Below are positions 1-64,000 of a DNA stretch of 64,000 bases, in pieces. The position numbers and the translations under genes were made by a program. Source of the stretch: Flavobacterium eburneipallidum (GTDB lineage: Bacteria > Bacteroidota > Bacteroidia > Flavobacteriales > Flavobacteriaceae). Where the stretch lies: positions 2,046,001-2,110,000 of the forward strand of contig NZ_CP114291.2 of NCBI RefSeq assembly GCF_027111355.2. Reading direction: 5' to 3'. Under the pieces are notes generated by a model. That model was not told where the DNA came from, made no database searches, and was given only the letters and a program-made list of their open reading frames with translations. Position 1 is the stretch's first letter. Every line of letters begins with the position of its first letter.

Positions 1-1
1 T

Positions 2-37
2 AAAACCCTATAAATCTTATGATTTATAGGGTTTTTT
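2..37 (+). terminator. Rho-independent terminator at the left edge
   Basis: A 15-bp perfect stem (2-16 with 21-35), a 4-nt loop and a T run at 32-37. It would end a transcript that starts left of the window, before the integrase gene. Confidence 0.75.
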
Positions 38-80
38 CTTTTGCGCATATACCAAATTATTCATTCAATCTTAATTGGAA

Positions 81-100
81 AGGAACAAAATCGAGACCCT
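81..100 (+). repeat. Candidate left attachment repeat (attL side)
   Basis: The 20-mer aggaacaaaatcgagaccct matches 36890-36909 (aggagcaaaatcgagcccct) in 18 of 20 positions, same orientation, about 36.8 kb apart. It lies just upstream of the tyrosine recombinase gene and overlaps a palindrome at 92-125. The placement fits an att repeat of an integrated island. Which bases were exchanged cannot be told from one sequence. Confidence 0.45.
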
Positions 101-125
101 AAAAATTTTACAATTTAGGGTCTCG
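92..125. repeat. Inverted repeat next to the integrase
   Basis: Arms 92-103 (cgagaccctaaa) and 114-125 (tttagggtctcg) are perfect complements around a 10-nt centre. No T tract follows, so a recombinase-binding or structured att core is as likely as a terminator. Confidence 0.5.
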
Positions 126-250
126 CTAAATCTTCTCAATCCTTGTAAACAGTCGTACTATCAACCAGTTCAATGCTTGTTCAGAATATGTACATCTTGT
201 TTGTTATCAATTAGAAAATTAAATTGAATACTAATTAAAAGGTTACCACT

Positions 251-1492
251 ATGAAAGCAAAAATCACTTTACACATTTATGCAAAAACTACAAAAGCTAA
301 TGCAGCTGGACAATTACCAATTTATATTCGATTGACTGTTGATGGACAACGCTTCGAATTCAGTTCCAAGAAATTCATTGACAAGTCCAAATGGTCGCCA
401 GAACTATCCAAAATGAAAGGCAGCTCGGAAGAAGCTAGAACAATTAATAACTATCTTGATTTAATGAAATCTAAAGTATTTGATATTCAAATGGAACTAA
501 TCCATAAAAATTAAGAATTATCTCTGGAAAATTTCAAATCAAGAATATTAGGAACCCATCAAAGAGAGCGAATGATCATTCCCATTTATCAAAATCACAA
601 TGATAAAATCGAAGAACTTATCGGCAATGGGTATGCTTATGGAACATTGGAACGATTTAAAATATCTTTGAAACACTTACAAGAATTCATCCAATGGAAA
701 TACAATGTTTCGGACATAAGCATAAACAAAATTGATTACGCTTTTGTAACCGAATTTGAATTCTATTTGCGAAGTATTAAAAAATGCAATAACAATACTG
801 CTGTAAAATATGTTAGGAATTTCAGAAAAATAATTAAAATCTGTTTGGATAACGATTGGTTAGATAAAAATCCTTGTAGTCGCTACGAAGGAAAAATGAA
901 AGAAGTGGAACGAGATTTTCTTACTGAAGAAGAATTAAACAGGATTTACAACAAACGATTTTCATCAGAAAGATTAAATTTAGTAAAGGATATTTTTATT
1001 TTTTCCTGTTATACTGGTTTAGCTTATGTTGATGTAAAAGGATTAAAGAAAGACCACATAGCAATAGGCATAGATGGCGAAAAATGGATTTTCAAGAATC
1101 GGCAGAAAACAGATACCAAGTCAAAAATACCAGTATTGTCAATTGCACAAGAAATCATTCAAAAATATGCCAATCATCCAAAGTGTTTAAACGAAGATAG
1201 TATCCTGCCAATTTTGACTAACCAAAAGATGAATGCCTATCTTAAAGAAGTTGGAGATCTATGTGATATTTCAAAGGAAATCACTTTTCATATGGCTAGA
1301 CATACTTTTGCAACATCAGTAACACTTACCAATGGAGTTCCTATCGAAACTGTAAGCAAAATGCTTGGTCATAAAAACATTCAAACCACTCAACATTATG
1401 CTAAAATTCTAGATCAAAAAGTGAGTGAGGATATGAAGATTTTAAGAAATAAATTTACAGCAACAGATAATAAATTCAATAAAGCCAATTGA
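251..1492 (+). pseudogene. Tyrosine recombinase/integrase interrupted by an in-frame stop
   Basis: Codons 1-87 encode the N-terminal arm-binding domain typical of Bacteroidota integrases. Codon 88 (512-514) is TAA, and the same frame then continues without a gap to 1492, giving a core-binding and catalytic domain. The bridge 515-571 translates sensibly (ELSLENFKSRILGTHQRER), so this is a nonsense change and not a frameshift. Catalytic motifs remain: HMARHTFA (His-x-x-Arg), MLGHKNIQTTQHY (His and the nucleophilic Tyr) and a Lys in RQKTDTKSK. The first catalytic Arg is replaced by Ala in TGLAYVDV, as in many family members. A fragment starting at the ATG at 572 could still be made but lacks arm-binding. 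The island is probably immobile unless the stop is read through. Confidence 0.85.
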
Positions 1493-1706
1493 TTGAATAC
1501 CAATGTTAAAAATTAATCTCATAACTTTTTTTGTACTATCACTACTTTATAAGTTTGAACCAATAATAAAAACAGTACCATCTTAAATAAATTTCAAAGA
1601 GAATATTAAAATCGGTATTTAATTTTTGACTACAACAATCATAGATTTGACTACATACAACTTATAGCATATACCGAATTTTGCTTCATAATCTAAAACA
1701 TAAATT
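1493..1706. other. AT-rich intergenic region holding an activator-type promoter
   Basis: No ORF is supported. The right half contains the paired TTTGACTACA half-sites described separately. The rest is AT-rich sequence without recognised structure. Confidence 0.6.
1625..1683 (+). promoter_or_regulatory. Paired half-site activator promoter (copy 1)
   Basis: TTTGACTACA occurs at 1625-1634 and again at 1646-1655, exactly 21 bp apart (two helical turns). A TTTG box at 1680-1683, within gaattttg, sits 25 nt from the start of the box to the end of the second half-site. The same geometry recurs at 4627-4685 and 7824-7882. Direct repeats two turns apart are typical of AraC-family binding; assignment to the AraC genes of this island is inference. 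Confidence 0.6.
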
Positions 1707-2471
1707 ATGACAACGAAAAGCAAAATAGCACTCGTAACGGGTGGAAGTCGAGGTTTAGGAAAAGATATGGTTCTTTCTCTTGCCAAAAAAGGATTGAATG
1801 TAATTTTTACCTACAATAACAATAAAATTGAGGCTGATAAAGTAGTGGCTGAAGTACTCGCTATGGGGCAAAAAGCAATTGCTTACCAATTGGATGTAAG
1901 TAAATTGAATACTTTTGATGCTTTTGTTTCACAAATAAACGAGCATTTACAAGAACACGAGGGTAATCCAAATTTCGATTATCTTATCAATAATGCCGGT
2001 TTTGGAGCTTATGAAAAAATAACCGAAACTACGGAAGCTACTTTAGATCAAATGTATGCTGTTCACTTAAAAGCACCTTATTTACTCTCACAGAAATTAT
2101 TTCCGTTTATGAACGAGAATGGAGCAATTGTAAATATTTCTTCTGGATTGACTCGTTTTGCTTATGATGGTTACGCACCTTATGCTAGTATGAAAGGTGC
2201 TTTAGAAACACTTACAAAATATATGGCAAAAGAATTTACATCTAAAAAAATAAGGGTAAATGTATTGGCTCCTGGTGCAATCGAAACCGATTTTGGTGGT
2301 GGCGCTGTACGAGATAACAAAGATTTGAACGCTATGATTGCAAACCAAACCGCTCTTGGTCGAGTTGGTGTAGTCGATGATATTGGCAGTGTAGTAGCTT
2401 TTTTATGTAGTGATGATGCAAAATGGGTCAATGCCCAACGATTAGAAGTTTCTGGAGGAATTCACATATAA
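1707..2471 (+). CDS. Short-chain dehydrogenase/reductase (classical SDR)
   Basis: The 254-aa protein has the classical SDR layout: cofactor motif TGGSRGLG at residues 11-18, NNAG at 95-98 and the catalytic YASMK with Tyr159 and Lys163. This is the usual family length for a cytosolic NAD(P)-dependent oxidoreductase; the substrate cannot be inferred. It ends 10 nt before an NmrA-like gene, so the two are probably co-transcribed from the paired-half-site promoter at 1625-1683. It is one of five intact short-chain dehydrogenases (classical or extended) in about 12 kb. Confidence 0.9.
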   Translation: MTTKSKIALVTGGSRGLGKDMVLSLAKKGLNVIFTYNNNKIEADKVVAEVLAMGQKAIAYQLDVSKLNTFDAFVSQINEHLQEHEGNPNFDYLINNAGFGAYEKITETTEATLDQMYAVHLKAPYLLSQKLFPFMNENGAIVNISSGLTRFAYDGYAPYASMKGALETLTKYMAKEFTSKKIRVNVLAPGAIETDFGGGAVRDNKDLNAMIANQTALGRVGVVDDIGSVVAFLCSDDAKWVNAQRLEVSGGIHI

Positions 2472-2481
2472 AAACAAAACG

Positions 2482-3381
2482 ATGAAAATAGTAGTAACAG
2501 GTTCGTTAGGAAACATAAGCAAACCACTCACAATTGAATTAATACAAAAAGGACATTCAGTAACAGTAATTAGTAGTAACGATAAAAAGCGGGCAGAAAT
2601 TGAAAGTTTAGGAGCAATAGCAGCCATTGGTTCTTTGCAAGATGTTGAATTTGTAACAGCAACATTTACTGGAGCAGATGCAGTATATTCTATGGTTCCA
2701 CCAGAAAATTACTTTGATCCTAGTTTCGATTTACTATCTTATTATCGTTCTATAGGGCAAAATTATAAAGATGCCATAAAAAATACTGGTGTAAAACGAG
2801 TAGTCAACTTAAGTACTATTGGAGGACATTTAGAAGCAGGAAATGGAATTTTAGTAGGTGCTCATAATGTGGAGAGAATTTTAAATACATTAGCAGCGGA
2901 TGTTTCGATTACCCACATTAGGCCAACAGAGTTTTATTATAATTTATTATCGCAAATATATTCAGCAAAAAACAATGGATTTATAGCCTCTAACATTGGT
3001 GGCGATGTAATCAATTCTTGGGTTTCGCCAATAGATATAGCCAATGTTATCACTGAAGAATTGACAACAAAATTAGATGGCAGAAACGTTCGATATGTTG
3101 CCAGTGAAGAACTTACGTACAATGAATTAGTAAAAGTTTTAGGCAAAGCAATAGGAAATAATGACTTGAAATGGGTCCAATTGACAAATGAACAAATGGA
3201 AAACGGATTACTATCTATTGGAATGAACCCCAAAATAGCCGCAGGTCTTACAGAAATGTATGCCGCCATTGATTCCGGATTATTATACGAAGATTATATA
3301 AACAACAAACCAAGCCATTTTGGGACAGTAAAACTCAAAGATTTTGCAGTAAATTTTGCAAAGGCTTACAATGAAATTTAG
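2482..3381 (+). CDS. NmrA-like NAD(P)-binding protein (atypical SDR)
   Basis: The 299-aa protein starts with a Rossmann motif (MKIVVTGSLGNISKP) followed by a loop with charged residues that would contact the cofactor phosphate. The Tyr-x-x-x-Lys of classical SDRs is not obvious. This fits the NmrA/NAD(P)H-binding atypical SDR group, which includes quinone reductases and redox sensors. It lies 10 nt after an SDR gene and is followed by a small membrane protein and an AraC regulator. Specific function unknown. Confidence 0.8.
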   Translation: MKIVVTGSLGNISKPLTIELIQKGHSVTVISSNDKKRAEIESLGAIAAIGSLQDVEFVTATFTGADAVYSMVPPENYFDPSFDLLSYYRSIGQNYKDAIKNTGVKRVVNLSTIGGHLEAGNGILVGAHNVERILNTLAADVSITHIRPTEFYYNLLSQIYSAKNNGFIASNIGGDVINSWVSPIDIANVITEELTTKLDGRNVRYVASEELTYNELVKVLGKAIGNNDLKWVQLTNEQMENGLLSIGMNPKIAAGLTEMYAAIDSGLLYEDYINNKPSHFGTVKLKDFAVNFAKAYNEI

Positions 3382-3474
3382 GTTATGAAATGAGCATCAC
3401 CAAAAATTGGTCGCAAAAAACTATGATGATGTGCGAATTACATAAGACCGATAAAAAACAATAAAAATCTACTT

Positions 3475-3684
3475 ATGAAAGATAATAACAGACACAAAAG
3501 AGCCTTCTTAATATGGTTGGCAATCTATCCACTAATAACCTTTATTTTCTTTTTATTTGGCGATATACTAATCAAAATTCCTTTGCCTATACGAACATTG
3601 GTGCTTACATTAGCAGTTCCATTAATGTTTTATGTAATTTTACCGTTATACAATAAACTGTTTCATAATTGGTTAAACAAATAA
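3475..3684 (+). CDS. Small two-helix membrane protein
   Basis: The 69-aa protein has a basic N-terminus (MKDNNRHKR) and two hydrophobic segments at about residues 11-30 and 38-56, so it is probably an inner-membrane protein with both ends in the cytoplasm. It sits 14 nt before the AraC gene and is probably part of that unit. I recognise no family. Confidence 0.6.
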   Translation: MKDNNRHKRAFLIWLAIYPLITFIFFLFGDILIKIPLPIRTLVLTLAVPLMFYVILPLYNKLFHNWLNK

Positions 3685-3697
3685 ATACATTCAAAAT

Positions 3698-4609
3698 ATG
3701 GAAATCAAAAGAATAAAATCCATCACAGAGTATCATCGTTTTGTAGGATTACCCAAACCGCAACATCCGTTGATTAGCCTGATTGATTACTCAAAAGTAG
3801 TGCATCAAACCGATGGAAAATCATTGAGTTTTGTGATGGATTTTTATTCTATTGCCCTAAAAAGAGTAGATGGTATCAAAATGTTTTACGGACAGTCGGA
3901 ATATGATTTTGACGAAGGATTAATGTCGTTTCTTGCTCCTGGACAAGTGCTCCGAATAGAAATTGATCCCAATGCCCCAAACAATCGGTCAGGCTATCTA
4001 TTACAAATTCATCCTGATTTTTTATGGAAATCATTTTTGGCAAAAACAATTAAACAATATGAATTTTTCAATTATACCATCAACGAAGCTTTGTTTCTTT
4101 CGGATAAAGAAGAAACAATAATCACCACCATTTTTGAAGGCATTAAACAAGAGTATCACACCAATATTGATAAATTTAGTAAAGATTTAATTATTGCTCA
4201 AATAGAATTGTTACTAAAATATGCGGATCGGTTTTACAATCGTCAATTCATCACTCGTGAAATTAGCAACCATCAGATTTTATCAAAAATAGAAGGATTT
4301 TTAAACGACTATTTCAATACCGAAAACCTTTCAAAATCGGGATTACCAAGTGTACAATCAATAGCCGAAAAATTAAACATTTCTCCTAATTATTTGAGTA
4401 ATCTTTTAAAGTTACATACAGGACAAAGTACACAACAACACATTCACAATAAACTAATCGAAAAAGCAAAAGAGAAACTTTCTACCACAAATTTATCTGT
4501 TTCCGAAATAGCTTTTGAATTAGGTTTTGAACATTCGCAAAGTTTTTCAAAATTATTCAAGAACAAAAGCGGAGTAAGTCCTTTAAAATTTAGGGAGAGT
4601 TTTAATTAA
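3698..4609 (+). CDS. AraC-family transcriptional regulator
   Basis: The 303-aa protein has an N-terminal sensing half and a C-terminal AraC DNA-binding domain (about residues 200-300) with two helix-turn-helices: SVQSIAEKLNISPNYLSNLL and the second within VSEIAFELGFEHSQSFSKLF. Two close paralogues lie at 14963-15871 and 15927-16838, and the last 23 codons of a fourth survive at 6453-6524. It follows the SDR/NmrA genes and is the nearest candidate to bind the paired half-sites upstream of 1707, 4712 and 7906. The ligand is unknown. Confidence 0.9.
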   Translation: MEIKRIKSITEYHRFVGLPKPQHPLISLIDYSKVVHQTDGKSLSFVMDFYSIALKRVDGIKMFYGQSEYDFDEGLMSFLAPGQVLRIEIDPNAPNNRSGYLLQIHPDFLWKSFLAKTIKQYEFFNYTINEALFLSDKEETIITTIFEGIKQEYHTNIDKFSKDLIIAQIELLLKYADRFYNRQFITREISNHQILSKIEGFLNDYFNTENLSKSGLPSVQSIAEKLNISPNYLSNLLKLHTGQSTQQHIHNKLIEKAKEKLSTTNLSVSEIAFELGFEHSQSFSKLFKNKSGVSPLKFRESFN

Positions 4610-4626
4610 GGATTGTCAAACCTCAT

Positions 4627-4685
4627 TTTGACTATCAAATTCCTCAATTAGGCTAAATTCTACAAGTTGCATCTGATGACCTTTG
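4627..4685 (+). promoter_or_regulatory. Paired half-site activator promoter (copy 2), now orphaned
   Basis: TTTGACTATC at 4627-4636 and TTAGGCTAAA at 4648-4657 are 21 bp apart, and a TTTG box starts at 4682, 25 nt past the second half-site, as in the copy at 1625. It stands in front of a truncated SDR start at 4712, so the promoter outlived its gene and may now feed the Crp/Fnr gene at 4800. Confidence 0.5.
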
Positions 4686-4711
4686 TATCATAATAATTTA
4701 AAACAATTAAA

Positions 4712-4777
4712 ATGAGAAAAGCATTAATTACCGGAGCCAACCCTGCATTTTTTACCAAATGTGAATTGACCAACTAA
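4712..4777 (+). pseudogene. Truncated 5' end of an SDR gene
   Basis: The first ten codons read MRKALITGAN, the start of a classical SDR (compare MKKMKTALITGANKGIG at 6944). Homology stops at about 4741 and the frame then runs to a TAA at 4775-4777. The rest of the gene is missing. Together with the AraC 3' remnant at 6453-6524 it brackets a segment that appears to have replaced an ancestral SDR-AraC stretch. Confidence 0.65.
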
Positions 4778-4795
4778 CTTTGATTGCTAACTTTG
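4775..4795 (+). promoter_or_regulatory. Two TAACTTTG -7 elements before the Crp/Fnr gene
   Basis: TAACTTTG occurs at 4775-4782 and 4788-4795, both matching the Bacteroidota -7 consensus TAnnTTTG. Only the first leaves room for a short leader before the ATG at 4800. Confidence 0.4.
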
Positions 4796-4799
4796 AAAT

Positions 4800-5357
4800 A
4801 TGAAACAGTTTATAGATTTTTTGTTGCAGTTTGGTAACTTAAACAAACAGCAAATTGACTTTATTACAAGCAAGGCGGCAGCATTAGAACTTCCGAAAGA
4901 CAACTACTTTTGGGAAGCAGGAAAAATACCCAAACACATTGGTTTTATTGTGGATGGCATTATTCGTGTTGCATACTATGACAACAAGGGCAAAGAAATT
5001 ACCAAGTATTTTTTTGACGAAAATCACTTAATAAAAGATTGGGAAAATTTTGAAGCAACATTTTATTTGGAAGCGGTTACCGACTGCAAATTCATCACGT
5101 TTACCAAAAAAGATTGGAAAGAAATTTCAGATACAATTTTGGATTGGGACAAAATGATTGAAAAAATTATGACCAAACATCACACAGAAAAAATGAACAA
5201 CATCGGTTCTCTAATTTCGCAAGATGCTACGACACGTTACCTTGAATTTTTAAAAAAATTTCCAAATGCAACTAACCGCATACCGCTTTCTTACATTGCT
5301 TCTTACTTGGGAATTACGCAACAATCATTAAGCCGAATAAGAAAAAATATCCGCTAA
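4800..5357 (+). CDS. Crp/Fnr-family transcriptional regulator
   Basis: The 185-aa protein has a cyclic-nucleotide-binding-type beta-roll at about residues 20-115 (including GFIVDGIIRVAYYDNKGKE) and a short C-terminal HTH at about 150-185 (SYIASYLGITQQSLSRIRK). This compact Crp form is common in Bacteroidota and usually responds to an unidentified signal, not cAMP. It is 78 nt upstream of, and in line with, the SDR at 5436, a typical regulator-target pair. Both genes lie inside the segment bracketed by gene remnants and probably arrived together. Confidence 0.85.
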   Translation: MKQFIDFLLQFGNLNKQQIDFITSKAAALELPKDNYFWEAGKIPKHIGFIVDGIIRVAYYDNKGKEITKYFFDENHLIKDWENFEATFYLEAVTDCKFITFTKKDWKEISDTILDWDKMIEKIMTKHHTEKMNNIGSLISQDATTRYLEFLKKFPNATNRIPLSYIASYLGITQQSLSRIRKNIR

Positions 5358-5435
5358 ACTTACTATTTACCAAATGTTAAATGTAATCTTGTTTAATCGT
5401 TCCAACTTTGCACCATAATTTAAAAATAAAAAAAT

Positions 5436-6404
5436 ATGGCAACGATTTTAATAACAGGCGGACATAGCGGATTGGGACTTGAATGTTCTAAATTTTTAGC
5501 TTCAAAGTATCATTACAATTTAATTTTAGCAGGGAGAAGCCCCGAAAAAATGCAAGTAGTTGCATCAGAACTGCAACAAACTTATAAAGTAAAAGTAAGT
5601 GTCATAAAAATGGACACCTCATCTTTGGTTTCTGTTCGTTCGGGAGTTGCTCAATGCTTGGCATTGATTGACAAAGGCGAAGTTGACAATTTGCAAGCGA
5701 TTATTTGCAACGCAGGTGTTCGTTTTAACGGAAAAGTTTCTTATACCGCAGACGGTTACGAAGAAACATATGCTACCAACTATTTAGGACACGTTTTATT
5801 GACAGAGTTGTTGTTAGACAAAGTTGCAGACAACGGGCGAATTGTGTTTACCGCAAGCGGAACACACGACCCCGACACATCAGACGGAAAAATTATGGGC
5901 ATTGCCGCAGGAGTTACCGCAACAGAATTGGCAAACACAGGTAAAAATGGTGCGAAGCCAATTTCATTGGGAAAAATGTATGCCACATCAAAATTGGATA
6001 TGATAGCTTACGTTTACGAGTTGGACAGACGATTATCAAAATCGGGAAGTTCAATTTTATCAATAGCCTATGACCCCGGAGCAACTACGGGAACAGGATT
6101 TTTAAGAAATATGCCTAAACCTTTGCAATGGTTAGCAGAAACTTCATTTATGCGTTGGGTAATGAAACGTAACGGTGTAACAATGGGCGAAACTATTTTA
6201 TCAGGACAGTTTCTTGCAGCAGTTTCGGCAGACAAAGCCTACTCAAATGGTTCGGGAAAATATTTTCAATCAAATAACGGTAAGTTGATTGAAAGGCGTT
6301 CTTCTAAATTGTCGTATGACCAGCAACGTGCAAAAAAATTATGGAACGACACGAAAATACTTATCCATTTGCAACCAAACGAAGTGTCTAAAAAAATTCA
6401 GTAA
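5436..6404 (+). CDS. SDR-family oxidoreductase, retinol dehydrogenase-like
   Basis: The 322-aa protein has the cofactor motif TGGHSGLG at residues 7-14, CNAG at 91-94, Ser141 and the catalytic YATSK with Tyr182 and Lys186. The long loop before the Tyr and the C-terminal extension resemble the retinol dehydrogenase / protochlorophyllide reductase-like SDR subgroup. It forms a pair with the Crp/Fnr regulator upstream. Its codon use looks GC-richer than its neighbours (many CCC, GAC, GCA, ACC), consistent with separate acquisition. Substrate unknown. Confidence 0.85.
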   Translation: MATILITGGHSGLGLECSKFLASKYHYNLILAGRSPEKMQVVASELQQTYKVKVSVIKMDTSSLVSVRSGVAQCLALIDKGEVDNLQAIICNAGVRFNGKVSYTADGYEETYATNYLGHVLLTELLLDKVADNGRIVFTASGTHDPDTSDGKIMGIAAGVTATELANTGKNGAKPISLGKMYATSKLDMIAYVYELDRRLSKSGSSILSIAYDPGATTGTGFLRNMPKPLQWLAETSFMRWVMKRNGVTMGETILSGQFLAAVSADKAYSNGSGKYFQSNNGKLIERRSSKLSYDQQRAKKLWNDTKILIHLQPNEVSKKIQ

Positions 6405-6452
6405 GAACTACGACAGAAAAAACGTCAACCTATTTCAGAACAAGAAAATTCG

Positions 6453-6524
6453 CAGTCTTTTAGTAAATTATTTAAAAACAAAAGTGGGGTAAGTCCAATC
6501 GAGTTTAGAAATAGTTTCAACTAA
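6453..6524 (+). pseudogene. 3' remnant of an AraC-family gene
   Basis: This frame reads QSFSKLFKNKSGVSPIEFRN then SFN and a TAA stop. It matches the C-terminus of the AraC protein at 3698-4609 nearly residue for residue. Nothing upstream of about 6447 continues the homology, so only the last 23 codons survive. It marks the right edge of the replaced segment. Confidence 0.75.
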
Positions 6525-6531
6525 AATACTA

Positions 6532-6870
6532 TTATTTTATTTTTTTTCGATGATTTGCACCCCAATCACCCATCGTGTTTACTACTTCTTTGACACTTAA
6601 TGCGTATTCTGTGATTTTGTATTCTACAGTAATAGAAGATGTATCACAAACTGTTCTTGTAATTAACTTGTTTGCTTCAAGAGATTTTAATTCTGCAGAA
6701 AGTACCCTATTCGTAATTTTAGGAACAAATTCTTTAATATCCTTAAACCGATGATTTCCGTGTTTAATAGCTATGATTATAGGTAGCTTCCACTTACCCC
6801 CGAGTACGAATAAAGTGTCTTGAACGTGAGCTATTAAGTTCTTTATTTGCAATGCTACTTCTTCTGTCAT
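6532..6870 (-). CDS. HxlR-family winged-helix transcriptional regulator
   Basis: The 112-aa protein is full length for HxlR/DUF24 regulators, with the characteristic LGGKWKLPIIIAI, the recognition region FKDIKEFVPKITNRVLSAEL and the wing. Family members bind palindromes next to their own gene and often regulate a divergent oxidoreductase in response to reactive aldehydes, quinones or electrophiles. It is divergent from the SDR at 6944, and a 17-bp-arm palindrome lies in the gap. Confidence 0.9.
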   Translation of the reverse strand: MTEEVALQIKNLIAHVQDTLFVLGGKWKLPIIIAIKHGNHRFKDIKEFVPKITNRVLSAELKSLEANKLITRTVCDTSSITVEYKITEYALSVKEVVNTMGDWGANHRKKIK

Positions 6871-6911
6871 TTTGGTATCCTTTTGTATATCGGTTACAAA
6901 AGTATACTAAA
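6871..6911. promoter_or_regulatory. HxlR operator palindrome
   Basis: Arms 6871-6887 (tttggtatccttttgta) and 6895-6911 (tacaaaagtatactaaa) match in 15 of 17 positions around a 7-nt spacer. The right arm covers the minus-strand -7 element TACTTTTG (6897-6904) of the HxlR gene, and a plus-strand TAACTTTG-like element follows at 6918-6925. The placement fits autoregulation and control of the divergent SDR. Confidence 0.65.
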
Positions 6912-6943
6912 TGCAAATAACTTTGCAGAAGTATTAATTAAAA

Positions 6944-7711
6944 ATGAAAAAAATGAAAACAGCATTAATTACAGGGGCTAATAAAGGTATTGGCTTTGAA
7001 GTAGCAAAACAACTTTTACAAAATGACTATTATGTCTTTTTAGGAAGTCGTAATGAAAAATTGGGAAACGAAGCAGTAGAAAAATTGAAATCGGAAGGAT
7101 TTAACAATGTAGAAGCTATTCAAATTGATGTTACTGATGATACATCGGTAAATAATGCAAGAATTGAGTTAGGAGAAAAAATGGAAACTTTAGATGTTCT
7201 TATCAATAATTCCGGGATAAACGGGATAGAATTTAATGTAGAAACTCCCATTATGCACACTTCCACTGATACTGATGTAAATAAATTTAAAGAAGTATTT
7301 GAAGTAAATGTATTTGGAGTGATAAGAACAACACAAGCATTTTTAGATTTAATGAAGAAATCAACTGAACCAAGAATTGTAAATGTAAGTTCCAGTCAAG
7401 GCTCACTTACCTTGCATAGTGACCCGAATTTTATTCATTACAAACACAAAGGTGTGGTTTATCAATCATCAAAAGCAGCTTTGAATATGTTTACGCTCGT
7501 TTTAGCTTATGAATTAAGAGAACTTCCTTTCAAAGTTAATGCTGTAAGTCCAGGCTCAACTAAAACAGATTTCAATAAAATGCTTGGTCAAGGCTCGGTT
7601 GCAGATGCGGCAAAAAGAGTCGTTAAATATGCTACAATTAATAATGATGGACCAACAGGGAAATTTTTTGCCGAGGATATGAACCCAGAAACAGGTGAAA
7701 TTCCGTGGTAG
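6944..7711 (+). CDS. Short-chain dehydrogenase under HxlR control
   Basis: The 255-aa protein has TGANKGIG at residues 10-17, NNSG at 88-91 (usual form NNAG), a serine cluster at about 149-151 and the catalytic YQSSK with Tyr173 and Lys177. Of the SDRs here it is most like carbonyl reductase-type enzymes. The ATG at 6944 or the one at 6953 could be used. It is divergent from an HxlR regulator with a shared palindromic operator, suggesting induction by a reactive carbonyl or quinone. That role is inference. Confidence 0.9.
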   Translation: MKKMKTALITGANKGIGFEVAKQLLQNDYYVFLGSRNEKLGNEAVEKLKSEGFNNVEAIQIDVTDDTSVNNARIELGEKMETLDVLINNSGINGIEFNVETPIMHTSTDTDVNKFKEVFEVNVFGVIRTTQAFLDLMKKSTEPRIVNVSSSQGSLTLHSDPNFIHYKHKGVVYQSSKAALNMFTLVLAYELRELPFKVNAVSPGSTKTDFNKMLGQGSVADAAKRVVKYATINNDGPTGKFFAEDMNPETGEIPW

Positions 7712-7747
7712 ATAATGGATAATACTAGTTCGTAAATCATATTTAAT

Positions 7748-7790
7748 AACCAATAGAAAGTTCAATCTCTTTTTCTATTGGTTTTTTATT
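7748..7790 (+). terminator. Terminator after the HxlR-linked SDR
   Basis: A 12-bp stem (7748-7759 with 7772-7783) is followed by a T-rich run. A second perfect 12-bp hairpin follows at 7794-7824, immediately before the activator half-sites of the TonB receptor gene. Confidence 0.7.
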
Positions 7791-7823
7791 TATAAGGATT
7801 ATTAATTTACTGTTAATAATCCT

Positions 7824-7882
7824 TTTGACTACATCAAAAGGTATTTTGGCTAAATCTATCTTTTTAATCTTACGCAATTTTG
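7824..7882 (+). promoter_or_regulatory. Paired half-site activator promoter (copy 3)
   Basis: TTTGACTACA at 7824-7833 and TTTGGCTAAA at 7845-7854 are 21 bp apart. The box AATTTTG ends at 7882, with TTTG at 7879, 25 nt beyond the second half-site, as in the copies at 1625 and 4627. The TonB receptor ATG follows at 7906. Confidence 0.6.
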
Positions 7883-7905
7883 TAATGTTAAAAAAATAGA
7901 AAATT

Positions 7906-10311
7906 ATGAAAAAAGGAAAAATAGAATTCACAATTGATTTCAGAAAAATAATAATCCTAATATTATTTTTCATTGGCTACAGTTCTTTTGCTCAAAAAGG
8001 AGCTATTAGAGGTAAGATTATCGACAACTTGACCGAACAACCTATCGAGGGAGTTACCGTTATCTTTTTAGCGGATAGTACGGGAACAAATACAAATCCC
8101 GAAGGGCTTTATAGATTAGACAATCTTCCTATTGGTCGTGCAAGTGTAAGCTTTTCATTTGTAGGTTACGAAACAGTTACTTTGTCAAACATTGACGTAA
8201 CGAGCGGAAAAGATGTTCCTCTTGACATTCGGCTTAATGCAACGTACAACACACTCAAAGAAGTTGTTTTAAATTCAAGATCCAAAAAAGACAAACCAAT
8301 AAACAAACTTGCAGCCGTAAGCGCACGTCAAGTAAGTGTTGACGAAATAACAAAATATGCGGGAGGTCGTAGTGATGTGGCACGTTTGGCTTCTAACTTT
8401 GCAGGTGTTTCTGCACCTAATGACAGTAGAAATGATATTGTTGTTAGAGGAAACTCCTCTACGGGTTTACTTTGGAGAATAGACGGAATACCTGTACCTA
8501 GTCCGAATCATTTTAGCTCTTTGGGAACTACTGGAAGCCCTGTTAGTGCACTAAATCCAAATGTAATGAGCAATTCTGATTTTATTACTTCGGCTTTCCC
8601 TGCAGAATATGGTAACGCTTTGGGTGGCGTATTTGACATCAATTTCCGAAAAGGAAATACAGATAATTATGAATACACTGTCGGTGTTGGTGCTTTAACA
8701 GGATTCGAAGGTATGGCTGAAGGACCAATGGGCAAAGATGGTTCGTTTTTAGTAGCTGCCAGATATGGATTGGCTGGTGTAACTGGCGGATTTGGTACTG
8801 GTGCAACACCTAATTACTCGGATATTTCTTTTAACTTGGATTTTGGAAAATCTAAATTGGGTAACTTCTCCTTCTTTGGTATTGCTGGAAACTCTAGCAT
8901 CGAATTTAATGGTGTAGAAGATTATGATGAGGAAGACCTTTTTTCTGCTCCAGATGAAGTAATAGAATTTACTTCTCGATTTGGTATGATGGGACTTCGC
9001 CATACAATAGCTTTAAACAATTTTTCTTCCATAAAAACTACTCTTGGCGGATCATTTAGTGGTCAAATTGGTGAAATAGATCGTATTTATGATTTTGATA
9101 CACCACAAGCCAATCTTCTTCGATTTGCAGATGTTGACAATACAGAAATACGTATGACACTTTCCTCTGTTTACAATGCAAAGTTCACTAATAAATTTAG
9201 TTTACGATCTGGGATTATGCTAGAACGCTACAATTTACAGGCAGATGTTGCCAACCGAAACGAACAGCCAGACAACGACGGTGACGGTTACCCTGATTTT
9301 ACCCAACGAATTAGTGCTGATGATAGCTATACTGTTTTTCAGCCTTATGCTCAAGGACTTTTCCGATTTTCCGAAAGCTTTACTTTAAACGCTGGAATTC
9401 ACGGGCAATACTTTTCGCTCAACGAAACTTTTGTAGCAGAACCGAGAGCAGCACTTACTTGGAATTTAACTCCGGTTCACAGCTTGACTTTTGGTTATGG
9501 TCTTCATCATCAAAATGTGCCTGCTCCATTACTTTTCTTAAATCAAAACATTGGTGGTGTCAATTTACAAGCCAATCGTGATTTAGATTTAGTGAGAAGT
9601 AACCATTATGTTTTGGGCTATGACTTACGTCCGGGCAAAGGATGGCGTGCCAAAGTGGAAGCCTATTATCAAGATATTAGCAATGCTGCTGTGGATAATT
9701 TTTCGAGTAGTTATTCGTCTTTAACCGAAGGTGCCGATTTTCTTTTTAGTCAAGATAAATTCAATTTAGTAAGCAATGGCAAAGCGCATAATCTTGGTCT
9801 TGAATTTACAGTCGAAAAATTCCTTTCCAAAGGTTGGTACACATTAGCAACTGTATCCCTTTTTGAAGCCAAGTACGAAGGAAGTGATGGCATCGAAAGA
9901 AACTCACCTTTCAATAACGGTTATGTTTTTAATCTTTTAGGAGGAAAAGAATTTAAAGTGGGTAAAAACGGAAAAAATGTACTTTCATTTGATTCAAAAT
10001 TCAGTACTTCTGGCGGAAGATATTACACTCCTGTTGATTTAGCGGCAAGTCAAGCTGCAGGTTACGAAATTCTACAAGATGATTTAGCATTTTCAGAACA
10101 ATACGACCCTTATGTACGATTGGATTTTAAAGTGGGTATGAAAATAAACAGCAGTCGCAAAAAAGTATCACACCAGTTTTATATCGACTTTCAAAACATA
10201 ACCAATAGCGAAAATGTGTTTGTTCGTCAATACAACCGTTTAACCAATAGTGTGGATCAAATAGACCAAATAGGTTTCTTCCCAGACTTTGGATACAAAA
10301 TACAATTTTAA
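7906..10311 (+). CDS. TonB-dependent outer-membrane receptor
   Basis: The 801-aa protein has a signal peptide ending around SSFAQ (residue 30), a CarboxypepD_reg-like beta-sandwich at about 33-115 (starting GAIRGKIIDN), a plug domain at about 150-250 (NDIVVRGNSSTGLLWRIDGI) and a large beta-barrel ending in a terminal aromatic (KIQF). This is the standard TonB-receptor architecture without a SusD partner, so the substrate is probably a small molecule or metal complex rather than a glycan; none can be named. It has its own paired-half-site promoter and runs into an SDR gene 24 nt downstream. Confidence 0.92.
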   Translation: MKKGKIEFTIDFRKIIILILFFIGYSSFAQKGAIRGKIIDNLTEQPIEGVTVIFLADSTGTNTNPEGLYRLDNLPIGRASVSFSFVGYETVTLSNIDVTSGKDVPLDIRLNATYNTLKEVVLNSRSKKDKPINKLAAVSARQVSVDEITKYAGGRSDVARLASNFAGVSAPNDSRNDIVVRGNSSTGLLWRIDGIPVPSPNHFSSLGTTGSPVSALNPNVMSNSDFITSAFPAEYGNALGGVFDINFRKGNTDNYEYTVGVGALTGFEGMAEGPMGKDGSFLVAARYGLAGVTGGFGTGATPNYSDISFNLDFGKSKLGNFSFFGIAGNSSIEFNGVEDYDEEDLFSAPDEVIEFTSRFGMMGLRHTIALNNFSSIKTTLGGSFSGQIGEIDRIYDFDTPQANLLRFADVDNTEIRMTLSSVYNAKFTNKFSLRSGIMLERYNLQADVANRNEQPDNDGDGYPDFTQRISADDSYTVFQPYAQGLFRFSESFTLNAGIHGQYFSLNETFVAEPRAALTWNLTPVHSLTFGYGLHHQNVPAPLLFLNQNIGGVNLQANRDLDLVRSNHYVLGYDLRPGKGWRAKVEAYYQDISNAAVDNFSSSYSSLTEGADFLFSQDKFNLVSNGKAHNLGLEFTVEKFLSKGWYTLATVSLFEAKYEGSDGIERNSPFNNGYVFNLLGGKEFKVGKNGKNVLSFDSKFSTSGGRYYTPVDLAASQAAGYEILQDDLAFSEQYDPYVRLDFKVGMKINSSRKKVSHQFYIDFQNITNSENVFVRQYNRLTNSVDQIDQIGFFPDFGYKIQF

Positions 10312-10335
10312 AAATCAATAACACAGATATAAAAA

Positions 10336-11262
10336 ATGGAAACCAAAATTAAAAATTGGACAACAGTTGATATTCCAAAAAGAGATAAAGGTCTAGCAAT
10401 AATTACCGGAAGTACCGAAGGTGTCGGTTTTGAAGATGCACTAGCCTTATCATCAGCTGGATGGAATGTGATAATGATGGGGCGTAATGCTGGAAAAGGT
10501 TCTCAATCAATAGCAAAGATTCGTGAGATAAACCCAAAGGCAAAAGTGATTTTTGAAAAAATAGACCTTGCTGATTTATCTTCAATCAAAAACTTTGCTT
10601 CGAGAATGACTTCTAGAGGACAAGCTATCGATCTTTTAATAAATAATGCTGGTGTAATGACACCTCCTAAACGGCTCGAAACTAAAGATGGTTTTGAGCT
10701 ACAATTTGGCACAAACCATATTGGTCACTTTGCACTGACAGCACAATTACTTCCATTATTACGTAAATCAACTAATGCACGTGTTGTTACTGTTTCAAGT
10801 ATAGCAAATCGTGAAGGAATAATCAATTTTAATGACTTGCAATCAGAATCTTCGTATGCTCCAGGGAAAGCTTATAGTCAATCAAAATTGGCGAATTTGA
10901 TGTTTGCAATGGAATTACAAAGACAAAGTGATAAGTACGGTTGGGGTATTGTGAGTATGGCTTCCCATCCTGGGGTTTCACGAACTAATTTGCTTATTAC
11001 TGGTGCGGGGCGATGGAGTGTCGCAGGAATGGCGAGAACTTTTCTTCCGTTCTTGTTTCAACCACAGGCACAAGGAGCATTGCCTACTTTGTATGCAGCG
11101 ACATCTCCAGAAGCTAAAGGAGGTTTCTATTATGGACCAAACAAAATGAGTGAAACTCGTGGTTTTCCTACGATTGCCAAAATACCTTCACAAGCTGACG
11201 ATCGGAATGTTGCTGCAAAACTATGGGTGATATCACAAAAATTAGCTAAAGTTGAATTTTAG
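10336..11262 (+). CDS. Short-chain dehydrogenase/reductase
   Basis: The 308-aa protein has TGSTEGVG at residues 24-31, NNAG at 103-106, Ser154/155 and the catalytic YSQSK with Tyr180 and Lys184. The overall pattern (GRN after beta-2, NHIGHFALT, SHPGVSRTNL) is that of retinol dehydrogenase-like SDRs. It starts 24 nt after the TonB receptor, so uptake and reduction of one compound by this pair is a reasonable inference. Confidence 0.9.
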   Translation: METKIKNWTTVDIPKRDKGLAIITGSTEGVGFEDALALSSAGWNVIMMGRNAGKGSQSIAKIREINPKAKVIFEKIDLADLSSIKNFASRMTSRGQAIDLLINNAGVMTPPKRLETKDGFELQFGTNHIGHFALTAQLLPLLRKSTNARVVTVSSIANREGIINFNDLQSESSYAPGKAYSQSKLANLMFAMELQRQSDKYGWGIVSMASHPGVSRTNLLITGAGRWSVAGMARTFLPFLFQPQAQGALPTLYAATSPEAKGGFYYGPNKMSETRGFPTIAKIPSQADDRNVAAKLWVISQKLAKVEF

Positions 11263-11348
11263 GACTTATAGTTTCAAGCTACTATCTGAAGTACAGATAT
11301 ATTTTCAAAATCTCAATTCCAATATTTGAATTAAAACATAAAATCAAA

Positions 11349-11789
11349 ATGAAAAAAATATTTTTTGTAGCTACAATGCTATTCATATCGCTCTCATCAT
11401 TTTCTCAAAAATTATCAGCAGACCAAATAATAGGTAAATGGCAATCGGAAGATTATAAAATTGAAATTTTCAAATCGGGTACTACTTATTCCGCAAAACT
11501 ATTATGGTCTAAAGAGATGTTTGAAACTGACGGTAAAACGCCAAAGAAGGACAGCAAAAATCCAGATATAAAATTAAGAAATCGTTCTATACAAGGTATT
11601 ACTCACATAACAGGTTTAAAATATGATGCTGATGAAAACGAATTTGTAAACGGTGAATTATACAGCGCACAAAATGGAATGATATTAAGTTTTAAAGCAG
11701 AACTAAAAAGTCTAAACAATCTTGAATCAAGAGTTTACAAAGGTGTTCCGATGATGGGGAAAACAGTAAAATGGACTCGTACAAAATAA
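11349..11789 (+). CDS. DUF2147 secreted protein
   Basis: The 146-aa protein has a signal peptide (MKKIFFVATMLFISLSSFSQ) and one DUF2147 domain: GKWQSEDYKIEIFKSG at the start, a central ITGLKYDADENEFVNGELY and the terminal KTVKWTRTK. DUF2147 proteins are small periplasmic beta-barrel-like proteins of unknown role. It lies in the same direction as the SDR genes. Confidence 0.85.
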   Translation: MKKIFFVATMLFISLSSFSQKLSADQIIGKWQSEDYKIEIFKSGTTYSAKLLWSKEMFETDGKTPKKDSKNPDIKLRNRSIQGITHITGLKYDADENEFVNGELYSAQNGMILSFKAELKSLNNLESRVYKGVPMMGKTVKWTRTK

Positions 11790-11837
11790 AACACTGAAAG
11801 TAGATACTTTTTTTTTAATAAATCTCATAAATATAAA

Positions 11838-12218
11838 ATGACTAAAAAAATAATTTCATTGCTATTACTCCTAACGACTGTAGGATTACATTTCAAGCAC
11901 GGCTGGGACGCATTCCATAAGCCAACATTTCAGCAACTAAATATGGTTTCAAAGCTAGGCTTGGAAGAATCTGCAATACCATACATTGGTATTTGCGTAA
12001 TTTTATTGGGGGTAATTTTACTGATACCTAAAACCTATTTTATAGGTAATATAGTTAATGCACTAGTTATTATAATGATAATATCGTTTGCAATAAAAGC
12101 AGGTAATTACAAAATGGTCTTATTCGAAATGATTTTTTTAACCATACCATTCTTGATGATTTGGTTAAAATATCCATTTATAAATAGTAAAACAGGCATA
12201 AGGAATCAACCCCAATAA
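11838..12218 (+). CDS. DoxX-like membrane protein (copy 1)
   Basis: The 126-aa protein has four predicted membrane segments and the motif KHGWDAFHKPTFQQ after the first. A paralogue at 14599-14949 shares the layout (KHGWDAFQPTTPDQ and a C-terminal MIWLKYPF/LIWLKYPF). The pattern resembles DoxX-like four-helix proteins. The function is unknown. It is followed after 4 nt by a small membrane protein. Confidence 0.65.
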   Translation: MTKKIISLLLLLTTVGLHFKHGWDAFHKPTFQQLNMVSKLGLEESAIPYIGICVILLGVILLIPKTYFIGNIVNALVIIMIISFAIKAGNYKMVLFEMIFLTIPFLMIWLKYPFINSKTGIRNQPQ

Positions 12219-12222
12219 CAAA

Positions 12223-12423
12223 ATGAAAAACGACACTAACGACAGTCTATCCACCTTTTGGTCAATACTTTCTAATGCTTTGCCACCAATTGGATTTTTC
12301 TTATATTTCAAACACAGAAATCAATTTCCGAATAAAGCTGGAAAAGCGTTAACAAATGCGTTAATTGGCATACCAATTGGTTTAATTGGAGGTTACATTT
12401 TACAAAATTATATACTTAATTAA
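12223..12423 (+). CDS. Small membrane protein
   Basis: The 66-aa protein has hydrophobic segments at about residues 17-29 and 46-64, separated by a basic loop (KHRNQFPNKAGK). It begins 4 nt after the DoxX-like gene and ends 18 nt before the next gene, so it is in the same operon. No named family was recognised with confidence. Confidence 0.6.
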   Translation: MKNDTNDSLSTFWSILSNALPPIGFFLYFKHRNQFPNKAGKALTNALIGIPIGLIGGYILQNYILN

Positions 12424-12441
12424 TTTCTATAAACTTTTGAA

Positions 12442-13479
12442 ATGAATAATCTTAAAGATGTATTAGTAACAGGAGGTAATGGTTTTGTAGGAATGCAAAT
12501 TATTTTACAACTTTTGAAAAAAGGCTATTTTGTAAAAACAACAATTCGTTCTATAAAAAGTAAAGATGCAATTATTGAAACGCTGGAAAAAAATGGCTTT
12601 TCAGATTTTTCAAAGTTATCTTTTATTGAGGCGGAGTTAACAAAAGATGATAATTGGTCTATTGCTATGCAAGATTGTAAATACGTATTAAGTGTAGCGT
12701 CTCCAGTTTTTTTAGAAAACCCCAAAGATGAAAAAGAAGCTATAAAACCAGCAGTTGAAGGTGTTTTAAGAATCTTAAAACACGCAAATAAAGCGGGTGT
12801 TAAAAGAGTAATTATGACTTCTAATTTTGGTGCAGTTGGATTTAGTCAGACTGATAAAAATAGAGTGACTACTGAAGATAACTGGACAGATGTAAATCTC
12901 AAGGGCTTGTCTGTTTACGAAAAATCAAAAACGTTGGCTGAAAAAGCAGCTTGGGAATATATTGAAAACAATGGAGGAAATTTAGAATTTGTAACTATTA
13001 ATCCAGTTGCTATTTTAGGTCCATCTTTAAATTCACACGTATCAGAAAGCTTTGGTATTTTAAGAAATTTATTAGATGGTTCAATGAAAGCTGTACCAAA
13101 TATCCCATTAAACATTGTTGATGTTAGAGATGTTGCAGATTTACATATTAGAGCAATGTTAGCCCCAGAAGCCAATGGACATCGATTTATTGCTTCAGCT
13201 GACGGACAAATTTCGATGCCTGAAATTGCAGCTTTCATTAAAAAGTACAAACCTGAAATTGCAAATAAAGTAACAACGAAAATTATTCCTAATTTTATTT
13301 TAAGAGTTGCATCGTTATTTAATTCTAAAGCTAAACAAGGAGTAATGTTTTTAAATATTAACAGGAATGTAAGCAATCAAAAAGCAAAAAATATATTGGG
13401 ATGGTCACCAATCTCAACAAATGAAAATGCTATTATTGCTTCAATAGAAAGTCTTGTTAAATATGAATTTTCAAAATAA
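12442..13479 (+). CDS. Extended SDR, dihydroflavonol reductase-like
   Basis: The 345-aa protein has the extended-SDR Rossmann motif TGGNGFVG at residues 10-17, a serine at about 127 in MTSNFGAVGF, and the catalytic YEKSK with Tyr159 and Lys163. The pattern matches the NAD-dependent epimerase / dihydroflavonol-4-reductase group that reduces aldehydes or ketones. The following gene begins at the base after its stop (TAA then ATG), so they are translationally coupled. Confidence 0.9.
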   Translation: MNNLKDVLVTGGNGFVGMQIILQLLKKGYFVKTTIRSIKSKDAIIETLEKNGFSDFSKLSFIEAELTKDDNWSIAMQDCKYVLSVASPVFLENPKDEKEAIKPAVEGVLRILKHANKAGVKRVIMTSNFGAVGFSQTDKNRVTTEDNWTDVNLKGLSVYEKSKTLAEKAAWEYIENNGGNLEFVTINPVAILGPSLNSHVSESFGILRNLLDGSMKAVPNIPLNIVDVRDVADLHIRAMLAPEANGHRFIASADGQISMPEIAAFIKKYKPEIANKVTTKIIPNFILRVASLFNSKAKQGVMFLNINRNVSNQKAKNILGWSPISTNENAIIASIESLVKYEFSK

Positions 13480-14568
13480 ATGAACAGACGGAAATTTATA
13501 AAATCAACCATTACTGTAGCCACTATTGCCTTTGTGGGAAAATTAGTTGCAGGTACAAAATCTGAAATACAAGTGATAACATCTCGAATTAAAAATCCAG
13601 ATTTGAAAACCATTTTACCCTCTTGGGAAGGCAATCCTGTAGATGAAGAGGGTCGTTTTATGAATCTTGAATTTCCTGCAAAAAACAAGTTTAGTAACGC
13701 TTTGAAATGGATGTTGCAAAAGAATCCTCAAAAACAAATCAAAGAAAACGACACTTGGAGAATGCTTGTGATTACTGATGATAACTTTCTGAATTCTGAT
13801 GAAGATGCAATTGTATTTTTAGGACATTCCACATTTTTTATCCGTTTAGGTGGAAAGCAGATTCTTATTGATCCTGTATTCGGAACAATTCCTTTAAATA
13901 AACGCTTAACCCAATTTCCAATATCGACAGACAAATTGGTAAATATTGATTATGTTTTAGTATCACACGCACATTACGATCATTGCGATAAGGACAGCTT
14001 AAAATTAATTCAAAAACAGAACCCAAAAGCTAAATTCCTCACCGGATTAAAAATGAATTCATTACTAAACAATTGGATAAAAACGGCTGAAATACAAGAA
14101 GCGGGATGGTACCAACAATATGATCTTAATGATAAAGTTGAAATATGTTTTCTCCCTTCTCGACATTGGTCAAATCGTACTATTGGCGACGAAAATGAGC
14201 GGTTATGGGGTGCATTTGTTATGAAATACAAAGAAAAAACAATCTATTTTGGTGGTGATTCGGGATATGGAAGTCATTTTAAAGAAGTAGGCGAATTGTT
14301 TCCAAACATTGACGTAGCCCTAATCGGAGCAGGGGCCTATTCTCCACGTTGGTTTATGTCAGCAAACCATCAAGACCCTGAACACGCCATTCAGGCATTT
14401 AACGACACAAAAGCCAAGATGATGATTCCATTTCACTATGGCACTTTTGATTTGTCAGACGAACCGATTTCTGAAGCTTCAACTATTCTAAAAAAATTAG
14501 TTGAAGAAAAAAAAGCAATAAATCAATTGAAGATGGTAAACATTGGCGAGGTGGTTTTGCTAGCTTAA
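13480..14568 (+). CDS. MBL-fold metallo-hydrolase with Tat signal
   Basis: The 362-aa protein opens with a twin-arginine signal (NRRKFIKS) followed by a hydrophobic stretch, so export in folded form is likely. The metallo-beta-lactamase fold is marked by HSTFFIRLGGKQILIDPVF, the zinc motif HAHYDH (His163, His165, Asp167, His168), GGDSGYG and PFHYGTF. The layout matches the NAPE-PLD/UlaG-like group of phosphodiesterases and lactonases. It is fused in expression to the upstream SDR by adjacent stop and start. Substrate unknown. Confidence 0.88.
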   Translation: MNRRKFIKSTITVATIAFVGKLVAGTKSEIQVITSRIKNPDLKTILPSWEGNPVDEEGRFMNLEFPAKNKFSNALKWMLQKNPQKQIKENDTWRMLVITDDNFLNSDEDAIVFLGHSTFFIRLGGKQILIDPVFGTIPLNKRLTQFPISTDKLVNIDYVLVSHAHYDHCDKDSLKLIQKQNPKAKFLTGLKMNSLLNNWIKTAEIQEAGWYQQYDLNDKVEICFLPSRHWSNRTIGDENERLWGAFVMKYKEKTIYFGGDSGYGSHFKEVGELFPNIDVALIGAGAYSPRWFMSANHQDPEHAIQAFNDTKAKMMIPFHYGTFDLSDEPISEASTILKKLVEEKKAINQLKMVNIGEVVLLA

Positions 14569-14598
14569 TACAGCATTATTAATTTAAAAAAACAAAAA

Positions 14599-14949
14599 AT
14601 GACAAAGAACATTATCGCAATACTACTTTTATTAGTATCAGCAGGCTTAAGCCTAAAACACGGTTGGGACGCCTTCCAGCCTACAACTCCTGACCAAGTA
14701 AAGATAATGACCGAATTAGGAATTGAACAGTCCTTTATGCCTTATTTTGGTGTTTTTTCAATCATTATAGGATTGATGTTGTTTTTTCCGAAGACATATT
14801 TCATTAGCAATATACTTCACGCTTTTACTATTGTATTGATAATGGCATTATCGTTAAATGCTGTAAATTACAAAATGGCTTTGATAGAAATCCCATTTTT
14901 GGCTATGCCCTTAATTTTGATTTGGTTGAAATATCCGTTTAAATCTTAA
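14599..14949 (+). CDS. DoxX-like membrane protein (copy 2)
   Basis: The 116-aa protein is a paralogue of the one at 11838-12218, with the same KHGWDAF motif, four hydrophobic helices and the same C-terminal WLKYPF. The two copies flank a small-membrane-protein / SDR / MBL block, which suggests duplication within the operon. It ends 13 nt before an AraC gene. Confidence 0.65.
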   Translation: MTKNIIAILLLLVSAGLSLKHGWDAFQPTTPDQVKIMTELGIEQSFMPYFGVFSIIIGLMLFFPKTYFISNILHAFTIVLIMALSLNAVNYKMALIEIPFLAMPLILIWLKYPFKS

Positions 14950-14962
14950 GCTACCTTTTAAA

Positions 14963-15871
14963 ATGAAAAATACAACACCCCATAAAATAAAATCAATAAC
15001 GGAATTACACCGTTTGGCATCAATTCAAAAACCCCATCATCCACTAATTAGTATAATTGATTTAGCTGGGATGGAAAACACTACCGACATAAATACTGTG
15101 GTATTTGACTTTTATGTTATAATAATGAAAAGAGGTTGCGATACTATTTTTTATGGTCAACAGAAATATGATTTTGATGAAGGCATAATGGCATTTTTGG
15201 CACCAGGACAAATTTTACGTGCAGAAGAAAGTGGAATGCCGAAACATATTAAAGGATGGATGTTATTCATTCATCCGGATTTTTTGTGGAACACTTCACT
15301 CGCAAAAAAAATAAAACAGTATGAATATTTTGGTTATTCTACTAACGAAGCTTTATTTCTTTCTGATAAAGAAGAAACGATGATCAATAGCATCACTGAT
15401 AACATCAAAAATGAATATCATTCTAATATTGATAAGTTTAGTCAGGATGTAATTATTGCTCAATTAGAATTATTGTTTACTTATGCTCAACGGTTTTACG
15501 AACGTCAATTTATTACCCGAAAAATAACAAACAGTAAATTATTGAACCGTTTAGAAGATTTGTTAACGGACTACTTCGATACTGCTGATTTAATTTCAAA
15601 TGGATTGCCATCTGTTCAATATATTGCTGATAATCTGAATATCTCGACCAAATATTTAAGTAGTATGCTTAAACAAATAACAGGATTGACTGCGCAACAA
15701 CACATTCACGAAAAGTTAATTTTCAAGGCAAAAGAAAAACTGTCAACCACCGAACTTTCAATTAGCGAAATTGCTTATGAATTGGGTTTTGAACATCCGC
15801 AATCGTTTAGTAAATTATTTAAAGCCAAGACTCAAAAAAGTCCTTTGGAGTTTCGAGCTTCTTTTAACTAA
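14963..15871 (+). CDS. AraC-family transcriptional regulator (paralogue 2)
   Basis: The 302-aa protein aligns along its whole length with those at 3698 and 15927. The C-terminal HTH pair includes SVQYIADNLNISTKYLSSML and ISEIAYELGFEHPQSFSKLF. It is more similar to its direct neighbour at 15927 (FITRKITNSKLLNRLED and FITRKITNTKLLNRLED) than to the copy at 3698, indicating a recent tandem duplication. The N-terminal halves differ most, so the two may sense different ligands. Confidence 0.9.
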   Translation: MKNTTPHKIKSITELHRLASIQKPHHPLISIIDLAGMENTTDINTVVFDFYVIIMKRGCDTIFYGQQKYDFDEGIMAFLAPGQILRAEESGMPKHIKGWMLFIHPDFLWNTSLAKKIKQYEYFGYSTNEALFLSDKEETMINSITDNIKNEYHSNIDKFSQDVIIAQLELLFTYAQRFYERQFITRKITNSKLLNRLEDLLTDYFDTADLISNGLPSVQYIADNLNISTKYLSSMLKQITGLTAQQHIHEKLIFKAKEKLSTTELSISEIAYELGFEHPQSFSKLFKAKTQKSPLEFRASFN

Positions 15872-15926
15872 ACGGACAGCTTCGTAAAAAAACGTACTAT
15901 ATCAAAAAACAATCATCTTTCTTAAT

Positions 15927-16838
15927 ATGACAAACAAACAGATAATCCGAGTTAAAACAATTACCGAAGGACATCGACTGCAAATGCTACCTAAACCAGC
16001 ACATCCGTTGATAAGTATTGTAGATTTGAAAGATATGAAACCTCATAATTTTGCAGGTGTAAATGTGGTTATGGATTTTTATATTATATCATTAAAAAAA
16101 GATGATCTAAAAATGCCTTATGGTCACCAAGAGTATGATTATAATGAAGGAGTTATGGGGTTTATTGCGCCCAATCAGATTTTAACAGGTCCCCCGACTG
16201 CACCTCGTTCTGACCGTGAAGGCTGGATGCTGTTCATACATCCTGATTTCTTATGGAATACTCCATTAGCCAAAAAGATAAAGCAGTACGAATTCTTTGA
16301 TTATGCAATCAACGAAGCCTTGTTTCTTTCAGACAAAGAAGAAATTATCATCAACGGAATAATAGAAAGCATCAAAAACGAATACAATTCTAATATTGAC
16401 AAATTCAGTCAAGATATTATTATTTCGCATTTGGAAACTTTACTCAATTATTCAGAAAGGTTTTATCAACGTCAATTCATAACCCGAAAAATAACAAATA
16501 CGAAACTACTAAATCGTTTAGAAGATATAGTCACCAACTATTTTGCTACTACTGATTTAATTTCAAAAGGACTGCCTACTGTTCAATATATAGCTGAAAA
16601 TTTGAATATCTCTACCAAATATTTGAGTAGTATGCTGAAACAAACAACAGGCTTAACTACACAACAGCACATTCACGAAAAATTAATCGAGATGGCAAAA
16701 GAAAAACTATCAACAACAGAACTTTCCATTAGCGAAATCGCATACAGTTTAGGTTTTGAACATCCACAATCCTTTAGCAAATTATTTAAAGCCAAAACCA
16801 ATAAAAGCCCGTTAGAATTCAGACAGGCATTTAATTAA
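15927..16838 (+). CDS. AraC-family transcriptional regulator (paralogue 3)
   Basis: The 303-aa protein is the tandem paralogue of the gene ending at 15871, with a matching C-terminal domain (ISEIAYSLGFEHPQSFSKLF). The sensing half has its own insert at about residues 93-100 (GPPTAPRSDREGWM) where the neighbour has ESGMPKHIKGWM. A hairpin terminator follows at 16867. It closes the SDR/AraC array. Confidence 0.9.
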   Translation: MTNKQIIRVKTITEGHRLQMLPKPAHPLISIVDLKDMKPHNFAGVNVVMDFYIISLKKDDLKMPYGHQEYDYNEGVMGFIAPNQILTGPPTAPRSDREGWMLFIHPDFLWNTPLAKKIKQYEFFDYAINEALFLSDKEEIIINGIIESIKNEYNSNIDKFSQDIIISHLETLLNYSERFYQRQFITRKITNTKLLNRLEDIVTNYFATTDLISKGLPTVQYIAENLNISTKYLSSMLKQTTGLTTQQHIHEKLIEMAKEKLSTTELSISEIAYSLGFEHPQSFSKLFKAKTNKSPLEFRQAFN

Positions 16839-16866
16839 AATTTCATATTTGTTTTGTTTAAGTGGG

Positions 16867-16905
16867 AAATGCTGGATGTTTCTCTTTAACACTCCAGCAT
16901 TTTTT
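16867..16905 (+). terminator. Terminator closing the AraC/SDR array
   Basis: A 10-bp stem (aaatgctgga 16867-16876 with tccagcattt 16893-16902) is followed by T residues. Confidence 0.8.
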
Positions 16906-17049
16906 AAAAATTAAATCCTATTTCCCTTTTACACTTTTAGATTAGAAAATAACTAATCAACCTATCACCCCACCTATTACTTACATAGAGTGGCACATAA
17001 TATATTGTGTATTTCTAACGAATAAAACAGTATTAAATTAGAAAACTAT

Positions 17050-17922
17050 ATGCGGGATAATCCTAAAAATGATATTAAATACAATCCAGCAAGATTTTTC
17101 TATAAGAAAAAAACATTTTGTTTGATTCTTATAGTTTTGGTTTTTAAAGCCTATTCACAAAAAACAGAAGCCATAGATAGCACTCGTTTTAGAGACGTTA
17201 TCAAAGATTTACCCTCCTTTACCATCTACGGAGATAATTATTTCATTACAGGAACATCTACAAACGAATATCCAACGAGTAGTACTAGTGATACAAAAAT
17301 TCAAATTGGTTTTAAGCAAAGGATAACAAATAATAGATTGCCTTGGGACACACATCTTTTTTTTACATACAAACAAAAAGCATTTTGGGACACTTACAAA
17401 GAATCGCTTCCGTTTAGAGAAACAAATTATAATCCTGGACTGGCTATTGCAAAACCTTTTTTTAGAAATGGAAAACTTGGTGAAATAGTAATGCTTCAAT
17501 ATGAACACGAATCCAATGGAAGAGATTTAGAACATTCCAGAAGTTGGAACTATTTATCATTATACTATATGAGATATTTAACTAATAACTTAACAGCTAG
17601 TATAAAAATTTGGATGCCAATTGGTAGTTTGATCGAGAACCCAGAAATTATTAACTACAGAGGAAATCAGCAATTAGAATTTGCCTTCAAAATAAACGAA
17701 AACATAATAATTGATAGTGAAATAAGAAAAACGTTCAAGCCCGATTGGAAAGGGAGCTTATTAGTAGGTCTTAATTTCAGAATGTCTAAAAAAAGTAATC
17801 AATTCATTTATTTACAATACTATCTAGGGTATTCAGAAAGCCTAATGGACTACAATAAAGATGTCCAAAAATTGAGAATTGGAATAGCATTCAAAGATTT
17901 GTTTTTAAAATTTAGGAAATAA
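17050..17922 (+). CDS. pldA: Outer-membrane phospholipase A
   Basis: The 290-aa protein has an N-terminal signal/anchor region (hydrophobic at 22-35) and a beta-barrel. The OMPLA catalytic residues are in place: His153 and Ser155 in YEHESNGR and Asn167 in SRSWN. The spacing between these three is identical to His142, Ser144 and Asn156 of the E. coli enzyme. It would hydrolyse phospholipids in the outer leaflet. It is isolated between terminators and the RteC-like gene. Its place in a mobile island is unusual, and a lytic or colicin-release-like role is possible but not shown. Confidence 0.85.
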   Translation: MRDNPKNDIKYNPARFFYKKKTFCLILIVLVFKAYSQKTEAIDSTRFRDVIKDLPSFTIYGDNYFITGTSTNEYPTSSTSDTKIQIGFKQRITNNRLPWDTHLFFTYKQKAFWDTYKESLPFRETNYNPGLAIAKPFFRNGKLGEIVMLQYEHESNGRDLEHSRSWNYLSLYYMRYLTNNLTASIKIWMPIGSLIENPEIINYRGNQQLEFAFKINENIIIDSEIRKTFKPDWKGSLLVGLNFRMSKKSNQFIYLQYYLGYSESLMDYNKDVQKLRIGIAFKDLFLKFRK

Positions 17923-18011
17923 TAATTGATGTTTTTTCAATTTGATAGGAATCTAAAATATTGACCTGCGCATTATTGACAAAATAATCTAGACCTAAAG
18001 GAGAACATTAT

Positions 18012-19499
18012 ATGAAACCAAAATACATACTAGAAAACTACGATAGAATACTAAAAGAAATCAAAAATCCAAAGATTATTTTTAGTAACGATCTGACTCC
18101 ATTTCTAGAAAATTTTACTTCCGAAAGTTTCCTTATTTACCAAATAGATTTTATCAAAAAAAATGGCAAAACAAAATACATTGTCAAAAAACCAATCCAT
18201 AACCTGCATCCAAAAGTTACAAAATTAGATTTCAAAGAAGCTGATATTATCGAAGAATTTGAATCATTTATTCCAAAAATACTTGATGAGTTAAATGTCC
18301 CGGAGAACCAAATCAGTTTACGCTGGTGCACTAAAAATGAGAATACTTTATATGTTTTGCAAGAGTGTGAAATCGAAGATTTATCACAAGAAAAACGTTT
18401 CTTTTTGTATTGCTACCATTCGCTGAAAAGTGAAAACTCAAAAATCAAGAAAATAAATAAAGAACGTGTCTTCAAATTCAAGTCAAAAGAACGAATTGAA
18501 CAATACATTCATAGAAAACAATATGCTCTGGAGAATTTAGCACATCGATTAATCAAAGAAATCAATCCTATAAACTCATCCGATTTGTATCAGTTTTCTA
18601 ACAACTATGATAAAATTGATTGTTTAAAAATTACCTATATCTATCTTGAAAAATTACTCCGATTTATTGAAAAAGAATATCGGAACTACCTGAATGTAAA
18701 TATTCAAATTCCCTATCGTTCTACTCTAGTCAAAGAATTTGAAATTACAAACAAACTCAAAGAAGTCAAATCACGGCTATTAGAAAGTAACATCAACGAT
18801 CAGTTATTGAAGATGGCTTACGAACCATTACTAAAAATTGCAACAATAAATATTCAAGAAAAATTGACGTATTATGAGTTCAATTATTGTTCCGAATTTA
18901 TTATTGCATTTTACAAACAAATCCATTTTGAGAATATTTCTGAAGAATCAATCAAAGAATGCCTTTTCGATTTAAACTTCAATTCTACACAGTTTTTTGA
19001 TAATTTAACTGATGGCATTTTGATGGAATTATCCAAACACGAAAACAACATTCAAAAAATTGATATCCTTTACAGATTGCTCAAAAATTACAATCAAAAG
19101 CAAACCCGGACTTTCATTAAATACAATGAAAATTTGCCATCCATAAAAGAGCAAATCATCAGCTGGATCGAAGAAGAAATTGAATATTTATCCAAAAAAA
19201 TGAAATTGGATGCCAATCAATTTACTAATATTTCCAATAACGAAGATAAAATCAAATTTCTCACAGGATTATCAGTAGCGCAGTTGAGTTATTTTTTTGC
19301 ATTACTTATCGAAACAGGAATAATAAAACATAAAAATCAAGCGGATATATTCCGTTTTATTTCAGAAAATTTCAAAACAGTAAATACAGATAAAATATCA
19401 ACCGATAGCATAAAATCGAAATACTACAATATTGAAATTACAACAAGAAATGTTGTCCGAGAAAAAATAATTGAACTACTCGGATTGACGAAGTTTTAA
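18012..19499 (+). CDS. RteC-like protein
   Basis: In this 495-aa protein the last 90 or so residues (DKIKFLTGLSVAQLSYFFAL onward to the C-terminus) resemble the C-terminal region of RteC, the regulator of excision in Bacteroides tetracycline elements. The N-terminal 300 residues are helical, charged and unassigned. An uncommon, clear Shine-Dalgarno-like AAAGGAGAAC precedes the ATG. It stands at the start of the island's replication/regulation block (HTH and ATPase genes follow), the usual position of RteC genes. The family call rests on pattern memory only. Confidence 0.6.
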   Translation: MKPKYILENYDRILKEIKNPKIIFSNDLTPFLENFTSESFLIYQIDFIKKNGKTKYIVKKPIHNLHPKVTKLDFKEADIIEEFESFIPKILDELNVPENQISLRWCTKNENTLYVLQECEIEDLSQEKRFFLYCYHSLKSENSKIKKINKERVFKFKSKERIEQYIHRKQYALENLAHRLIKEINPINSSDLYQFSNNYDKIDCLKITYIYLEKLLRFIEKEYRNYLNVNIQIPYRSTLVKEFEITNKLKEVKSRLLESNINDQLLKMAYEPLLKIATINIQEKLTYYEFNYCSEFIIAFYKQIHFENISEESIKECLFDLNFNSTQFFDNLTDGILMELSKHENNIQKIDILYRLLKNYNQKQTRTFIKYNENLPSIKEQIISWIEEEIEYLSKKMKLDANQFTNISNNEDKIKFLTGLSVAQLSYFFALLIETGIIKHKNQADIFRFISENFKTVNTDKISTDSIKSKYYNIEITTRNVVREKIIELLGLTKF

Positions 19500-19643
19500 G
19501 ACTTCCTTCAACATTCGCCATCCAAAATCATCCATTGCAAGTAAAGTTTCATCGTTAATCAATACCAATTCTGAAATAGTTTGGATTTTGTGTAAATCCA
19601 TAAAACGTTGCAATTCGGGGCTAATTGTTGTTGCTTCTTTCAT
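19476..19643 (-). CDS. Small helix-hairpin-helix-type protein
   Basis: The 55-aa protein starts at the ATG of MKEATTISPELQ (19641-19643); the longer reading upstream crosses a structured non-coding region and looks spurious. The C-terminal half (DETLLAMDDFGWRMLKEVLK) resembles the helix-hairpin-helix of the RNA polymerase alpha C-terminal domain. Its 3' end overlaps the RteC-like gene tail to tail by 24 bp. DNA binding is inferred. Confidence 0.55.
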   Translation of the reverse strand: MKEATTISPELQRFMDLHKIQTISELVLINDETLLAMDDFGWRMLKEVLKLRQSE

Positions 19644-20068
19644 AACAAAATCTTTTTTAAGATATACGAAAAAAAAAACATTTAGGGATTGGTACAAACA
19701 ACAGCGTGGGACATCGATCACCAGCATCAGAGGTACGACCAAGCACCTACAGCCACGATAAACCGAGCCCACGCATAACGTAGGCGAACAGTTTATTCGT
19801 AGGCTGATTGTAAGAAGTTTGGTCGTTTTCTGATGCCCTAAATAACTTTCGCAATATATGTAATAGAGACAAAACCTCTATTTTGTATTCATTAGGCAAA
19901 TTTAGTCAAAATGAAATAAATAAGAGGTCAACATTAGTATTAATAAAAACTTTTTTCTGCTGAATGGTTGATTTTGCTATACTTTGTTGGGGGTTGCGCA
20001 ACCCCAGTAACTGTTTTGGTATTGGTTTAATATTTCTCTTTGTCCAGAATATTTAAAACCACAACATT
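19644..20068. other. 425-bp gap, half of it a structured inverted repeat
   Basis: No coding sequence is supported. The left half holds the long inverted repeat at 19681-19842. The right half (to 20068) is AT-rich with a short G/C patch, ggggttgcgcaacccc, at 19989-20004, itself a perfect palindrome. Confidence 0.6.
19681..19842. repeat. Long imperfect inverted repeat with nested stems
   Basis: The outer ends TTTAGGG (19681) and CCCTAAA (19836) are complementary. The main arms are 19724-19742 (gcatcagaggtacgaccaa) and 19819-19836 (ttggtcgttttctgatgc). Inside are cctac/gtagg and a cgaa/ttcg hairpin. It could be a structured RNA or a folded mobile-element remnant; no transposase is nearby. Confidence 0.55.
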
Positions 20069-20374
20069 ATGGCAATCGAAGTTATTACTCGCGAAGATTT
20101 AAACGAATTCCGTACACTTCTTCTTTCCGATTTAAGCGAAATACTCAATTCAAAACCACAACAGCAAAAACAATGGCTCAAATCTACAGAGGTTAGAAAG
20201 TTGTTAAATATTTCTTCAGGTACTTTGCAAAATCTCCGCATCAACGGAACATTGACCTACACCAAAATTGGCGGAATCATTTATTACGCATACAGTGATT
20301 TAATGAAAGTATTAGAAGAAAATAAAGTGGATGCGACAGTTACTTTATTCAATCCAAAATGGTTAGTACGATGA
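20069..20374 (+). CDS. Excisionase-like helix-turn-helix protein
   Basis: The 101-aa protein has a MerR/HTH_17-type domain at about 34-85 (WLKSTEVRKLLNISSGTLQN then LRINGTLTYTKIGGIIYY). This is the helix-turn-helix type that is standard near integrases and replication genes of Bacteroidota mobile elements, where such proteins act as excisionases or copy control factors. Its stop overlaps the start of the next gene as ATGA (20371-20374), showing translational coupling. Confidence 0.85.
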   Translation: MAIEVITREDLNEFRTLLLSDLSEILNSKPQQQKQWLKSTEVRKLLNISSGTLQNLRINGTLTYTKIGGIIYYAYSDLMKVLEENKVDATVTLFNPKWLVR

Positions 20375-21234
20375 ATTACATCAAACACCTAACAGGTTTC
20401 TTCGACAGAATTGTTCAGGATAGAAGCCTAAATCCAACACATATCAGTTTGTACATCGCACTTTTTCAATTCTGGAATGTAAACCGTTTCCAGAACCCAA
20501 TTAGCATAACTCGTGATGAGGTAATGCGCATCAGTAAAATTTGTTCCAAAGCAACCTATCATAAATGTATGCGGGAACTAAATGAAAAAGGATATATCAA
20601 ATACGAGCCATCATTCAACCCATTCAAAGGCAGTATGGTCATACTTTTTAATTTTTCAGAAGACTTAAAGCCAGTTCAAAAAAGAGTAAGCAACACCGAA
20701 AAAATTTTATCAAATGTAGGACAGGTTCTGAACAAGCAACGAACTAGTGATGAAACAAGCACTGAACAAGCGCTAGTACCTTCTATAAACTATATAAACA
20801 AAACAAACATTTCAAACGATTTAAACTTGGGTAAGCAAACTCAAAAATTTGAAAATAAAGATGACGTTTTAAAAAATGTTGTTGACGAAAAAAAAGAAAT
20901 GCTTTTCGCATTCGCCGACACCGAAAAAAAACAAACTGAAGAAAGTCGGCAAAAAAGTTCCGTAAAAAAAGAAAAAGTGCCCACAATTGAAAATGTCAAG
21001 AACTTTTTCAACCAAGAAAACTTCCCTGAACTCGAAGCTAATAAATTCTTCAATTACTTTTCCAGCAACGGTTGGCTAGTAGGTGGTAAAACTCCGATGG
21101 TGGATTGGCAGTCATCAGCAAAAAATTGGATGCTAAATAGCATAAATTTCAAACACAACGCCGATACAACACCGATTCATCGAGCAAAACACCTCAATAC
21201 CGGAACAGACAAAGACTATTCAGAACCGCTATAA
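20371..21234 (+). CDS. Winged-helix-type replication/regulatory protein
   Basis: The 287-aa protein starts at the ATG of MNYIKHLTGF, which overlaps the upstream stop; the ATG 12 nt earlier is possible but less likely. Residues 1-105 form a winged-helix-like domain (ITRDEVMRISKICSKATYHK then CMRELNEKGYIKYEP), as in replication initiators of mobile elements. A low-complexity basic linker follows. The last 80 residues (ENVKNFFNQENFPELEANKF) resemble a replication-associated C-terminal module. The role in element maintenance is inferred from context. Confidence 0.7.
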   Translation: MNYIKHLTGFFDRIVQDRSLNPTHISLYIALFQFWNVNRFQNPISITRDEVMRISKICSKATYHKCMRELNEKGYIKYEPSFNPFKGSMVILFNFSEDLKPVQKRVSNTEKILSNVGQVLNKQRTSDETSTEQALVPSINYINKTNISNDLNLGKQTQKFENKDDVLKNVVDEKKEMLFAFADTEKKQTEESRQKSSVKKEKVPTIENVKNFFNQENFPELEANKFFNYFSSNGWLVGGKTPMVDWQSSAKNWMLNSINFKHNADTTPIHRAKHLNTGTDKDYSEPL

Positions 21235-21240
21235 CAAACG

Positions 21241-21365
21241 TGCTCAAAGTCCCTCTCCTTTGGAGAGGGATTTAGGGTGAGGAAAATCTGCGATAATCCT
21301 TCTAATCTGTGGCTAAAAAAAAGCTTTGTGAACTTTGTGCTTACCCTTTGTGCCCTTTGTGGTTA
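21241..21365 (+). repeat. Flavobacterial dispersed intergenic repeats
   Basis: The gap holds a stem ccctctcctttggagaggg (21253-21271) followed by atttagggtgagg, then a row of CTTTGTG repeats (21331-21361). Both sequence types occur as dispersed non-coding repeats in flavobacterial genomes. Here they sit between two genes of one operon. Confidence 0.45.
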
Positions 21366-21378
21366 AATTTTTAAACTT

Positions 21379-22005
21379 ATGGAAACAGAAATACAATCCC
21401 ATTATAACTATCCCGATATAATCCTTTGGCTCGAAAAAAAAGGAGTTGAATTATACGGAAATCATTTCAAAATCCTAGAAACTGATTATACTATAATTTA
21501 CAAACTCATTGCCTATTTCGTCAAGGATGAAGCAACTTGTTTTCAATACAACATCAATCTCAATAAAGGAATTCTACTTTCTGGCACCGTTGGCTGTGGC
21601 AAAACATCGTTAATGAATTTAATGAAACACCTCACTCCTTCTGATCATAAGTTTTTCGTAAAACCGTGCCGAGATATCAGCTTTGAATTTATTCAGGATG
21701 GCTACCAAATCATTCATAAATACAGCAAAGGAAAGCTATACGAATCAGAACCCAAAACAATATGTTTCGACGATTTAGGAACAGAAAACAATCTAAAGTA
21801 TTACGGAAACGAATGTAACGTAATGGCAGAAATTCTATTAAGTCGGTATGATATTTTTACCTCAAAAAAAATCCAAACGCATATTACTACAAACCTTTCG
21901 GCAAGTGAAATTGAGAATGCTTATGGGAATCGAGTACGAAGCAGATTAAGAGAAATGATTAATTTGATTGCGTTTGAAAGAAATATTATGGATAAAAGAG
22001 TTTGA
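21379..22005 (+). CDS. DnaC-like P-loop ATPase
   Basis: The 208-aa protein has Walker A GTVGCGKTS at residues 69-77, Walker B CFDDLGTE at 129-136 and a late Arg motif (GNRVRSRLREM). This is the pattern of small AAA+ helicase loaders related to DnaC/IstB. It follows the HTH and winged-helix genes and completes a three-gene replication-type block seen in Bacteroidota elements. Confidence 0.8.
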   Translation: METEIQSHYNYPDIILWLEKKGVELYGNHFKILETDYTIIYKLIAYFVKDEATCFQYNINLNKGILLSGTVGCGKTSLMNLMKHLTPSDHKFFVKPCRDISFEFIQDGYQIIHKYSKGKLYESEPKTICFDDLGTENNLKYYGNECNVMAEILLSRYDIFTSKKIQTHITTNLSASEIENAYGNRVRSRLREMINLIAFERNIMDKRV

Positions 22006-22104
22006 TAAGTAGGTTAATAAGTCAAAGTTGATAAATAATATTAATCAGAATTATTTGCTAATTTGGTAAACTTATACAATTAATCGTAACTCCTTTAAAA
22101 AACA

Positions 22105-23322
22105 ATGACAGACAGAACAGCAACTGATACAATTAAAGGATATTTTTATCAATTTGATTTAGCTATACTTAAATTATTGCAATTAGATGATGACTCACAC
22201 GAAATTATAGTTGAAGGCATTGAGGATGTTGATGTAAAAAATGCAACTGAAGAAATAGCTATACAATGTAAATACCACGCTAAAACTGAATATAATCATT
22301 CGGCTATTGCCAAACCAATACAGCTTATGCTTGACCATTTTAAGCAAGTTTTAAATGGAAAAGAGAAGAAAATAAAATATTTATACTTCGGTCATTTTAA
22401 ATCAGGACACGAAAGATTTCCATCTTCAATAACATTAGATTTTCTAAAGTCTAGCTTACTGACTTATAAAAAAGGTAAGATTGAATATAAACACTATGAA
22501 GACTTAAAATTAAGTGATATAGAATTAATGTCGTTTTTAGAAACTTTAGAAATTGAAATTAATGCAAAATCGTATGAAGAACAACTTAAAGAAATTTTCA
22601 CTTCTTTAAAAAATCAAAACATTTTCAATTGCGACGATTTTGAGGCTGAAAATTTCTACTATAATAACGCATTAAAAATTATTAGCAATCTTGCCAAAGA
22701 GAATGATTTAGCCAATCGAAGAATAACAAAAAAAGATTTTTTAGCTCAAATAAATTCTAAACAAGTACTTTTTCATAAATGGTTTATTCAATTTAAAGGT
22801 AAAAAGAAATTACTATCGGATGTTAGAGCTAAATATTTCAGTGATTACAATAATTCTCCATTTGAAAGATTCTTTCTAATAGAAGTGAGTTCAAGTAATT
22901 ATTTGCGAAGTGATTTAAAATCTATAATTCATTTAACCTGTAAAAAATATTCACAACTTTCAAAATTAAATCCAGATTCTTTTTGTCCATACATCCACAT
23001 ATTTGGATTATCAAATTCAGAATTAATTGAATTAAAAACAGAACTTATTAGCGAGAATTTTAAATTTAAAGATGGTTTTGATTTTAACGGTTCAAGTTTC
23101 AACCCAAAATCAATTATAGAAAAAGCTACTTTTCATAATGGAATTAAAATTAAAATAATAGATGATTTAAAACACATCGAATCAGTTTTTAATGAAATCT
23201 CAAAAACCAAAGAAGTTTATCATTTCTATTTCGAAACTCCTTTCTTTTCGACATCAAATGCAAGTATAAAGCACATACAAATTCAAATACAAGAAATTAA
23301 CGACATCAAAAATATAATCTAA
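22105..23322 (+). CDS. DUF4297-type nuclease of a HerA defence pair
   Basis: The N-terminal part of this 405-aa protein (about residues 8-140) is a PD-(D/E)xK-like nuclease module: GYFYQFDLAILKLLQ, an acidic EGIEDVDVK at about 37-45 and IQCKYH at 53-58, which supplies the Q-x-K. It matches the dsDNA nuclease domain (DUF4297, as in Cap4). The C-terminal 250 residues are unassigned. The next gene, a HerA-type ATPase, begins inside its stop (TAATG). Paired DUF4297 and HerA genes are a known anti-phage arrangement; activity here is inferred. Confidence 0.75.
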   Translation: MTDRTATDTIKGYFYQFDLAILKLLQLDDDSHEIIVEGIEDVDVKNATEEIAIQCKYHAKTEYNHSAIAKPIQLMLDHFKQVLNGKEKKIKYLYFGHFKSGHERFPSSITLDFLKSSLLTYKKGKIEYKHYEDLKLSDIELMSFLETLEIEINAKSYEEQLKEIFTSLKNQNIFNCDDFEAENFYYNNALKIISNLAKENDLANRRITKKDFLAQINSKQVLFHKWFIQFKGKKKLLSDVRAKYFSDYNNSPFERFFLIEVSSSNYLRSDLKSIIHLTCKKYSQLSKLNPDSFCPYIHIFGLSNSELIELKTELISENFKFKDGFDFNGSSFNPKSIIEKATFHNGIKIKIIDDLKHIESVFNEISKTKEVYHFYFETPFFSTSNASIKHIQIQIQEINDIKNII

Positions 23323-25097
23323 TGGTAGAAGACAAATTAAATGCTGAAGTAATTGCAGTATTCCCAAACAAAGTAAAAATCAAGGTTGACAAACTTGAAG
23401 ATTTCAGGATAGCCAACGAATCTTTGAGAGTTGGTTCTTATCTCAAAATTTATGGAAATGACAATGCTATATTAATGGCAATTATTGAAAATTTCTCGAT
23501 TGATGTTTCAGAGAAAAATAATGAAGCTGTTAGAACACATATTGTCGAAGCAAGTCCATTGGGAATAATAAAAAATGGTAAATTTACAAGAGGTGGTGAC
23601 GATTTAACCATTCCTCCCAAAAAAGTCGAACCAGCAACAGAAGAGGAAATCAAGAAAATCTATATCGAATCTGTAGAGGACAAAGAACAATTTACTTTTT
23701 GTTCATTATCTTCAAATGCAAACATTAGAATTCCAGTAAATGGCAATAAATTTTTCAATAAGCATATTGCAATAGTTGGTTCAACAGGTTCAGGTAAATC
23801 TCATACATTATCTACTATCATACAAACGGCTGTTAATTCTAAAAGTGGAGATTTTAGTTTAAATAATTCACACGTAATAATTTTTGACATTCATTCCGAA
23901 TATAAATCAGCTTTTCCTAATGCTAATTTTATTGATATTGAGAATTTAAAATTGCCATATTGGTTACTAAATAGTGATGAACTAGAAGAAGTGCTTCTAG
24001 ATACTGGAGAGAGAGATAATTATAATCAATCTTCAGTTTTTAGAAAATTGGTTACCGAAAATAAGAAAAAGCATAATCCTGATAAAACAAAGATATTTTA
24101 CGATTCTCCTTTGTTTTTTGACATAAATGAAGTTCAAAATGCATTATATAACTTAAAGAATGAAACAAAAAATTCTAAAAGTTCAAATCGATATATGATA
24201 GTTGATGATTCTTATGCTTGTAATGATAGTAGTACAACTGTTGATACTGGAATATTACTAAATGAAGAACAGCGAATAGATAAATATTTTAATGAAGAGT
24301 TTCAATTTCATCCAACTAAAAATCAGAATATAACTAAAGGAGATTATGCGGAAGGTACTTTAGATAAATTTTTTGTAAGATTTCAAGAAAAAATAAATCA
24401 AGACCGTTTAACTTTCTTATTTGGTGAAGAATCAAAAAAGATTTCTTTCGAAGATACATTGAAAAATATTTTAGGATATAATTCAAATTCCAATGTTACA
24501 GTAATTGATTTAAGCGGAGTGCCTTTTGAAGTATTAAGTATTACAGTTTCTTTAATTTCAAGAATTGTATTTGAGTATGGTTATATCTACAAAAGATTGA
24601 GAAATAACATTAATCCAAATGAAAAAATCAATAATGACATTCCAATACTTTTAGTTTATGAGGAAGCACATAAATATGTTCCCAATAGCGATTTAGTAAA
24701 ATATAGATCTTCAAAAAAATCAATCGAAAGAATTGCCAAAGAGGGTAGAAAATATGGAGTTACTCTGTTATTAGCAAGTCAAAGACCTTCAGAAATATCA
24801 GAAACTATATTTTCACAATGTAATAATTTCATTGCGATGAGATTAACTAATCCGGTTGACCAAGGTTATGTTAAAAAATTACTTCCAGATAGTTTAGGTT
24901 CATTGATTGAAAAAATGCCTTCTCTAAAACAAGGTGAAGCTTTATTAATTGGTGAATCTGTTATTTTACCCTCAATTGTTCAAATAGACAGATGTACGAA
25001 CGAACCTTCGTCAAATGATATTCCGTATTGGGAATTATGGAAAGAGGAATGGAAAGATATGGATATTGACAAAATTAAAGAGGAATGGTATAAATGA
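23322..25097 (+). CDS. HerA-type hexameric ATPase/translocase
   Basis: The 591-aa protein has an N-terminal HAS-barrel-like region (1-110), Walker A GSTGSGKS at about residues 153-160, Walker B with catalytic Glu in ILLVYEEAHKY at about 441-451 and a sensor region (LLLASQRPSEISETIFSQCN) with an arginine-finger-like NFIAMRLTN. This is the HerA/FtsK-like DNA translocase family. The one-base overlap with the upstream nuclease gene shows co-translation. The pair probably forms a nuclease-translocase complex for defence. Confidence 0.9.
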   Translation: MVEDKLNAEVIAVFPNKVKIKVDKLEDFRIANESLRVGSYLKIYGNDNAILMAIIENFSIDVSEKNNEAVRTHIVEASPLGIIKNGKFTRGGDDLTIPPKKVEPATEEEIKKIYIESVEDKEQFTFCSLSSNANIRIPVNGNKFFNKHIAIVGSTGSGKSHTLSTIIQTAVNSKSGDFSLNNSHVIIFDIHSEYKSAFPNANFIDIENLKLPYWLLNSDELEEVLLDTGERDNYNQSSVFRKLVTENKKKHNPDKTKIFYDSPLFFDINEVQNALYNLKNETKNSKSSNRYMIVDDSYACNDSSTTVDTGILLNEEQRIDKYFNEEFQFHPTKNQNITKGDYAEGTLDKFFVRFQEKINQDRLTFLFGEESKKISFEDTLKNILGYNSNSNVTVIDLSGVPFEVLSITVSLISRIVFEYGYIYKRLRNNINPNEKINNDIPILLVYEEAHKYVPNSDLVKYRSSKKSIERIAKEGRKYGVTLLLASQRPSEISETIFSQCNNFIAMRLTNPVDQGYVKKLLPDSLGSLIEKMPSLKQGEALLIGESVILPSIVQIDRCTNEPSSNDIPYWELWKEEWKDMDIDKIKEEWYK

Positions 25098-25123
25098 TAA
25101 AATAACACAGTAATCAAGAACAA

Positions 25124-25163
25124 TTAACCTTTGGCAAAAAATCAATATTTTGCCAAAGGTTAA
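25124..25163. terminator. Perfect 16-bp hairpin after the HerA gene
   Basis: The arms 25124-25139 and 25148-25163 are fully complementary around an 8-nt loop. There is no long T tract, so it may act as a transcript end or barrier in both directions between the HerA pair and the AbiE pair. Confidence 0.65.
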
Positions 25164-25254
25164 CAATAGCTTATTTCTTAATATTTAACTCAATACTTTC
25201 AATTGTATAGAAAAAACACTTCCCTTTAAATAGTGTCTATTTATATAAAATCTA

Positions 25255-25313
25255 TATATTTGTTCATATTTTTTATTTGTTCACGAATAATGAACATAAA
25301 CAAATAATGAACA
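25255..25313 (+). promoter_or_regulatory. Symmetric four-half-site operator of the AbiE operon
   Basis: TGTTCA at 25261-25266 and 25279-25284 mirrors TGAACA at 25291-25296 and 25308-25313, all centred on about 25287. The left-most half-site overlaps a -7 element TATATTTG at 25255-25262. AbiEi antitoxins are known to bind inverted repeats in their own promoter, and this fits that mode. Confidence 0.65.
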
Positions 25314-25328
25314 TAAAGAATTTTTACA

Positions 25329-26327
25329 ATGAATGAAATAGAAATTTTAAATAATGCAATTCATAATTTAGAGAAAAATGTTCCAATAAATTGGGACTGG
25401 AAAACTGTTGATTATAACAAGGATAAAGGAGTTGATGGAGAATTAAGCATTATTCTAAACAATCAAAAAAAAATATTTTTTGTTCAGATAAAGAAAGATG
25501 TTAAAAACCATCAATTATTTAATATTCTTAATTATAAAAATAAATTCACCAATTTTTTATTAGTGGCAGAAAAATTATATCCAAAAGTAAAAAAAGAGCT
25601 TCGGGAAAATAGAGTAAACTATCTGGAAGGCAATGGGAATGTATATATTAATACAGATGATTTGTTTCTATATATTGATACGAATGAAGTTGCTAAAACC
25701 CAAAAGGAAAAAGGAAATAGAGCATTTACTAAAACGGGATTAAAAGTAATTTTTCAGTTTCTAATAAAACCAAAATTAATCAATCAAACACAACGTGAAA
25801 TTGCAGAAATAACGAATGTCGCATTGGGTAACATTCCTTTAATTATAAATGGATTATTGGAAACTAATTTAATAGTAAGGCTAAATAAAAATGAATATGT
25901 AATCAATAATTATGAAGAATTATTAAACAAATGGATTACTGAATTCGAACAAACGTTGAAACCTACCCTTTTCAAACAACGATTTAGATTTCAAAACAAA
26001 GATAAAGATTGGAAAACCGTACCGTTAAATACCGATAAAACAGTTTGGGGAGGAGAACCTGCTGGGGATATAATAACCAACCATTTACGTCCAGAAAAAT
26101 TTACTCTTTATACAAAAGAAACAACAAAAGACCTAATACTAAATTATAAACTATTGCCAGATGATAATGGAGAAATAACAGTCTATGATATGTTTTGGAA
26201 TAATGAGTACAACACTAATACGGCACCAAAAGAATTAGTATATACCGATTTAATGATTACAGATGACAAAAGGTGTAAAGAAACTGCAAAATTAATTTTC
26301 AATGAACATATCCAACCAAACCTATAA
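25329..26327 (+). CDS. AbiEi-family antitoxin of a type IV toxin-antitoxin system
   Basis: The 332-aa protein has an N-terminal segment (about 10-70) resembling a restriction-endonuclease fold (KGVDGELSIILNNQKKIFFV with QIKK). A winged-helix region (about 140-205, TQREIAEITNVALGNIPLII) and a C-terminal domain with TVPLNTDKTVWGGEPAGDII follow, typical of Bacteroidota AbiEi-like antitoxins. Its 3' end overlaps the toxin gene by 26 bp. A symmetric operator lies just upstream. The antitoxin should counter the AbiEii nucleotidyltransferase without binding it. Confidence 0.75.
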   Translation: MNEIEILNNAIHNLEKNVPINWDWKTVDYNKDKGVDGELSIILNNQKKIFFVQIKKDVKNHQLFNILNYKNKFTNFLLVAEKLYPKVKKELRENRVNYLEGNGNVYINTDDLFLYIDTNEVAKTQKEKGNRAFTKTGLKVIFQFLIKPKLINQTQREIAEITNVALGNIPLIINGLLETNLIVRLNKNEYVINNYEELLNKWITEFEQTLKPTLFKQRFRFQNKDKDWKTVPLNTDKTVWGGEPAGDIITNHLRPEKFTLYTKETTKDLILNYKLLPDDNGEITVYDMFWNNEYNTNTAPKELVYTDLMITDDKRCKETAKLIFNEHIQPNL

Positions 26328-27144
26328 AGAACTAGCCATACCATACTTCAAAGAAATTTTTGATTGCATTGATGAAATAATGATCAAACTAAATGTACCT
26401 TATTATTTAATCGGGGCAAGTGCAGTAGCCTTAAACCTTTTACGAAAAGGTATTAAACCAAGTAGAGGTACAAAAGATATCGATTTTGCAATAATGATTT
26501 CTTATATTCAAGAGTTCGAATCAATTGTGGAAGAGCTTGTCAAATTTGGATTCAACAAAGTGCAAGCACCTTGGACACTTTACCATCCCAAATTTAATAC
26601 CGTCATTGACTTAATGCCATTTGGAGAAATTGAAGAAAAATTCACAGTAAATTTCAATCAGCGTCACACCTATTTACACGTATTAGGACTTACTGAAGTG
26701 TTACAAGAACCGGAAACAATTAAGATAGAAGAAAAATCTTTGCAAATTCCATCATTACCAGGAATGGTTATTTTAAAACTAATTGCTTGGAGCGATAGAC
26801 CTGAAGATCGTGGTAATGATTTGTATGATATTTTAAGAATTATAGAACATTATTTCGACTTAAATTTTGATGAAATAGTAGAACACCATTTTGATACTTT
26901 TCCAAACGATGATAAACTAGACCAGTTTAAAATTGCAGCAAGAGTATTAGGACGAAAAGCGAGCCATTTTTTAAATGTTTCCAAAGCAATAAACGACAGA
27001 ATCCTAAAAACCATTAATGAAAACATTGTGAATGTAGAGAAGTCAGCAATCGCAAAACAATGGATTAGAGATAAAGACTGGGACTTAAAATATGCTGTTG
27101 AAATACTGGAGGAATTAAAAAAAGGGTTGACAGAAATAAAATAG
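26302..27144 (+). CDS. AbiEii-family nucleotidyltransferase toxin
   Basis: The 280-aa protein has the nucleotidyltransferase pattern GASAVALNLLRKGIKPSRGT then TKDIDFAI with the D-x-D metal site at about residues 62-64, a further Asp in NTVIDLMPFG, and the LKLIAWSDRPEDRGNDLYDI segment of AbiEii/AbiGii proteins. Family members stop growth by transferring nucleotides to cellular targets. It overlaps the antitoxin gene by 26 bp and is followed 32 nt later by the TOTE-type gene. Confidence 0.85.
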   Translation: MNISNQTYKELAIPYFKEIFDCIDEIMIKLNVPYYLIGASAVALNLLRKGIKPSRGTKDIDFAIMISYIQEFESIVEELVKFGFNKVQAPWTLYHPKFNTVIDLMPFGEIEEKFTVNFNQRHTYLHVLGLTEVLQEPETIKIEEKSLQIPSLPGMVILKLIAWSDRPEDRGNDLYDILRIIEHYFDLNFDEIVEHHFDTFPNDDKLDQFKIAARVLGRKASHFLNVSKAINDRILKTINENIVNVEKSAIAKQWIRDKDWDLKYAVEILEELKKGLTEIK

Positions 27145-27176
27145 TTTTAGAGTTTTACAATAGCTGATAATGAATT

Positions 27177-30176
27177 ATGCCATCAAGTCAAATAAATAAA
27201 ATCCAACTTTTCAAATCTGTGTTTTCAGGAAGAGAAGATGTGTTTGCGGTTCGTTGGGAGAAAGGGAATAAAAGTGGCTATATGCCTGCTTACTTTTATG
27301 ACCCATATCGGTATCGAGCTCATAAAATAAATGGGGGAACTTTTCAAAATTATGCAGAAAAAGAATATTTACCATTCACTGAAAAAGAAATTGAAAAACA
27401 TCTTAACGGCGAACAACATATTGGAATTTATCCTTTGCTCAAAGACAATACCTCGTGGTTTATTGTTGCAGATTTTGACAAAGTGGAATGGATTGATGAC
27501 TGTAAAAAGTTTATAAATGCTTGCAATGAAAAAGGAATTTCTGCCTATTTGGAACGTTCTCGTTCAGGTAAAGGCGGGCACGTTTGGATATTTTTTGAAC
27601 AACCCTATCAAGCTATAAAAAGTAGAAAGATTTTTATTTCAATTTTAGAGCAAACAGGTGTTTTTTCTTTATTTGACAAAAGTTCTAGTTTTGACCGAAT
27701 GTTTCCCAATCAGGATTTTTTGTCTGGAAAAGGATTTGGAAATTTGATAGCACTTCCGTTGTATAAGAAAACTTATGAACAAAGAAACAGTTGTTTTATT
27801 GATGTTGAAAGTTTTGAACCAATTCCAAATCAATGGGATTTCATAAAAAATATTCAAAGAATTTCGATAATAAAATTAGATGAATTATACCAAATTCATA
27901 ATACACTACAAAATATTCCTGTTTCGATTATACCCAAATTATACAATGAAAAATTAACGATAAGATTAGCAAATGTTGTAAAAATCAATCGCAATGCTAT
28001 TTCAACACAACTAATAAATTTTCTAAAAGAAGAATTGAATTTTCTGAACACCGAATTTTTAATAAAAAAGAAGATTGGGAAAAATACTTTTGGAACAGAA
28101 CGGTATTTCAAATTGGTTGAAGAAACGGAAAACAAAATCTTAATTCCTAGAGGTTTTATTGGTAAAATAATTCGCTTTTGTAGAGAAAATAATATTGAAT
28201 ATGATTTCAAGGATGAAAGAAAAAAGTTAAAAGAGGTTTCTTTCTTATTCAATGCACAACTCCTAGAACACCAGCAAACTGTGATTGATGCAATTGCCAA
28301 GAAAGATTTAGGAGTAATTGTTGCGCCTCCAAGTTATGGAAAAACTATCGTTGGACTAAAAATTATTGCAGAGAAAAAGCAACCAGCATTAATCATCACT
28401 CATCGAAAACAAATTGCCGACCAATGGATGGAAAGAATTGAAACTTTTCTTGGAATTCCCAAAAATGAGATTGAAAAAATTGGTCAAGGAAAAATCAAAA
28501 TCGGTAAGCAAATAACGGTTGCAATGATTCAAAGTTTGTCAAAAGAATTGGAGAAACCCGATGGCGATAAACTTTTAAATGCTTTTGGGACGATTATTCT
28601 GGACGAATGCCATCATATTCCGGCGGAAACATTCAGAAATACAATTTCGAAATTACAAACCTATTATTTGTTTGGGTTGACCGCAACACCATTCCGAAAA
28701 TATAATGACAGTAAATTGATTTTTATACATTTAGGCGAAGTGATTTCCGAAATAAAATCTAACGAAATAAGCACCTCAAAAAAACCGAAAATCATTATTA
28801 GAAACACAGAACTAGATGTTCCTTTTAATTCAAAAACGGACAAATTTGAAACGTTATCAAAAATTCTAGTTCACGATTCTACTCGAAACAAAGTAATCCT
28901 TGAGGATGTTACCAATGAATTAAAATCGGACAAAAAAATCATTATTATTACGGAACGCAAAGAACATATTGACTCGCTTTATCAATATTTAAAGCAATCT
29001 TACGAAGTGATTACCTTGAGTGGAGAAGATTCTGAAAGCAGTAAAAACTCAAAATGGAAATTGCTAAAAGAAGGAAATTATCAAGTGCTAATTACCACAG
29101 GACAATTCTTTGGAGAAGGAACCGATTTGCAAAATGCTAATTGTCTTTTTTTAGTTTATCCGTTTTCTTTTGAAGGAAAATTGATTCAATACATCGGTAG
29201 AGTACAACGTTCAGAAATAACGCCAACTATTTATGATTATCGTGATGGTAAGATTGATTATTTAAACAAAATGTTTCTAAAAAGAAATGTCTATTACAGG
29301 AAAATTGACAAACAAGCTACTTTATTTGATGAACCCGAAGAAGAAATTATTGTTTCCAAAAATACTTTTATTCTTGATAAAAAAGTAAAGATTCCATTTG
29401 AACTACTTGAATTCCGTTACGGAAGTATAGCTTTTAAATATGAGGTTTCAGAAATGAAAACCGAGCTTGAATTTGATATTGAAAATTTTGAAATAAGACC
29501 CGAATTTGAAGTTTTAAAAGTTTATTTTTCCAAAACACTCAAACTGAAAAACATCTCAATTTCTATTCACGCTGAATTCGAAGACGGAAAACTCATTTCA
29601 CAATTGGCATTATCCAATGATATAGAAAAGATAACCAAAGAATTGATTGAAAGTGTAAAGTTTAAATTTGTAGCCAAGACTTTCTTGGGTAAACAAAATC
29701 CAGTTGGTCAAGAAAATTTACTCAATATAAATCAATTACAAAATGAAAATAACATCAAATTATATGATTCTGGAGATGAATTATTAAATGATTTTTTACA
29801 GAATCAAAATTACAAACACCAAACTCATTTACAATATTTAGCCGAACATCACGAAAGAAGTATTCTTAAAATCCGATTTGTATTGAATCCATTTTCATTT
29901 GTTTTTCTTCTAGCAGGAAAGACAGGATTTCATATTGTTTTAGAAACCTTAAATACTGAAGAAGCAACTTATATTTGGCATTTTGATAATGAGAAAAAAT
30001 CGCTTCCGGATAAATTAAAACAAGTGGATAGCTACTTAAATACCATTAGAAATGATGGAAGACAATCTTTTATAGAAAATCCTCCTAATAATTTTAGTAG
30101 AATACTTCACGATTATTCAGCTGACAGAAAAGGTTTTGTAATTTGGAAAGATTTGATTGAGGAAAGACTTACTTGA
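27177..30176 (+). CDS. TOTE-type primase-helicase conflict protein
   Basis: The 999-aa protein has residues 1-250 as an archaeo-eukaryotic primase domain of the TOTE type: FSGREDVFAVRWEKG, the metal motif VADFDK at about 98-103 and SGKGGHVWIFFEQ. Residues 355-700 form a superfamily II helicase: motif I APPSYGKT at about 382-389, DECH at about 475, TATPF and motif VI YIGRVQR at about 670. The C-terminal 300 residues are a further domain. TOTE modules are predicted invader-response systems on mobile DNA and often have extra nuclease or polymerase partners; none is next to this one. Confidence 0.85.
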   Translation: MPSSQINKIQLFKSVFSGREDVFAVRWEKGNKSGYMPAYFYDPYRYRAHKINGGTFQNYAEKEYLPFTEKEIEKHLNGEQHIGIYPLLKDNTSWFIVADFDKVEWIDDCKKFINACNEKGISAYLERSRSGKGGHVWIFFEQPYQAIKSRKIFISILEQTGVFSLFDKSSSFDRMFPNQDFLSGKGFGNLIALPLYKKTYEQRNSCFIDVESFEPIPNQWDFIKNIQRISIIKLDELYQIHNTLQNIPVSIIPKLYNEKLTIRLANVVKINRNAISTQLINFLKEELNFLNTEFLIKKKIGKNTFGTERYFKLVEETENKILIPRGFIGKIIRFCRENNIEYDFKDERKKLKEVSFLFNAQLLEHQQTVIDAIAKKDLGVIVAPPSYGKTIVGLKIIAEKKQPALIITHRKQIADQWMERIETFLGIPKNEIEKIGQGKIKIGKQITVAMIQSLSKELEKPDGDKLLNAFGTIILDECHHIPAETFRNTISKLQTYYLFGLTATPFRKYNDSKLIFIHLGEVISEIKSNEISTSKKPKIIIRNTELDVPFNSKTDKFETLSKILVHDSTRNKVILEDVTNELKSDKKIIIITERKEHIDSLYQYLKQSYEVITLSGEDSESSKNSKWKLLKEGNYQVLITTGQFFGEGTDLQNANCLFLVYPFSFEGKLIQYIGRVQRSEITPTIYDYRDGKIDYLNKMFLKRNVYYRKIDKQATLFDEPEEEIIVSKNTFILDKKVKIPFELLEFRYGSIAFKYEVSEMKTELEFDIENFEIRPEFEVLKVYFSKTLKLKNISISIHAEFEDGKLISQLALSNDIEKITKELIESVKFKFVAKTFLGKQNPVGQENLLNINQLQNENNIKLYDSGDELLNDFLQNQNYKHQTHLQYLAEHHERSILKIRFVLNPFSFVFLLAGKTGFHIVLETLNTEEATYIWHFDNEKKSLPDKLKQVDSYLNTIRNDGRQSFIENPPNNFSRILHDYSADRKGFVIWKDLIEERLT

Positions 30177-30223
30177 GTACTATTATAACTTAATTACAAG
30201 CCTAATCTTCATACATTTTATAA

Positions 30224-30260
30224 AAAAAAGCAGTTTTACTTTGTGTAGAACTGCTTTTTT
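30224..30260. terminator. Bidirectional terminator
   Basis: A 12-bp stem (aaaaaagcagtt 30224-30235 with aactgctttttt 30249-30260) has A and T tails on both sides. It ends the plus-strand TOTE gene and the minus-strand small gene at 30265. Confidence 0.8.
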
Positions 30261-30264
30261 AAAA

Positions 30265-30426
30265 CTATTTAATTGCTTTAGCAACTAATCCAACGGCAAT
30301 AAACAAACCTGCTGTGATTGCAATAGCTTCCAAAACTTCTGCAGCTTCATCATAAACTGTAATACAGTTATTTTTGAAACAAACAGTTGCTTTTTTTACA
30401 GGTTTAAATCTTATAATGTTTGACAT
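30265..30426 (-). CDS. Small hydrophobic-tailed protein
   Basis: The 53-aa protein (MSNIIRFKPVKKATVCFKNN at the start) has a basic N-terminal part, then VYDEAAEVLE, and ends in a hydrophobic helix (AIAITAGLFIAVGLVAKAIK). It is bounded by terminators on both sides (30224-30260 and 30451-30478). No family recognised. Placement between a TOTE gene and a PIN operon suggests a defence-linked role but does not prove one. Confidence 0.5.
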   Translation of the reverse strand: MSNIIRFKPVKKATVCFKNNCITVYDEAAEVLEAIAITAGLFIAVGLVAKAIK

Positions 30427-30450
30427 AAAAATTATATTTTATCGATTAAA

Positions 30451-30478
30451 CAAAAGCATAGCACTAATAGTGCTATGC
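30451..30478 (-). terminator. Terminator for the small gene at 30502
   Basis: Stem gcatagcact (30456-30465) with agtgctatgc (30469-30478), followed on the minus strand by TTTTG. Confidence 0.7.
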
Positions 30479-30501
30479 ACCTAACTACTCTGGAAAAAGA
30501 A

Positions 30502-30675
30502 TTACTTCTCTTTCGTAACACCTTTAAACGGTGTGCCATCCTGCTTAACATCCATAAAACGACCAGTATCAGCATCACGCTTTACCCACTGTTCTGTTTT
30601 TGGATTATAAGTCTGGCTACGGTCTTTAACCGCACCATTTCGATGACCATCACCAACTTTACCATTTTTTGCCAT
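30502..30675 (-). CDS. Conserved small basic protein (GDGHRNGAVKDRSQ type)
   Basis: The 57-aa protein starts MAKNGKVGDGHRNGAVKDRS and contains YNPKTEQWVKRDADTGRFMD, a pattern I recognise from widely scattered short proteins of unknown function in mobile regions of many bacteria. It has no membrane segment and is rich in Gly and Lys. It has its own minus-strand terminator at 30451. Confidence 0.65.
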   Translation of the reverse strand: MAKNGKVGDGHRNGAVKDRSQTYNPKTEQWVKRDADTGRFMDVKQDGTPFKGVTKEK

Positions 30676-30766
30676 TGCATATATGATTTAGTGCAACCAA
30701 ACAATTTGAAATTGAGGTGTTTGGCTAAAAACCCAAGGAATAATTAGGTAATAAAAAGAATTCTAT

Positions 30767-30849
30767 TACTTTTGCAGAAGAAATCAAATACCCTCCAAAG
30801 TTTTAATTTCAACTGACCGAAGCGCTATTCCAGTTTGCTTCGGTTATTT
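30767..30849 (+). ncRNA. Candidate short transcript with promoter and terminator
   Basis: A TACTTTTG -7 element at 30767-30774 is followed by 40 nt without an ORF and by a hairpin accgaagc (30816-30823) / gcttcggt (30837-30844) with a T run. A short plus-strand RNA ending inside the 3' end of the PIN gene would be antisense to its last codons. This rests on signals only. Confidence 0.35.
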
Positions 30850-31371
30850 TTTTAATTTTTCATAAGCTGTAATACTATCTATATTACGAATTAGTTTACT
30901 GTCTTTTAATTTTACTTCTTTTATAAAATCATCGCATTCTAATTCGCTCATAATCTTTAATTTATAAGCCTCTAACAAAATATCCATTGTGGTCAAGTAA
31001 ACAATATTATACTCCTCACAATACAGTCTAATATCTTTTAAATTACTACTTGCTATATAATCATTTGTATTTCTTGCAACCGCCATACAAGCAGCTTCTC
31101 CATTACCTACAATTTTTTTAAGTCTTGAATATTCTTTAATTATTTCAATTTTATTAGGTATTGGTATCACATCAATTTTTGTGTATTCAATAAAATTACC
31201 TACAGGTATTTTATTGCTAGGTCTTGCCATCAATTCTTCAAAAACTTTGTCAAGAATAACAAACCGACCAGGAAATATTTTTGGCAAAAGTAATTGCTTA
31301 CCTGCTTTTATAAAATGGATAATGACATCACAATCCAATAATATTTTTGGATCATTAGATTTCTTTGTCAT
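30844..31371 (-). CDS. PIN-domain ribonuclease toxin-like protein
   Basis: The 175-aa protein shows the PIN-fold acidic pattern: ILLDCDVIIHF with Asp near residue 13-15, a Glu in VFEELMARP, GNGEAACMAVARN and ASSNLKDIRL. These would form the metal-dependent RNase site. It is the last gene of a three-gene minus-strand operon and overlaps the ImmA/IrrE gene by 17 bp. PIN proteins are typical VapC-type toxins; here the partner appears to be the XRE/metallopeptidase pair and not a small VapB. Confidence 0.8.
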   Translation of the reverse strand: MTKKSNDPKILLDCDVIIHFIKAGKQLLLPKIFPGRFVILDKVFEELMARPSNKIPVGNFIEYTKIDVIPIPNKIEIIKEYSRLKKIVGNGEAACMAVARNTNDYIASSNLKDIRLYCEEYNIVYLTTMDILLEAYKLKIMSELECDDFIKEVKLKDSKLIRNIDSITAYEKLKK

Positions 31372-32098
31372 CTTCCTTATTATTTAAATTGTCAATATCA
31401 ATATTAATATCAAACATTAATGAGAGATAATGACTTTCCGAAATCTTATCTTTATCAAACAATTCTTTTGCTTTTATTCCATAATTTCCAACAACTTTAA
31501 ATTCGTCAGTTTTACTATACAATCTATCCGAATATCCGTGTTCAATAGCACTTTTTTTAACATCATTTTTATAATTAGAATAATCCGTTCGCAGCAAACC
31601 TATTTTATCTAATCGTATTAAAAGTGCGGTTCTTGAGACACCAAAGTATTGTTCTAATTTGATAATTGTTGCCAATGAGATTTCTCCACCCCAAGCCAAC
31701 TCTTCTTCTGGAATTTGTTTTATTATTCCAACTTCCGGCATTAAAAAATAGGAACTAAAAATATCCGCATTATATTCCTCTCTATCTTTCTTATCAAACT
31801 TCCCAGTTTTACACATTTTAAAACTAAAACCTTCTTGAATAAATAAATGATACAATTCGTGTCCAATAGTAAAATGCTGTCTACCGATAGGGTTTTTAGT
31901 ATTAATCATCATAAAATTACTGCTTCGAGTTCGCAATGCCATTCCAGAGAATTCTCCATTCAATGGTTTAAAAACAGTTAGCACATCAAGTGATATTAAT
32001 AATTTTTCAAAATCAATAGCACTATCATCACTGATACCGCATTGACGCCTAAATTTATTGGCCCTTACTTCTAGTATTTTATCATTAAATGCTACCAT
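31355..32098 (-). CDS. ImmA/IrrE-family metallopeptidase
   Basis: The 247-aa protein has the zinc motif HELYH (His80, Glu81, His84) in FTIGHELYHLF, with the supporting acidic segment EEYNADIFSSYFLMP downstream, as expected for COG2856. Such peptidases usually cleave a partner XRE repressor. The XRE gene overlaps its start by 14 bp and the PIN gene its end by 17 bp, so the three are co-translated. Confidence 0.9.
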   Translation of the reverse strand: MVAFNDKILEVRANKFRRQCGISDDSAIDFEKLLISLDVLTVFKPLNGEFSGMALRTRSSNFMMINTKNPIGRQHFTIGHELYHLFIQEGFSFKMCKTGKFDKKDREEYNADIFSSYFLMPEVGIIKQIPEEELAWGGEISLATIIKLEQYFGVSRTALLIRLDKIGLLRTDYSNYKNDVKKSAIEHGYSDRLYSKTDEFKVVGNYGIKAKELFDKDKISESHYLSLMFDINIDIDNLNNKEDDKEI

Positions 32099-32426
32099 AC
32101 AAATTATTAATCTTCAAATAGTTTTTTACAATTTTACCAAAAGCCGCCATATTATCCATATCATCATTATCCATATCGTCTTTTCTAAAGGCAAAAACAA
32201 CTTCGGCAAGTGCATCATCAACATTATCAACAAAAAAGACATCTAATTCAACACCAAACAAATCTGATAATCTCTCTAAAACATCAAGTGGAATTTCTCT
32301 ACTTTCATTTTCATAAAAACTTATCATTTCTCGTTTTATTCCTAAATAATTTGCGACTTTATCTTGTGTGTATCCATATTTTTCTCGCAAACCTTTTATT
32401 ACTAATCCTGTTGTTGCTTCCACCAT
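32085..32426 (-). CDS. XRE-family repressor
   Basis: The 113-aa protein has a lambda-repressor-type HTH at residues 8-62 (LREKYGYTQDKVANYLGIKR) and a C-terminal tail rich in Asp (KDDMDNDDMDNM), a likely cleavage or contact region for the metallopeptidase encoded next. It is the first gene of the XRE / ImmA-IrrE / PIN operon. A minus-strand -7 element TATCTTTG lies at 32477-32484. Confidence 0.9.
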   Translation of the reverse strand: MVEATTGLVIKGLREKYGYTQDKVANYLGIKREMISFYENESREIPLDVLERLSDLFGVELDVFFVDNVDDALAEVVFAFRKDDMDNDDMDNMAAFGKIVKNYLKINNLYGSI

Positions 32427-32476
32427 TTTTTAAATTATAAGGTTAAGTAATCAGTTTCAATCTTCAAATTATGTTA

Positions 32477-32484
32477 CAAAGATA
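32477..32484 (-). promoter_or_regulatory. -7 element of the XRE operon
   Basis: On the minus strand this reads TATCTTTG, matching TAnnTTTG, about 50 nt before the XRE start codon. No clear -33 TTTG was found at the expected distance. Confidence 0.45.
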
Positions 32485-32736
32485 CATATTTTTTTTAAAT
32501 TACATATAATTGTACAAAAAGTTATTCATTGAAATATTTAAAACTGAATATTTAAAAACAACCCATTATCTCATTCAGCTGCACAAAAATTGCTCCTAGT
32601 CCAAATATTCCTAGCGTCAATGCTGCCGCTTGCTTCATTTCACTAATTCCATTTGTAAAAACGAGAATATTCTTTTTTCGTTCGGTTATAAAAAGACGTT
32701 TTACATTTCATAAGCCACTCCTTTGCCAACGCTCCA

Positions 32737-32805
32737 AAAGTTTTTGTACGCCCTAGAACGTTTACGGTTCGAAAGAAAATTTACTGGTAGGGCAACAAAA
32801 ACTTT
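32737..32805. repeat. Hairpin 1 of the array
   Basis: Arms 32737-32754 (aaagtttttgtacgccct) and 32789-32805 (agggcaacaaaaacttt) pair with one mismatch and one bulge. Confidence 0.6.
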
Positions 32806-32814
32806 CCCCAAGCT

Positions 32815-32907
32815 GTGTTACATAATTGAGTATTATAATTCATTACAAAGCTTTGTTATTGTTTTTTTGTTTTTGCAATGAAGTTATAATATCATTTATG
32901 TAAAACA
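32815..32907. repeat. Hairpin 2 of the array
   Basis: Arms of about 35 nt (32815-32850 and 32871-32907) pair along TTACATAA, TGA, ATTATAA, TTCATT and CAAA blocks, with a few mismatches. Confidence 0.6.
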
Positions 32908-32928
32908 GCCGCCACACCCAACGCGCAA

Positions 32929-33008
32929 GGGGTTTGCTCCAGGACAACTTTTTGAGCAGCTCCCATCGCATCACCCAGCCGCTCAAAAAACCGTCCTTCA
33001 CAAACCCC
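32929..33008. repeat. Hairpin 3 of the array
   Basis: Nested complementary blocks in order: ggggtttg/caaacccc, aggac/gtcct and tttttgagc/gctcaaaaa. It is the GC-richest hairpin of the array. Confidence 0.6.
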
Positions 33009-33119
33009 AATCATCGCTTCGATTCAACTTTATTATTAAAGAGAATATTTTATTTTCATAAGAACGTATCAATAATGGTTTTAGCAACAAACCGCATAAA
33101 TCGGTAGTGTTTGCATTGC

Positions 33120-33198
33120 TTTTGTAAGTGCCAAAAATAGCAGTAACTTTTTCTATAATTTACAAATTTTTATTTTGCTATTTTCGGCACCCACAAAA
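33120..33198. repeat. Hairpin 4 (family A, copy 1)
   Basis: The arms 33120-33142 and 33176-33198 pair through ttttgtaagtgccaaaaat and its partner ending cggcacccacaaaa. It is a relative of hairpin 6, with the same ends TTTTGTAAGT and ACCCACAAAA. Confidence 0.7.
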
Positions 33199-33209
33199 CC
33201 AAAAATGCC

Positions 33210-33405
33210 AGCAAGAGTGTGATTTTTTATTTGCCAGAAAATAAGAAGTAATTGTTTTCACGATGGCCAAGATGCCATAGCAATTTCATAGCACATTCTT
33301 TGGTAACCGAAAATTTAATTATTCCAAGAACGTTTGTGGCATCAAGCCATCATAAAAACAATCAGAAACACCCCAGTAAGCAAATAAAAAACCACACACT
33401 TGCCT
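33210..33405. repeat. Hairpin 5 (family B, copy 1), arms about 68 nt
   Basis: The outer blocks gtgtgattttttatttgc (33217-33234 region) and its partner gcaaataaaaaaccacac pair. The inner blocks attgttttcacgatggcc and gatgcca (33251-33277) pair with 33337-33362. The whole forms one long imperfect stem. Confidence 0.65.
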
Positions 33406-33446
33406 GCGCTTCTGCCTCATCGCACTCGGAATTATCTTTTCATTGT

Positions 33447-33526
33447 TTTTGTAAGTATTGAAAATCACTTGAAACTTTTCGATAAGATTAAAAATATTGG
33501 AAAAGTGATTTTCAATACCCACAAAA
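33447..33526. repeat. Hairpin 6 (family A, copy 2)
   Basis: Arms 33447-33470 and 33503-33526 pair through ttttgtaagtattgaaaatc and its complement with partner ends gattttcaatacccacaaaa. Where hairpin 4 has gcc/ggc it has att/aat, so the stem is conserved while the bases change. Confidence 0.7.
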
Positions 33527-33536
33527 TCAAGTACAA

Positions 33537-33622
33537 GAAAGAGTATGAAATTTTAAAGCAGAAAAATAATAGGAATGGATTTGATATTTCTTTTTTCTGC
33601 TTTAAAATTTCATACCCTTTCT
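33537..33622. repeat. Hairpin 7 (family B, copy 2), perfect 24-bp stem
   Basis: Arms 33543-33566 and 33592-33615 are perfectly complementary (gtatgaaattttaaagcag and onward), extended outward by imperfect pairs. Its left arm aligns with the left arm of hairpin 5. Confidence 0.7.
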
Positions 33623-33731
33623 GAAGAACTTCTATCTTCCGAATCAACTTTTTTAGCCCCCATTTCATAAGAAGTTTATCGGTCACGAGGAAAATAAAAA
33701 AATAAATAAAAAGAAAGTAAAGGTAAGCTCC

Positions 33732-33898
33732 AGTTTCAAGAAAAGAAAGTTCAAGCCCTACGGGTTTTCAATAAAATCTCCACCCTACGTTTTCGTTTCG
33801 CTTCAACATTTGCTTTAAATCAAATCCACATTTCCGAACAACTTTATCGTAAAAACCCGGGTAGTATTTTTTTGAAAAAACTTGCTTTTCTTGAAACC
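33732..33898. repeat. Hairpin 8 of the array
   Basis: Outer arms 33732-33751 (agtttcaagaaaagaaagtt) and 33879-33898 pair; inner blocks ctacgggtttt and aaaacccgggtag also pair, with an insertion on the right arm. Confidence 0.55.
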
Positions 33899-34000
33899 TC
33901 CACTTGTGAGATGACTTTCTTTTTTTTTCTTTTTTTTCTTTTAAAAAATTTCATAAGCTGCTTGTGGTAGCAAGGCGAATCATTTTAAAAAACCGAAAGT

Positions 34001-34423
34001 ATGCTAAATTTTATCATTAAAACACACCAAAAAAATACGCTTTACACCAAACCCCATTTGTTTATACTTAACAAAGGGATGAACAGCGGTAAGCCACAAA
34101 AAGAGCCATTTACGAACAGTTTTGTAGTCATTTTTCAAAATGAAGAAGATTGTGAAAGTTTATATTTTGTGGCTTACAGCTTATGGAAAACCAAGTTTTG
34201 GCATCCTTTTTTAGTGGGTTCGGTAATTCCATTTTTACGCCTTCCAAATTTTTCAAAAGAATTCAATCTAAAAGCCAGTTTGATGATGCAGGAACACGAA
34301 GAACATCAAAAAAATATTGCAGCTCTTAAACTTTTGGAGAGAAAAGAAAAGCAATTTCACGAGAACATCAATCTTATCAATGACTTACGCAAAACCATTT
34401 TATACAGGTATTGCAGAAAATAA
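34001..34423 (+). CDS. DUF6943-like protein
   Basis: The 140-aa protein has the pattern LNKGMNSGKPQKEPFTNSFV then YFVAYSLWKTKFWHPFLVGS and VIPFLRLPNF, which I associate with a family of unknown function in flavobacterial mobile elements (DUF6943). The C-terminal 45 residues are a charged helix. No signal peptide or membrane helix. It directly follows the hairpin array and precedes a 59-aa gene by 22 nt. Confidence 0.6.
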   Translation: MLNFIIKTHQKNTLYTKPHLFILNKGMNSGKPQKEPFTNSFVVIFQNEEDCESLYFVAYSLWKTKFWHPFLVGSVIPFLRLPNFSKEFNLKASLMMQEHEEHQKNIAALKLLERKEKQFHENINLINDLRKTILYRYCRK

Positions 34424-34445
34424 TTATGAACTTAAATCAAAACTT

Positions 34446-34625
34446 ATGAAACTATTTATTTTGTACCAAACCGACAATTGGAAGTCCAAAGCATCAAGAG
34501 TGTGTTTTGGAGTTTTCGACACCAGAGCCAAAGCTATTGACAGCGCAAAATGGCAAGAATTATACAATCACAATTCAGAAGTGGTAGTTTTAGAAGTTAC
34601 GCTTAATCTATTTGAAGAAGTTTAA
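34446..34625 (+). CDS. Small cytosolic protein following the DUF6943-like gene
   Basis: The 59-aa protein starts MKLFILYQTDNWKSKASRVC and continues with a beta/alpha-looking FGVFDTRAKAIDSAKWQELY. The longer reading from 34317 overlaps the upstream gene and carries out-of-character sequence, so the ATG at 34446 is preferred. Probably co-transcribed with the gene at 34001. No family recognised. Confidence 0.6.
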   Translation: MKLFILYQTDNWKSKASRVCFGVFDTRAKAIDSAKWQELYNHNSEVVVLEVTLNLFEEV

Positions 34626-34636
34626 TTTTTAGCCAC

Positions 34637-34667
34637 AAAAAAAGCCCATTCCTTGCGGTTTGGGCTT
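34637..34667 (-). terminator. Terminator of the DUF5675 cassette
   Basis: Read on the minus strand, stem AAGCCCA/TGGGCTT (34642-34648 with 34661-34667) is followed by TTTTTTTG. Confidence 0.7.
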
Positions 34668-34708
34668 CAATATGGTCTAATCCAAAGGTCACCACAACTA
34701 GAATTAGA

Positions 34709-34885
34709 CTATTTTTTGTGCTTCTTGATTAAAATTTTGAGTACTAAAGATATTGTAAAACTAACAATCGCACCAACAGTAGCTAATACAATTGTTTTCA
34801 AAACATCCTCCGAATGTAAATTCGGTAAAACACTCAAAAATGTACCGCCAGCGGTACCAATTACAGTCGAATTACTGTGTTCCAT
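34709..34885 (-). CDS. Small membrane protein, last gene of the cassette
   Basis: The 58-aa protein (MEHSNSTVIGTAGGTFLSVL then VLATVGAIVSFTISLVLKIL) has one clear C-terminal membrane helix with a Lys-rich tail (KKHKK) and a weaker hydrophobic N-terminal stretch. Its start lies inside the end of the upstream 72-aa gene (14-bp overlap). The holin-like layout is suggestive only. Confidence 0.6.
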   Translation of the reverse strand: MEHSNSTVIGTAGGTFLSVLPNLHSEDVLKTIVLATVGAIVSFTISLVLKILIKKHKK

Positions 34886-35090
34886 CGGCTTTTTCGGTTG
34901 TCAATTGGCTAACTGCCGAAATAACACCTCCAGCAACCGCCAAATAACCTGCTACCGATGTAATAATGACTGGCAACGCAATTGGTGTTGCTAAAACAGT
35001 TCCGCCAACGGCGGCCAATGCCAAACCAATATTTCGAAGCACTTTGAAAAATTTTGGAGTTGGAGCTTTCGCTCTTTTTATTACATTCAT
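34872..35090 (-). CDS. Small hydrophobic protein with two helices
   Basis: The 72-aa protein has a basic start (MNVIKRAKAPTPKFFKVLRN) followed by two Gly/Ala/Val-rich hydrophobic segments (about 22-40 and 42-60). It overlaps the 58-aa gene by 14 bp and lies 12 nt downstream of the DUF5675 gene. Size and layout resemble small phage holins; the family is not recognised. Confidence 0.6.
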   Translation of the reverse strand: MNVIKRAKAPTPKFFKVLRNIGLALAAVGGTVLATPIALPVIITSVAGYLAVAGGVISAVSQLTTEKADGTQ

Positions 35091-35102
35091 AAATTAATGA
35101 AT

Positions 35103-35498
35103 TTAAGATTTAACAATCAATTCAATACTTTCGCCTTTATCCAAAGCTTTATAAACCAATTCTTTTAATTTAGCAAAAGCTTTTCGAGACATCAGCCCTA
35201 AACCTGGTCCAGAAAGTTTCGTTACTGGAGCAATACAACCATTCAATTCTAATAAAGCATTATTGGCAGGATGAAATAGAATTAGACTTCTGTTTTTTAC
35301 TTTCAAAACCTCCAAATGCCATTGAAATTTCTTGCTGTATCGTTTTTTTATCAAATATTTCCCTTCCGGAATGCAGGAAACTTTCGTTTCGTTATTTTTC
35401 CAAGGCAATTCAATGGTATTACAGGTGAATTTACCCTCGCATTCGAGTCTACCATTCGTTCCATCGGGGAAATAAGTTCTAGTTATCGAGAAAACCAT
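35103..35498 (-). CDS. DUF5675 family protein
   Basis: The 131-aa protein shows DUF5675 hallmarks: a start like FSITRTYFPDGTNGRLECEG, TIELPWKNNETKVSCIPEGK, the conserved His/Asn in LFHPANNALLELNGCIAP and GLGLMSRKAF. DUF5675 is frequent in phage-derived and mobile cassettes of Bacteroidota; I cannot assign a biochemical activity. Its ATG overlaps the upstream stop by one base (TAATG). Confidence 0.8.
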   Translation of the reverse strand: MVFSITRTYFPDGTNGRLECEGKFTCNTIELPWKNNETKVSCIPEGKYLIKKRYSKKFQWHLEVLKVKNRSLILFHPANNALLELNGCIAPVTKLSGPGLGLMSRKAFAKLKELVYKALDKGESIELIVKS

Positions 35499-36256
35499 TA
35501 TACACCGCTATCTACTTTCACAATCGATAATGGATTGTAAGAGCCATTTTTTAACGCATACATTTGACCATTTACCTCTTGGTAAAACTCCACTCCCAGA
35601 GCCAAAAACAAAGGTTTGGTACTGGCAGGAGTTACAGGATTTGAATGATTAATAGCAACCGAAGGATTGATATCCCAAGGCAAAATAGCCGTTTCTGAAT
35701 TGGAAGCAACAAAAGTTTCAGCTTCAAAATCAATTTCTGCACCTGCAGAAATAACTTTATAATGAGTAGCTCCACTAGGTGCAGCAATCATATTCAAAGG
35801 AACAAACGAAGCTAAATCAACAATAATATCACCCGTTACACGGTTGATAGTTGCCACAAAAGGAGCAAACAAGGTAGTCCCTAGTTTTCCACCAATGTTG
35901 AATTCAAAACCTGCTAAAAGTTCGGCTTCGCCATCAATTATATTTCGCAACCCTCTAACACTAGTGGTGTCAGCTTGGATAACTTTAACCATTTGTTGCG
36001 TCAAACGACTAACCATTCTACTGTCCGCAGAATTCAAAAGCAAGGCTCTAAATGCTGTTCTCAAAATCTTTCCAGCTTTTCCCGCTCGACCAAATTCAGA
36101 ACCATTTTCACGTGTTCTTTGAAACGCAGGATCGCTCGCAATTCTGCTCGCATCAATGCCGCCTTTTTCACGTGCCAAATGACCATCTTTGGTTTTGTAA
36201 AAAGTAATATCTCCGATAGTACCTTTCAATTTAATTATGCCTTTCTGTCTTGCCAT
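35498..36256 (-). CDS. Uncharacterised 252-aa cassette protein
   Basis: The protein starts MARQKGIIKLKGTIGDITFY followed by KTKDGHLAREKGG, a beginning I have seen in uncharacterised Bacteroidota proteins. The middle is helical (RENGSEFGRAGKAGKILRTA) and the C-terminal half is beta-rich, with Thr/Ser/Pro segments. No signal peptide or membrane helix. It is the first gene of the four-gene minus-strand cassette and probably sets its stoichiometry. A structural, phage-like role is speculative. Confidence 0.7.
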   Translation of the reverse strand: MARQKGIIKLKGTIGDITFYKTKDGHLAREKGGIDASRIASDPAFQRTRENGSEFGRAGKAGKILRTAFRALLLNSADSRMVSRLTQQMVKVIQADTTSVRGLRNIIDGEAELLAGFEFNIGGKLGTTLFAPFVATINRVTGDIIVDLASFVPLNMIAAPSGATHYKVISAGAEIDFEAETFVASNSETAILPWDINPSVAINHSNPVTPASTKPLFLALGVEFYQEVNGQMYALKNGSYNPLSIVKVDSGV

Positions 36257-36523
36257 AATTTCTAAAATTTAGATTAATAATTACTCTAAATCATCTTTCT
36301 GTTGCAACATCTTCCGATTGATTTCGAAACAAATTTTAAGCTATTTCAGAACAATAAAAAGGGGGAGGTGTCCGATATGTCCTAAAACGACACAAATGAC
36401 TCAATAGAGCATTAATAATCATTATTGAACGTCTTGAAATAATGATTAAATTGCACTAGTTTTAAAAAGAGACAGCAAGCTATCAGAAGTATAGCATAGC
36501 CTACTCAAAGCTATAGATAGAGT

Positions 36524-36727
36524 ATGAAAATACAAATTAAGAGAATATGTATCTATCCAAAAGACATTGAACGCATCACAGGCAAGAGTTACAGACAAAG
36601 CGCTCGAATGTTGCAAGCCATCAGAAAGAGCCTGAATAAGCTTGAAAATGAGTTAGTAACCATTGAAGAGTTCTGCCAGTATGCAGGTTTGAAAATTGAA
36701 CAAGTAGAACCGCTAATTTTTGGATGA
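36524..36727 (+). CDS. Small conserved DNA-binding-like protein
   Basis: The 67-aa protein (IKRICIYPKDIERITGKSYR then QSARMLQAIRKSLNKLENEL and EEFCQYAGLKIEQVEPLI) has two short helical units resembling HTH segments and matches a type of short protein common in flavobacterial genomes. It is followed by a hairpin terminator at 36773. It lies between the DUF5675 cassette and the right end of the island. Confidence 0.65.
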   Translation: MKIQIKRICIYPKDIERITGKSYRQSARMLQAIRKSLNKLENELVTIEEFCQYAGLKIEQVEPLIFG

Positions 36728-36772
36728 AAAGAAGAAACCAAAAAATAGAGAATAAATTTCCCTAGAATACCC

Positions 36773-36798
36773 AACTAGTTTAATAACTAGTTCATTTT
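36773..36798 (+). terminator. Terminator after the 67-aa gene
   Basis: Arms aactagtt (36773-36780 and 36785-36792) with loop taat, followed by cattttttt-like T run. Confidence 0.7.
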
Positions 36799-36889
36799 TT
36801 AGTATGAATTAATTGTAGATACATTTGGTCAATACCTTATTAATCAGTAAATTTACATTATAAGATTTAGTGATATTTGTATCTGTTTA

Positions 36890-36909
36890 AGGAGCAAAAT
36901 CGAGCCCCT
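36890..36909 (+). repeat. Candidate right attachment repeat (attR side)
   Basis: The 20-mer aggagcaaaatcgagcccct matches 81-100 in 18 of 20 positions and is followed at the same offset by TTTTA in both. It lies immediately outside the last island gene. Confidence 0.45.
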
Positions 36910-36950
36910 TATGTTTTAGACTAATATATTTTGCTATATATCAACGCATT

Positions 36951-36981
36951 GAGGATTAAGTTCTAATCCCTCATCGCCCAC
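36951..36981 (+). other. tRNA/tmRNA 3'-end-like fragment
   Basis: The stretch ends in TTCTAATCCCTC then ATCGCCCAC, shaped like a T-arm plus the 3' strand of an acceptor stem. The matching 5' strand (gtgggcg) is absent within 80 nt upstream, so it is not a complete gene. It may be a remnant left by integration into a tRNA or ssrA gene. Confidence 0.3.
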
Positions 36982-36983
36982 AA

Positions 36984-37016
36984 AAAACTCCTTAAGCAAT
37001 TAAGGAGTTTTTTTTT
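36984..37016 (+). terminator. Terminator at the right island edge
   Basis: Perfect stem aaactcctta / taaggagttt around gcaat, followed by nine T. Confidence 0.8.
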
Positions 37017-37178
37017 GCTTTTTTTTAATTCCAGTGTTCAAAAAAGGCGATCAATCCTAAAACCTGTGGAGTGATGAAAATTAAGCATAAATATTAGTTA
37101 GTTTAAAATGGAAGAGTTCTAATTGGGCAATCCCAAAAAAATCATTTAATTTAGCTTTCTCTATTAAATAATTAAGCC

Positions 37179-37613
37179 ATGAAACTAACTCCAATTATTA
37201 AAATTTTATTTCTCTTTTTGATTGTAAATCAATCGGTTTTGTCTCAAGAATTGAATGTTGAAAAAGAAAAATATACTATCGAAAATTGTGTCAATCATTT
37301 TGAGTTAGACAAAGCTATAAAAACCAAAGTTGGATACCAATATTGGTTTATTGATAAGAATTTTATTGATGGAAATACTATGAAGTTGAGTGTTGTGGGG
37401 CCTGGTTTATCCACACATCCGCCACACAAACACGTTGAAGAGGAGTTCTTTTTTATTATTGAAGGTACCGCTACTTTTTATTTAGACGGAAAAACAGTAA
37501 CGGCAGGAGCTTACACCAGTTTCTATTGTCCATCGAATGTGGAACATGGAATTAGCAATGCAGGAAATACGGAATTAAAATATTTGGTATTAAAAAAATA
37601 TGAAAAGAAATAG
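37179..37613 (+). CDS. Secreted cupin-domain protein
   Basis: The 144-aa protein has a signal peptide (to about residue 22, VLSQE) and one cupin fold at about 60-135: the metal-binding pattern HPPHKHVEEEFFFIIEG in the first motif and CPSNVEHGISNAG in the second. Small secreted cupins bind a metal and may act on or sense small molecules. It stands alone, ended by the perfect hairpin at 37625. Confidence 0.85.
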   Translation: MKLTPIIKILFLFLIVNQSVLSQELNVEKEKYTIENCVNHFELDKAIKTKVGYQYWFIDKNFIDGNTMKLSVVGPGLSTHPPHKHVEEEFFFIIEGTATFYLDGKTVTAGAYTSFYCPSNVEHGISNAGNTELKYLVLKKYEKK

Positions 37614-37624
37614 ATAATAGAACT

Positions 37625-37670
37625 AACACAAATTTTATCAATATTTAGATTGATAAAATTTGTGTTTTGA
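37625..37670. terminator. Bidirectional terminator between cupin and guaC
   Basis: A perfect 18-bp stem (37625-37642 with 37649-37666) with A and T runs on either side, serving two convergent genes. Confidence 0.85.
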
Positions 37671-37673
37671 AAT

Positions 37674-38714
37674 TTATTTATTGAAAATTACATTCTCTTG
37701 TTCTAAAACTCGAATAAAAGTAGTTCTCTTGGTAAGTTCTTTTAATTTGGATGCACCAACATAAGTACACGTACTTCTAATGCCGCCCAAAATATCTTTC
37801 AAGGTTATACTAACATTGCCTTTATATGGAATCTGAACTGTTTTTCCTTCGCTGGCACGGTATTCAGCCACACCACCAACGTGCTTGTTCATGGCTGTTT
37901 CTGAACTCATTCCATAGAATTTTTTATATTTTTCGCCTTCAATTTCAATTAATTCTCCGCCACTTTCGGTATGACCAGCGAGCATTCCGCCCAGCATTAC
38001 AAAATCGGCTCCTGCTCCAAAAGCTTTGGAAACATCGCCAGGTGTGGTGCATCCACCATCGCTAATGATGTGTCCACCCAAACCGTGAGCGGCATCGGCA
38101 CATTCGATAATGGCAGAAAGTTGCGGATAGCCCACACCTGTTTTTACCCTAGTAGTACAAACAGATCCTGGACCAATACCTACTTTTACAATATCAGCAC
38201 CAGCGAGTAATAATTCTTCGACCATTTCGCCAGTGACTACATTTCCGGCAATAATTACTTTGTCGGGATATTGTTTACGGGCTTGTTTTAGAAAAAGCAC
38301 AAAATGTTCTGAATAGCCATTGGCAACATCAATGCAAATGAATTTCAGTTGTGGATTTTGGTCGAATATTTCGCCCATTTTTTTGAAATCATTTTTGCTA
38401 GTTCCTGAACTTACAGCGATGTAATCCTGAATATTTTCGGGAGCATTTTTCATGAAATACGTCCATTGATCTACTGAATAGTGTTTGTGAATGGCTGTGA
38501 ATAAATTTTCTTTTGACAATGTTAGTGCCATTTCAAAAGTACCAACAGTATCCATATTTGCCGCCATAATGGGAACACCAGACCATGTAACGGAACTATG
38601 CAAAAACTTAAACTCTCTGGATAATGAAACTTCCGATCTACTCTTCAAAGTAGAGCGTTTGGGTCTTATCATAACATCTTTAAATCCTAATTTGAGTTCG
38701 GTTTCTATTCGCAT
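37674..38714 (-). CDS. guaC: GMP reductase
   Basis: From the ATG of [14 protein letters not shown] the protein is 346 aa, one shorter than E. coli GuaC. This start fits the family; the extra nine codons upstream (to 38741) do not. GMP reductase converts GMP to IMP with NADPH. The active-site Cys is Cys186 in GPGSVCTTR, at the same number as in E. coli, and [20 protein letters not shown] and [11 protein letters not shown] follow. It lacks the CBS domains of IMP dehydrogenase. Single gene, convergent with the cupin gene. Confidence 0.93.
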
Positions 38715-38939
38715 AATACTATTGTTTTTAATGTCTAACAAATGTATTAATTTAATAAAAATTAGAACAGGAATTATCCTTAAAAGTTTGTTGATTATTT
38801 AATTGTTTTTCAATTATAAAACAATTTGATGCGAATAATTTATTTCAATTTAGTTTTTGTTAGTTTTTATAGAAATTAAAAAGAAGGTACGAAAACGAAA
38901 TTTCAATACTTTTTTATGATTTTGGATTGGATTTATTTC

Positions 38940-40172
38940 CTATTCGAACTTACGTTTTACAAACCAAATTGCTTCTAGACTTAAATTGATACCAATAGTA
39001 TGATAATTTTCTTTTATCAAGCTGTTGTTGGTTGTTCCTTTTTGACCATAAGAATAAGTAATATTTAATAACGAATGGGTGTAATCTATAGGTATTCCAA
39101 CGCCTAAACTGAACGATTTATTGATGATATTGTTATTGTTTATAGAGAGAAATCCATTATCGTAATTGGCTCCTGCAAAATAATGGATTTTGTCACTATA
39201 ATAGATGCTTTTTTCCTTTTTTACATAAGATAATCCCAAAGCAAATTTGTCTTGATTTTTGAATTCGCCATAGAAATTAGTTTGATTCGTACCGTTCCAA
39301 AGGCTTTTTTCATAATCAAAAGTAAGGTTGAATTTTTTGTTGAATCTTTTACTAAAACCTACTCCAAATTCAAAAGGCAAATAATAATCTGTTGCATCAT
39401 CGGTTACTGCGTCCTCTACATATTGAGTTTCGGTTTGGTTAGAGGTGGTTACTGATTGTGTTTTGGAAGCCGAGATATGGGCAGGTGATTTTAAGGTAAT
39501 TCCAAGTCTGAAAGTAGAATCGATTTTGATTTGATTGCCTAGTGTAAAACGAACTCCTTTGTAAAAATTCTTTTTGTCAATAGTAGTAATAGATTGTGCA
39601 ACAGTAAAATCTCGGATGTCATTGATAGTCCCAAAAAATAACGAAGAACTCAATCCTAAAGTAAAATTTTCATGAATTTTATAGCCATACGAAAGATCAA
39701 AATTATTCAATCCGCCATTGCTTTTTGCGTCCAACGTATAATATTCATTGCTATTTGCAATAGGAATTTGATAATTTGAAATCAAATAAGTGGCACTCGA
39801 ATAGGGTTTTAACGAAACACCAATTCCTGATTTTGATGTAATTGGAAAAGCGATAGCAATGTGCGAAAACTGGAAATTATTTCTTTTTTCACTATCCGAT
39901 TGACTAACATAATTGGTTTGAATTCCTTTCATTCCAATATCAAAAAAGAAGCTATTTTTGCCAATTAAGCCTAAAGATGCTGGGTTTTTGTTATTGATAA
40001 AAGAGTCCGAAGGCAAAGCAATTCCTGATGATCCAATGGATGGAAGCGAACCAAAATCAGTTTCATACAAACTTCCTAAACCATAAATAGAATAAGGAGA
40101 AGTCGCTACACTTTGAGCCATCAAACTAGCATATGTTGTGAGAAACAGGATAAACCAAAATTTGTTTTTCAT
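38940..40172 (-). CDS. Outer-membrane beta-barrel protein next to DUF4270 lipoprotein
   Basis: The 410-aa protein has a signal peptide ending near SLMAQ, followed by SPYSIYGLGSLYE and a series of alternating beta strands typical of a FadL/OmpP1-like or PorV-like barrel. It follows the DUF4270 gene by 1 nt on the minus strand, a fixed pair in many Flavobacteria. The function of the pair is unknown; a surface secretion or assembly role is possible. Confidence 0.75.
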   Translation of the reverse strand: MKNKFWFILFLTTYASLMAQSVATSPYSIYGLGSLYETDFGSLPSIGSSGIALPSDSFINNKNPASLGLIGKNSFFFDIGMKGIQTNYVSQSDSEKRNNFQFSHIAIAFPITSKSGIGVSLKPYSSATYLISNYQIPIANSNEYYTLDAKSNGGLNNFDLSYGYKIHENFTLGLSSSLFFGTINDIRDFTVAQSITTIDKKNFYKGVRFTLGNQIKIDSTFRLGITLKSPAHISASKTQSVTTSNQTETQYVEDAVTDDATDYYLPFEFGVGFSKRFNKKFNLTFDYEKSLWNGTNQTNFYGEFKNQDKFALGLSYVKKEKSIYYSDKIHYFAGANYDNGFLSINNNNIINKSFSLGVGIPIDYTHSLLNITYSYGQKGTTNNSLIKENYHTIGINLSLEAIWFVKRKFE

Positions 40173-40173
40173 G

Positions 40174-41511
40174 CTAATAGGAGATATAATATATTTTTAA
40201 TCTAATTTTATTTTCTGGATTTTTCTGATTCCCTAAAACGATTCGGTTTACGCCTTTAGAAATATTAGGAAATGTAAAAATCAAAGACGATTTGGTGCTA
40301 GTTGTTTTTTGCATTTCTTTGTATAGAAAAGCTCCTATGTTTATACTGTAACCAATGTTTTCGTTGAATTCGTCGGGTGTATTGTTCAACAAAGCCAATG
40401 CTGCAGAACCATCCGATCGGGTTAGGTATTTTGATATTCGATTCAAATTATCACTTTCATACACTTGCAAGGAATCTTTGATGGGAAACAATGCCGATGC
40501 ACTATTTTTTATAGGTTTGATAATCAATTCAGCATCGACAATGACTCCTTTTTTAGAAATGTATTTCAATTGGTTGAGATACGGAAAATCAATTCGACAC
40601 GCCAATCCAGTTCCTGATTGGATATAAGAACTATTGTTGGTCAAATTACTACTTAATTTATTTCTAGAATCAGGTAGGTTTTCAATTGCTGTACCAGTTC
40701 TATCCAATGTGATATTGTTGAATTGTTTGTCGATACCATTTAAGGTAAAATCCTTGGTCAAGGAATATTTAGAGTCACTATTGGTCTGTTTGTAATACAA
40801 TCGCATCAAACTAGTTGTGGTATAGCCAATTGCACTGTTTGAATTTGAAGCCGAAGATTTAATCACAATTCCTTTGAAATAATCGTTGAATTCATCGGCA
40901 TTGGTGATTTGGTTGTTTTTCAGTTTGGTAAACATATTTTTTCCAAAAGTGTCATCAATAGTGATATGAACCGAATCTTTTCCGATAGGTTTTGGATAAA
41001 AAGTTTTTGTGCCAATGCTATTGCTGCTGTGAATTAAAGTTGAATTGTTATAAAAACTATCATCATCCGTGTTGGGTTTTACTTTTTGAGTCAATTGATG
41101 AATGTTTATCGTTTGTTGCTTGGTCGTGTCACCATAATAATAACGATCGTATTTTAATATTACAGCTATCGAATCAAATACATAGTTATTGGTTTCAGTA
41201 TCCGAACTGCTCGTTCCTATGTAATAACTATCGGGAGTGAGTTCCATATAACTTTCAGATTTTACTTTTCCTAGAATTGGATCCGTGTAATTGCCAATTA
41301 AAACCCGACTTTGACTGGAGGTTACCAAAGAATCAAAATTAATGGTTGACATTTCTACGGTCAAGGTATCAATCAAAATCACTTTGTTATTGACACTCAA
41401 ATAATCAGAACCCACCACATATTCGCCCTCTAAATTGTCAGTTTGACAAGAGGTAAAAAGGGTTATGAAAAATAATAGGAACAAAATATACTTCATAATT
41501 TTTTTTCGCAA
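40174..41511 (-). CDS. DUF4270 lipoprotein
   Basis: The 445-aa protein has a lipoprotein signal with the lipobox Cys in LFTSCQTDN, so it is membrane-anchored. The DUF4270 family pattern is visible: DTLTVEMSTINFDSLVTSSQ, GNYTDPILGKVKSESYMELT and a long beta-rich body. The start at 41511 (MRKKIMKY) or six codons later is equally plausible. It is the first gene of a two-gene unit and is divergent from the Kelch/LytS-LytR operon. Confidence 0.85.
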   Translation of the reverse strand: MRKKIMKYILFLLFFITLFTSCQTDNLEGEYVVGSDYLSVNNKVILIDTLTVEMSTINFDSLVTSSQSRVLIGNYTDPILGKVKSESYMELTPDSYYIGTSSSDTETNNYVFDSIAVILKYDRYYYGDTTKQQTINIHQLTQKVKPNTDDDSFYNNSTLIHSSNSIGTKTFYPKPIGKDSVHITIDDTFGKNMFTKLKNNQITNADEFNDYFKGIVIKSSASNSNSAIGYTTTSLMRLYYKQTNSDSKYSLTKDFTLNGIDKQFNNITLDRTGTAIENLPDSRNKLSSNLTNNSSYIQSGTGLACRIDFPYLNQLKYISKKGVIVDAELIIKPIKNSASALFPIKDSLQVYESDNLNRISKYLTRSDGSAALALLNNTPDEFNENIGYSINIGAFLYKEMQKTTSTKSSLIFTFPNISKGVNRIVLGNQKNPENKIRLKIYYISY

Positions 41512-41723
41512 ATCTATATCCTGAAGCTACATTTCGAACTATAATATATACTAGTGGCAAATATGTATCTACTGAATTGCCTTAAAACACTACAACACTT
41601 CAAAACATCTCTATATTTTACTGAACGATGATTTAAGCCCATTCATCTATTGAAACTAGCCAACCATATATATTCTTTTTTTGCGATTAGAAACCTAGAT
41701 AGATTTGTTCCAATATTGATATA

Positions 41724-42539
41724 ATGAAAATAAGGAATACAATAAAAGGGTTGTTTTTTTGTGTGGTTTTTAATTTGAGTGCTCAAAATAATCTTTCGGT
41801 AGCGTTGGGAGTAAATACGCAACCAACCGAAAATATAAAAGTAAACCAAGTCAATTTAGGCGTTGATTATAGTCAAACATTTGGAACAAAGTTTAAGATT
41901 GAAAATGAATTAAAATACAATTCAACGAACATCAATTATTTCAACACGGATTTTTATAATTCATCAACTGCTTTGAGTGAGATGAGTAACAGATTAAGGT
42001 TTAGTTATTTGAAATCAGATAAAATGAATGTGAATTTTGAAATAGAACCTTTTATCGCTAGTGCGAATAATTTAAAAATTTCGGATATCGATGTATTAGG
42101 AGCCTTGAATGTTGATTTGATTTTGAGTGCCAATAAAATCATAACAGTAGGAGCGAGCAGGAACAATATTTTCGGAAAAACACTGATTTTACCAACATTG
42201 GCTTATTATTATGAATACAGCAAAAAGTTGAATTTCGTTGTTGGATTTCCAGAAACCAAGATGAGTTATTCTAATAATAGCAGAAATGTCTTTGCTTTAA
42301 AAAATGAATTCAACGGAAGTTTGTACCAATGGAATAATTCCTCAAAAGCGAGTTTTTCGCAATTCACAACGACATTAGAATTCGAACGCAATATGGACAA
42401 AAATTGGTTTGTAAGTTTCAAAGCAGGCTATGATTTCAATAAAAAATACTTGCTTTTAGACAGCTATAACAATACAACTACTGATTTTAATATCAAAGAC
42501 GGATACAATTTTGGAATAATAATTAAATATAAACATTAA
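41724..42539 (+). CDS. Exported beta-barrel-like protein
   Basis: The 271-aa protein has a signal peptide ending near FNLSAQNN. The body is amphipathic beta strands with aromatic ends, and the last residues (GYNFGIIIKYKH) fit an outer-membrane barrel. I recognise no named family with certainty; DUF6268 is a possibility. It is the first gene of the operon that continues with the Kelch lipoprotein 11 nt later. Confidence 0.7.
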   Translation: MKIRNTIKGLFFCVVFNLSAQNNLSVALGVNTQPTENIKVNQVNLGVDYSQTFGTKFKIENELKYNSTNINYFNTDFYNSSTALSEMSNRLRFSYLKSDKMNVNFEIEPFIASANNLKISDIDVLGALNVDLILSANKIITVGASRNNIFGKTLILPTLAYYYEYSKKLNFVVGFPETKMSYSNNSRNVFALKNEFNGSLYQWNNSSKASFSQFTTTLEFERNMDKNWFVSFKAGYDFNKKYLLLDSYNNTTTDFNIKDGYNFGIIIKYKH

Positions 42540-42550
42540 AACAATACATT

Positions 42551-43549
42551 ATGATTACATTAAAAAAGGCACTGGTATTTTCGATTATTCTTGTTCCGTT
42601 TTTATTCTCCAGTTGCACAGAAGATGATGATACCGATGATTTGATTGGAAATTGGATCGAAAAATCTTCCTTTGATGGACCAGCTCGATCCAGTGCGGCT
42701 AGTTTTATTATCGGAAATTTTGCTTATGTAGTAACGGGTTATACGGGCGATGTGTATCTAAACGATTTATGGGTTTATGATACTCAAGGCGATTTTTGGG
42801 AACAAAAAGCCGATTTTATAGGAGTTAAAAGAAGTTCGGCATCAGGATTTTCATTGGATGGAAAAGGATATGTAGGTCTGGGCTATGACGGAACCAATCG
42901 TCTAAAAGATTTTTATGAATACAATCCATCGACTAATACTTGGACTCAAAAAGCTGATTTTGCAGGTTCTGCACGTTATGGAGCAGTAGGTTTTCAGGTG
43001 GCGGGCAAAGGCTATTTTGGAACGGGTTATGACGGAAATTATCTAAAAGATTTCTATCAATACATTCCATCAACAGATACTTGGACACTTTCATCAGGTT
43101 TTGGAGGAAATAAAAGAAGAAATGCAACCGTTTTTGTAATCAACGACAAAGCGTATATTGCAACAGGAACAAGCAATAATGTCTTGCAAACTGATTTTTG
43201 GGAGTTTGATGGAAATACCGAAGTTTGGACTAAAAAACGAGATATTGACAGAGGAGATTCTGGAGAATACAATGAAGATTACGCTTTAACAAGAGCTAAT
43301 GCAAGTAGTTTTGTAATGAACAATTTAGGATATTTGGCAACTGGAGATAATTCAACATCCGTTTGGCAATACAACCCTGATACTGATTTGTGGTTAGAAA
43401 AAACCTCATTGGAAGCTTCGGGAAGGATTGATGCTATTGGTTTTGCCATCAACAATAGAGGTTATATTATGTTGGGTCGTTCAGGAACAAGTTATTTCGA
43501 CGATTTGCTTGAATTTAAACCTAATGATGAGCAAGTTGATAATGATTAA
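42551..43549 (+). CDS. Kelch-repeat lipoprotein
   Basis: The 332-aa protein has a lipobox Cys near residue 23 in FLFSSCTEDDD and five or six Kelch-type repeats of about 50 residues. The repeats carry recurring GKGYVGLGYDG, LKDFYEYNPSTNTWTQKADF and SARYGAVGFQ patterns (Gly-Tyr and Trp positions). It should form a beta-propeller held at the membrane for binding. It lies between a barrel protein and the DUF4907 gene. Confidence 0.85.
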   Translation: MITLKKALVFSIILVPFLFSSCTEDDDTDDLIGNWIEKSSFDGPARSSAASFIIGNFAYVVTGYTGDVYLNDLWVYDTQGDFWEQKADFIGVKRSSASGFSLDGKGYVGLGYDGTNRLKDFYEYNPSTNTWTQKADFAGSARYGAVGFQVAGKGYFGTGYDGNYLKDFYQYIPSTDTWTLSSGFGGNKRRNATVFVINDKAYIATGTSNNVLQTDFWEFDGNTEVWTKKRDIDRGDSGEYNEDYALTRANASSFVMNNLGYLATGDNSTSVWQYNPDTDLWLEKTSLEASGRIDAIGFAINNRGYIMLGRSGTSYFDDLLEFKPNDEQVDND

Positions 43550-43655
43550 TTAAATGCAGATTTTAGATTTTAGATTGCAGATTCTTCAAAATCAGATAAA
43601 TTTGTATTTATTAGGCTGTAAATCTAAAATCTACAATCTGAAATATACTATCAAA

Positions 43656-43946
43656 ATGAAATTATTAAAATTAATATTTGTTTTTTTACTTCTAGTTTCT
43701 TGCCATCAAAAACCGGTTTATGAGTTAGAATCGTTTCAAGTAGATGAAGGTTGGGGATACACCATTGCGGTTAATCATAAAGTTTTAATCAAGCAAACGG
43801 TAATTCCAACGCTCTCCAAACAAGAAAGTTTCAAGAGTAGAACTGATGCTTTGAAAGTGGGAAATTTGGTTCTCGAAAGGATTAAACAAAATTTATCTCC
43901 AACGATTGCCAAAAAAGATTTAATTTTATTAGAAATAGCCCTCTAA
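43656..43946 (+). CDS. DUF4907 lipoprotein
   Basis: The 96-aa protein starts at the ATG of MKLLKLIFVFLLLVSCHQKP, a lipoprotein signal with Cys at about residue 16; the earlier ATG at 43554 would read through an inverted repeat and lacks sense. DUF4907 is recognised by GWGYTIAVNHKVLIKQTVIP and the tail TIAKKDLILL. It is directly followed by the LytS-type kinase gene (stop and next start adjacent). Confidence 0.85.
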   Translation: MKLLKLIFVFLLLVSCHQKPVYELESFQVDEGWGYTIAVNHKVLIKQTVIPTLSKQESFKSRTDALKVGNLVLERIKQNLSPTIAKKDLILLEIAL

Positions 43947-45023
43947 ATGGATGTAACCTCGTTAAAAAATAATTCAAAAAACCAAATACTATTGCACAGT
44001 TGTATTTGGTTTTTTTTCATTCTAGCTTCCTTAATGCAGTTTTACGAAAGCCCAATGAAACTCAATAATGATTTCTTTGTCCAATGGTCAACAGGAATAT
44101 TTTTATTCTATTTAAACTATTTTTATTTAGTACCTAATTTGCTTTTGCAAAAAAAACACCTTCAATTTTTTGCAGTTTTAATTCCTTTGATAACGTTATT
44201 TATCGTTTTTAGAACTCAATATTTAATGCCTGATATGCACGAAATGCAACATCCAAAAATGTTTGATGCACTTGGCAAAGAAATAAGATTTTCAAAGAAC
44301 AAGCCTTTGTTTTTTAGGATAATGCCAGCAGTTTTCTATCTTTTGATTATTGCAATAAGTACGATTATTAGGGTTTTGTCTGAATACTTTAACAACCAAC
44401 AACACAAATTATTTGTCGAATCCGAAAGAACTACCGCCGAACTGATTTATTTAAGAAAACAAACCAATCCTCATTTTTTATTCAATACCCTGAATAGTAT
44501 TTATTCATTGGCACACAAAAAATCCGATTTGGTTCCCGAAGCCATTGTTACTTTATCAGAATTAATGCGTTATATGCTCTACGAAACCGATAATAAAACG
44601 GTTTTGTTAGAAAAAGAAATCAACTATATTCAGAATTATATTGAGTTGCAAAAATTGCGTTTGAATAATATTGAGAATATCTTTGTCAACATTCACGGTG
44701 ATACTCGGAATAAATATATCGAACCTTTGTTGTTGATTTCATTTATAGAAAATGCCTTCAAATACGGAACGGATTATAAAGGAAATACCCGTGTGAAGAT
44801 TAAAATCCAAATCGAAGGAAATAATTTAGATTTTTGGGTCGAAAACCGAATAGAAAAAAATGTCTCAGATCCCGAAAATTCAGGAATTGGAATCAAAAAC
44901 ATCAAAAACCGACTGAAATTATTGTATCCCGATTCGCATGCGCTTACCATTGTCGAAAAATATCAGAACTATTCGGTACATTTAAACCTGAAATTAGATC
45001 AAATTCAAACTGCAAATATTTAA
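43947..45023 (+). CDS. LytS/YehU-type sensor histidine kinase
   Basis: The 358-aa protein has four membrane helices in the first 145 residues, then the His_kinase dimerisation segment LRKQTNPHFLFNTLNSIYSL with the phosphorylated His176, and a C-terminal ATP-binding domain (LLLISFIENAFKYG and SGIGIKNIKNRLKLLYPD). It pairs with the LytTR regulator that begins 1 nt after its stop. The periplasmic sensing part is small, so the kinase may sense through partners such as the Kelch or barrel protein upstream. Confidence 0.92.
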   Translation: MDVTSLKNNSKNQILLHSCIWFFFILASLMQFYESPMKLNNDFFVQWSTGIFLFYLNYFYLVPNLLLQKKHLQFFAVLIPLITLFIVFRTQYLMPDMHEMQHPKMFDALGKEIRFSKNKPLFFRIMPAVFYLLIIAISTIIRVLSEYFNNQQHKLFVESERTTAELIYLRKQTNPHFLFNTLNSIYSLAHKKSDLVPEAIVTLSELMRYMLYETDNKTVLLEKEINYIQNYIELQKLRLNNIENIFVNIHGDTRNKYIEPLLLISFIENAFKYGTDYKGNTRVKIKIQIEGNNLDFWVENRIEKNVSDPENSGIGIKNIKNRLKLLYPDSHALTIVEKYQNYSVHLNLKLDQIQTANI

Positions 45024-45024
45024 T

Positions 45025-45741
45025 ATGAAATGTATAATTATTGACGACGAACCATTAGCAGTTGATTTGCTCAAAGATTTTGTGAGTAAAATCGAATCTT
45101 TAGAACTGGTCAATACCTTTAACAATGCCATTGATGCTATTGCTTTAATAAATAAAACAGAGGTAGATTTGATTTTTCTGGATATAGAAATGCCACATTT
45201 TACAGGAATCGATTTCATTAACGCTATCGATAAAAAACCATTGATTATTTTCACCACGGCTTATTCTAATTATGCTGTAGAAGGATTCGATTTTGGTGCT
45301 GTTGATTATTTAATAAAACCCATTCCATTCAACCGATTTTTAAAAGCAGTAGTTCGAGCCGAAAATATTTTTGCTCCTTCAGAACCTGTTCAAAATACAA
45401 TTTCTCCAACTATTGCCACCGAAGAAACAAACGATTTTATGTTTGTTAGAGCTGAATATGAGAATATCAAAATCAATTATGCCGATATTTTATTCGTCGA
45501 AGGCCTGAAAGATTATGTCAAGATTTACACTACCGATGGTAAGTATATTCTAACCTTAATGAGTTTGATTAAGTTAGAAAATGCCTTGGCTAGCAAAGGC
45601 TTTTCAAGAATTCACCGTTCGTACATCATCAATTTGAAACACATCAAATCCATTCAAAAAAATAAAGTGTTAATTGCCGATAAACGTTTGCCAATAAGTG
45701 AAAGTTATAAAACTACTTTTTTTAATAAAATCAATTTGTAA
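45025..45741 (+). CDS. LytTR-family response regulator
   Basis: The 238-aa protein has a receiver domain with the phospho-acceptor Asp53 in FLDIEMPHFTG and acidic pocket at IIDDEP, then a LytTR DNA-binding domain at about 140-238 (ILFVEGLKDYVKIYTTDGKY, GFSRIHRSYIINLKHI). Cognate of the preceding kinase. LytTR regulators often bind direct repeats near operons for membrane or surface functions. Confidence 0.93.
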   Translation: MKCIIIDDEPLAVDLLKDFVSKIESLELVNTFNNAIDAIALINKTEVDLIFLDIEMPHFTGIDFINAIDKKPLIIFTTAYSNYAVEGFDFGAVDYLIKPIPFNRFLKAVVRAENIFAPSEPVQNTISPTIATEETNDFMFVRAEYENIKINYADILFVEGLKDYVKIYTTDGKYILTLMSLIKLENALASKGFSRIHRSYIINLKHIKSIQKNKVLIADKRLPISESYKTTFFNKINL

Positions 45742-45793
45742 AAAAATGAAAGAGAAAGCATAAATAAACGCTGTTTTAACAACACTATTTTTG

Positions 45794-45801
45794 TACTTTT
45801 G
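45794..45801 (+). promoter_or_regulatory. -7 element of the ABC-F gene
   Basis: TACTTTTG, matching TAnnTTTG, lies 25 nt before the ATG at 45827. The upstream in-frame ATG at 45791 lies inside this promoter, which supports the later start. Confidence 0.6.
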
Positions 45802-45826
45802 CACAAAATTTTACAAAAAACAATTT

Positions 45827-47443
45827 ATGTTATCAATAAATAATTTATCAGTACAGTTTGGCAAAAGAATTTTGTTTGACGAAGTAAATACGGTCTTTAC
45901 TCAAGGAAATATTTACGGTGTTATTGGAGCCAACGGTGCTGGAAAATCAACTTTTCTAAAAATAATTTCGGGCGAAATGGATCCTACTTCGGGACACATT
46001 CATTTAGAACCAGGAAAACGTATGTCGGTTTTAAATCAAAACCACAATATGTTTGACGAGCATACTGTACTTGAAACCGTAATGATGGGGAACAAGGTTT
46101 TGTATAAAGTAAAAACCGAAATGGATGCCTTATATTTAGATTATACAGATGAAAATGCTGATAGAATAGGAGAGTTGCAAGTACAATTCGAAGAAATGAA
46201 CGGTTGGAATGCCGATTCGGATGCGGCTTCAATGCTTTCTAATCTTGGAATTACCGAAGACAATCACTATACTTTAATGGCTGATTTGGAAGGGAAAATG
46301 AAAGTTCGTGTGCTTTTAGCACAGGCACTTTTTGGAAATCCAGATTTACTGATTATGGATGAGCCTACCAATGACCTGGATTTTGAAACCATTGCTTGGT
46401 TGGAGAATTTCTTGGCGAATTATGAAAATACCGTAATTGTAGTTTCTCACGACCGTCACTTTTTGGATGCAGTTTGTACGCATATTTCCGATATTGACTT
46501 TGGTAAAATCAATCACTATTCAGGAAACTATACTTTTTGGTATGAGTCTAGCCAATTAGCGGCGAAACAGCGTGCACAACAAAACAAAAAAGCCGAAGAA
46601 AAGAAACAGGAATTAGAAGAATTTATTCGTCGTTTTTCTGCGAATGTCGCCAAATCAAAGCAAGCTACTTCTCGTAAAAAAATGATTTCTAAATTGAATA
46701 TTTCCGAAATCAAACCATCAAGTCGCCGTTATCCAGCAATTATTTTTGACCAAGAGCGTGAGGCTGGAGATCAAATTCTGAATGTTGAGAATTTAAGTGC
46801 ATCTATTGATGGAGAACTTTTGTTTAAAGGCGTTGATTTGAACATGGCAAAAGGCGATAAAATTGTTCTTTTCTCTAAAGATTCTCGTGCAACAACAGCA
46901 TTTTATGAAATTTTGAACAACAATCAAACCGCCGATTCAGGTACTTTTGATTGGGGAGTTACTACCAATCAGGCTTATTTGCCAAGTGATAACCATTCTT
47001 TTTTTGAAAATGATTATTCTCTGGTAGATTGGTTGCGCCAATGGGTAAAAACCGAAGAAGAACGTGACGAAGTAAACATTCGTAGTTTCCTAGGAAAAAT
47101 GATTTTCTCTGGAGAAGAAGCTTTAAAAACCTGTAATGTATTATCAGGAGGTGAAAAAGTACGTTGTATGTTGTCTCGAATGATGATGGAAAGAGCCAAT
47201 GTTTTGATGCTAGACGAACCAACCAACCACTTGGATTTGGAGTCGATTACGGCTTTCAACAACTCCTTGAAAAACTATAAAGGTTCAGTGATTTTCACCA
47301 CCCACGATCACGAGTTTGCTCAAACTGTTGGTAATAGAGTAGTGGAGTTAACGCCAAACGGAGCTATTGACCGTTATATGACTTTTGATGAATACTTGGA
47401 TAACGAAGGTGTTCAAGAATTAAGAACCAAGATGTATTCTTAA
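45827..47443 (+). CDS. ABC-F family ATPase
   Basis: From MLSINNLSVQFG the protein is 538 aa, with two ATPase domains and a helical linker. Domain 1 has an intact Walker A (GANGAGKS, 34-41) but a degenerate signature (DLEGKMKVRV). Domain 2 has a degraded Walker A (LFSKDSRATTAFY) with an intact signature (VLSGGEKVRC) and Walker B (LDEPTNHLD). ABC-F proteins act on the ribosome in translation or drug protection. The nearest family pattern is YbiT. The asymmetry leaves one canonical composite ATP site. Confidence 0.9.
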   Translation: MLSINNLSVQFGKRILFDEVNTVFTQGNIYGVIGANGAGKSTFLKIISGEMDPTSGHIHLEPGKRMSVLNQNHNMFDEHTVLETVMMGNKVLYKVKTEMDALYLDYTDENADRIGELQVQFEEMNGWNADSDAASMLSNLGITEDNHYTLMADLEGKMKVRVLLAQALFGNPDLLIMDEPTNDLDFETIAWLENFLANYENTVIVVSHDRHFLDAVCTHISDIDFGKINHYSGNYTFWYESSQLAAKQRAQQNKKAEEKKQELEEFIRRFSANVAKSKQATSRKKMISKLNISEIKPSSRRYPAIIFDQEREAGDQILNVENLSASIDGELLFKGVDLNMAKGDKIVLFSKDSRATTAFYEILNNNQTADSGTFDWGVTTNQAYLPSDNHSFFENDYSLVDWLRQWVKTEEERDEVNIRSFLGKMIFSGEEALKTCNVLSGGEKVRCMLSRMMMERANVLMLDEPTNHLDLESITAFNNSLKNYKGSVIFTTHDHEFAQTVGNRVVELTPNGAIDRYMTFDEYLDNEGVQELRTKMYS

Positions 47444-47472
47444 AAGAATTAAAAATTGAGAGTTAAAAAATA

Positions 47473-47507
47473 AAAAAATCCGTTGCAATTTGTAACGGAA
47501 TTTTTTA
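47473..47507. terminator. Terminator between ABC-F and the small lipoprotein
   Basis: Stem tccgttgca/tgtaacgga flanked by A and T runs on both sides serves two convergent genes. Confidence 0.75.
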
Positions 47508-47521
47508 TTTTGTAGAAGTTT

Positions 47522-47692
47522 TTACTTTCCTTTTATTTTGCTAACTACAAAAATTATAAGAACAATAATTGCTATTACCAGAAATATACCAACACTCATT
47601 CCTGCTTGAAATATATCACCAATAAGTTCGCAACTTGTAAATAATATCGAGACTAATGCTAGCATTAGTATTTTGGGTGCATAATGTTTCAT
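47522..47692 (-). CDS. Small lipoprotein with a C-terminal membrane helix
   Basis: The 56-aa protein has a signal with lipobox Cys21 (LVSILFTSCELIGD), then a short linker and one long hydrophobic helix (GIFLVIAIIVLIIFVVSK) with a basic end. It is a common short protein in Flavobacteria, sometimes carrying unrelated automatic labels. Role unknown. Not covered by longer ORFs and easily missed. Confidence 0.7.
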   Translation of the reverse strand: MKHYAPKILMLALVSILFTSCELIGDIFQAGMSVGIFLVIAIIVLIIFVVSKIKGK

Positions 47693-47848
47693 AATAGCTG
47701 GATTTTAAAGGTTTGAATTAATTATAAATGTAAAATTATAGTAATGTTCAAAAAAGAATGTTACAGAATTCAGGAGTGTTTTTATATAATTTAGATTCTT
47801 ATTAAAAAAATCTCGACTTTTAATTTATAATTCCTAACTCATAATTCC

Positions 47849-47856
47849 TATATTTG
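47849..47856 (+). promoter_or_regulatory. -7 element of pyrR
   Basis: TATATTTG, 24 nt before the pyrR start codon, matches TAnnTTTG. No attenuator hairpin lies between it and pyrR, so leader attenuation by PyrR is not visible here. Confidence 0.5.
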
Positions 47857-47879
47857 TATTCCAATTACAACACTTCATT

Positions 47880-48419
47880 ATGAGTCAAAAAGTATTGCTC
47901 ACTTCCAAAGAAGTCAATATCATTCTGCATCGTTTGGCCTGTCAATTGATTGAAAAACATCTTGATTTTTCGAATACTATTTTAATTGGTATTCAGCCAC
48001 GTGGTACCTTTTTAGCAGAACGATTGAAAAATTTATTGGTACAAGAATATGGTATTTCTAATATTGCTTTAGGGTATTTGGACATCACTTTCTTTAGAGA
48101 TGATTTCCGCAGAACCAACAAACCATTAGAGGCCAACAAAACTCAAATTGATTTTATCGTAGAAAATAAAAAAGTAGTTTTTATAGACGATGTTTTATAT
48201 ACTGGTCGAAGTATTCGTTCGGCATTGACTGCTATTCAGTCCTTTGGAAGACCATCAGAAATTGAATTATTAACACTTATTGATCGTCGTTTTAGTCGTC
48301 ATTTGCCTATTCAACCTGATTATCGAGGTCGTCAGGTGGATGCTATCAATGATGAAAAAGTACAAGTGTGTTGGAAAGAACAAGACGGTGAAGATGCCGT
48401 GTATTTAATTAATAAATAA
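47880..48419 (+). CDS. pyrR: PyrR bifunctional protein
   Basis: The 179-aa protein is a normal length for PyrR, with the PRPP-binding motif VVFIDDVLYTGRSIRSAL and PRG in IGIQPRGTFLAERL. PyrR proteins act as uracil phosphoribosyltransferase and in many bacteria as pyrimidine attenuation regulators. It starts the unit with pyrB, 6 nt downstream. Confidence 0.93.
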   Translation: MSQKVLLTSKEVNIILHRLACQLIEKHLDFSNTILIGIQPRGTFLAERLKNLLVQEYGISNIALGYLDITFFRDDFRRTNKPLEANKTQIDFIVENKKVVFIDDVLYTGRSIRSALTAIQSFGRPSEIELLTLIDRRFSRHLPIQPDYRGRQVDAINDEKVQVCWKEQDGEDAVYLINK

Positions 48420-48425
48420 TAGAAA

Positions 48426-49352
48426 ATGAGCGAGTTAAGTGTAAATCATTTATTGGGAATTAAATATATCAACCAGAAAGATATTGACCTTATTTTTGAA
48501 ACCGCCGATCATTTTAAAGAAGTTATTAATCGTCCGATTAAAAAAGTACCTTCACTTCGTGATATTACTATTGCCAACATCTTTTTCGAAAATAGTACCC
48601 GAACCAAACTTTCCTTTGAATTGGCTCAAAAACGGTTGTCAGCCGATGTAATTAGTTTTTCGGCAGCGCAATCTTCGGTTAAAAAAGGAGAAACGCTTAT
48701 TGATACTGTAAACAATATTCTTTCGATGAAAGTAGATATGGTAGTAATGCGACATTCTAGTCCTGGTGCTGCACAATTTTTGTCTCAAAATGTAAAAGCA
48801 AGTATCGTGAATGCGGGTGATGGTGCACACGAACATCCAACACAAGCTTTGTTAGATAGTTATTCTATAAGAGAAAAACTAGGCTATGTAGGAGGCAAAA
48901 AAGTAGTGATTGTAGGTGATATTTTGCATTCGAGAGTAGCACTTTCTAATATCTATGCTTTGCAAATGCAAGGTGCCGAAGTAAAAGTTTGTGGCCCAAA
49001 AACATTAATTCCAAGGCATATTGAATCACTTGGAGTAAAGGTAGAGTCCGATTTGCGTACAGCATTAGAATGGTGTGATGTAGCAAATATGCTTCGAGTT
49101 CAAAATGAAAGAATGGATGTGAACTTTTTTCCATCTACACGTGAATATGCACAGCAGTATGGATTAGACAAGACCTTGTTAGATTCTTTAAATAAAGAAA
49201 TTGTAATTATGCACCCAGGACCTATCAATCGTGGAGTAGAAATCACTTCAGATGTGGCTGATTCTAAACAATCCGTGATTTTGAATCAAGTGGAAAATGG
49301 AGTAGCAATTCGCATGGCAGTCATTTATTTGTTGGCATCCAAAATCCAATAA
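48426..49352 (+). CDS. pyrB: Aspartate carbamoyltransferase catalytic subunit
   Basis: The 308-aa protein has the carbamoyl phosphate motif NSTRTKLSFE, HPTQALLDSY, and the aspartate-site HPGPINRGVEI. It catalyses the first committed step of pyrimidine synthesis (carbamoyl phosphate plus aspartate). No pyrI regulatory subunit follows, so it may act unregulated by that subunit or through PyrR. Confidence 0.95.
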   Translation: MSELSVNHLLGIKYINQKDIDLIFETADHFKEVINRPIKKVPSLRDITIANIFFENSTRTKLSFELAQKRLSADVISFSAAQSSVKKGETLIDTVNNILSMKVDMVVMRHSSPGAAQFLSQNVKASIVNAGDGAHEHPTQALLDSYSIREKLGYVGGKKVVIVGDILHSRVALSNIYALQMQGAEVKVCGPKTLIPRHIESLGVKVESDLRTALEWCDVANMLRVQNERMDVNFFPSTREYAQQYGLDKTLLDSLNKEIVIMHPGPINRGVEITSDVADSKQSVILNQVENGVAIRMAVIYLLASKIQ

Positions 49353-49381
49353 TTTTAAACTATTCTTTGTAAATTAGCATA

Positions 49382-49714
49382 ATGAAAGTAGATAAAAAAG
49401 GACATACAACCTCTATAAAAGATACTCAAGGCGATTTGGTTTCGTTTTTGGATAAAATAACTCACGAGTATAAAACTTTTGAGAAACAAAACTTAATTAT
49501 TGACATTCAAGCCTATAAAACGCTTTCTGTCAAAGAAGTAAATAGTTTTTTACCACTTTCGAAAACACATAAAAAAAGCAAAAAATCATTTGTTATTGTA
49601 ACTCAAGAAATCGATTTTAATGCTATTTCTGATAAATTAGCAGTGGTTCGCTCTTTGCAAGAAGCACACGACATTATTGAAATGGACGAAATAGAACGCG
49701 ATTTGGGCTTTTAA
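49382..49714 (+). CDS. STAS-like protein upstream of ribonuclease Z
   Basis: The 110-aa protein has an alternating beta/alpha layout (NLIIDIQAYKTLSVKEVNSF then KKSFVIVTQEIDFNAI) resembling a degenerate STAS/anti-sigma-antagonist fold. It regularly sits before rnz in Flavobacteria and is sometimes mislabelled ribonuclease Z, but has no metal motif. Function unknown. Confidence 0.75.
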   Translation: MKVDKKGHTTSIKDTQGDLVSFLDKITHEYKTFEKQNLIIDIQAYKTLSVKEVNSFLPLSKTHKKSKKSFVIVTQEIDFNAISDKLAVVRSLQEAHDIIEMDEIERDLGF

Positions 49715-49722
49715 AAAAAAGT

Positions 49723-49774
49723 TTATTTGTTTATTCGGTTATTTGTTTAATCGAATAACCGAATAAACAAATAA
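49723..49774. repeat. Perfect 21-bp hairpin before rnz
   Basis: Arms 49723-49743 (ttatttgtttattcggttatt) and 49754-49774 are fully complementary with a 10-nt loop. The rnz TTG start lies 12 nt beyond. It could end the STAS-like transcript or control rnz translation. Confidence 0.7.
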
Positions 49775-49785
49775 CCGAATAAACT

Positions 49786-50691
49786 TTGAACTTAACTATC
49801 CTTGGCTGTTATGCCGCTACTCCTCGAACTTTTACCAATCCGACTTCACAGGTTTTAGAGATTAGAAATAGATTGTTTCTCATTGATTGTGGCGAAGGAA
49901 CGCAGGTGCAATTACGCAAAAATAAAATCCGATTTTCAAAAATCAATCACGTATTTATTTCACATTTGCACGGCGATCACTTTTTTGGTTTAATAGGTTT
50001 GATTTCTACTTTTGCCTTGCTCAATCGAACAACAGATTTACATATTTATGGGCCAAAAGGCATCAAAGAAATTATCAATTTGCAATTGCGATTGTCTAAT
50101 TCTTGGACTAAATACGGTTTGTTTTTTCACGAATTAGAATCCAAAGAAAGTGAAATTATTTTTGAGGATGATAAGGTAATAGTGAAAACAATTCCTTTGA
50201 ATCATAGGGTTTATACCAATGGTTTTTTGTTTCAAGAAAAAATTAGAGAACGCAAACTCAATGTAGAAGCTGTTCAAAACTATGGAATTGAAACCTGTTA
50301 TTATCAAAATATCAAAAACGGAAAAGACATTACACTAGACAATGGAAATGTTATTGAAAACGATAAATTAACATTCGATTCTGATCCACCAATGAGTTAT
50401 GCTTTTTGTTCGGATACGGTTTATGACGAAAGTATTATTCCTGTTATAAAAGATGTTGATGTTTTGTATCACGAATCTACTTTCTTGGATTCGGAAGAAG
50501 CTTTGGCAGGAAAAACGATGCACTCCACAGCAAAAGAAGCAGCAACAATTGCTTTGAAAGCCAATGCAAAACAATTAATTTTAGGGCATTATTCCACTCG
50601 ATACGAAAGTATTACCCTTTTTAAAGAACAAGCCGAAACCATCTTTCCGAATGTACTTTTGGCTGATGATGGAAAAAGTTTTGAGCTTTGA
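49786..50691 (+). CDS. rnz: Ribonuclease Z
   Basis: The 301-aa protein has the tRNase Z pattern LTILGCYAATP, the zinc motif SHLHGDHFFGL, CSDTVYD and the HEST-type HESTFLD with GHYSTRY. It cleaves tRNA precursors at the 3' side. The start codon is TTG at 49786: no in-frame ATG lies before NLTILG, and the frame reaches back into the hairpin. Non-ATG start behind a strong hairpin is notable. Confidence 0.9.
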   Translation: MNLTILGCYAATPRTFTNPTSQVLEIRNRLFLIDCGEGTQVQLRKNKIRFSKINHVFISHLHGDHFFGLIGLISTFALLNRTTDLHIYGPKGIKEIINLQLRLSNSWTKYGLFFHELESKESEIIFEDDKVIVKTIPLNHRVYTNGFLFQEKIRERKLNVEAVQNYGIETCYYQNIKNGKDITLDNGNVIENDKLTFDSDPPMSYAFCSDTVYDESIIPVIKDVDVLYHESTFLDSEEALAGKTMHSTAKEAATIALKANAKQLILGHYSTRYESITLFKEQAETIFPNVLLADDGKSFEL

Positions 50692-50847
50692 TTAATAGCA
50701 ACCCAATTGTTACAATACAAACTACTCTATTTGTCACGCTGTAAGCGTTTCAAAGCACTGTGAGCAATATAATTTAGACGCTTTAAGTGTGCAAATAACA
50801 AGAATAATACATTTGTGGGAAACTCTTTATATGAGAATAAGTTTGCT

Positions 50848-50855
50848 TATTTTTG
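50848..50855 (+). promoter_or_regulatory. -7 element of pdxH
   Basis: TATTTTTG, matching TAnnTTTG, 22 nt before the ATG at 50878. It makes the earlier in-frame ATG at 50815 unlikely. Confidence 0.5.
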
Positions 50856-50877
50856 CAACTTAAAGAAATATAACAAT

Positions 50878-51522
50878 ATGGAAGACTTAAGCAACTATAG
50901 AAAATCTTATGAAAAAAGCGAACTTTTGGAAACCAATATCCCCGAAGATCCAATTAATTTATTTAATAAATGGTTTCATGAAGTAGAGGATTTTGGTGGA
51001 GTAGAAGAGGTGAATGCTATGACGGTTTCTACCATTGGATTAGACGGTTTTCCAAAATCGAGAGTGGTTTTGTTAAAGCAATTCACTTATGAAGGATTTA
51101 TTTTTTATACCAATTACAATTCCGAAAAAGGTAAAGCCATTGCTAAAAATCCTAATATTTGTTTGTCTTTTTTCTGGCATTCGCTAGAGCGTCAAGTTAT
51201 TATCAAAGGAATTGCCGAGAAAACTTCTGAAAATATATCAGACGGTTACTTTGAATCCAGACCAGCTGGAAGTAAATTGGGAGCTATTGTTTCTAATCAG
51301 AGTGAGATTATTGCTTCGAGAGCTGTATTAGAGGATAATTTGAAACAACTGGAAAATGATTTTGAAAACAAAGATGTTCCAAGACCACAACATTGGGGTG
51401 GTTATTTAATCCGTCCTGTTGAAGTGGAGTTTTGGCAAGGAAGACCCAATCGCTTGCACGATAGAATTCGCTATCAATTACAAAAAGATTGTTCTTGGAA
51501 AGTAGATAGATTAGCTCCTTAA
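50878..51522 (+). CDS. pdxH: Pyridoxamine 5'-phosphate oxidase
   Basis: From MEDLSNYRKSYE the protein is 214 aa, the family norm. FMN- and substrate-binding motifs are visible: SRVVLLKQFTYEGFIFYTNY, SEKGKAIAKNP, SESR-like FESRPAGSKLGAIVSNQSE and the C-terminal FWQGRPNRLHDRIRY. It makes pyridoxal phosphate from PNP or PMP. Confidence 0.95.
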   Translation: MEDLSNYRKSYEKSELLETNIPEDPINLFNKWFHEVEDFGGVEEVNAMTVSTIGLDGFPKSRVVLLKQFTYEGFIFYTNYNSEKGKAIAKNPNICLSFFWHSLERQVIIKGIAEKTSENISDGYFESRPAGSKLGAIVSNQSEIIASRAVLEDNLKQLENDFENKDVPRPQHWGGYLIRPVEVEFWQGRPNRLHDRIRYQLQKDCSWKVDRLAP

Positions 51523-51583
51523 AGTTTTATTTTGTAAGTTTAATATTTATTAAATTTTAAATTTGTGTATTTCATCGATTTTA

Positions 51584-51616
51584 TTTGTTTTTTAATCGAT
51601 AAAATACCTATATTTG
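51584..51616 (+). promoter_or_regulatory. Promoter of the candidate RNA
   Basis: TTTG at 51584-51587, then 21 nt, then TATATTTG at 51609-51616, which matches the Bacteroidota TTTG / TAnnTTTG consensus. No coding start follows. Confidence 0.55.
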
Positions 51617-51690
51617 TCAAAGAAATTAAGAACAGAGATATAAAAGATTTTTGCCCTAAATCTACTTTACACTTGATTTGAAAATTTAAA

Positions 51691-51801
51691 GAGTTTGCCC
51701 CACAATCTACTTTAAACTTAACCTAAAAATTGAAATGTTGTTGAAGATTTAAAAGAGTTTGCCCCACAATCTACTTTAAAACTTAACCGACTAAATTTGA
51801 A
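51691..51801 (+). repeat. Direct repeats inside the candidate RNA
   Basis: GAGTTTGCCCCACAATCTAC begins at 51691 and at 51755, each followed by TTTAAA(A)CTTAACC. A weaker copy (TTTTTGCCCTAAATCTAC) begins at 51648. Confidence 0.75.
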
Positions 51802-51834
51802 AAGTAATTTTTTTTAATTTTGTTAATTAGTTAG

Positions 51835-51869
51835 AAAAACCATCCCGAAAAAGGGGATGGTTTTTTTTT
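51835..51869 (+). terminator. Strong terminator before the nucleoside transporter gene
   Basis: 12-bp stem aaaaaccatccc / ggggatggttttt (51835-51846 with 51854-51865) and nine T. Confidence 0.85.
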
Positions 51870-51944
51870 GTTTTTTCATTTGAATATCTGAATTTAATGG
51901 TAGATTTACAAACAAGATGAAAAGCACTAAAATAAAGACTAAAA

Positions 51945-53213
51945 ATGGGTATGAATATTAAGATTCGCTTGACAATAATGAATTTTCTCCAATTCTTTGT
52001 TTGGGGAATATGGTTGATTTCGCTAGGAGGATATATGGGACAAACTTTTGGTCCAATAGAAGGAGATAGCATTGGATTGTCGATAGGAAGAACGTATGGT
52101 TCTATGGGTTGGGCCAGTTTGTTTATGCCTGCCTTATTAGGAATTATTGCCGACAAATATTTTAGCGCACAAAAAGTTTTAGGAATTGCACACATCATTG
52201 GAGGAATTGCTATTTTCTTTGCTTCAAAAGCGACGAATTCAACCGAAATGTATTGGGTTATTTTTGCCACCAGTTGCTTTTATATGCCTACTATTGCATT
52301 AAACAATTCTGTGAGTTATGCCTTATTGAATAAATTCAGTTTTGACATTCAAAAAACATTTACACCCATTCGGGTTTGGGGAACGGTAGGCTTCATTTTG
52401 GCAATGTGGACAACCGATATAACCGATTGGAAATCCAATGCCAATCAATTTGTTTTTGCTGCAGTTGCAATGATAATCACTGGTTTGTTTTGTTTCAGTT
52501 TGCCTGATGTGCCAGCTGAAAATAAGAATACCAATCAATCGCTGTCGAGTAAATTTGGGTTGGATAGTTTTGTGCTTTTCAAACAAAAAAAATTAGCTAT
52601 CTTTTTCGTTTTTGCCATGTTTTTAGGAGCCGCTTTGCAAATTACCAATATGTTTGGTGATACTTTTATTAGAGATTTTGGCTCCAATCCAGAATACCAA
52701 GGAACTTTTGGTGTAGAGCATTCTGTCTTTATTATATCGTTGTCTCAAATTTCAGAAACACTATTCATTTTGACCATTCCTTTTTTCCTAAAACGATTCG
52801 GAATCAAACAAGTGATGATGTTTAGTATGTTGGCTTGGACGTTGCGTTTCGCTTTGTTTGGTATTGGAAATCCTGGTTCGGGCGTAATTTTCTTGATTTT
52901 ATCAATGATTGTTTACGGAATGGCATTTGATTTCTTTAATATTTCAGGTTCTTTATTTGTCGAAAAACAAACCGATAGCAAAATGAGAGCCAGTGCTCAA
53001 GGATTGTTTATGTTGATGACCAATGGAGTAGGAGCGATACTTGGCGGAGAATTTGCTGGAAGAACTGTGAGTTATTTTACCGTTGAAAACAAGGTGCAAT
53101 GGCCTAATGTTTGGTTTTCGTTTGCTGGGTATGCCTTTGTAATTTTGATATTATTTGCTATTGTTTTTAAATACAAACATGATCCCGAGGAAGTGGATAA
53201 AGTGAGTCATTAA
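51945..53213 (+). CDS. Nucleoside transporter, NupG-type MFS permease
   Basis: The 422-aa protein has twelve membrane segments and the nucleoside:H+ symporter pattern: start IKIRLTIMNFLQFFVWGIWL, then SLGGYMGQTFGP, FMPALLGIIADKYFSAQKVL and a middle loop (SLPDVPAENKNTNQ). It imports nucleosides with protons. Start at 51945 or the ATG two codons later. It is preceded by the terminator, so has its own promoter. Confidence 0.88.
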   Translation: MGMNIKIRLTIMNFLQFFVWGIWLISLGGYMGQTFGPIEGDSIGLSIGRTYGSMGWASLFMPALLGIIADKYFSAQKVLGIAHIIGGIAIFFASKATNSTEMYWVIFATSCFYMPTIALNNSVSYALLNKFSFDIQKTFTPIRVWGTVGFILAMWTTDITDWKSNANQFVFAAVAMIITGLFCFSLPDVPAENKNTNQSLSSKFGLDSFVLFKQKKLAIFFVFAMFLGAALQITNMFGDTFIRDFGSNPEYQGTFGVEHSVFIISLSQISETLFILTIPFFLKRFGIKQVMMFSMLAWTLRFALFGIGNPGSGVIFLILSMIVYGMAFDFFNISGSLFVEKQTDSKMRASAQGLFMLMTNGVGAILGGEFAGRTVSYFTVENKVQWPNVWFSFAGYAFVILILFAIVFKYKHDPEEVDKVSH

Positions 53214-53229
53214 GGTTTTTTTATATTTC

Positions 53230-53264
53230 AAACCCGACAGGTTTCAAAACTTGTCGGGTTTTTT
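53230..53264. terminator. Terminator after the transporter
   Basis: Stem aaacccgacag / cttgtcgggttt with a T run, ending the transporter gene and possibly the convergent small gene. Confidence 0.8.
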
Positions 53265-53308
53265 ATTGCTGCATATAATAATGGTAAAAACCAACGTGGA
53301 TTACTTCG

Positions 53309-53704
53309 TTAGTTTGCCTCACTCGGGAAGAAATCCACGTTATCGGATTGCAAATTGTTTGTTTCTCCCATTTTGCTGCATTCAACGGCACATTTGCGAC
53401 AGGCTTCCGCACATTTTTTGCAATGCTCCATATGTGCATGTTTTTCACATTCGTCGGCACAAGCATTGCAAATTTCTGCACACAAGTTGCAAAATTTGTT
53501 TACAAAACCGATGGTGTGTTCGTCTGATCTTGCCATAAAAGCAGCCGCCATACGGCACATATCCGCACAATAACGATCCAGTTCAATACACTTGGCTTGC
53601 AGGATAGCATTGGGTTCGTTTGAACACGCTGTTGCACAATGTTCGCATTCAGCTGCACAGTCGTTACAGGCATCAATACATACTTTGAATTTTTTGTGAC
53701 TCAT
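53309..53704 (-). CDS. Four-helix bundle copper-binding protein (DUF326)
   Basis: The 131-aa protein has Cys-rich helices: KVCIDACNDCAAECEHC, KCIELDRYCADMC, KFCNLCAEICNACADEC and HCKKCAEACRKCAVEC, giving about 18 Cys in C-x2-C and C-x3-C spacings plus His/Met. This is the Csp/DUF326 copper-storage fold, which binds many Cu(I) ions in the bundle core. No export signal, so cytosolic. Copper load protection is a reasonable role. Confidence 0.9.
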   Translation of the reverse strand: MSHKKFKVCIDACNDCAAECEHCATACSNEPNAILQAKCIELDRYCADMCRMAAAFMARSDEHTIGFVNKFCNLCAEICNACADECEKHAHMEHCKKCAEACRKCAVECSKMGETNNLQSDNVDFFPSEAN

Positions 53705-53989
53705 CTTTTCTTGATTTAGTGTTGCAAATTAATTTTTGCAACGTCATAAAGGTGAGTCAATTAATGAGAATGAGTGTTGTACAACTTTAGAAATAACTAG
53801 TATTATTTACATATTTAAATTGCGAGTTTATAGCTATTTCAATGATAATCAACACAAGCCGTGAATAGTTTACTAAAATTGTAACGGCATATTGTAGTAG
53901 GGGTGTGTTGTAAAGTGGCTAAACTTCGCAGCAGTAAACAAGGTAAAACGGTTTAATGTTTGGTTTTTGTTTTATTGGGTGCTGCCCAT

Positions 53990-54361
53990 TTATTCTTTGA
54001 GCTTTATGATGCCATTTCGATATAGGTCTAAAGCTTTTTGCAGAATAGTTTCAATTGTTTCTAGAGGTAAATCTTGGTTGGGATTCACTCTGAAAATCTT
54101 CATTCGCGAGCGGTCGCCTTTTTCTAATTTGGGGTGATCCAGATGATTTCCTTCTACCATTAAAATATAGGGTTCAGTTGTTTTTTTGTCTGTCCACAAA
54201 TAACAAAACATCTTTTTCTTATAACAAAAACAAGGCATTCCGTATTTTTGAGTTTCTGTAATATTGTTGTCTTGAGCTAAAATGATACTACGCAAGGCTA
54301 ACAAACAACTTTTGTTTGGTTCTTCTTTGTTGATATAAAAGTTGTAAAATTCATTAATCAT
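53990..54361 (-). CDS. DUF1801 protein
   Basis: The 123-aa protein has the DUF1801/YdhG-like pattern: LRSIILAQDNNITETQKYGM, PCFCYKKKMFCYLWTDKKTT, and the central PYILMVEGNHLDHP with a C-terminal LDLYRNGIIKL. The fold is that of small putative ligand-binding proteins; function unknown. It stands alone on the minus strand. Confidence 0.8.
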   Translation of the reverse strand: MINEFYNFYINKEEPNKSCLLALRSIILAQDNNITETQKYGMPCFCYKKKMFCYLWTDKKTTEPYILMVEGNHLDHPKLEKGDRSRMKIFRVNPNQDLPLETIETILQKALDLYRNGIIKLKE

Positions 54362-54412
54362 AAACTTTGGGCTATGTAAAGCTGGCTACTTTGTAATTCT
54401 TGATGCCAGCTG

Positions 54413-54868
54413 TTATTTTGGAAGAAGGCTCTCAAAGTAAGTTTTGATTTTTATATGTGACTGGCTATCAAACTCCAGAAGATCATTTCCTTTACTATCC
54501 AAACAAGTTACTGTTACAGCATTCCTACCTAAGTTAGTAGTTGAAAAGAATGTTAAAATGATTTTATTTTCACTCCATTCCGGTTTCTTAAAATTTTTAA
54601 AAATGATTGAATTTCGAATTTTTCCTTCGTTTTGGATTTGCTCATTTCCAAGTGATAGCTTCATTTTATTTATGAACACTTCGACATTTCCATCGAATAT
54701 AATGCTTAAGATTTTTGTAGGTTTTCCATTTACAGATCCAGAAGCTACTTTAATTCCAAATTCAAAAGGGACTAGAGTAGTTGAAGATGTGCTCGAATAA
54801 ATTGTATTGGTTTGTGCGATACTTAACTGAATCGAAATTATGAATAGAAGTAGGAATAAGTTTTTCAC
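54413..54868 (-). CDS. Exported protein of unknown function
   Basis: The 151-aa protein has a signal peptide (MKNLFLLLFIISIQLSIAQ). The rest is beta-rich and contains TKILSIIFDGNVEVFINKMK and VTVTCLDSKGNDLLEFDSQS. I recognise no family. It is on the same strand and close behind the 276-aa exported protein, 85 nt apart, and may be co-expressed. Confidence 0.65.
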   Translation of the reverse strand: MKNLFLLLFIISIQLSIAQTNTIYSSTSSTTLVPFEFGIKVASGSVNGKPTKILSIIFDGNVEVFINKMKLSLGNEQIQNEGKIRNSIIFKNFKKPEWSENKIILTFFSTTNLGRNAVTVTCLDSKGNDLLEFDSQSHIKIKTYFESLLPK

Positions 54869-54953
54869 TTGAGTATTTGTTTTGTTTATTGTTTAAGGTT
54901 ATAGTGGCATATTGTTGTAGTAAGCATTCTAAAGAATCAGTATTAATCAAATT

Positions 54954-55784
54954 CTAAAATTTCAAAATTTTTGCTGTTTGAATCATTCCTGTTTTTGATG
55001 TAATATCCAATTCCATTTTTTTAATTTTCATATTAGCAGACATTTCCATGTCTATTTGATATTTAAGGTTGAAATTATTAATGATATCATAGAGTAACTT
55101 TCCTTTTCCTGTACCTGTTGCGTTCATAGGGAATTTACCCGTATTGGTTTTCATCGTAAAAACTTGTGAAATATCAAAATCGGCAATATTTTTTTGGATG
55201 CTTTCTAATTTATAAGTCGTGGTAATTGTCATTTCTAATTGCATACCTGCCATTGGGATAGACATTGGAGTATCTATAGAAAAAACGTCACCAACTTTAA
55301 CGGTTCTTTCAGGAATGTTTATTTGAGAAAAAGTGGCTTGCATAGTTTGGAGCATACTTTTTTTAAATTCTTCGCTCAAACCTGGTGAAACTATAGAGTC
55401 TAAAGTAGGCATATTTCCAAGGGTTCCTTTCCCATAAATGATAGTTCCGCTTGGAATTACAATTTTATCATTACTATTTGTGGTCTTAACGAATTCAATT
55501 GTTAGAGGAAAATCTTTGTTTTCGGATAATTTTCCTGTTTTAAAAACAGATTCAATGACGGAATTATTATCAGTAATCATAGGGTTTTGCATGCCACTTT
55601 CTTTCAGTTTCTGAATAATTTCTGAATCTCCTGAATATTTCATTTCCAAATGGGTTGTTTGATCCATTGTTTGGTCGTATTTTGTCTCCGGATTGTATTG
55701 TACTTTTAGTTGAAATTCATTTTTGTTTTGAGCTACAGCTAATTGTGTTGCAACTATTAAAAGCAATAAGATTGTTTTTTTCAT
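54954..55784 (-). CDS. Exported protein, DUF6263-like
   Basis: The 276-aa protein has a signal peptide (LLLLIVATQLAVAQ), then NEFQLKVQYNPETKYDQTMD and a run of beta strands with TVKVGDVFSIDTPMSIPMAG. The pattern fits the DUF6263 group of flavobacterial exported proteins; the assignment is tentative. No membrane anchor beyond the signal. Confidence 0.65.
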   Translation of the reverse strand: MKKTILLLLIVATQLAVAQNKNEFQLKVQYNPETKYDQTMDQTTHLEMKYSGDSEIIQKLKESGMQNPMITDNNSVIESVFKTGKLSENKDFPLTIEFVKTTNSNDKIVIPSGTIIYGKGTLGNMPTLDSIVSPGLSEEFKKSMLQTMQATFSQINIPERTVKVGDVFSIDTPMSIPMAGMQLEMTITTTYKLESIQKNIADFDISQVFTMKTNTGKFPMNATGTGKGKLLYDIINNFNLKYQIDMEMSANMKIKKMELDITSKTGMIQTAKILKF

Positions 55785-56139
55785 TTGTATAATTTGTTAT
55801 TTGATTTCAAATCTAATAAAAAAAATAGTACAAAATACAGTTGTTTTTATTTGAATTTTGAAAATGTATCTTTTTGTTATTTATAACCTTTTTCAAAGTT
55901 TTGAACTTTGACAAAGGTGTGGAAAATTTAGTATTAAACCTTAAAGTATTTCGCTCCTAAAAATCAGTCCATTATCTGCTTATAATTATTTTGCAGTTCA
56001 AAATAAAAGAATTACTTTTGCACACCTTTTGGTGAAGAAGAGTTTCCTTTAGGTATCAACTAATTATACAAACAACTTCTGTTGTTTTCTATCACGTTAT
56101 GAAACTCGAGAAAATGCAGAATACAAATTTTTAATCAGC
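55785..56139. other. 355-bp gap with the rpsA promoter
   Basis: No ORF. It contains the promoter at 55990-56020 and an untranslated leader of about 110 nt before rpsA; no obvious ribosomal-protein autoregulatory structure was seen. Confidence 0.6.
55990..56020 (+). promoter_or_regulatory. Consensus promoter of rpsA
   Basis: TTTG at 55990-55993, exactly 19 nt, then TACTTTTG at 56013-56020. This is the clearest Bacteroidota sigma-A promoter in the window. Confidence 0.75.
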
Positions 56140-57918
56140 ATGTCTGAAATTTTAAAATCACAAGAAGAGTTTTTAGCAAATTTTAACTGGCACAACTTCG
56201 AAGAAGGTATTGATGCAGTAGATGAGAAAAACTTACAAGAATTCGAAGACCTAGTTTCAAAAACTTTTATCGCGACAGATCAAGAAGAAGTAGTTGAAGG
56301 TATCGTTGTTAGAATTACTGATAGAGACGTTATCGTTGATATCAACGCAAAATCGGAAGGTGTTATTTCATTGAACGAATTCCGTTACAATCCAGCATTA
56401 AAAGTAGGTGACAAAGTAGAAGTATTAATTGACATCCGTGAGGATAAAACAGGTCAATTGGTATTGTCTCACAGAAAAGCACGTACTATCAAATCATGGG
56501 ATAGAGTTATTTCGGCTAACGAAACAGGAGAAATCGTTAATGGTTTTGTAAAATGCAGAACTAAAGGTGGTATGATCGTTGACGTTTTCGGAATTGAAGC
56601 TTTCCTTCCAGGTTCTCAAATTGATGTTAAGCCAATTAGAGACTACGATGTATATGTAAACAAAATGATGGAATTCAAAGTGGTAAAAATCAACCACGAA
56701 TTCAAAAACGTTGTTGTATCTCACAAAGCGCTTATCGAGGCCGATATTGAAGTACAGAAAAAAGAAATCATCGGAAAATTACAAAAAGGACAAGTATTAG
56801 AAGGTGTTGTTAAAAACATCACTTCTTATGGTGTGTTTATTGATTTAGGTGGTGTTGATGGATTAATCCACATTACAGACCTTTCTTGGTCAAGAATCAA
56901 CCACCCATCTGAAGTTCTTGAATTAGACCAAGTTCTTAACGTGGTAATCCTTGATTTTGATGATGAGAAAACAAGAATCCAATTAGGATTGAAACAATTA
57001 AACGCTCACCCATGGGATGCTTTAAATGCTGATTTAACTATTGGTGATAAAGTTTCTGGTAAAGTAGTTGTAATCGCTGATTACGGTGCATTTATCGAAG
57101 TTGCTGAAGGTGTTGAAGGTTTGATTCACGTTTCTGAAATGTCATGGTCAACTCATTTACGTTCTGCTCAAGATTTCGTAAAAGTAGGTGATGTTGTTGA
57201 GGCTGTTATATTAACTCTTGATAGAGATGACCGTAAAATGTCATTAGGTATCAAACAATTGACTCAAGATCCTTGGACTGATATTACTTCTAAATACCCA
57301 GTAGGTTCTAAACATACAGGTATCGTTAGAAACTTTACAAACTTTGGTATTTTCGTAGAATTAGAAGAAGGAATTGATGGATTAATCTACATTTCTGACC
57401 TTTCTTGGACGAAAAAAATCAAACACCCTTCTGAATTTGTGAATGTTGGTGAGAAATTAGACGTAGTTGTATTAGAATTAGATGTTGACGGACGTAAATT
57501 ATCTTTAGGTCACAAACAAACTACTGCTAATCCTTGGGATCAATACGAAGATTCATTCGCAGTGGGAACTATCCACTCTGGAGAAATCTCTGAAATTGTT
57601 GACAAAGGAGCTACTGTAGAATTTGGAGATGATATCGTTGCTTTCATTCCTACTCGTCACCTTGAAAAAGAAGACGGAAAGAAATTGAAAAAAGGAGATA
57701 CTGCTGATTTCAAAGTAATCGAATTCAACAAAGAATTCAAAAGAGTAGTTGCTTCTCACACTGCTATCTTCCGTGAAGAAGAAGAGAAAAACGTGAAAGC
57801 TGCTGCTGAAACTACTGCATCTGCATCTACTACAAACGCACCAGCTGCAACTTTAGGAGATAACAATGATGTATTAGCTGCATTGAAAGCTAAAATGGAA
57901 AAATCAGAGAAAAAATAA
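56140..57918 (+). CDS. rpsA: 30S ribosomal protein S1
   Basis: The 592-aa protein has six S1 (OB-fold) repeats with the typical TSYGVFIDLGGVDGLIHITD, ADYGAFIEVAEGVEGLIHVS and FTNFGIFVELEEGIDGLIYI cores. The C-terminus has a low-complexity Ala/Thr/Ser tail (AAAETTASASTTNAP) and a Lys-rich end. S1 brings mRNA to the 30S subunit; it matters particularly here because Shine-Dalgarno sequences are scarce. Full length. Confidence 0.96.
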   Translation: MSEILKSQEEFLANFNWHNFEEGIDAVDEKNLQEFEDLVSKTFIATDQEEVVEGIVVRITDRDVIVDINAKSEGVISLNEFRYNPALKVGDKVEVLIDIREDKTGQLVLSHRKARTIKSWDRVISANETGEIVNGFVKCRTKGGMIVDVFGIEAFLPGSQIDVKPIRDYDVYVNKMMEFKVVKINHEFKNVVVSHKALIEADIEVQKKEIIGKLQKGQVLEGVVKNITSYGVFIDLGGVDGLIHITDLSWSRINHPSEVLELDQVLNVVILDFDDEKTRIQLGLKQLNAHPWDALNADLTIGDKVSGKVVVIADYGAFIEVAEGVEGLIHVSEMSWSTHLRSAQDFVKVGDVVEAVILTLDRDDRKMSLGIKQLTQDPWTDITSKYPVGSKHTGIVRNFTNFGIFVELEEGIDGLIYISDLSWTKKIKHPSEFVNVGEKLDVVVLELDVDGRKLSLGHKQTTANPWDQYEDSFAVGTIHSGEISEIVDKGATVEFGDDIVAFIPTRHLEKEDGKKLKKGDTADFKVIEFNKEFKRVVASHTAIFREEEEKNVKAAAETTASASTTNAPAATLGDNNDVLAALKAKMEKSEKK

Positions 57919-57937
57919 TTTCTTGATTTTTTAATAT

Positions 57938-57968
57938 AAAAAAGGCTGTCCGAAAAGACAGCCTTTTT
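57938..57968 (+). terminator. Terminator of rpsA
   Basis: Stem aaaaaggctgtc / gacagcctttttt (loop cgaaaa) with T run. Confidence 0.85.
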
Positions 57969-57986
57969 TTGTGCTTAAAAATGAAA

Positions 57987-58532
57987 TTACTTTTTCAATC
58001 GAATGTCAATTTCTCTATCGACATATTTCCATTCTTCGGTGTTTCGGAGGGTGTGTAAAAGTTCTTCAAAAGGATCGGCATCATCAGGAGCATACTCAAA
58101 CCAAGTTAAAAAATCAAAGGGTTCGCCAATGTCTCTCGAATGGAATAACTTTCGAGCAATGGCGGGCAAATATTTCATACCTGTTTGGGTGTGTTGCGAT
58201 TTGTTTTCCATTATTTTTCGGCGTTCGTCTTGCGCTAGATTCCACCAGTCTTCTGATTTTCGAATCGGAATAAAAGCAGCAAATGTGGCGGTAGGTCTGC
58301 CCAAATCTTCCTGAATAGCGACTAATTTTTCTTTTTCTTCTTTTTCGGTGTAGCGCAAATTGCTGACAATTCCTTTGAGTGTCCAGATTCCCGATTGTGA
58401 TTGAACTAAATCTCCTTTTGTTTTGGTCAAATGAGAAACTGGGGGTAACGAATCTCCTTTTACTGTTTTCATACAGATAACTTCCCACTCACCAGATGTG
58501 TCACCAGTGAAATCAAAAATAGTATTCAACAT
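57987..58532 (-). CDS. Chlorite dismutase-family heme protein
   Basis: The 181-aa protein is a short-form Cld-fold protein. The heme-ligand segment ARKLFHSRDIGEPFDFLTWF carries the likely proximal His, and FEELLHTLRNTEEWKYVDRE follows, both typical of the dimeric (Nitrobacter-type) chlorite dismutase lineage. Members may degrade chlorite or act as other heme-dependent enzymes. It is separated from the nitrate ABC genes by their terminator and so has its own regulation. Confidence 0.85.
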   Translation of the reverse strand: MLNTIFDFTGDTSGEWEVICMKTVKGDSLPPVSHLTKTKGDLVQSQSGIWTLKGIVSNLRYTEKEEKEKLVAIQEDLGRPTATFAAFIPIRKSEDWWNLAQDERRKIMENKSQHTQTGMKYLPAIARKLFHSRDIGEPFDFLTWFEYAPDDADPFEELLHTLRNTEEWKYVDREIDIRLKK

Positions 58533-58566
58533 AGATCAAAAATTAAGTTAAACAATATCAAAAATA

Positions 58567-58603
58567 GAAAACCCCATAATGCCATGTCATTATTGGGGTT
58601 TTC
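58567..58603 (-). terminator. Terminator of the nitrate transport operon
   Basis: Stem gaaaaccccataatg / cattattggggttttc, followed on the minus strand by TTTTC and a T-rich run (CTATTTTTG). Confidence 0.75.
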
Positions 58604-58626
58604 AGCTAAACAAAAATAATTAAAAA

Positions 58627-59433
58627 CTAACTTTGATAGACCATTCCCATATCTTCGATAGAGAATTTGTCTGTTAATAGGTGCAATAATCGATCTCTTA
58701 ACTCAATGTATTCTGGAGTTTTTACGATTTCGATTTTATTTCTTGGTCTTGGTAAATTCACTTCTACAATTTCTCTGATGGTAGAAGCAGGTCCATTATT
58801 TAAAACCACAATTCTATCGGATAAAAACAAAGCTTCTTCAATATCGTGTGTAATCATCACGATCGTTTTTTCTCTGTTGTTCAGGTTCCATAATTTCAAT
58901 ACTTCAATCTGCATCGAGCCTTTGGTCAAGGCATCCAAAGCACCAAATGGCTCGTCTAGCAATAATACGCCAGGGTTTATAGCAAATGCTCTGGCAATGG
59001 CAACTCTTTGTTTCATACCACCGGATAATTGTCCTGGTAATTTGTCTTTGTGTTCGAAAAGATTAACCATTTTCAGGTTTTTGATTACGATTTCGTGTTT
59101 TTCAGCTTTAGAACAATCCATAACTGAATCGACAGCCTGAAAAATATTTTGTTCTACACTCATCCAAGGCAAAAGGGAGTAGTTTTGAAAAACAATTCCT
59201 CGATCAGGGCCTGGGCCTTTTATGTTTTTTCCACCTAATTCTACTGATCCTCCTGTTGGAGTTAGCATTCCGCCAATAGCATTCATTATCGTTGATTTTC
59301 CGCAACCTGAATGTCCAATTATAGAGATTATTTCACCTTTTTTGATAGATAAATTAATATCTCTTACTGCAATATATTTTCCTTTTGGAGTTGGAAAAGA
59401 AATTTCCAAGTCTTTGATTTCTAAATAACTCAT
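58627..59433 (-). CDS. nrtD: Nitrate/sulfonate-type ABC transporter ATPase
   Basis: The 268-aa protein has Walker A GHSGCGKST, signature QLSGGMKQRVAIARA, Walker B LLLDEPFGALD and the switch ITHDIEEAL. This is the NrtD/SsuB/TauB branch. It powers the transporter with the permease at 59553 and binding protein at 60545. It is the third gene of a minus-strand operon and lacks the NrtC C-terminal sensor domain. Confidence 0.88.
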   Translation of the reverse strand: MSYLEIKDLEISFPTPKGKYIAVRDINLSIKKGEIISIIGHSGCGKSTIMNAIGGMLTPTGGSVELGGKNIKGPGPDRGIVFQNYSLLPWMSVEQNIFQAVDSVMDCSKAEKHEIVIKNLKMVNLFEHKDKLPGQLSGGMKQRVAIARAFAINPGVLLLDEPFGALDALTKGSMQIEVLKLWNLNNREKTIVMITHDIEEALFLSDRIVVLNNGPASTIREIVEVNLPRPRNKIEIVKTPEYIELRDRLLHLLTDKFSIEDMGMVYQS

Positions 59434-59552
59434 AGTTTTTTAATTTAAGATTGTTTAACTTTTAAATTGTTTAAAGTTGTTTAAAATGGTTTAAGATTGT
59501 TTAAAGTGAGGCAAACCCTTAAACCTTTAAACAATTTTAAACTTTTAAACCC
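59434..59552. repeat. Repeats of GTTTAA between permease and ATPase genes
   Basis: Seven or so GTTTAA units run over 59450-59505 (ttgtttaaag, ttgtttaaaa, tggtttaag), mirrored on the other side of a central gaggc by TTTAAAC units (59518-59548). The whole is an imperfect hairpin of low complexity. Confidence 0.6.
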
Positions 59553-60440
59553 TTACTTATAGGCAACTTTGTTTTCGATGAAAGTGAATATTCTATCAAA
59601 TAGCAATCCTACGATACCAATGATGATGATGGCAGAAATTACTTTTTCTAGACTCAAGGCATTCCAGCTGTCCCAAACGAAGAATCCAATTCCAGCTCCT
59701 CCAGACAACATTTCACCGGCAACAATAACCAACCAAGCTACACTAATACTTAAACGTAAACCTGTAATAATATGTGGTAAGCTATATGGAATCAATATTT
59801 TAGTTACATATCTCATAGTTGAAAAACCAAAAGCTTTAGCAACATTTTTATGATCTTGAGGGATTGATGCAACACCAAAAGAAGTATTGATCAAAGTGGA
59901 CCATAAAGAGGTAATAAAAACGATAAATACAGTTGCCATTCCGGTATCTTTGAAAACTACCAATCCGATTGGAAACCAAGCCAAAGGCGAAACAGGTTTC
60001 AATAATTGTACAATTGGATAAAATAATTGTTTGCAAATAGTACTGGCTCCAATTAAAATTCCTAATGGAATGGCTACTAGCGAACCTAATAAAAATCCAG
60101 AAAGTACCGTTTTGATAGAGTTGAATAATTGCAATCCAATTCCTTTGTCATTCGGTCCATAATCGTAGAAAGGGTCACTCAACATTTCTTTTAATACGGT
60201 CAATGTTGGTATTGGTCCAGGCAAAGCATCTTCAGTGTAAGCACTTAATGCTGTCCATAATCCGCCAAAAACTACTAATCCAATGATGGCAAAAAAAATG
60301 GATTTTGATTTTTCGATAAATGTGTTTAAGGCTAATTTCAGTTTGTAATTTTCTTCACCAGAAGTCTTTACGGTTTCTGTTGAATCATTGATGGATCTAT
60401 CTAATGCATCCTCAATTGTTAGTGTGTTTTTTTCTGACAT
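59553..60440 (-). CDS. nrtB: Nitrate-type ABC transporter permease
   Basis: The 295-aa protein has a cytosolic N-terminal 50 residues, then six membrane segments and the BPD_transp_1 EAA motif region (ASIPQDHKNVAKAFGFSTMR). The pattern SPLAWFPIGLVVFKDTGMAT and SVAWLVIVAGEML is typical of NrtB/SsuC permeases. It lies between the binding protein and ATPase genes. Confidence 0.88.
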   Translation of the reverse strand: MSEKNTLTIEDALDRSINDSTETVKTSGEENYKLKLALNTFIEKSKSIFFAIIGLVVFGGLWTALSAYTEDALPGPIPTLTVLKEMLSDPFYDYGPNDKGIGLQLFNSIKTVLSGFLLGSLVAIPLGILIGASTICKQLFYPIVQLLKPVSPLAWFPIGLVVFKDTGMATVFIVFITSLWSTLINTSFGVASIPQDHKNVAKAFGFSTMRYVTKILIPYSLPHIITGLRLSISVAWLVIVAGEMLSGGAGIGFFVWDSWNALSLEKVISAIIIIGIVGLLFDRIFTFIENKVAYK

Positions 60441-60493
60441 GGCAATAAATTTTAATTTAGTTTTTAATCTTTAATCTTTAATTCTGTTGAGTA

Positions 60494-60533
60494 TCATTCG
60501 ACTCCTCTTCATTAAGAAGAGGAATTCGATTGA
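60494..60533. repeat. Intercistronic hairpin between nrtA and nrtB
   Basis: Arms 60494-60510 (tcattcgactcctcttc) and 60516-60533 (gaagaggaattcgattga) pair almost fully. It may act as a stability element that keeps the binding-protein mRNA more abundant than the permease mRNA. Confidence 0.55.
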
Positions 60534-60544
60534 TATTTTTGTTT

Positions 60545-61765
60545 TTATTTTACTGTTTTTAAGTAAGCTGCTGGATTTGCTGGATTAAAAACTGTTTTGT
60601 CCATGGTAAGTGAAAACGGTTTCATATCGTCAGCAGGTACTTTTACTTTCATACTTGCAGCTACTTGTTTGTATAAATCGGTAAGAATTAATTTGTCGGC
60701 AATAGCTTTGTAATCAGGAGCTGTTTTTAAGTATCCAAAACGTACGTATTGTGCCATGGCCCAGATAGCATGTGATTTGCGTGGGAAGTTTACTAAACCA
60801 CCTTTGTGGAAAGCCATTTGATCTCCTTTGTATATTTTTTTACCTAAATTGCAACCTAAATTGTATTCTCCATTTAATCGGTCTTCGATAACATCGTTGT
60901 TGGCATTTACATAAGGTGCTTTGCCAATAATATCAGCCGTTTTTTTACGATTTGCAGGAACGTCTAGCCACATACATGCTTCCATTACAGCTTTCATAAC
61001 TTTAATCAAATCTGCTTTTCTTTTTGCACTAAAATCTTTGTTTACTACCAATGCTTTTTCTGGGTGATCTTTCCAAATATCTTGAGTTGCAATTTGAGTA
61101 AATCCTATTTTTTGCATTGCAGCTACACCTCCCCAAGGTTCTCCTACACAAAATCCGTCCATATTACCTACTTTCATATTAGCAACCATTTGCGGAGGTG
61201 GAATGGTGATAATTTTAGAAGTTTTTTGATTGATATTTGCTAATGCTAACCAGTTACGCAACCATAAATCGTGAGTTCCACCTGGAAAAGTCATGGCAAA
61301 TGTTACTTCTTTTTCGGCTTTTAATTTAGAAGCTACCACAGGACCAGCTTTAGCCATATCTTTAAAACCTACTTTTCCACAAAAATCATTTGATAATGTT
61401 ATGGCTTGACCATTGGTATTCAACATCATGGCAATTTTCATTTCTGAACCTGCTTTTCCACCAACACCAGTGTACACTGAAAAAGGCATAGAATACAAGC
61501 AATGCGCTCCGTCCAATTCGCCGGTCAAGATTTTATCTCTCACATTGGCCCAAGAAGATTCTTTGGTGACAATTACTTCTACACCATATTTTTTGAACAA
61601 TCCTAATTCTTTTGCCATAACGATTGGCGAACAATCGGTTAGTGGAATAAATCCAAGTTTTATAGGTTCTTGGGCGTTTACTGTCGTGAAAGCTGTGCTC
61701 ACTGCTACTGCCAAAACCAATACTGATTTTGTTAATGTTGCTATTTGTTTTTGTATCATTTTCAT
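60545..61765 (-). CDS. nrtA: Nitrate-type ABC transporter substrate-binding protein
   Basis: The 406-aa protein has a signal peptide (ending near TTVNAQEP) and the NrtA/CmpA-like pattern: KLGFIPLTDCSPIVMAKELG, AHCLYSMPFSVYTGVGGKAG, FPGGTHDLWLRNWLALANIN and DGFCVGEPWGG. It should bind nitrate, nitrite or bicarbonate in the periplasm. The GFIPLTD opening is that of the nitrate/bicarbonate group, not the aliphatic sulfonate group. First ABC gene of the operon. Confidence 0.88.
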   Translation of the reverse strand: MKMIQKQIATLTKSVLVLAVAVSTAFTTVNAQEPIKLGFIPLTDCSPIVMAKELGLFKKYGVEVIVTKESSWANVRDKILTGELDGAHCLYSMPFSVYTGVGGKAGSEMKIAMMLNTNGQAITLSNDFCGKVGFKDMAKAGPVVASKLKAEKEVTFAMTFPGGTHDLWLRNWLALANINQKTSKIITIPPPQMVANMKVGNMDGFCVGEPWGGVAAMQKIGFTQIATQDIWKDHPEKALVVNKDFSAKRKADLIKVMKAVMEACMWLDVPANRKKTADIIGKAPYVNANNDVIEDRLNGEYNLGCNLGKKIYKGDQMAFHKGGLVNFPRKSHAIWAMAQYVRFGYLKTAPDYKAIADKLILTDLYKQVAASMKVKVPADDMKPFSLTMDKTVFNPANPAAYLKTVK

Positions 61766-61792
61766 CTGTATAAAATTTAAAAATTTGTAGTA

Positions 61793-63061
61793 TTATTTTT
61801 TTGTGGAAAAAACTTGAGGATTGATGTTTATCATCAAATATGCCCAGTTATTTGTACTATCGTTTAATCCTGTTCCTCCTTTTAAGGCAACCATTGAATC
61901 TGAAGCAAACATTTGAGAATATCCAGCAATTAAGGTAATGTCTTTGTATGCTTTGTAAACCGCAGTTACATCAATCTCTGTTCCTAGGTATGAATCTTGT
62001 TCTACACCAGCAGAAACAATTTTGTTAGGAGCTGAAAAAATGTGAGGAGCAACTGATAAATTCACTTTTTTGATTGGAAAATCTAGTTTTAATGTAATGT
62101 CACTCAAACCTACAGAATTAGCATGATTTCCCACATAGAAATAATCCATAAAACCGTTGAAGGCGTGGTTTGTACCAAATAATGGGGCGAAAGATTTTAC
62201 AACTGTCGATGTTGAATTTTGATCTTTACCTGATAAGAATTCATATCCTAAAGTTGCTTTAAATTTTGGAGTAAATGCGTATCCTAAATTTACAGCTGCT
62301 TCCCAAGCTGATACAGTATTTTTGCCTATTTTACCAGTTTGTCCATATAAGCTATAATCAATTCCAAGTTTTTTTCCGTCATATTTAGCATAAGTTCCAA
62401 AAGTTTGGAAATAATTCAACCCTATTTCAGTTGGTGTTTTCAAGTATTCTCTTCCTACATTTATGGCTAATAAACTAAAATTTAGTTTTTTGATATTCGA
62501 ATGATACCAAGCATATTGCATATCCTTAAAAATGTCTGTTGCATAAGGTGTTGCAGCGGCTACTTTGGCTTCTGAATTAGCATTCAATGCAAAACCTAAA
62601 TCCAATTGACTTTTTGCACCTTTGTATTTGATTAAAGCAGCATCAAAACTACGACCTTGTGTTGCCCAATCTAGTCCACCTATTATTCTTTGGTTGTCAT
62701 AAGACAAAGTTTGACGACCTAATTTTGTACTCCATTTTTCAGTGAATTTGTATTCTGCATACGCTTCAAAAGCAGCTACTCCATTTTTACTAGCAAGTGG
62801 TGTGGTATTTACATCTCCCCAGGTACTGATGTTTTGAAGTGAAAGTTTTACAGTTAATTTGTTGTCACCGTAATTCAAATTTACTCTAGAACGATTTCCT
62901 ATAAAAGAAGTGTGTTCTGTTGTTGGTGTTATTAATGTACCAAATCCATTGGTGTACTCAAAACGAGGTCTAATTTGAATATCAGCTTTAAAATCCTGTG
63001 CCAATACATTTCCAGTGATTAATCCTAATAACGGTAGATAAATTGATTTTGTAATTTTCAT
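61793..63061 (-). CDS. Alginate-export-type porin
   Basis: The 422-aa protein has a signal peptide (to about GNVLAQ) and an outer-membrane barrel of the alginate_exp family: DIQIRPRFEYTNGFGTLITP, RSRVNLNYGDNKLTVKLSLQ, KLGRQTLSYDNQRIIGGLDW. It is the gene upstream of nrtA, 27 nt away, so it is probably the outer-membrane channel for the same anion. Its end is the expected short terminal segment rather than a clear aromatic. Confidence 0.85.
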   Translation of the reverse strand: MKITKSIYLPLLGLITGNVLAQDFKADIQIRPRFEYTNGFGTLITPTTEHTSFIGNRSRVNLNYGDNKLTVKLSLQNISTWGDVNTTPLASKNGVAAFEAYAEYKFTEKWSTKLGRQTLSYDNQRIIGGLDWATQGRSFDAALIKYKGAKSQLDLGFALNANSEAKVAAATPYATDIFKDMQYAWYHSNIKKLNFSLLAINVGREYLKTPTEIGLNYFQTFGTYAKYDGKKLGIDYSLYGQTGKIGKNTVSAWEAAVNLGYAFTPKFKATLGYEFLSGKDQNSTSTVVKSFAPLFGTNHAFNGFMDYFYVGNHANSVGLSDITLKLDFPIKKVNLSVAPHIFSAPNKIVSAGVEQDSYLGTEIDVTAVYKAYKDITLIAGYSQMFASDSMVALKGGTGLNDSTNNWAYLMININPQVFSTKK

Positions 63062-63447
63062 AATAGTTCTTGTTTTTGTTTGTAATTGTTTTGATTAAGT
63101 ATGAAGCAAATTTACGTAAGTATTAATACTTATATACTACGTAAAATACAGGTCAAAACAGTTTTTTAACACTAGAAAAAACGTAAATATGTTGGTTTTT
63201 TTTCTGTTTTATGGCAGAATTAAGACGTAAATAGTATTATTTCAGGTATTTACAGAACATAAATACCTAGTAATATATACGTACTAATGAGGGTTGGTTT
63301 TAATAAAAACAAAGATTTTAGACTTTAATAATCTAAAAAAATAGAATTATCTTGTAAAAAATAGAAGAATGTAGTCTTTTGGTCTTATAGACTACGTATT
63401 TTTTTTGGAAGAAGATGGGTAGAAACAAAGAATTTTGAGCTAGCAAA
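63062..63447. promoter_or_regulatory. Control region of the nitrate operon, with TACGTAA motifs
   Basis: TACGTAA occurs at 63113-63119 and 63138-63144 (25 bp apart), with a palindrome aagtattaatactt (63118-63131) between. Related ACGTA sites occur at 63181, 63224, 63278 and 63393. A 9-bp inverted repeat aggtattta/taaatacct is at 63244-63268 and a hairpin gtagtct/agactac at 63371-63395. This is a plausible regulator-binding region; the Crp/Fnr gene next to it is the obvious candidate protein. Confidence 0.45.
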
Positions 63448-64000
63448 CTATTTATGTTCTCTAATTTCGGCTTTAAGTTTATCTACTTGAAGTAAGCCAA
63501 TTTTTTTGCCAACAGTTTTGATAAGTGCTTCTTTTTTTAGGCTTGAGAGTACACGTATGACTTGTTCGTCAGTAGTTCCAGCAAAATCAGCAATTTCTTT
63601 TCGGGACAAATCAAGCTCGATCACACCATTAGTTTGACCAAATTTTCGATGAATGTATAATAAGGTATCAATTACACGTTCTCTCACATTCATTTGAGCA
63701 ATTTTTCGAATGTTATTCTCGCTTTTGTTTAATTCCTCAGCGTAAAAAAGCATTAGATCATAAGTAAATTCAGGGACAGTTTTTAAAATCTCGAGCATAT
63801 CTTCGTTGCTAAAATTACATAACAAAGTGTCTTCCAAGGCATAAGCGCCAATAAGATAACGCTTGCTTGTACCAAAACCTCTAAAACCAACAGTGTCTCC
63901 TTCTTTAGTCAATCGAACAATTTGTTCTTTGCCGTGAATACCTGTTTTTACAGTTTTTACTTTTCCTTTAAAGATAAAATATAGTCCTTGAATTGGCGCA
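63448..64000 (-). CDS. Crp/Fnr-family regulator, truncated by the window edge
   Basis: The frame is open to the right edge: reading leftwards from 64000 it gives APIQGLYFIFKGKVKTVKTG and then IHGKEQIVRLTKEGDTVGFR, i.e. the beta-roll of a cNMP-binding domain. The TTG-initiated reading at 63912 is therefore internal. The C-terminal HTH includes LSRKEIADFAGTTDEQVIRV. The N-terminus lies beyond 64000. It is next to the porin and nitrate ABC operon and may regulate it. Confidence 0.85.
   Translation of the reverse strand, partial: APIQGLYFIFKGKVKTVKTGIHGKEQIVRLTKEGDTVGFRGFGTSKRYLIGAYALEDTLLCNFSNEDMLEILKTVPEFTYDLMLFYAEELNKSENNIRKIAQMNVRERVIDTLLYIHRKFGQTNGVIELDLSRKEIADFAGTTDEQVIRVLSSLKKEALIKTVGKKIGLLQVDKLKAEIREHK

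Follow-up and report, generated by a model that had tools for sequence, protein, structure and literature searches.

Leading-region promoters that work on single-stranded DNA (ssDNA) were first characterized in the F plasmid. Many conjugative elements have Frpo-like sites, and the known Frpo elements measure about 0.3 kb. The single-strand origins of rolling-circle plasmids are long imperfect hairpins that act on one strand and are primed by RNA polymerase, and long hairpins of such a kind occur in replication origins. Integron attC sites are short imperfect inverted repeats with an inner hairpin, one per gene, and GOLLD and ROOL are large RNAs associated with mobile elements. According to two reports, the transferred strand forms the Frpo folds ahead of ssb, and early genes are expressed from them (PMC11541004, PMC9849209), Frpo-like sites are present in many leading regions (PMC11541004), and downstream reporters showed no increase upon F transfer without Frpo1 or Frpo2 (PMC9849209). 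The main text of PMC11541004 does not contain the term 'bacteroid', and no description of the array reported here was found in the available parts of the literature on Flavobacterium structured RNAs and transcriptomes, islands, satellites, GOLLD/ROOL and ssDNA promoters.

This hairpin array lies at positions 32564-33941 of a 64,000-nucleotide stretch of the Flavobacterium eburneipallidum genome (the window), measures about 1.3 kb and adjoins the DUF6943 gene at the right end of an integrative island. The array resembles Frpo/ssi sites in being a non-coding hairpin region upstream of presumed early genes, with ssb among its neighbours via a core named R3. It differs from them in belonging to Bacteroidota, in the three-way junction of R3, in being a string of nine hairpins that is much larger than Frpo, and in having DUF6943 in place of the known anti-defence genes and no -35/-10 pair that could be found. 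To the single-strand origins of rolling-circle plasmids it can be likened by its hairpins, these being long, imperfect and on one strand. With GOLLD, ROOL and OLE it shares a large conserved fold, but it is a string of separate long hairpins and has no Rfam match. We favour, at a probability of roughly 0.55, the view that the array acts in cis to control the island while the minus strand is single-stranded, as an ssDNA promoter or priming region of the Frpo/ssi type.

The hairpin array and its island

The non-coding stretch at 32737-33899 contains long inverted repeats at the positions given in the original prediction, which was made from the window. In an alignment of 73 upstream regions, four of which lack the array, the predicted hairpins are present, but nine rather than eight recur, and the array extends to about 33941 on the right and, if the 84-nt element described below is included, to 32564 on the left. 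On the minus strand, the combined analysis of alignment fold, covariation and strand bias delimits H1 (32737-32806), H2 (32812-32909), H4 (33116-33202), H5 (33207-33409, enclosing H6 at 33249-33364), H7 (33443-33530), H8 (33537-33621) and H9 (33691-33941), the last being nested and carrying a pyrimidine tract in its right arm. H3 (32931-33016, minus strand) has a conserved GAA/UGGA internal loop and 21 uninterrupted minus-strand pairs. A hairpin had indeed been expected at about 33207, but it closes only at 33409 and encloses an inner hairpin. TTTCATAAG, which had been noted to recur four times, is found at 32706, 33054, 33663 and 33949 of the window, but these places are not conserved in the relatives, being kept in 4, 4, 8 and 1 of 69 regions (window included), respectively.

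With 25 shuffles each, the folding z-scores of the 1.3-kb array in the window were -17.9 for the minus and -12.9 for the plus strand, as against -4.0 to 0.2 for three controls taken from elsewhere in the window, of which two were coding and one partly intergenic. By this measure the plus strand is sometimes the better one (L110, plus -14.1 and minus -11.8; L143, plus -3.4 and minus -2.2). This genome contains a second copy of the same 1.26 kb with 89% identity, and a DNA search with the array gave matches in 26 of 60 genomes (own genome counted), several of which were short pieces only. No Rfam 15 family reached its gathering score in the array, the window or the related loci, except for one tRNA in L151; the 49 sub-threshold matches were mostly to microRNA families.

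The island comprises 37.0 kb (1-36981 of the window; insert length 37,002 bp) and is bounded by a 21-base att pair with 2 mismatches. Its left junction is the 3' end of a tRNA-Val(tac) gene identified by ARAGORN (G000:C1:2045959-2045979, 22-42 bases left of the window), and attR (36961-36981, plus strand, 21 nt) is a copy of the tRNA-Val 3' end. The native tRNA terminator lies right of attR, and the same terminator is found behind a second, uninterrupted tRNA-Val. The gene for a tyrosine integrase (251-1492, plus strand; Arm-DNA-bind_5; Phage_int_SAM_5 and Phage_integrase) is broken into two reading frames, 251-514 and 572-1492, and this integrase together with the duplicated tRNA 3' end marks a tRNA-inserted island. 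The association with integrases suggested in the original prediction is borne out, as the array islands are tRNA-inserted and have tyrosine integrases. Among the right ends of 52 loci, an exact 13-14-nt tRNA-Ser or tRNA-Val 3' end was present in 38, any of four tRNA-end-like patterns in 45, and none in 7. The second island of this genome is bounded by tRNA-Ser 3'-end copies at 2360604 and 2401660, and the intact tRNA-Ser is located at 2244585. Defence-like cargo occupies 22105-32426 of the window and includes DUF4297 plus HerA, AbiEi/AbiEii-like proteins, a TOTE primase-helicase, and HTH plus M78 proteins (CapP-like). Non-defence cargo at 1-17922 of the window includes several short-chain dehydrogenases, AraC regulators, DoxX-like proteins and a phospholipase A1.

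Downstream of the array, the DUF6943 gene (34001-34423, plus strand; PF22105, E 1.5e-55) is followed by the 59-aa gene p59 (34446-34625, plus), two genes for small proteins of 58 and 72 aa that look hydrophobic by eye (34709-35090, minus), the gene for a DUF5675 protein (35103-35498, minus; PF18925), that for a 252-aa protein without family match (35498-36256, minus) and that for a 67-aa protein (36524-36727, plus). These were compared over 80 DUF6943 loci, the best 80 of 180 relatives from a scan of genome contigs, which are mostly from Flavobacterium but also from Flavobacteriaceae/Bacteroidetes MAGs, two Mariniflexile and one Confluentibacter. p59 was present in 42 of the 80 loci, the 58- and 72-aa proteins in 58 and 74, DUF5675 in 55, the 252-aa protein in 71 and the 67-aa protein in 52. 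The 72-aa, DUF5675, 252-aa and 67-aa genes occurred together downstream in 49 loci, an alternative right end with an SNase gene was seen in 13, and the contig was too short to judge in 10. At the genus level, 66 of 199 genomes (own counted) have DUF6943, often in multiple copies, and the 252-aa protein has at least 7,028 relatives among the 7,998 candidates listed. No publication on DUF6943 was found.

Compensated stems and the strand that folds

The alignment started from 74 upstream regions, of which 71 came from those of the 80 loci that have 1.5 kb of upstream sequence and the others were the window, L037 and L040; the set was then reduced to 73. RNAalifold returned the same hairpins on either strand, with 247 pairs common to both. 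Of the 325 structure pairs, 33 covaried significantly in comparison with a null model in which substitutions are moved along the tree, and these were spread over every hairpin; in a slid control, with the 3' partners shifted by 1-8 columns, 0-6 pairs scored above 50. The compensating stem changes, the loss of which in a larger alignment was to count against the original prediction, therefore persist with 73 aligned regions. However, a stricter test over all column pairs with a corrected threshold was passed by only 3 pairs, all of them stem pairs, and this is a point against the explanation that we favour.

Closer examination of H3 with 16 sequences aligned by MAFFT revealed that 98.8% of the cells are paired and that 18 of 27 pairs show two-sided change, the covariation score being 0.538 as compared with 0.068-0.127 for slid partners. 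When H3 of the window and H3 of L136 were folded singly, the two hairpins built the same run of 21 minus-strand pairs from different sequences, and on the plus strand either one was interrupted. A model of H3, termed R2, had a minus-strand match in 68 of 69 sources, 16 of these being the sequences from which it was built. In the own genome, R2 gave two minus-strand matches, namely the two island copies, and one weak plus-strand match at the same place as one of them. Just one two-sided compensation separates the two array copies of this genome, and the evidence for compensation comes from more distant copies. On these comparative grounds, the hairpins of the array are real and their fold is under selection; the earlier suggestion that selection acts on the fold rather than on the sequence is strongly supported.

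Two related two-hairpin units had been predicted as well, and H4 and H7, each with the next left arm, do have ends in common, displaced by about 327 nt, and are both visible in the consensus of the relatives. Such related units would be expected if the array consisted of folded mobile repeats or decaying palindromes, but we consider this most improbable. It is contradicted by the covariation, as the stems are compensated, and it is unsupported because the order and place of the hairpins are constant in the islands, the array being fixed upstream of DUF6943, and because H3 is matched in this genome only at the two island copies.

To see which strand folds, decaying pairs are informative, since A.C on the plus strand reads as G.T or G.U on the minus strand. 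Over the 247 common pairs, read on the plus strand, standard pairs had changed to A.C 349 times and to G.T 147 times, or 276 and 129 times when single-step changes only were counted, with agreement between both mutational routes (123 versus 52 and 153 versus 77). Decay to A.C was thus 2.1-2.4 times commoner than decay to G.T. The excess had the same sign in all hairpins, H7 being almost even (12 versus 11), and its p-value of 2e-13 is a guide only, because events on one tree are not fully independent. Unpaired columns were nearly strand-symmetric (rates of 6.30 for G>A and 6.14 for C>T, and of 3.75 for A>G and 4.30 for T>C). Therefore, the minus strand is the folding strand, and it is single-stranded when the function matters.

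The strand bias alone fits RNA as well as ssDNA, and a preference for G.U/G.T suits RNA at least equally. On an RNA reading, transcription leftward from the DUF6943 side would yield a large non-coding RNA, structured and about 1.25-1.4 kb long, which would serve as a ribonucleoprotein or a protein sponge, possibly together with DUF6943. In line with this, the minus-strand fold has conserved wobble pairs (three consecutive ones in H3, in 13-14 of 16 sequences), GGAG occupies six conserved minus-strand positions (34-68 of 68 sequences at each, five rows omitted), which lie partly in unpaired columns, and no comparable conserved position on the plus strand, and the structure model of DUF6943 has a predicted long C-terminal helix. 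Nevertheless, we judge a free RNA to be rather unlikely and rank it below an ssDNA promoter or priming region, which is preferred because of the strand on which the fold lies, the suggestive neighbours of R3 and the absence of an ordinary promoter box. If the RNA reading were right, the array would be among the larger structured bacterial RNAs and tied to an island family for which no description was found. Of the three options offered in the original prediction, single-stranded DNA fits best in our view, a structured RNA is still to be reckoned with, and folded mobile repeats are not supported.

The R3 core and the genes behind it

R3 is a 100-nt three-way-junction core in the last hairpin, H9 (33748-33882, minus strand), and is common to the leaders of other mobile elements. 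The central part of H9 had matches at two other places in the own genome as well as in other genera, and an alignment of 21 segments gave a three-way junction with two-sided changes in 13 of 31 pairs. The resulting model found 58 places in 30 of 345 genomes of the class (own genome counted). Among the 31 DUF6943 loci of the class sample above the family cut-off (two sub-threshold DUF6943 matches being omitted), R3 lies within 1.5 kb upstream of DUF6943 in 20, at a distance of 105-361 nt, and in all 20 on the opposite strand, which is the template strand of DUF6943; at the model threshold, none was found at the other 11, including the second island of the own genome. Of the 58 matches, 21 adjoin DUF6943, and among 17 examined of the remaining 37, the next open reading frame lies opposite to R3 in 12 and shares its strand in 5. 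As in Frpo elements, the fold is thus on the template strand of the downstream gene at these DUF6943 loci and in 12 of 17 other places. In these islands, DUF6943 has the array as its leader, and R3 is common to the leaders of other genes, including ssb, PcfK/PcfJ and RadC.

The two extra R3 copies of the own genome start at 2858480 and 2317085 and lie upstream of ssb; a further gene product behind them is presumably DUF932-like. The only two traM genes of the genome start at 2851019 and 2309501, 7.5-7.6 kb from the starts of these copies, and its only PF03432 relaxase gene, at 2294098, is 23 kb from one of them. A tRNA-Ser region (G000:C1:2244585-2401676) contains a stretch of 116 kb in which R3-ssb, one traM and the relaxase are located; the second island, of 41 kb, comes next, and these are probably elements in tandem. 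A family scan of ten proteins from R3 loci identified two SSB, two PcfK, one PcfJ, one RadC, one HTH and one AAA protein, with two matchless; in one of the two PcfK loci, PcfK is the third open reading frame. SSB, PcfK and RadC are thus beside R3 in few loci only, which counts against an ssDNA promoter. Further weak points are the R3 loci that do not fit, the absence of a PF03432 relaxase from the 37.0-kb island, as judged by the family search that found one in the genome, and the promoter motifs, as no -35/-10 pair was identified for the folded H9 duplex or in a linear search. In favour of an ssDNA promoter, the linear search showed no recurring TAnnTTTG box upstream of DUF6943 (at most 3 per 10-nt bin in 71 loci).

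If the array is an ssDNA promoter, the island would enter a new cell as single-stranded DNA with the minus strand transferred, probably aided by a co-resident conjugative element, and the incoming strand would fold into the string of hairpins. The H9 duplex would then recruit RNA polymerase, with a start near the base of H9, and the polymerase would read right into DUF6943 and p59 as early establishment or anti-defence genes; the remaining hairpins may protect the strand or prime the second strand. It is conceivable, at somewhat less than even odds, that Bacteroidota mobile elements share R3 as an ssDNA promoter and that it was expanded here to a 1.3-kb string firing DUF6943 on entry. With R3 as a shared promoter, DUF6943 would be a putative establishment or anti-defence gene of defence-carrying islands, an assignment that we make just as tentatively. 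In that case, R3 would provide a sequence tag for early genes of Bacteroidota islands and conjugative elements and, through these, for anti-defence genes as yet unrecognized; it would also give a hint as to the way in which defence-laden islands become established.

The fixed place of the array in the islands and its long hairpins of the replication-origin kind would also suit a double- or single-strand replication origin, or a packaging signal, of the excised island without a promoter role. HTH_17 and AAA genes at 20069-22005 of the window could form a replication module, and a distant DUF6943 (34% identity) is encoded in a 38-kb viral contig, 3' of a head maturation protease (L173:9962-10408). 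Yet a double-stranded signal would show no strand bias, R3 recurs upstream of unrelated genes, and neither DUF6943 nor the 252-aa protein had a match in 50,697 phage records, nor DUF6943 in 72,556 plasmid records; we regard such an origin or signal as improbable. The stretch upstream of DUF6943 in L173 is mostly coding and contains no such array.

The 84-nt element and changes in the cargo

At the left edge of the array lies a conserved 84-nt element, possibly an end hairpin (32564-32648, minus strand). It occurs twice in the own genome, each island having a single copy, and that of the second island is 5.7 kb from the array, with cargo between them. Of 199 genus genomes, 52 contain the element, and DUF6943 is present in 44 of these 52; the element shows the same minus-strand wobble preference (26 versus 6 cells). 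The stop codon of a plus-strand open reading frame lies 0-60 nt ahead of it in 26 of 45 cases, compared with 5.3% for random places. Like an integron attC site, it is a short imperfect inverted repeat with an inner hairpin and an open reading frame stop just ahead, but in the own genome there is one per island and not one per gene. It may be the far hairpin of the array region, a terminator or a recombination site.

Pieces of the array and 84-nt elements are repeated among cargo blocks in L120, L052 and L164, and two island right ends are located in opposite orientation a few kb apart in L120:2006-10420. These opposed right ends and repeated pieces are signs of cargo turnover at the array edge. 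In L174:9415-19378, SNase, a relative of the 252-aa protein, DUF6943, a structured leader, HipA and restriction genes are found beside Mu-like phage genes; this module is island-like, and the fold of its leader is more stable on the strand opposite to DUF6943 (-397 versus -316 kcal/mol, without shuffles). Lastly, a cargo protein of about 92 aa is encoded in L123 (about 2225-2600) and L094 (about 2470-2770), with a hydrophobic segment after its N-terminal part. We take this N-terminus to resemble that of Cas9, with the RuvC-I motif, and the protein could possibly be a Cas9 mimic. The same protein start is also found in L090.
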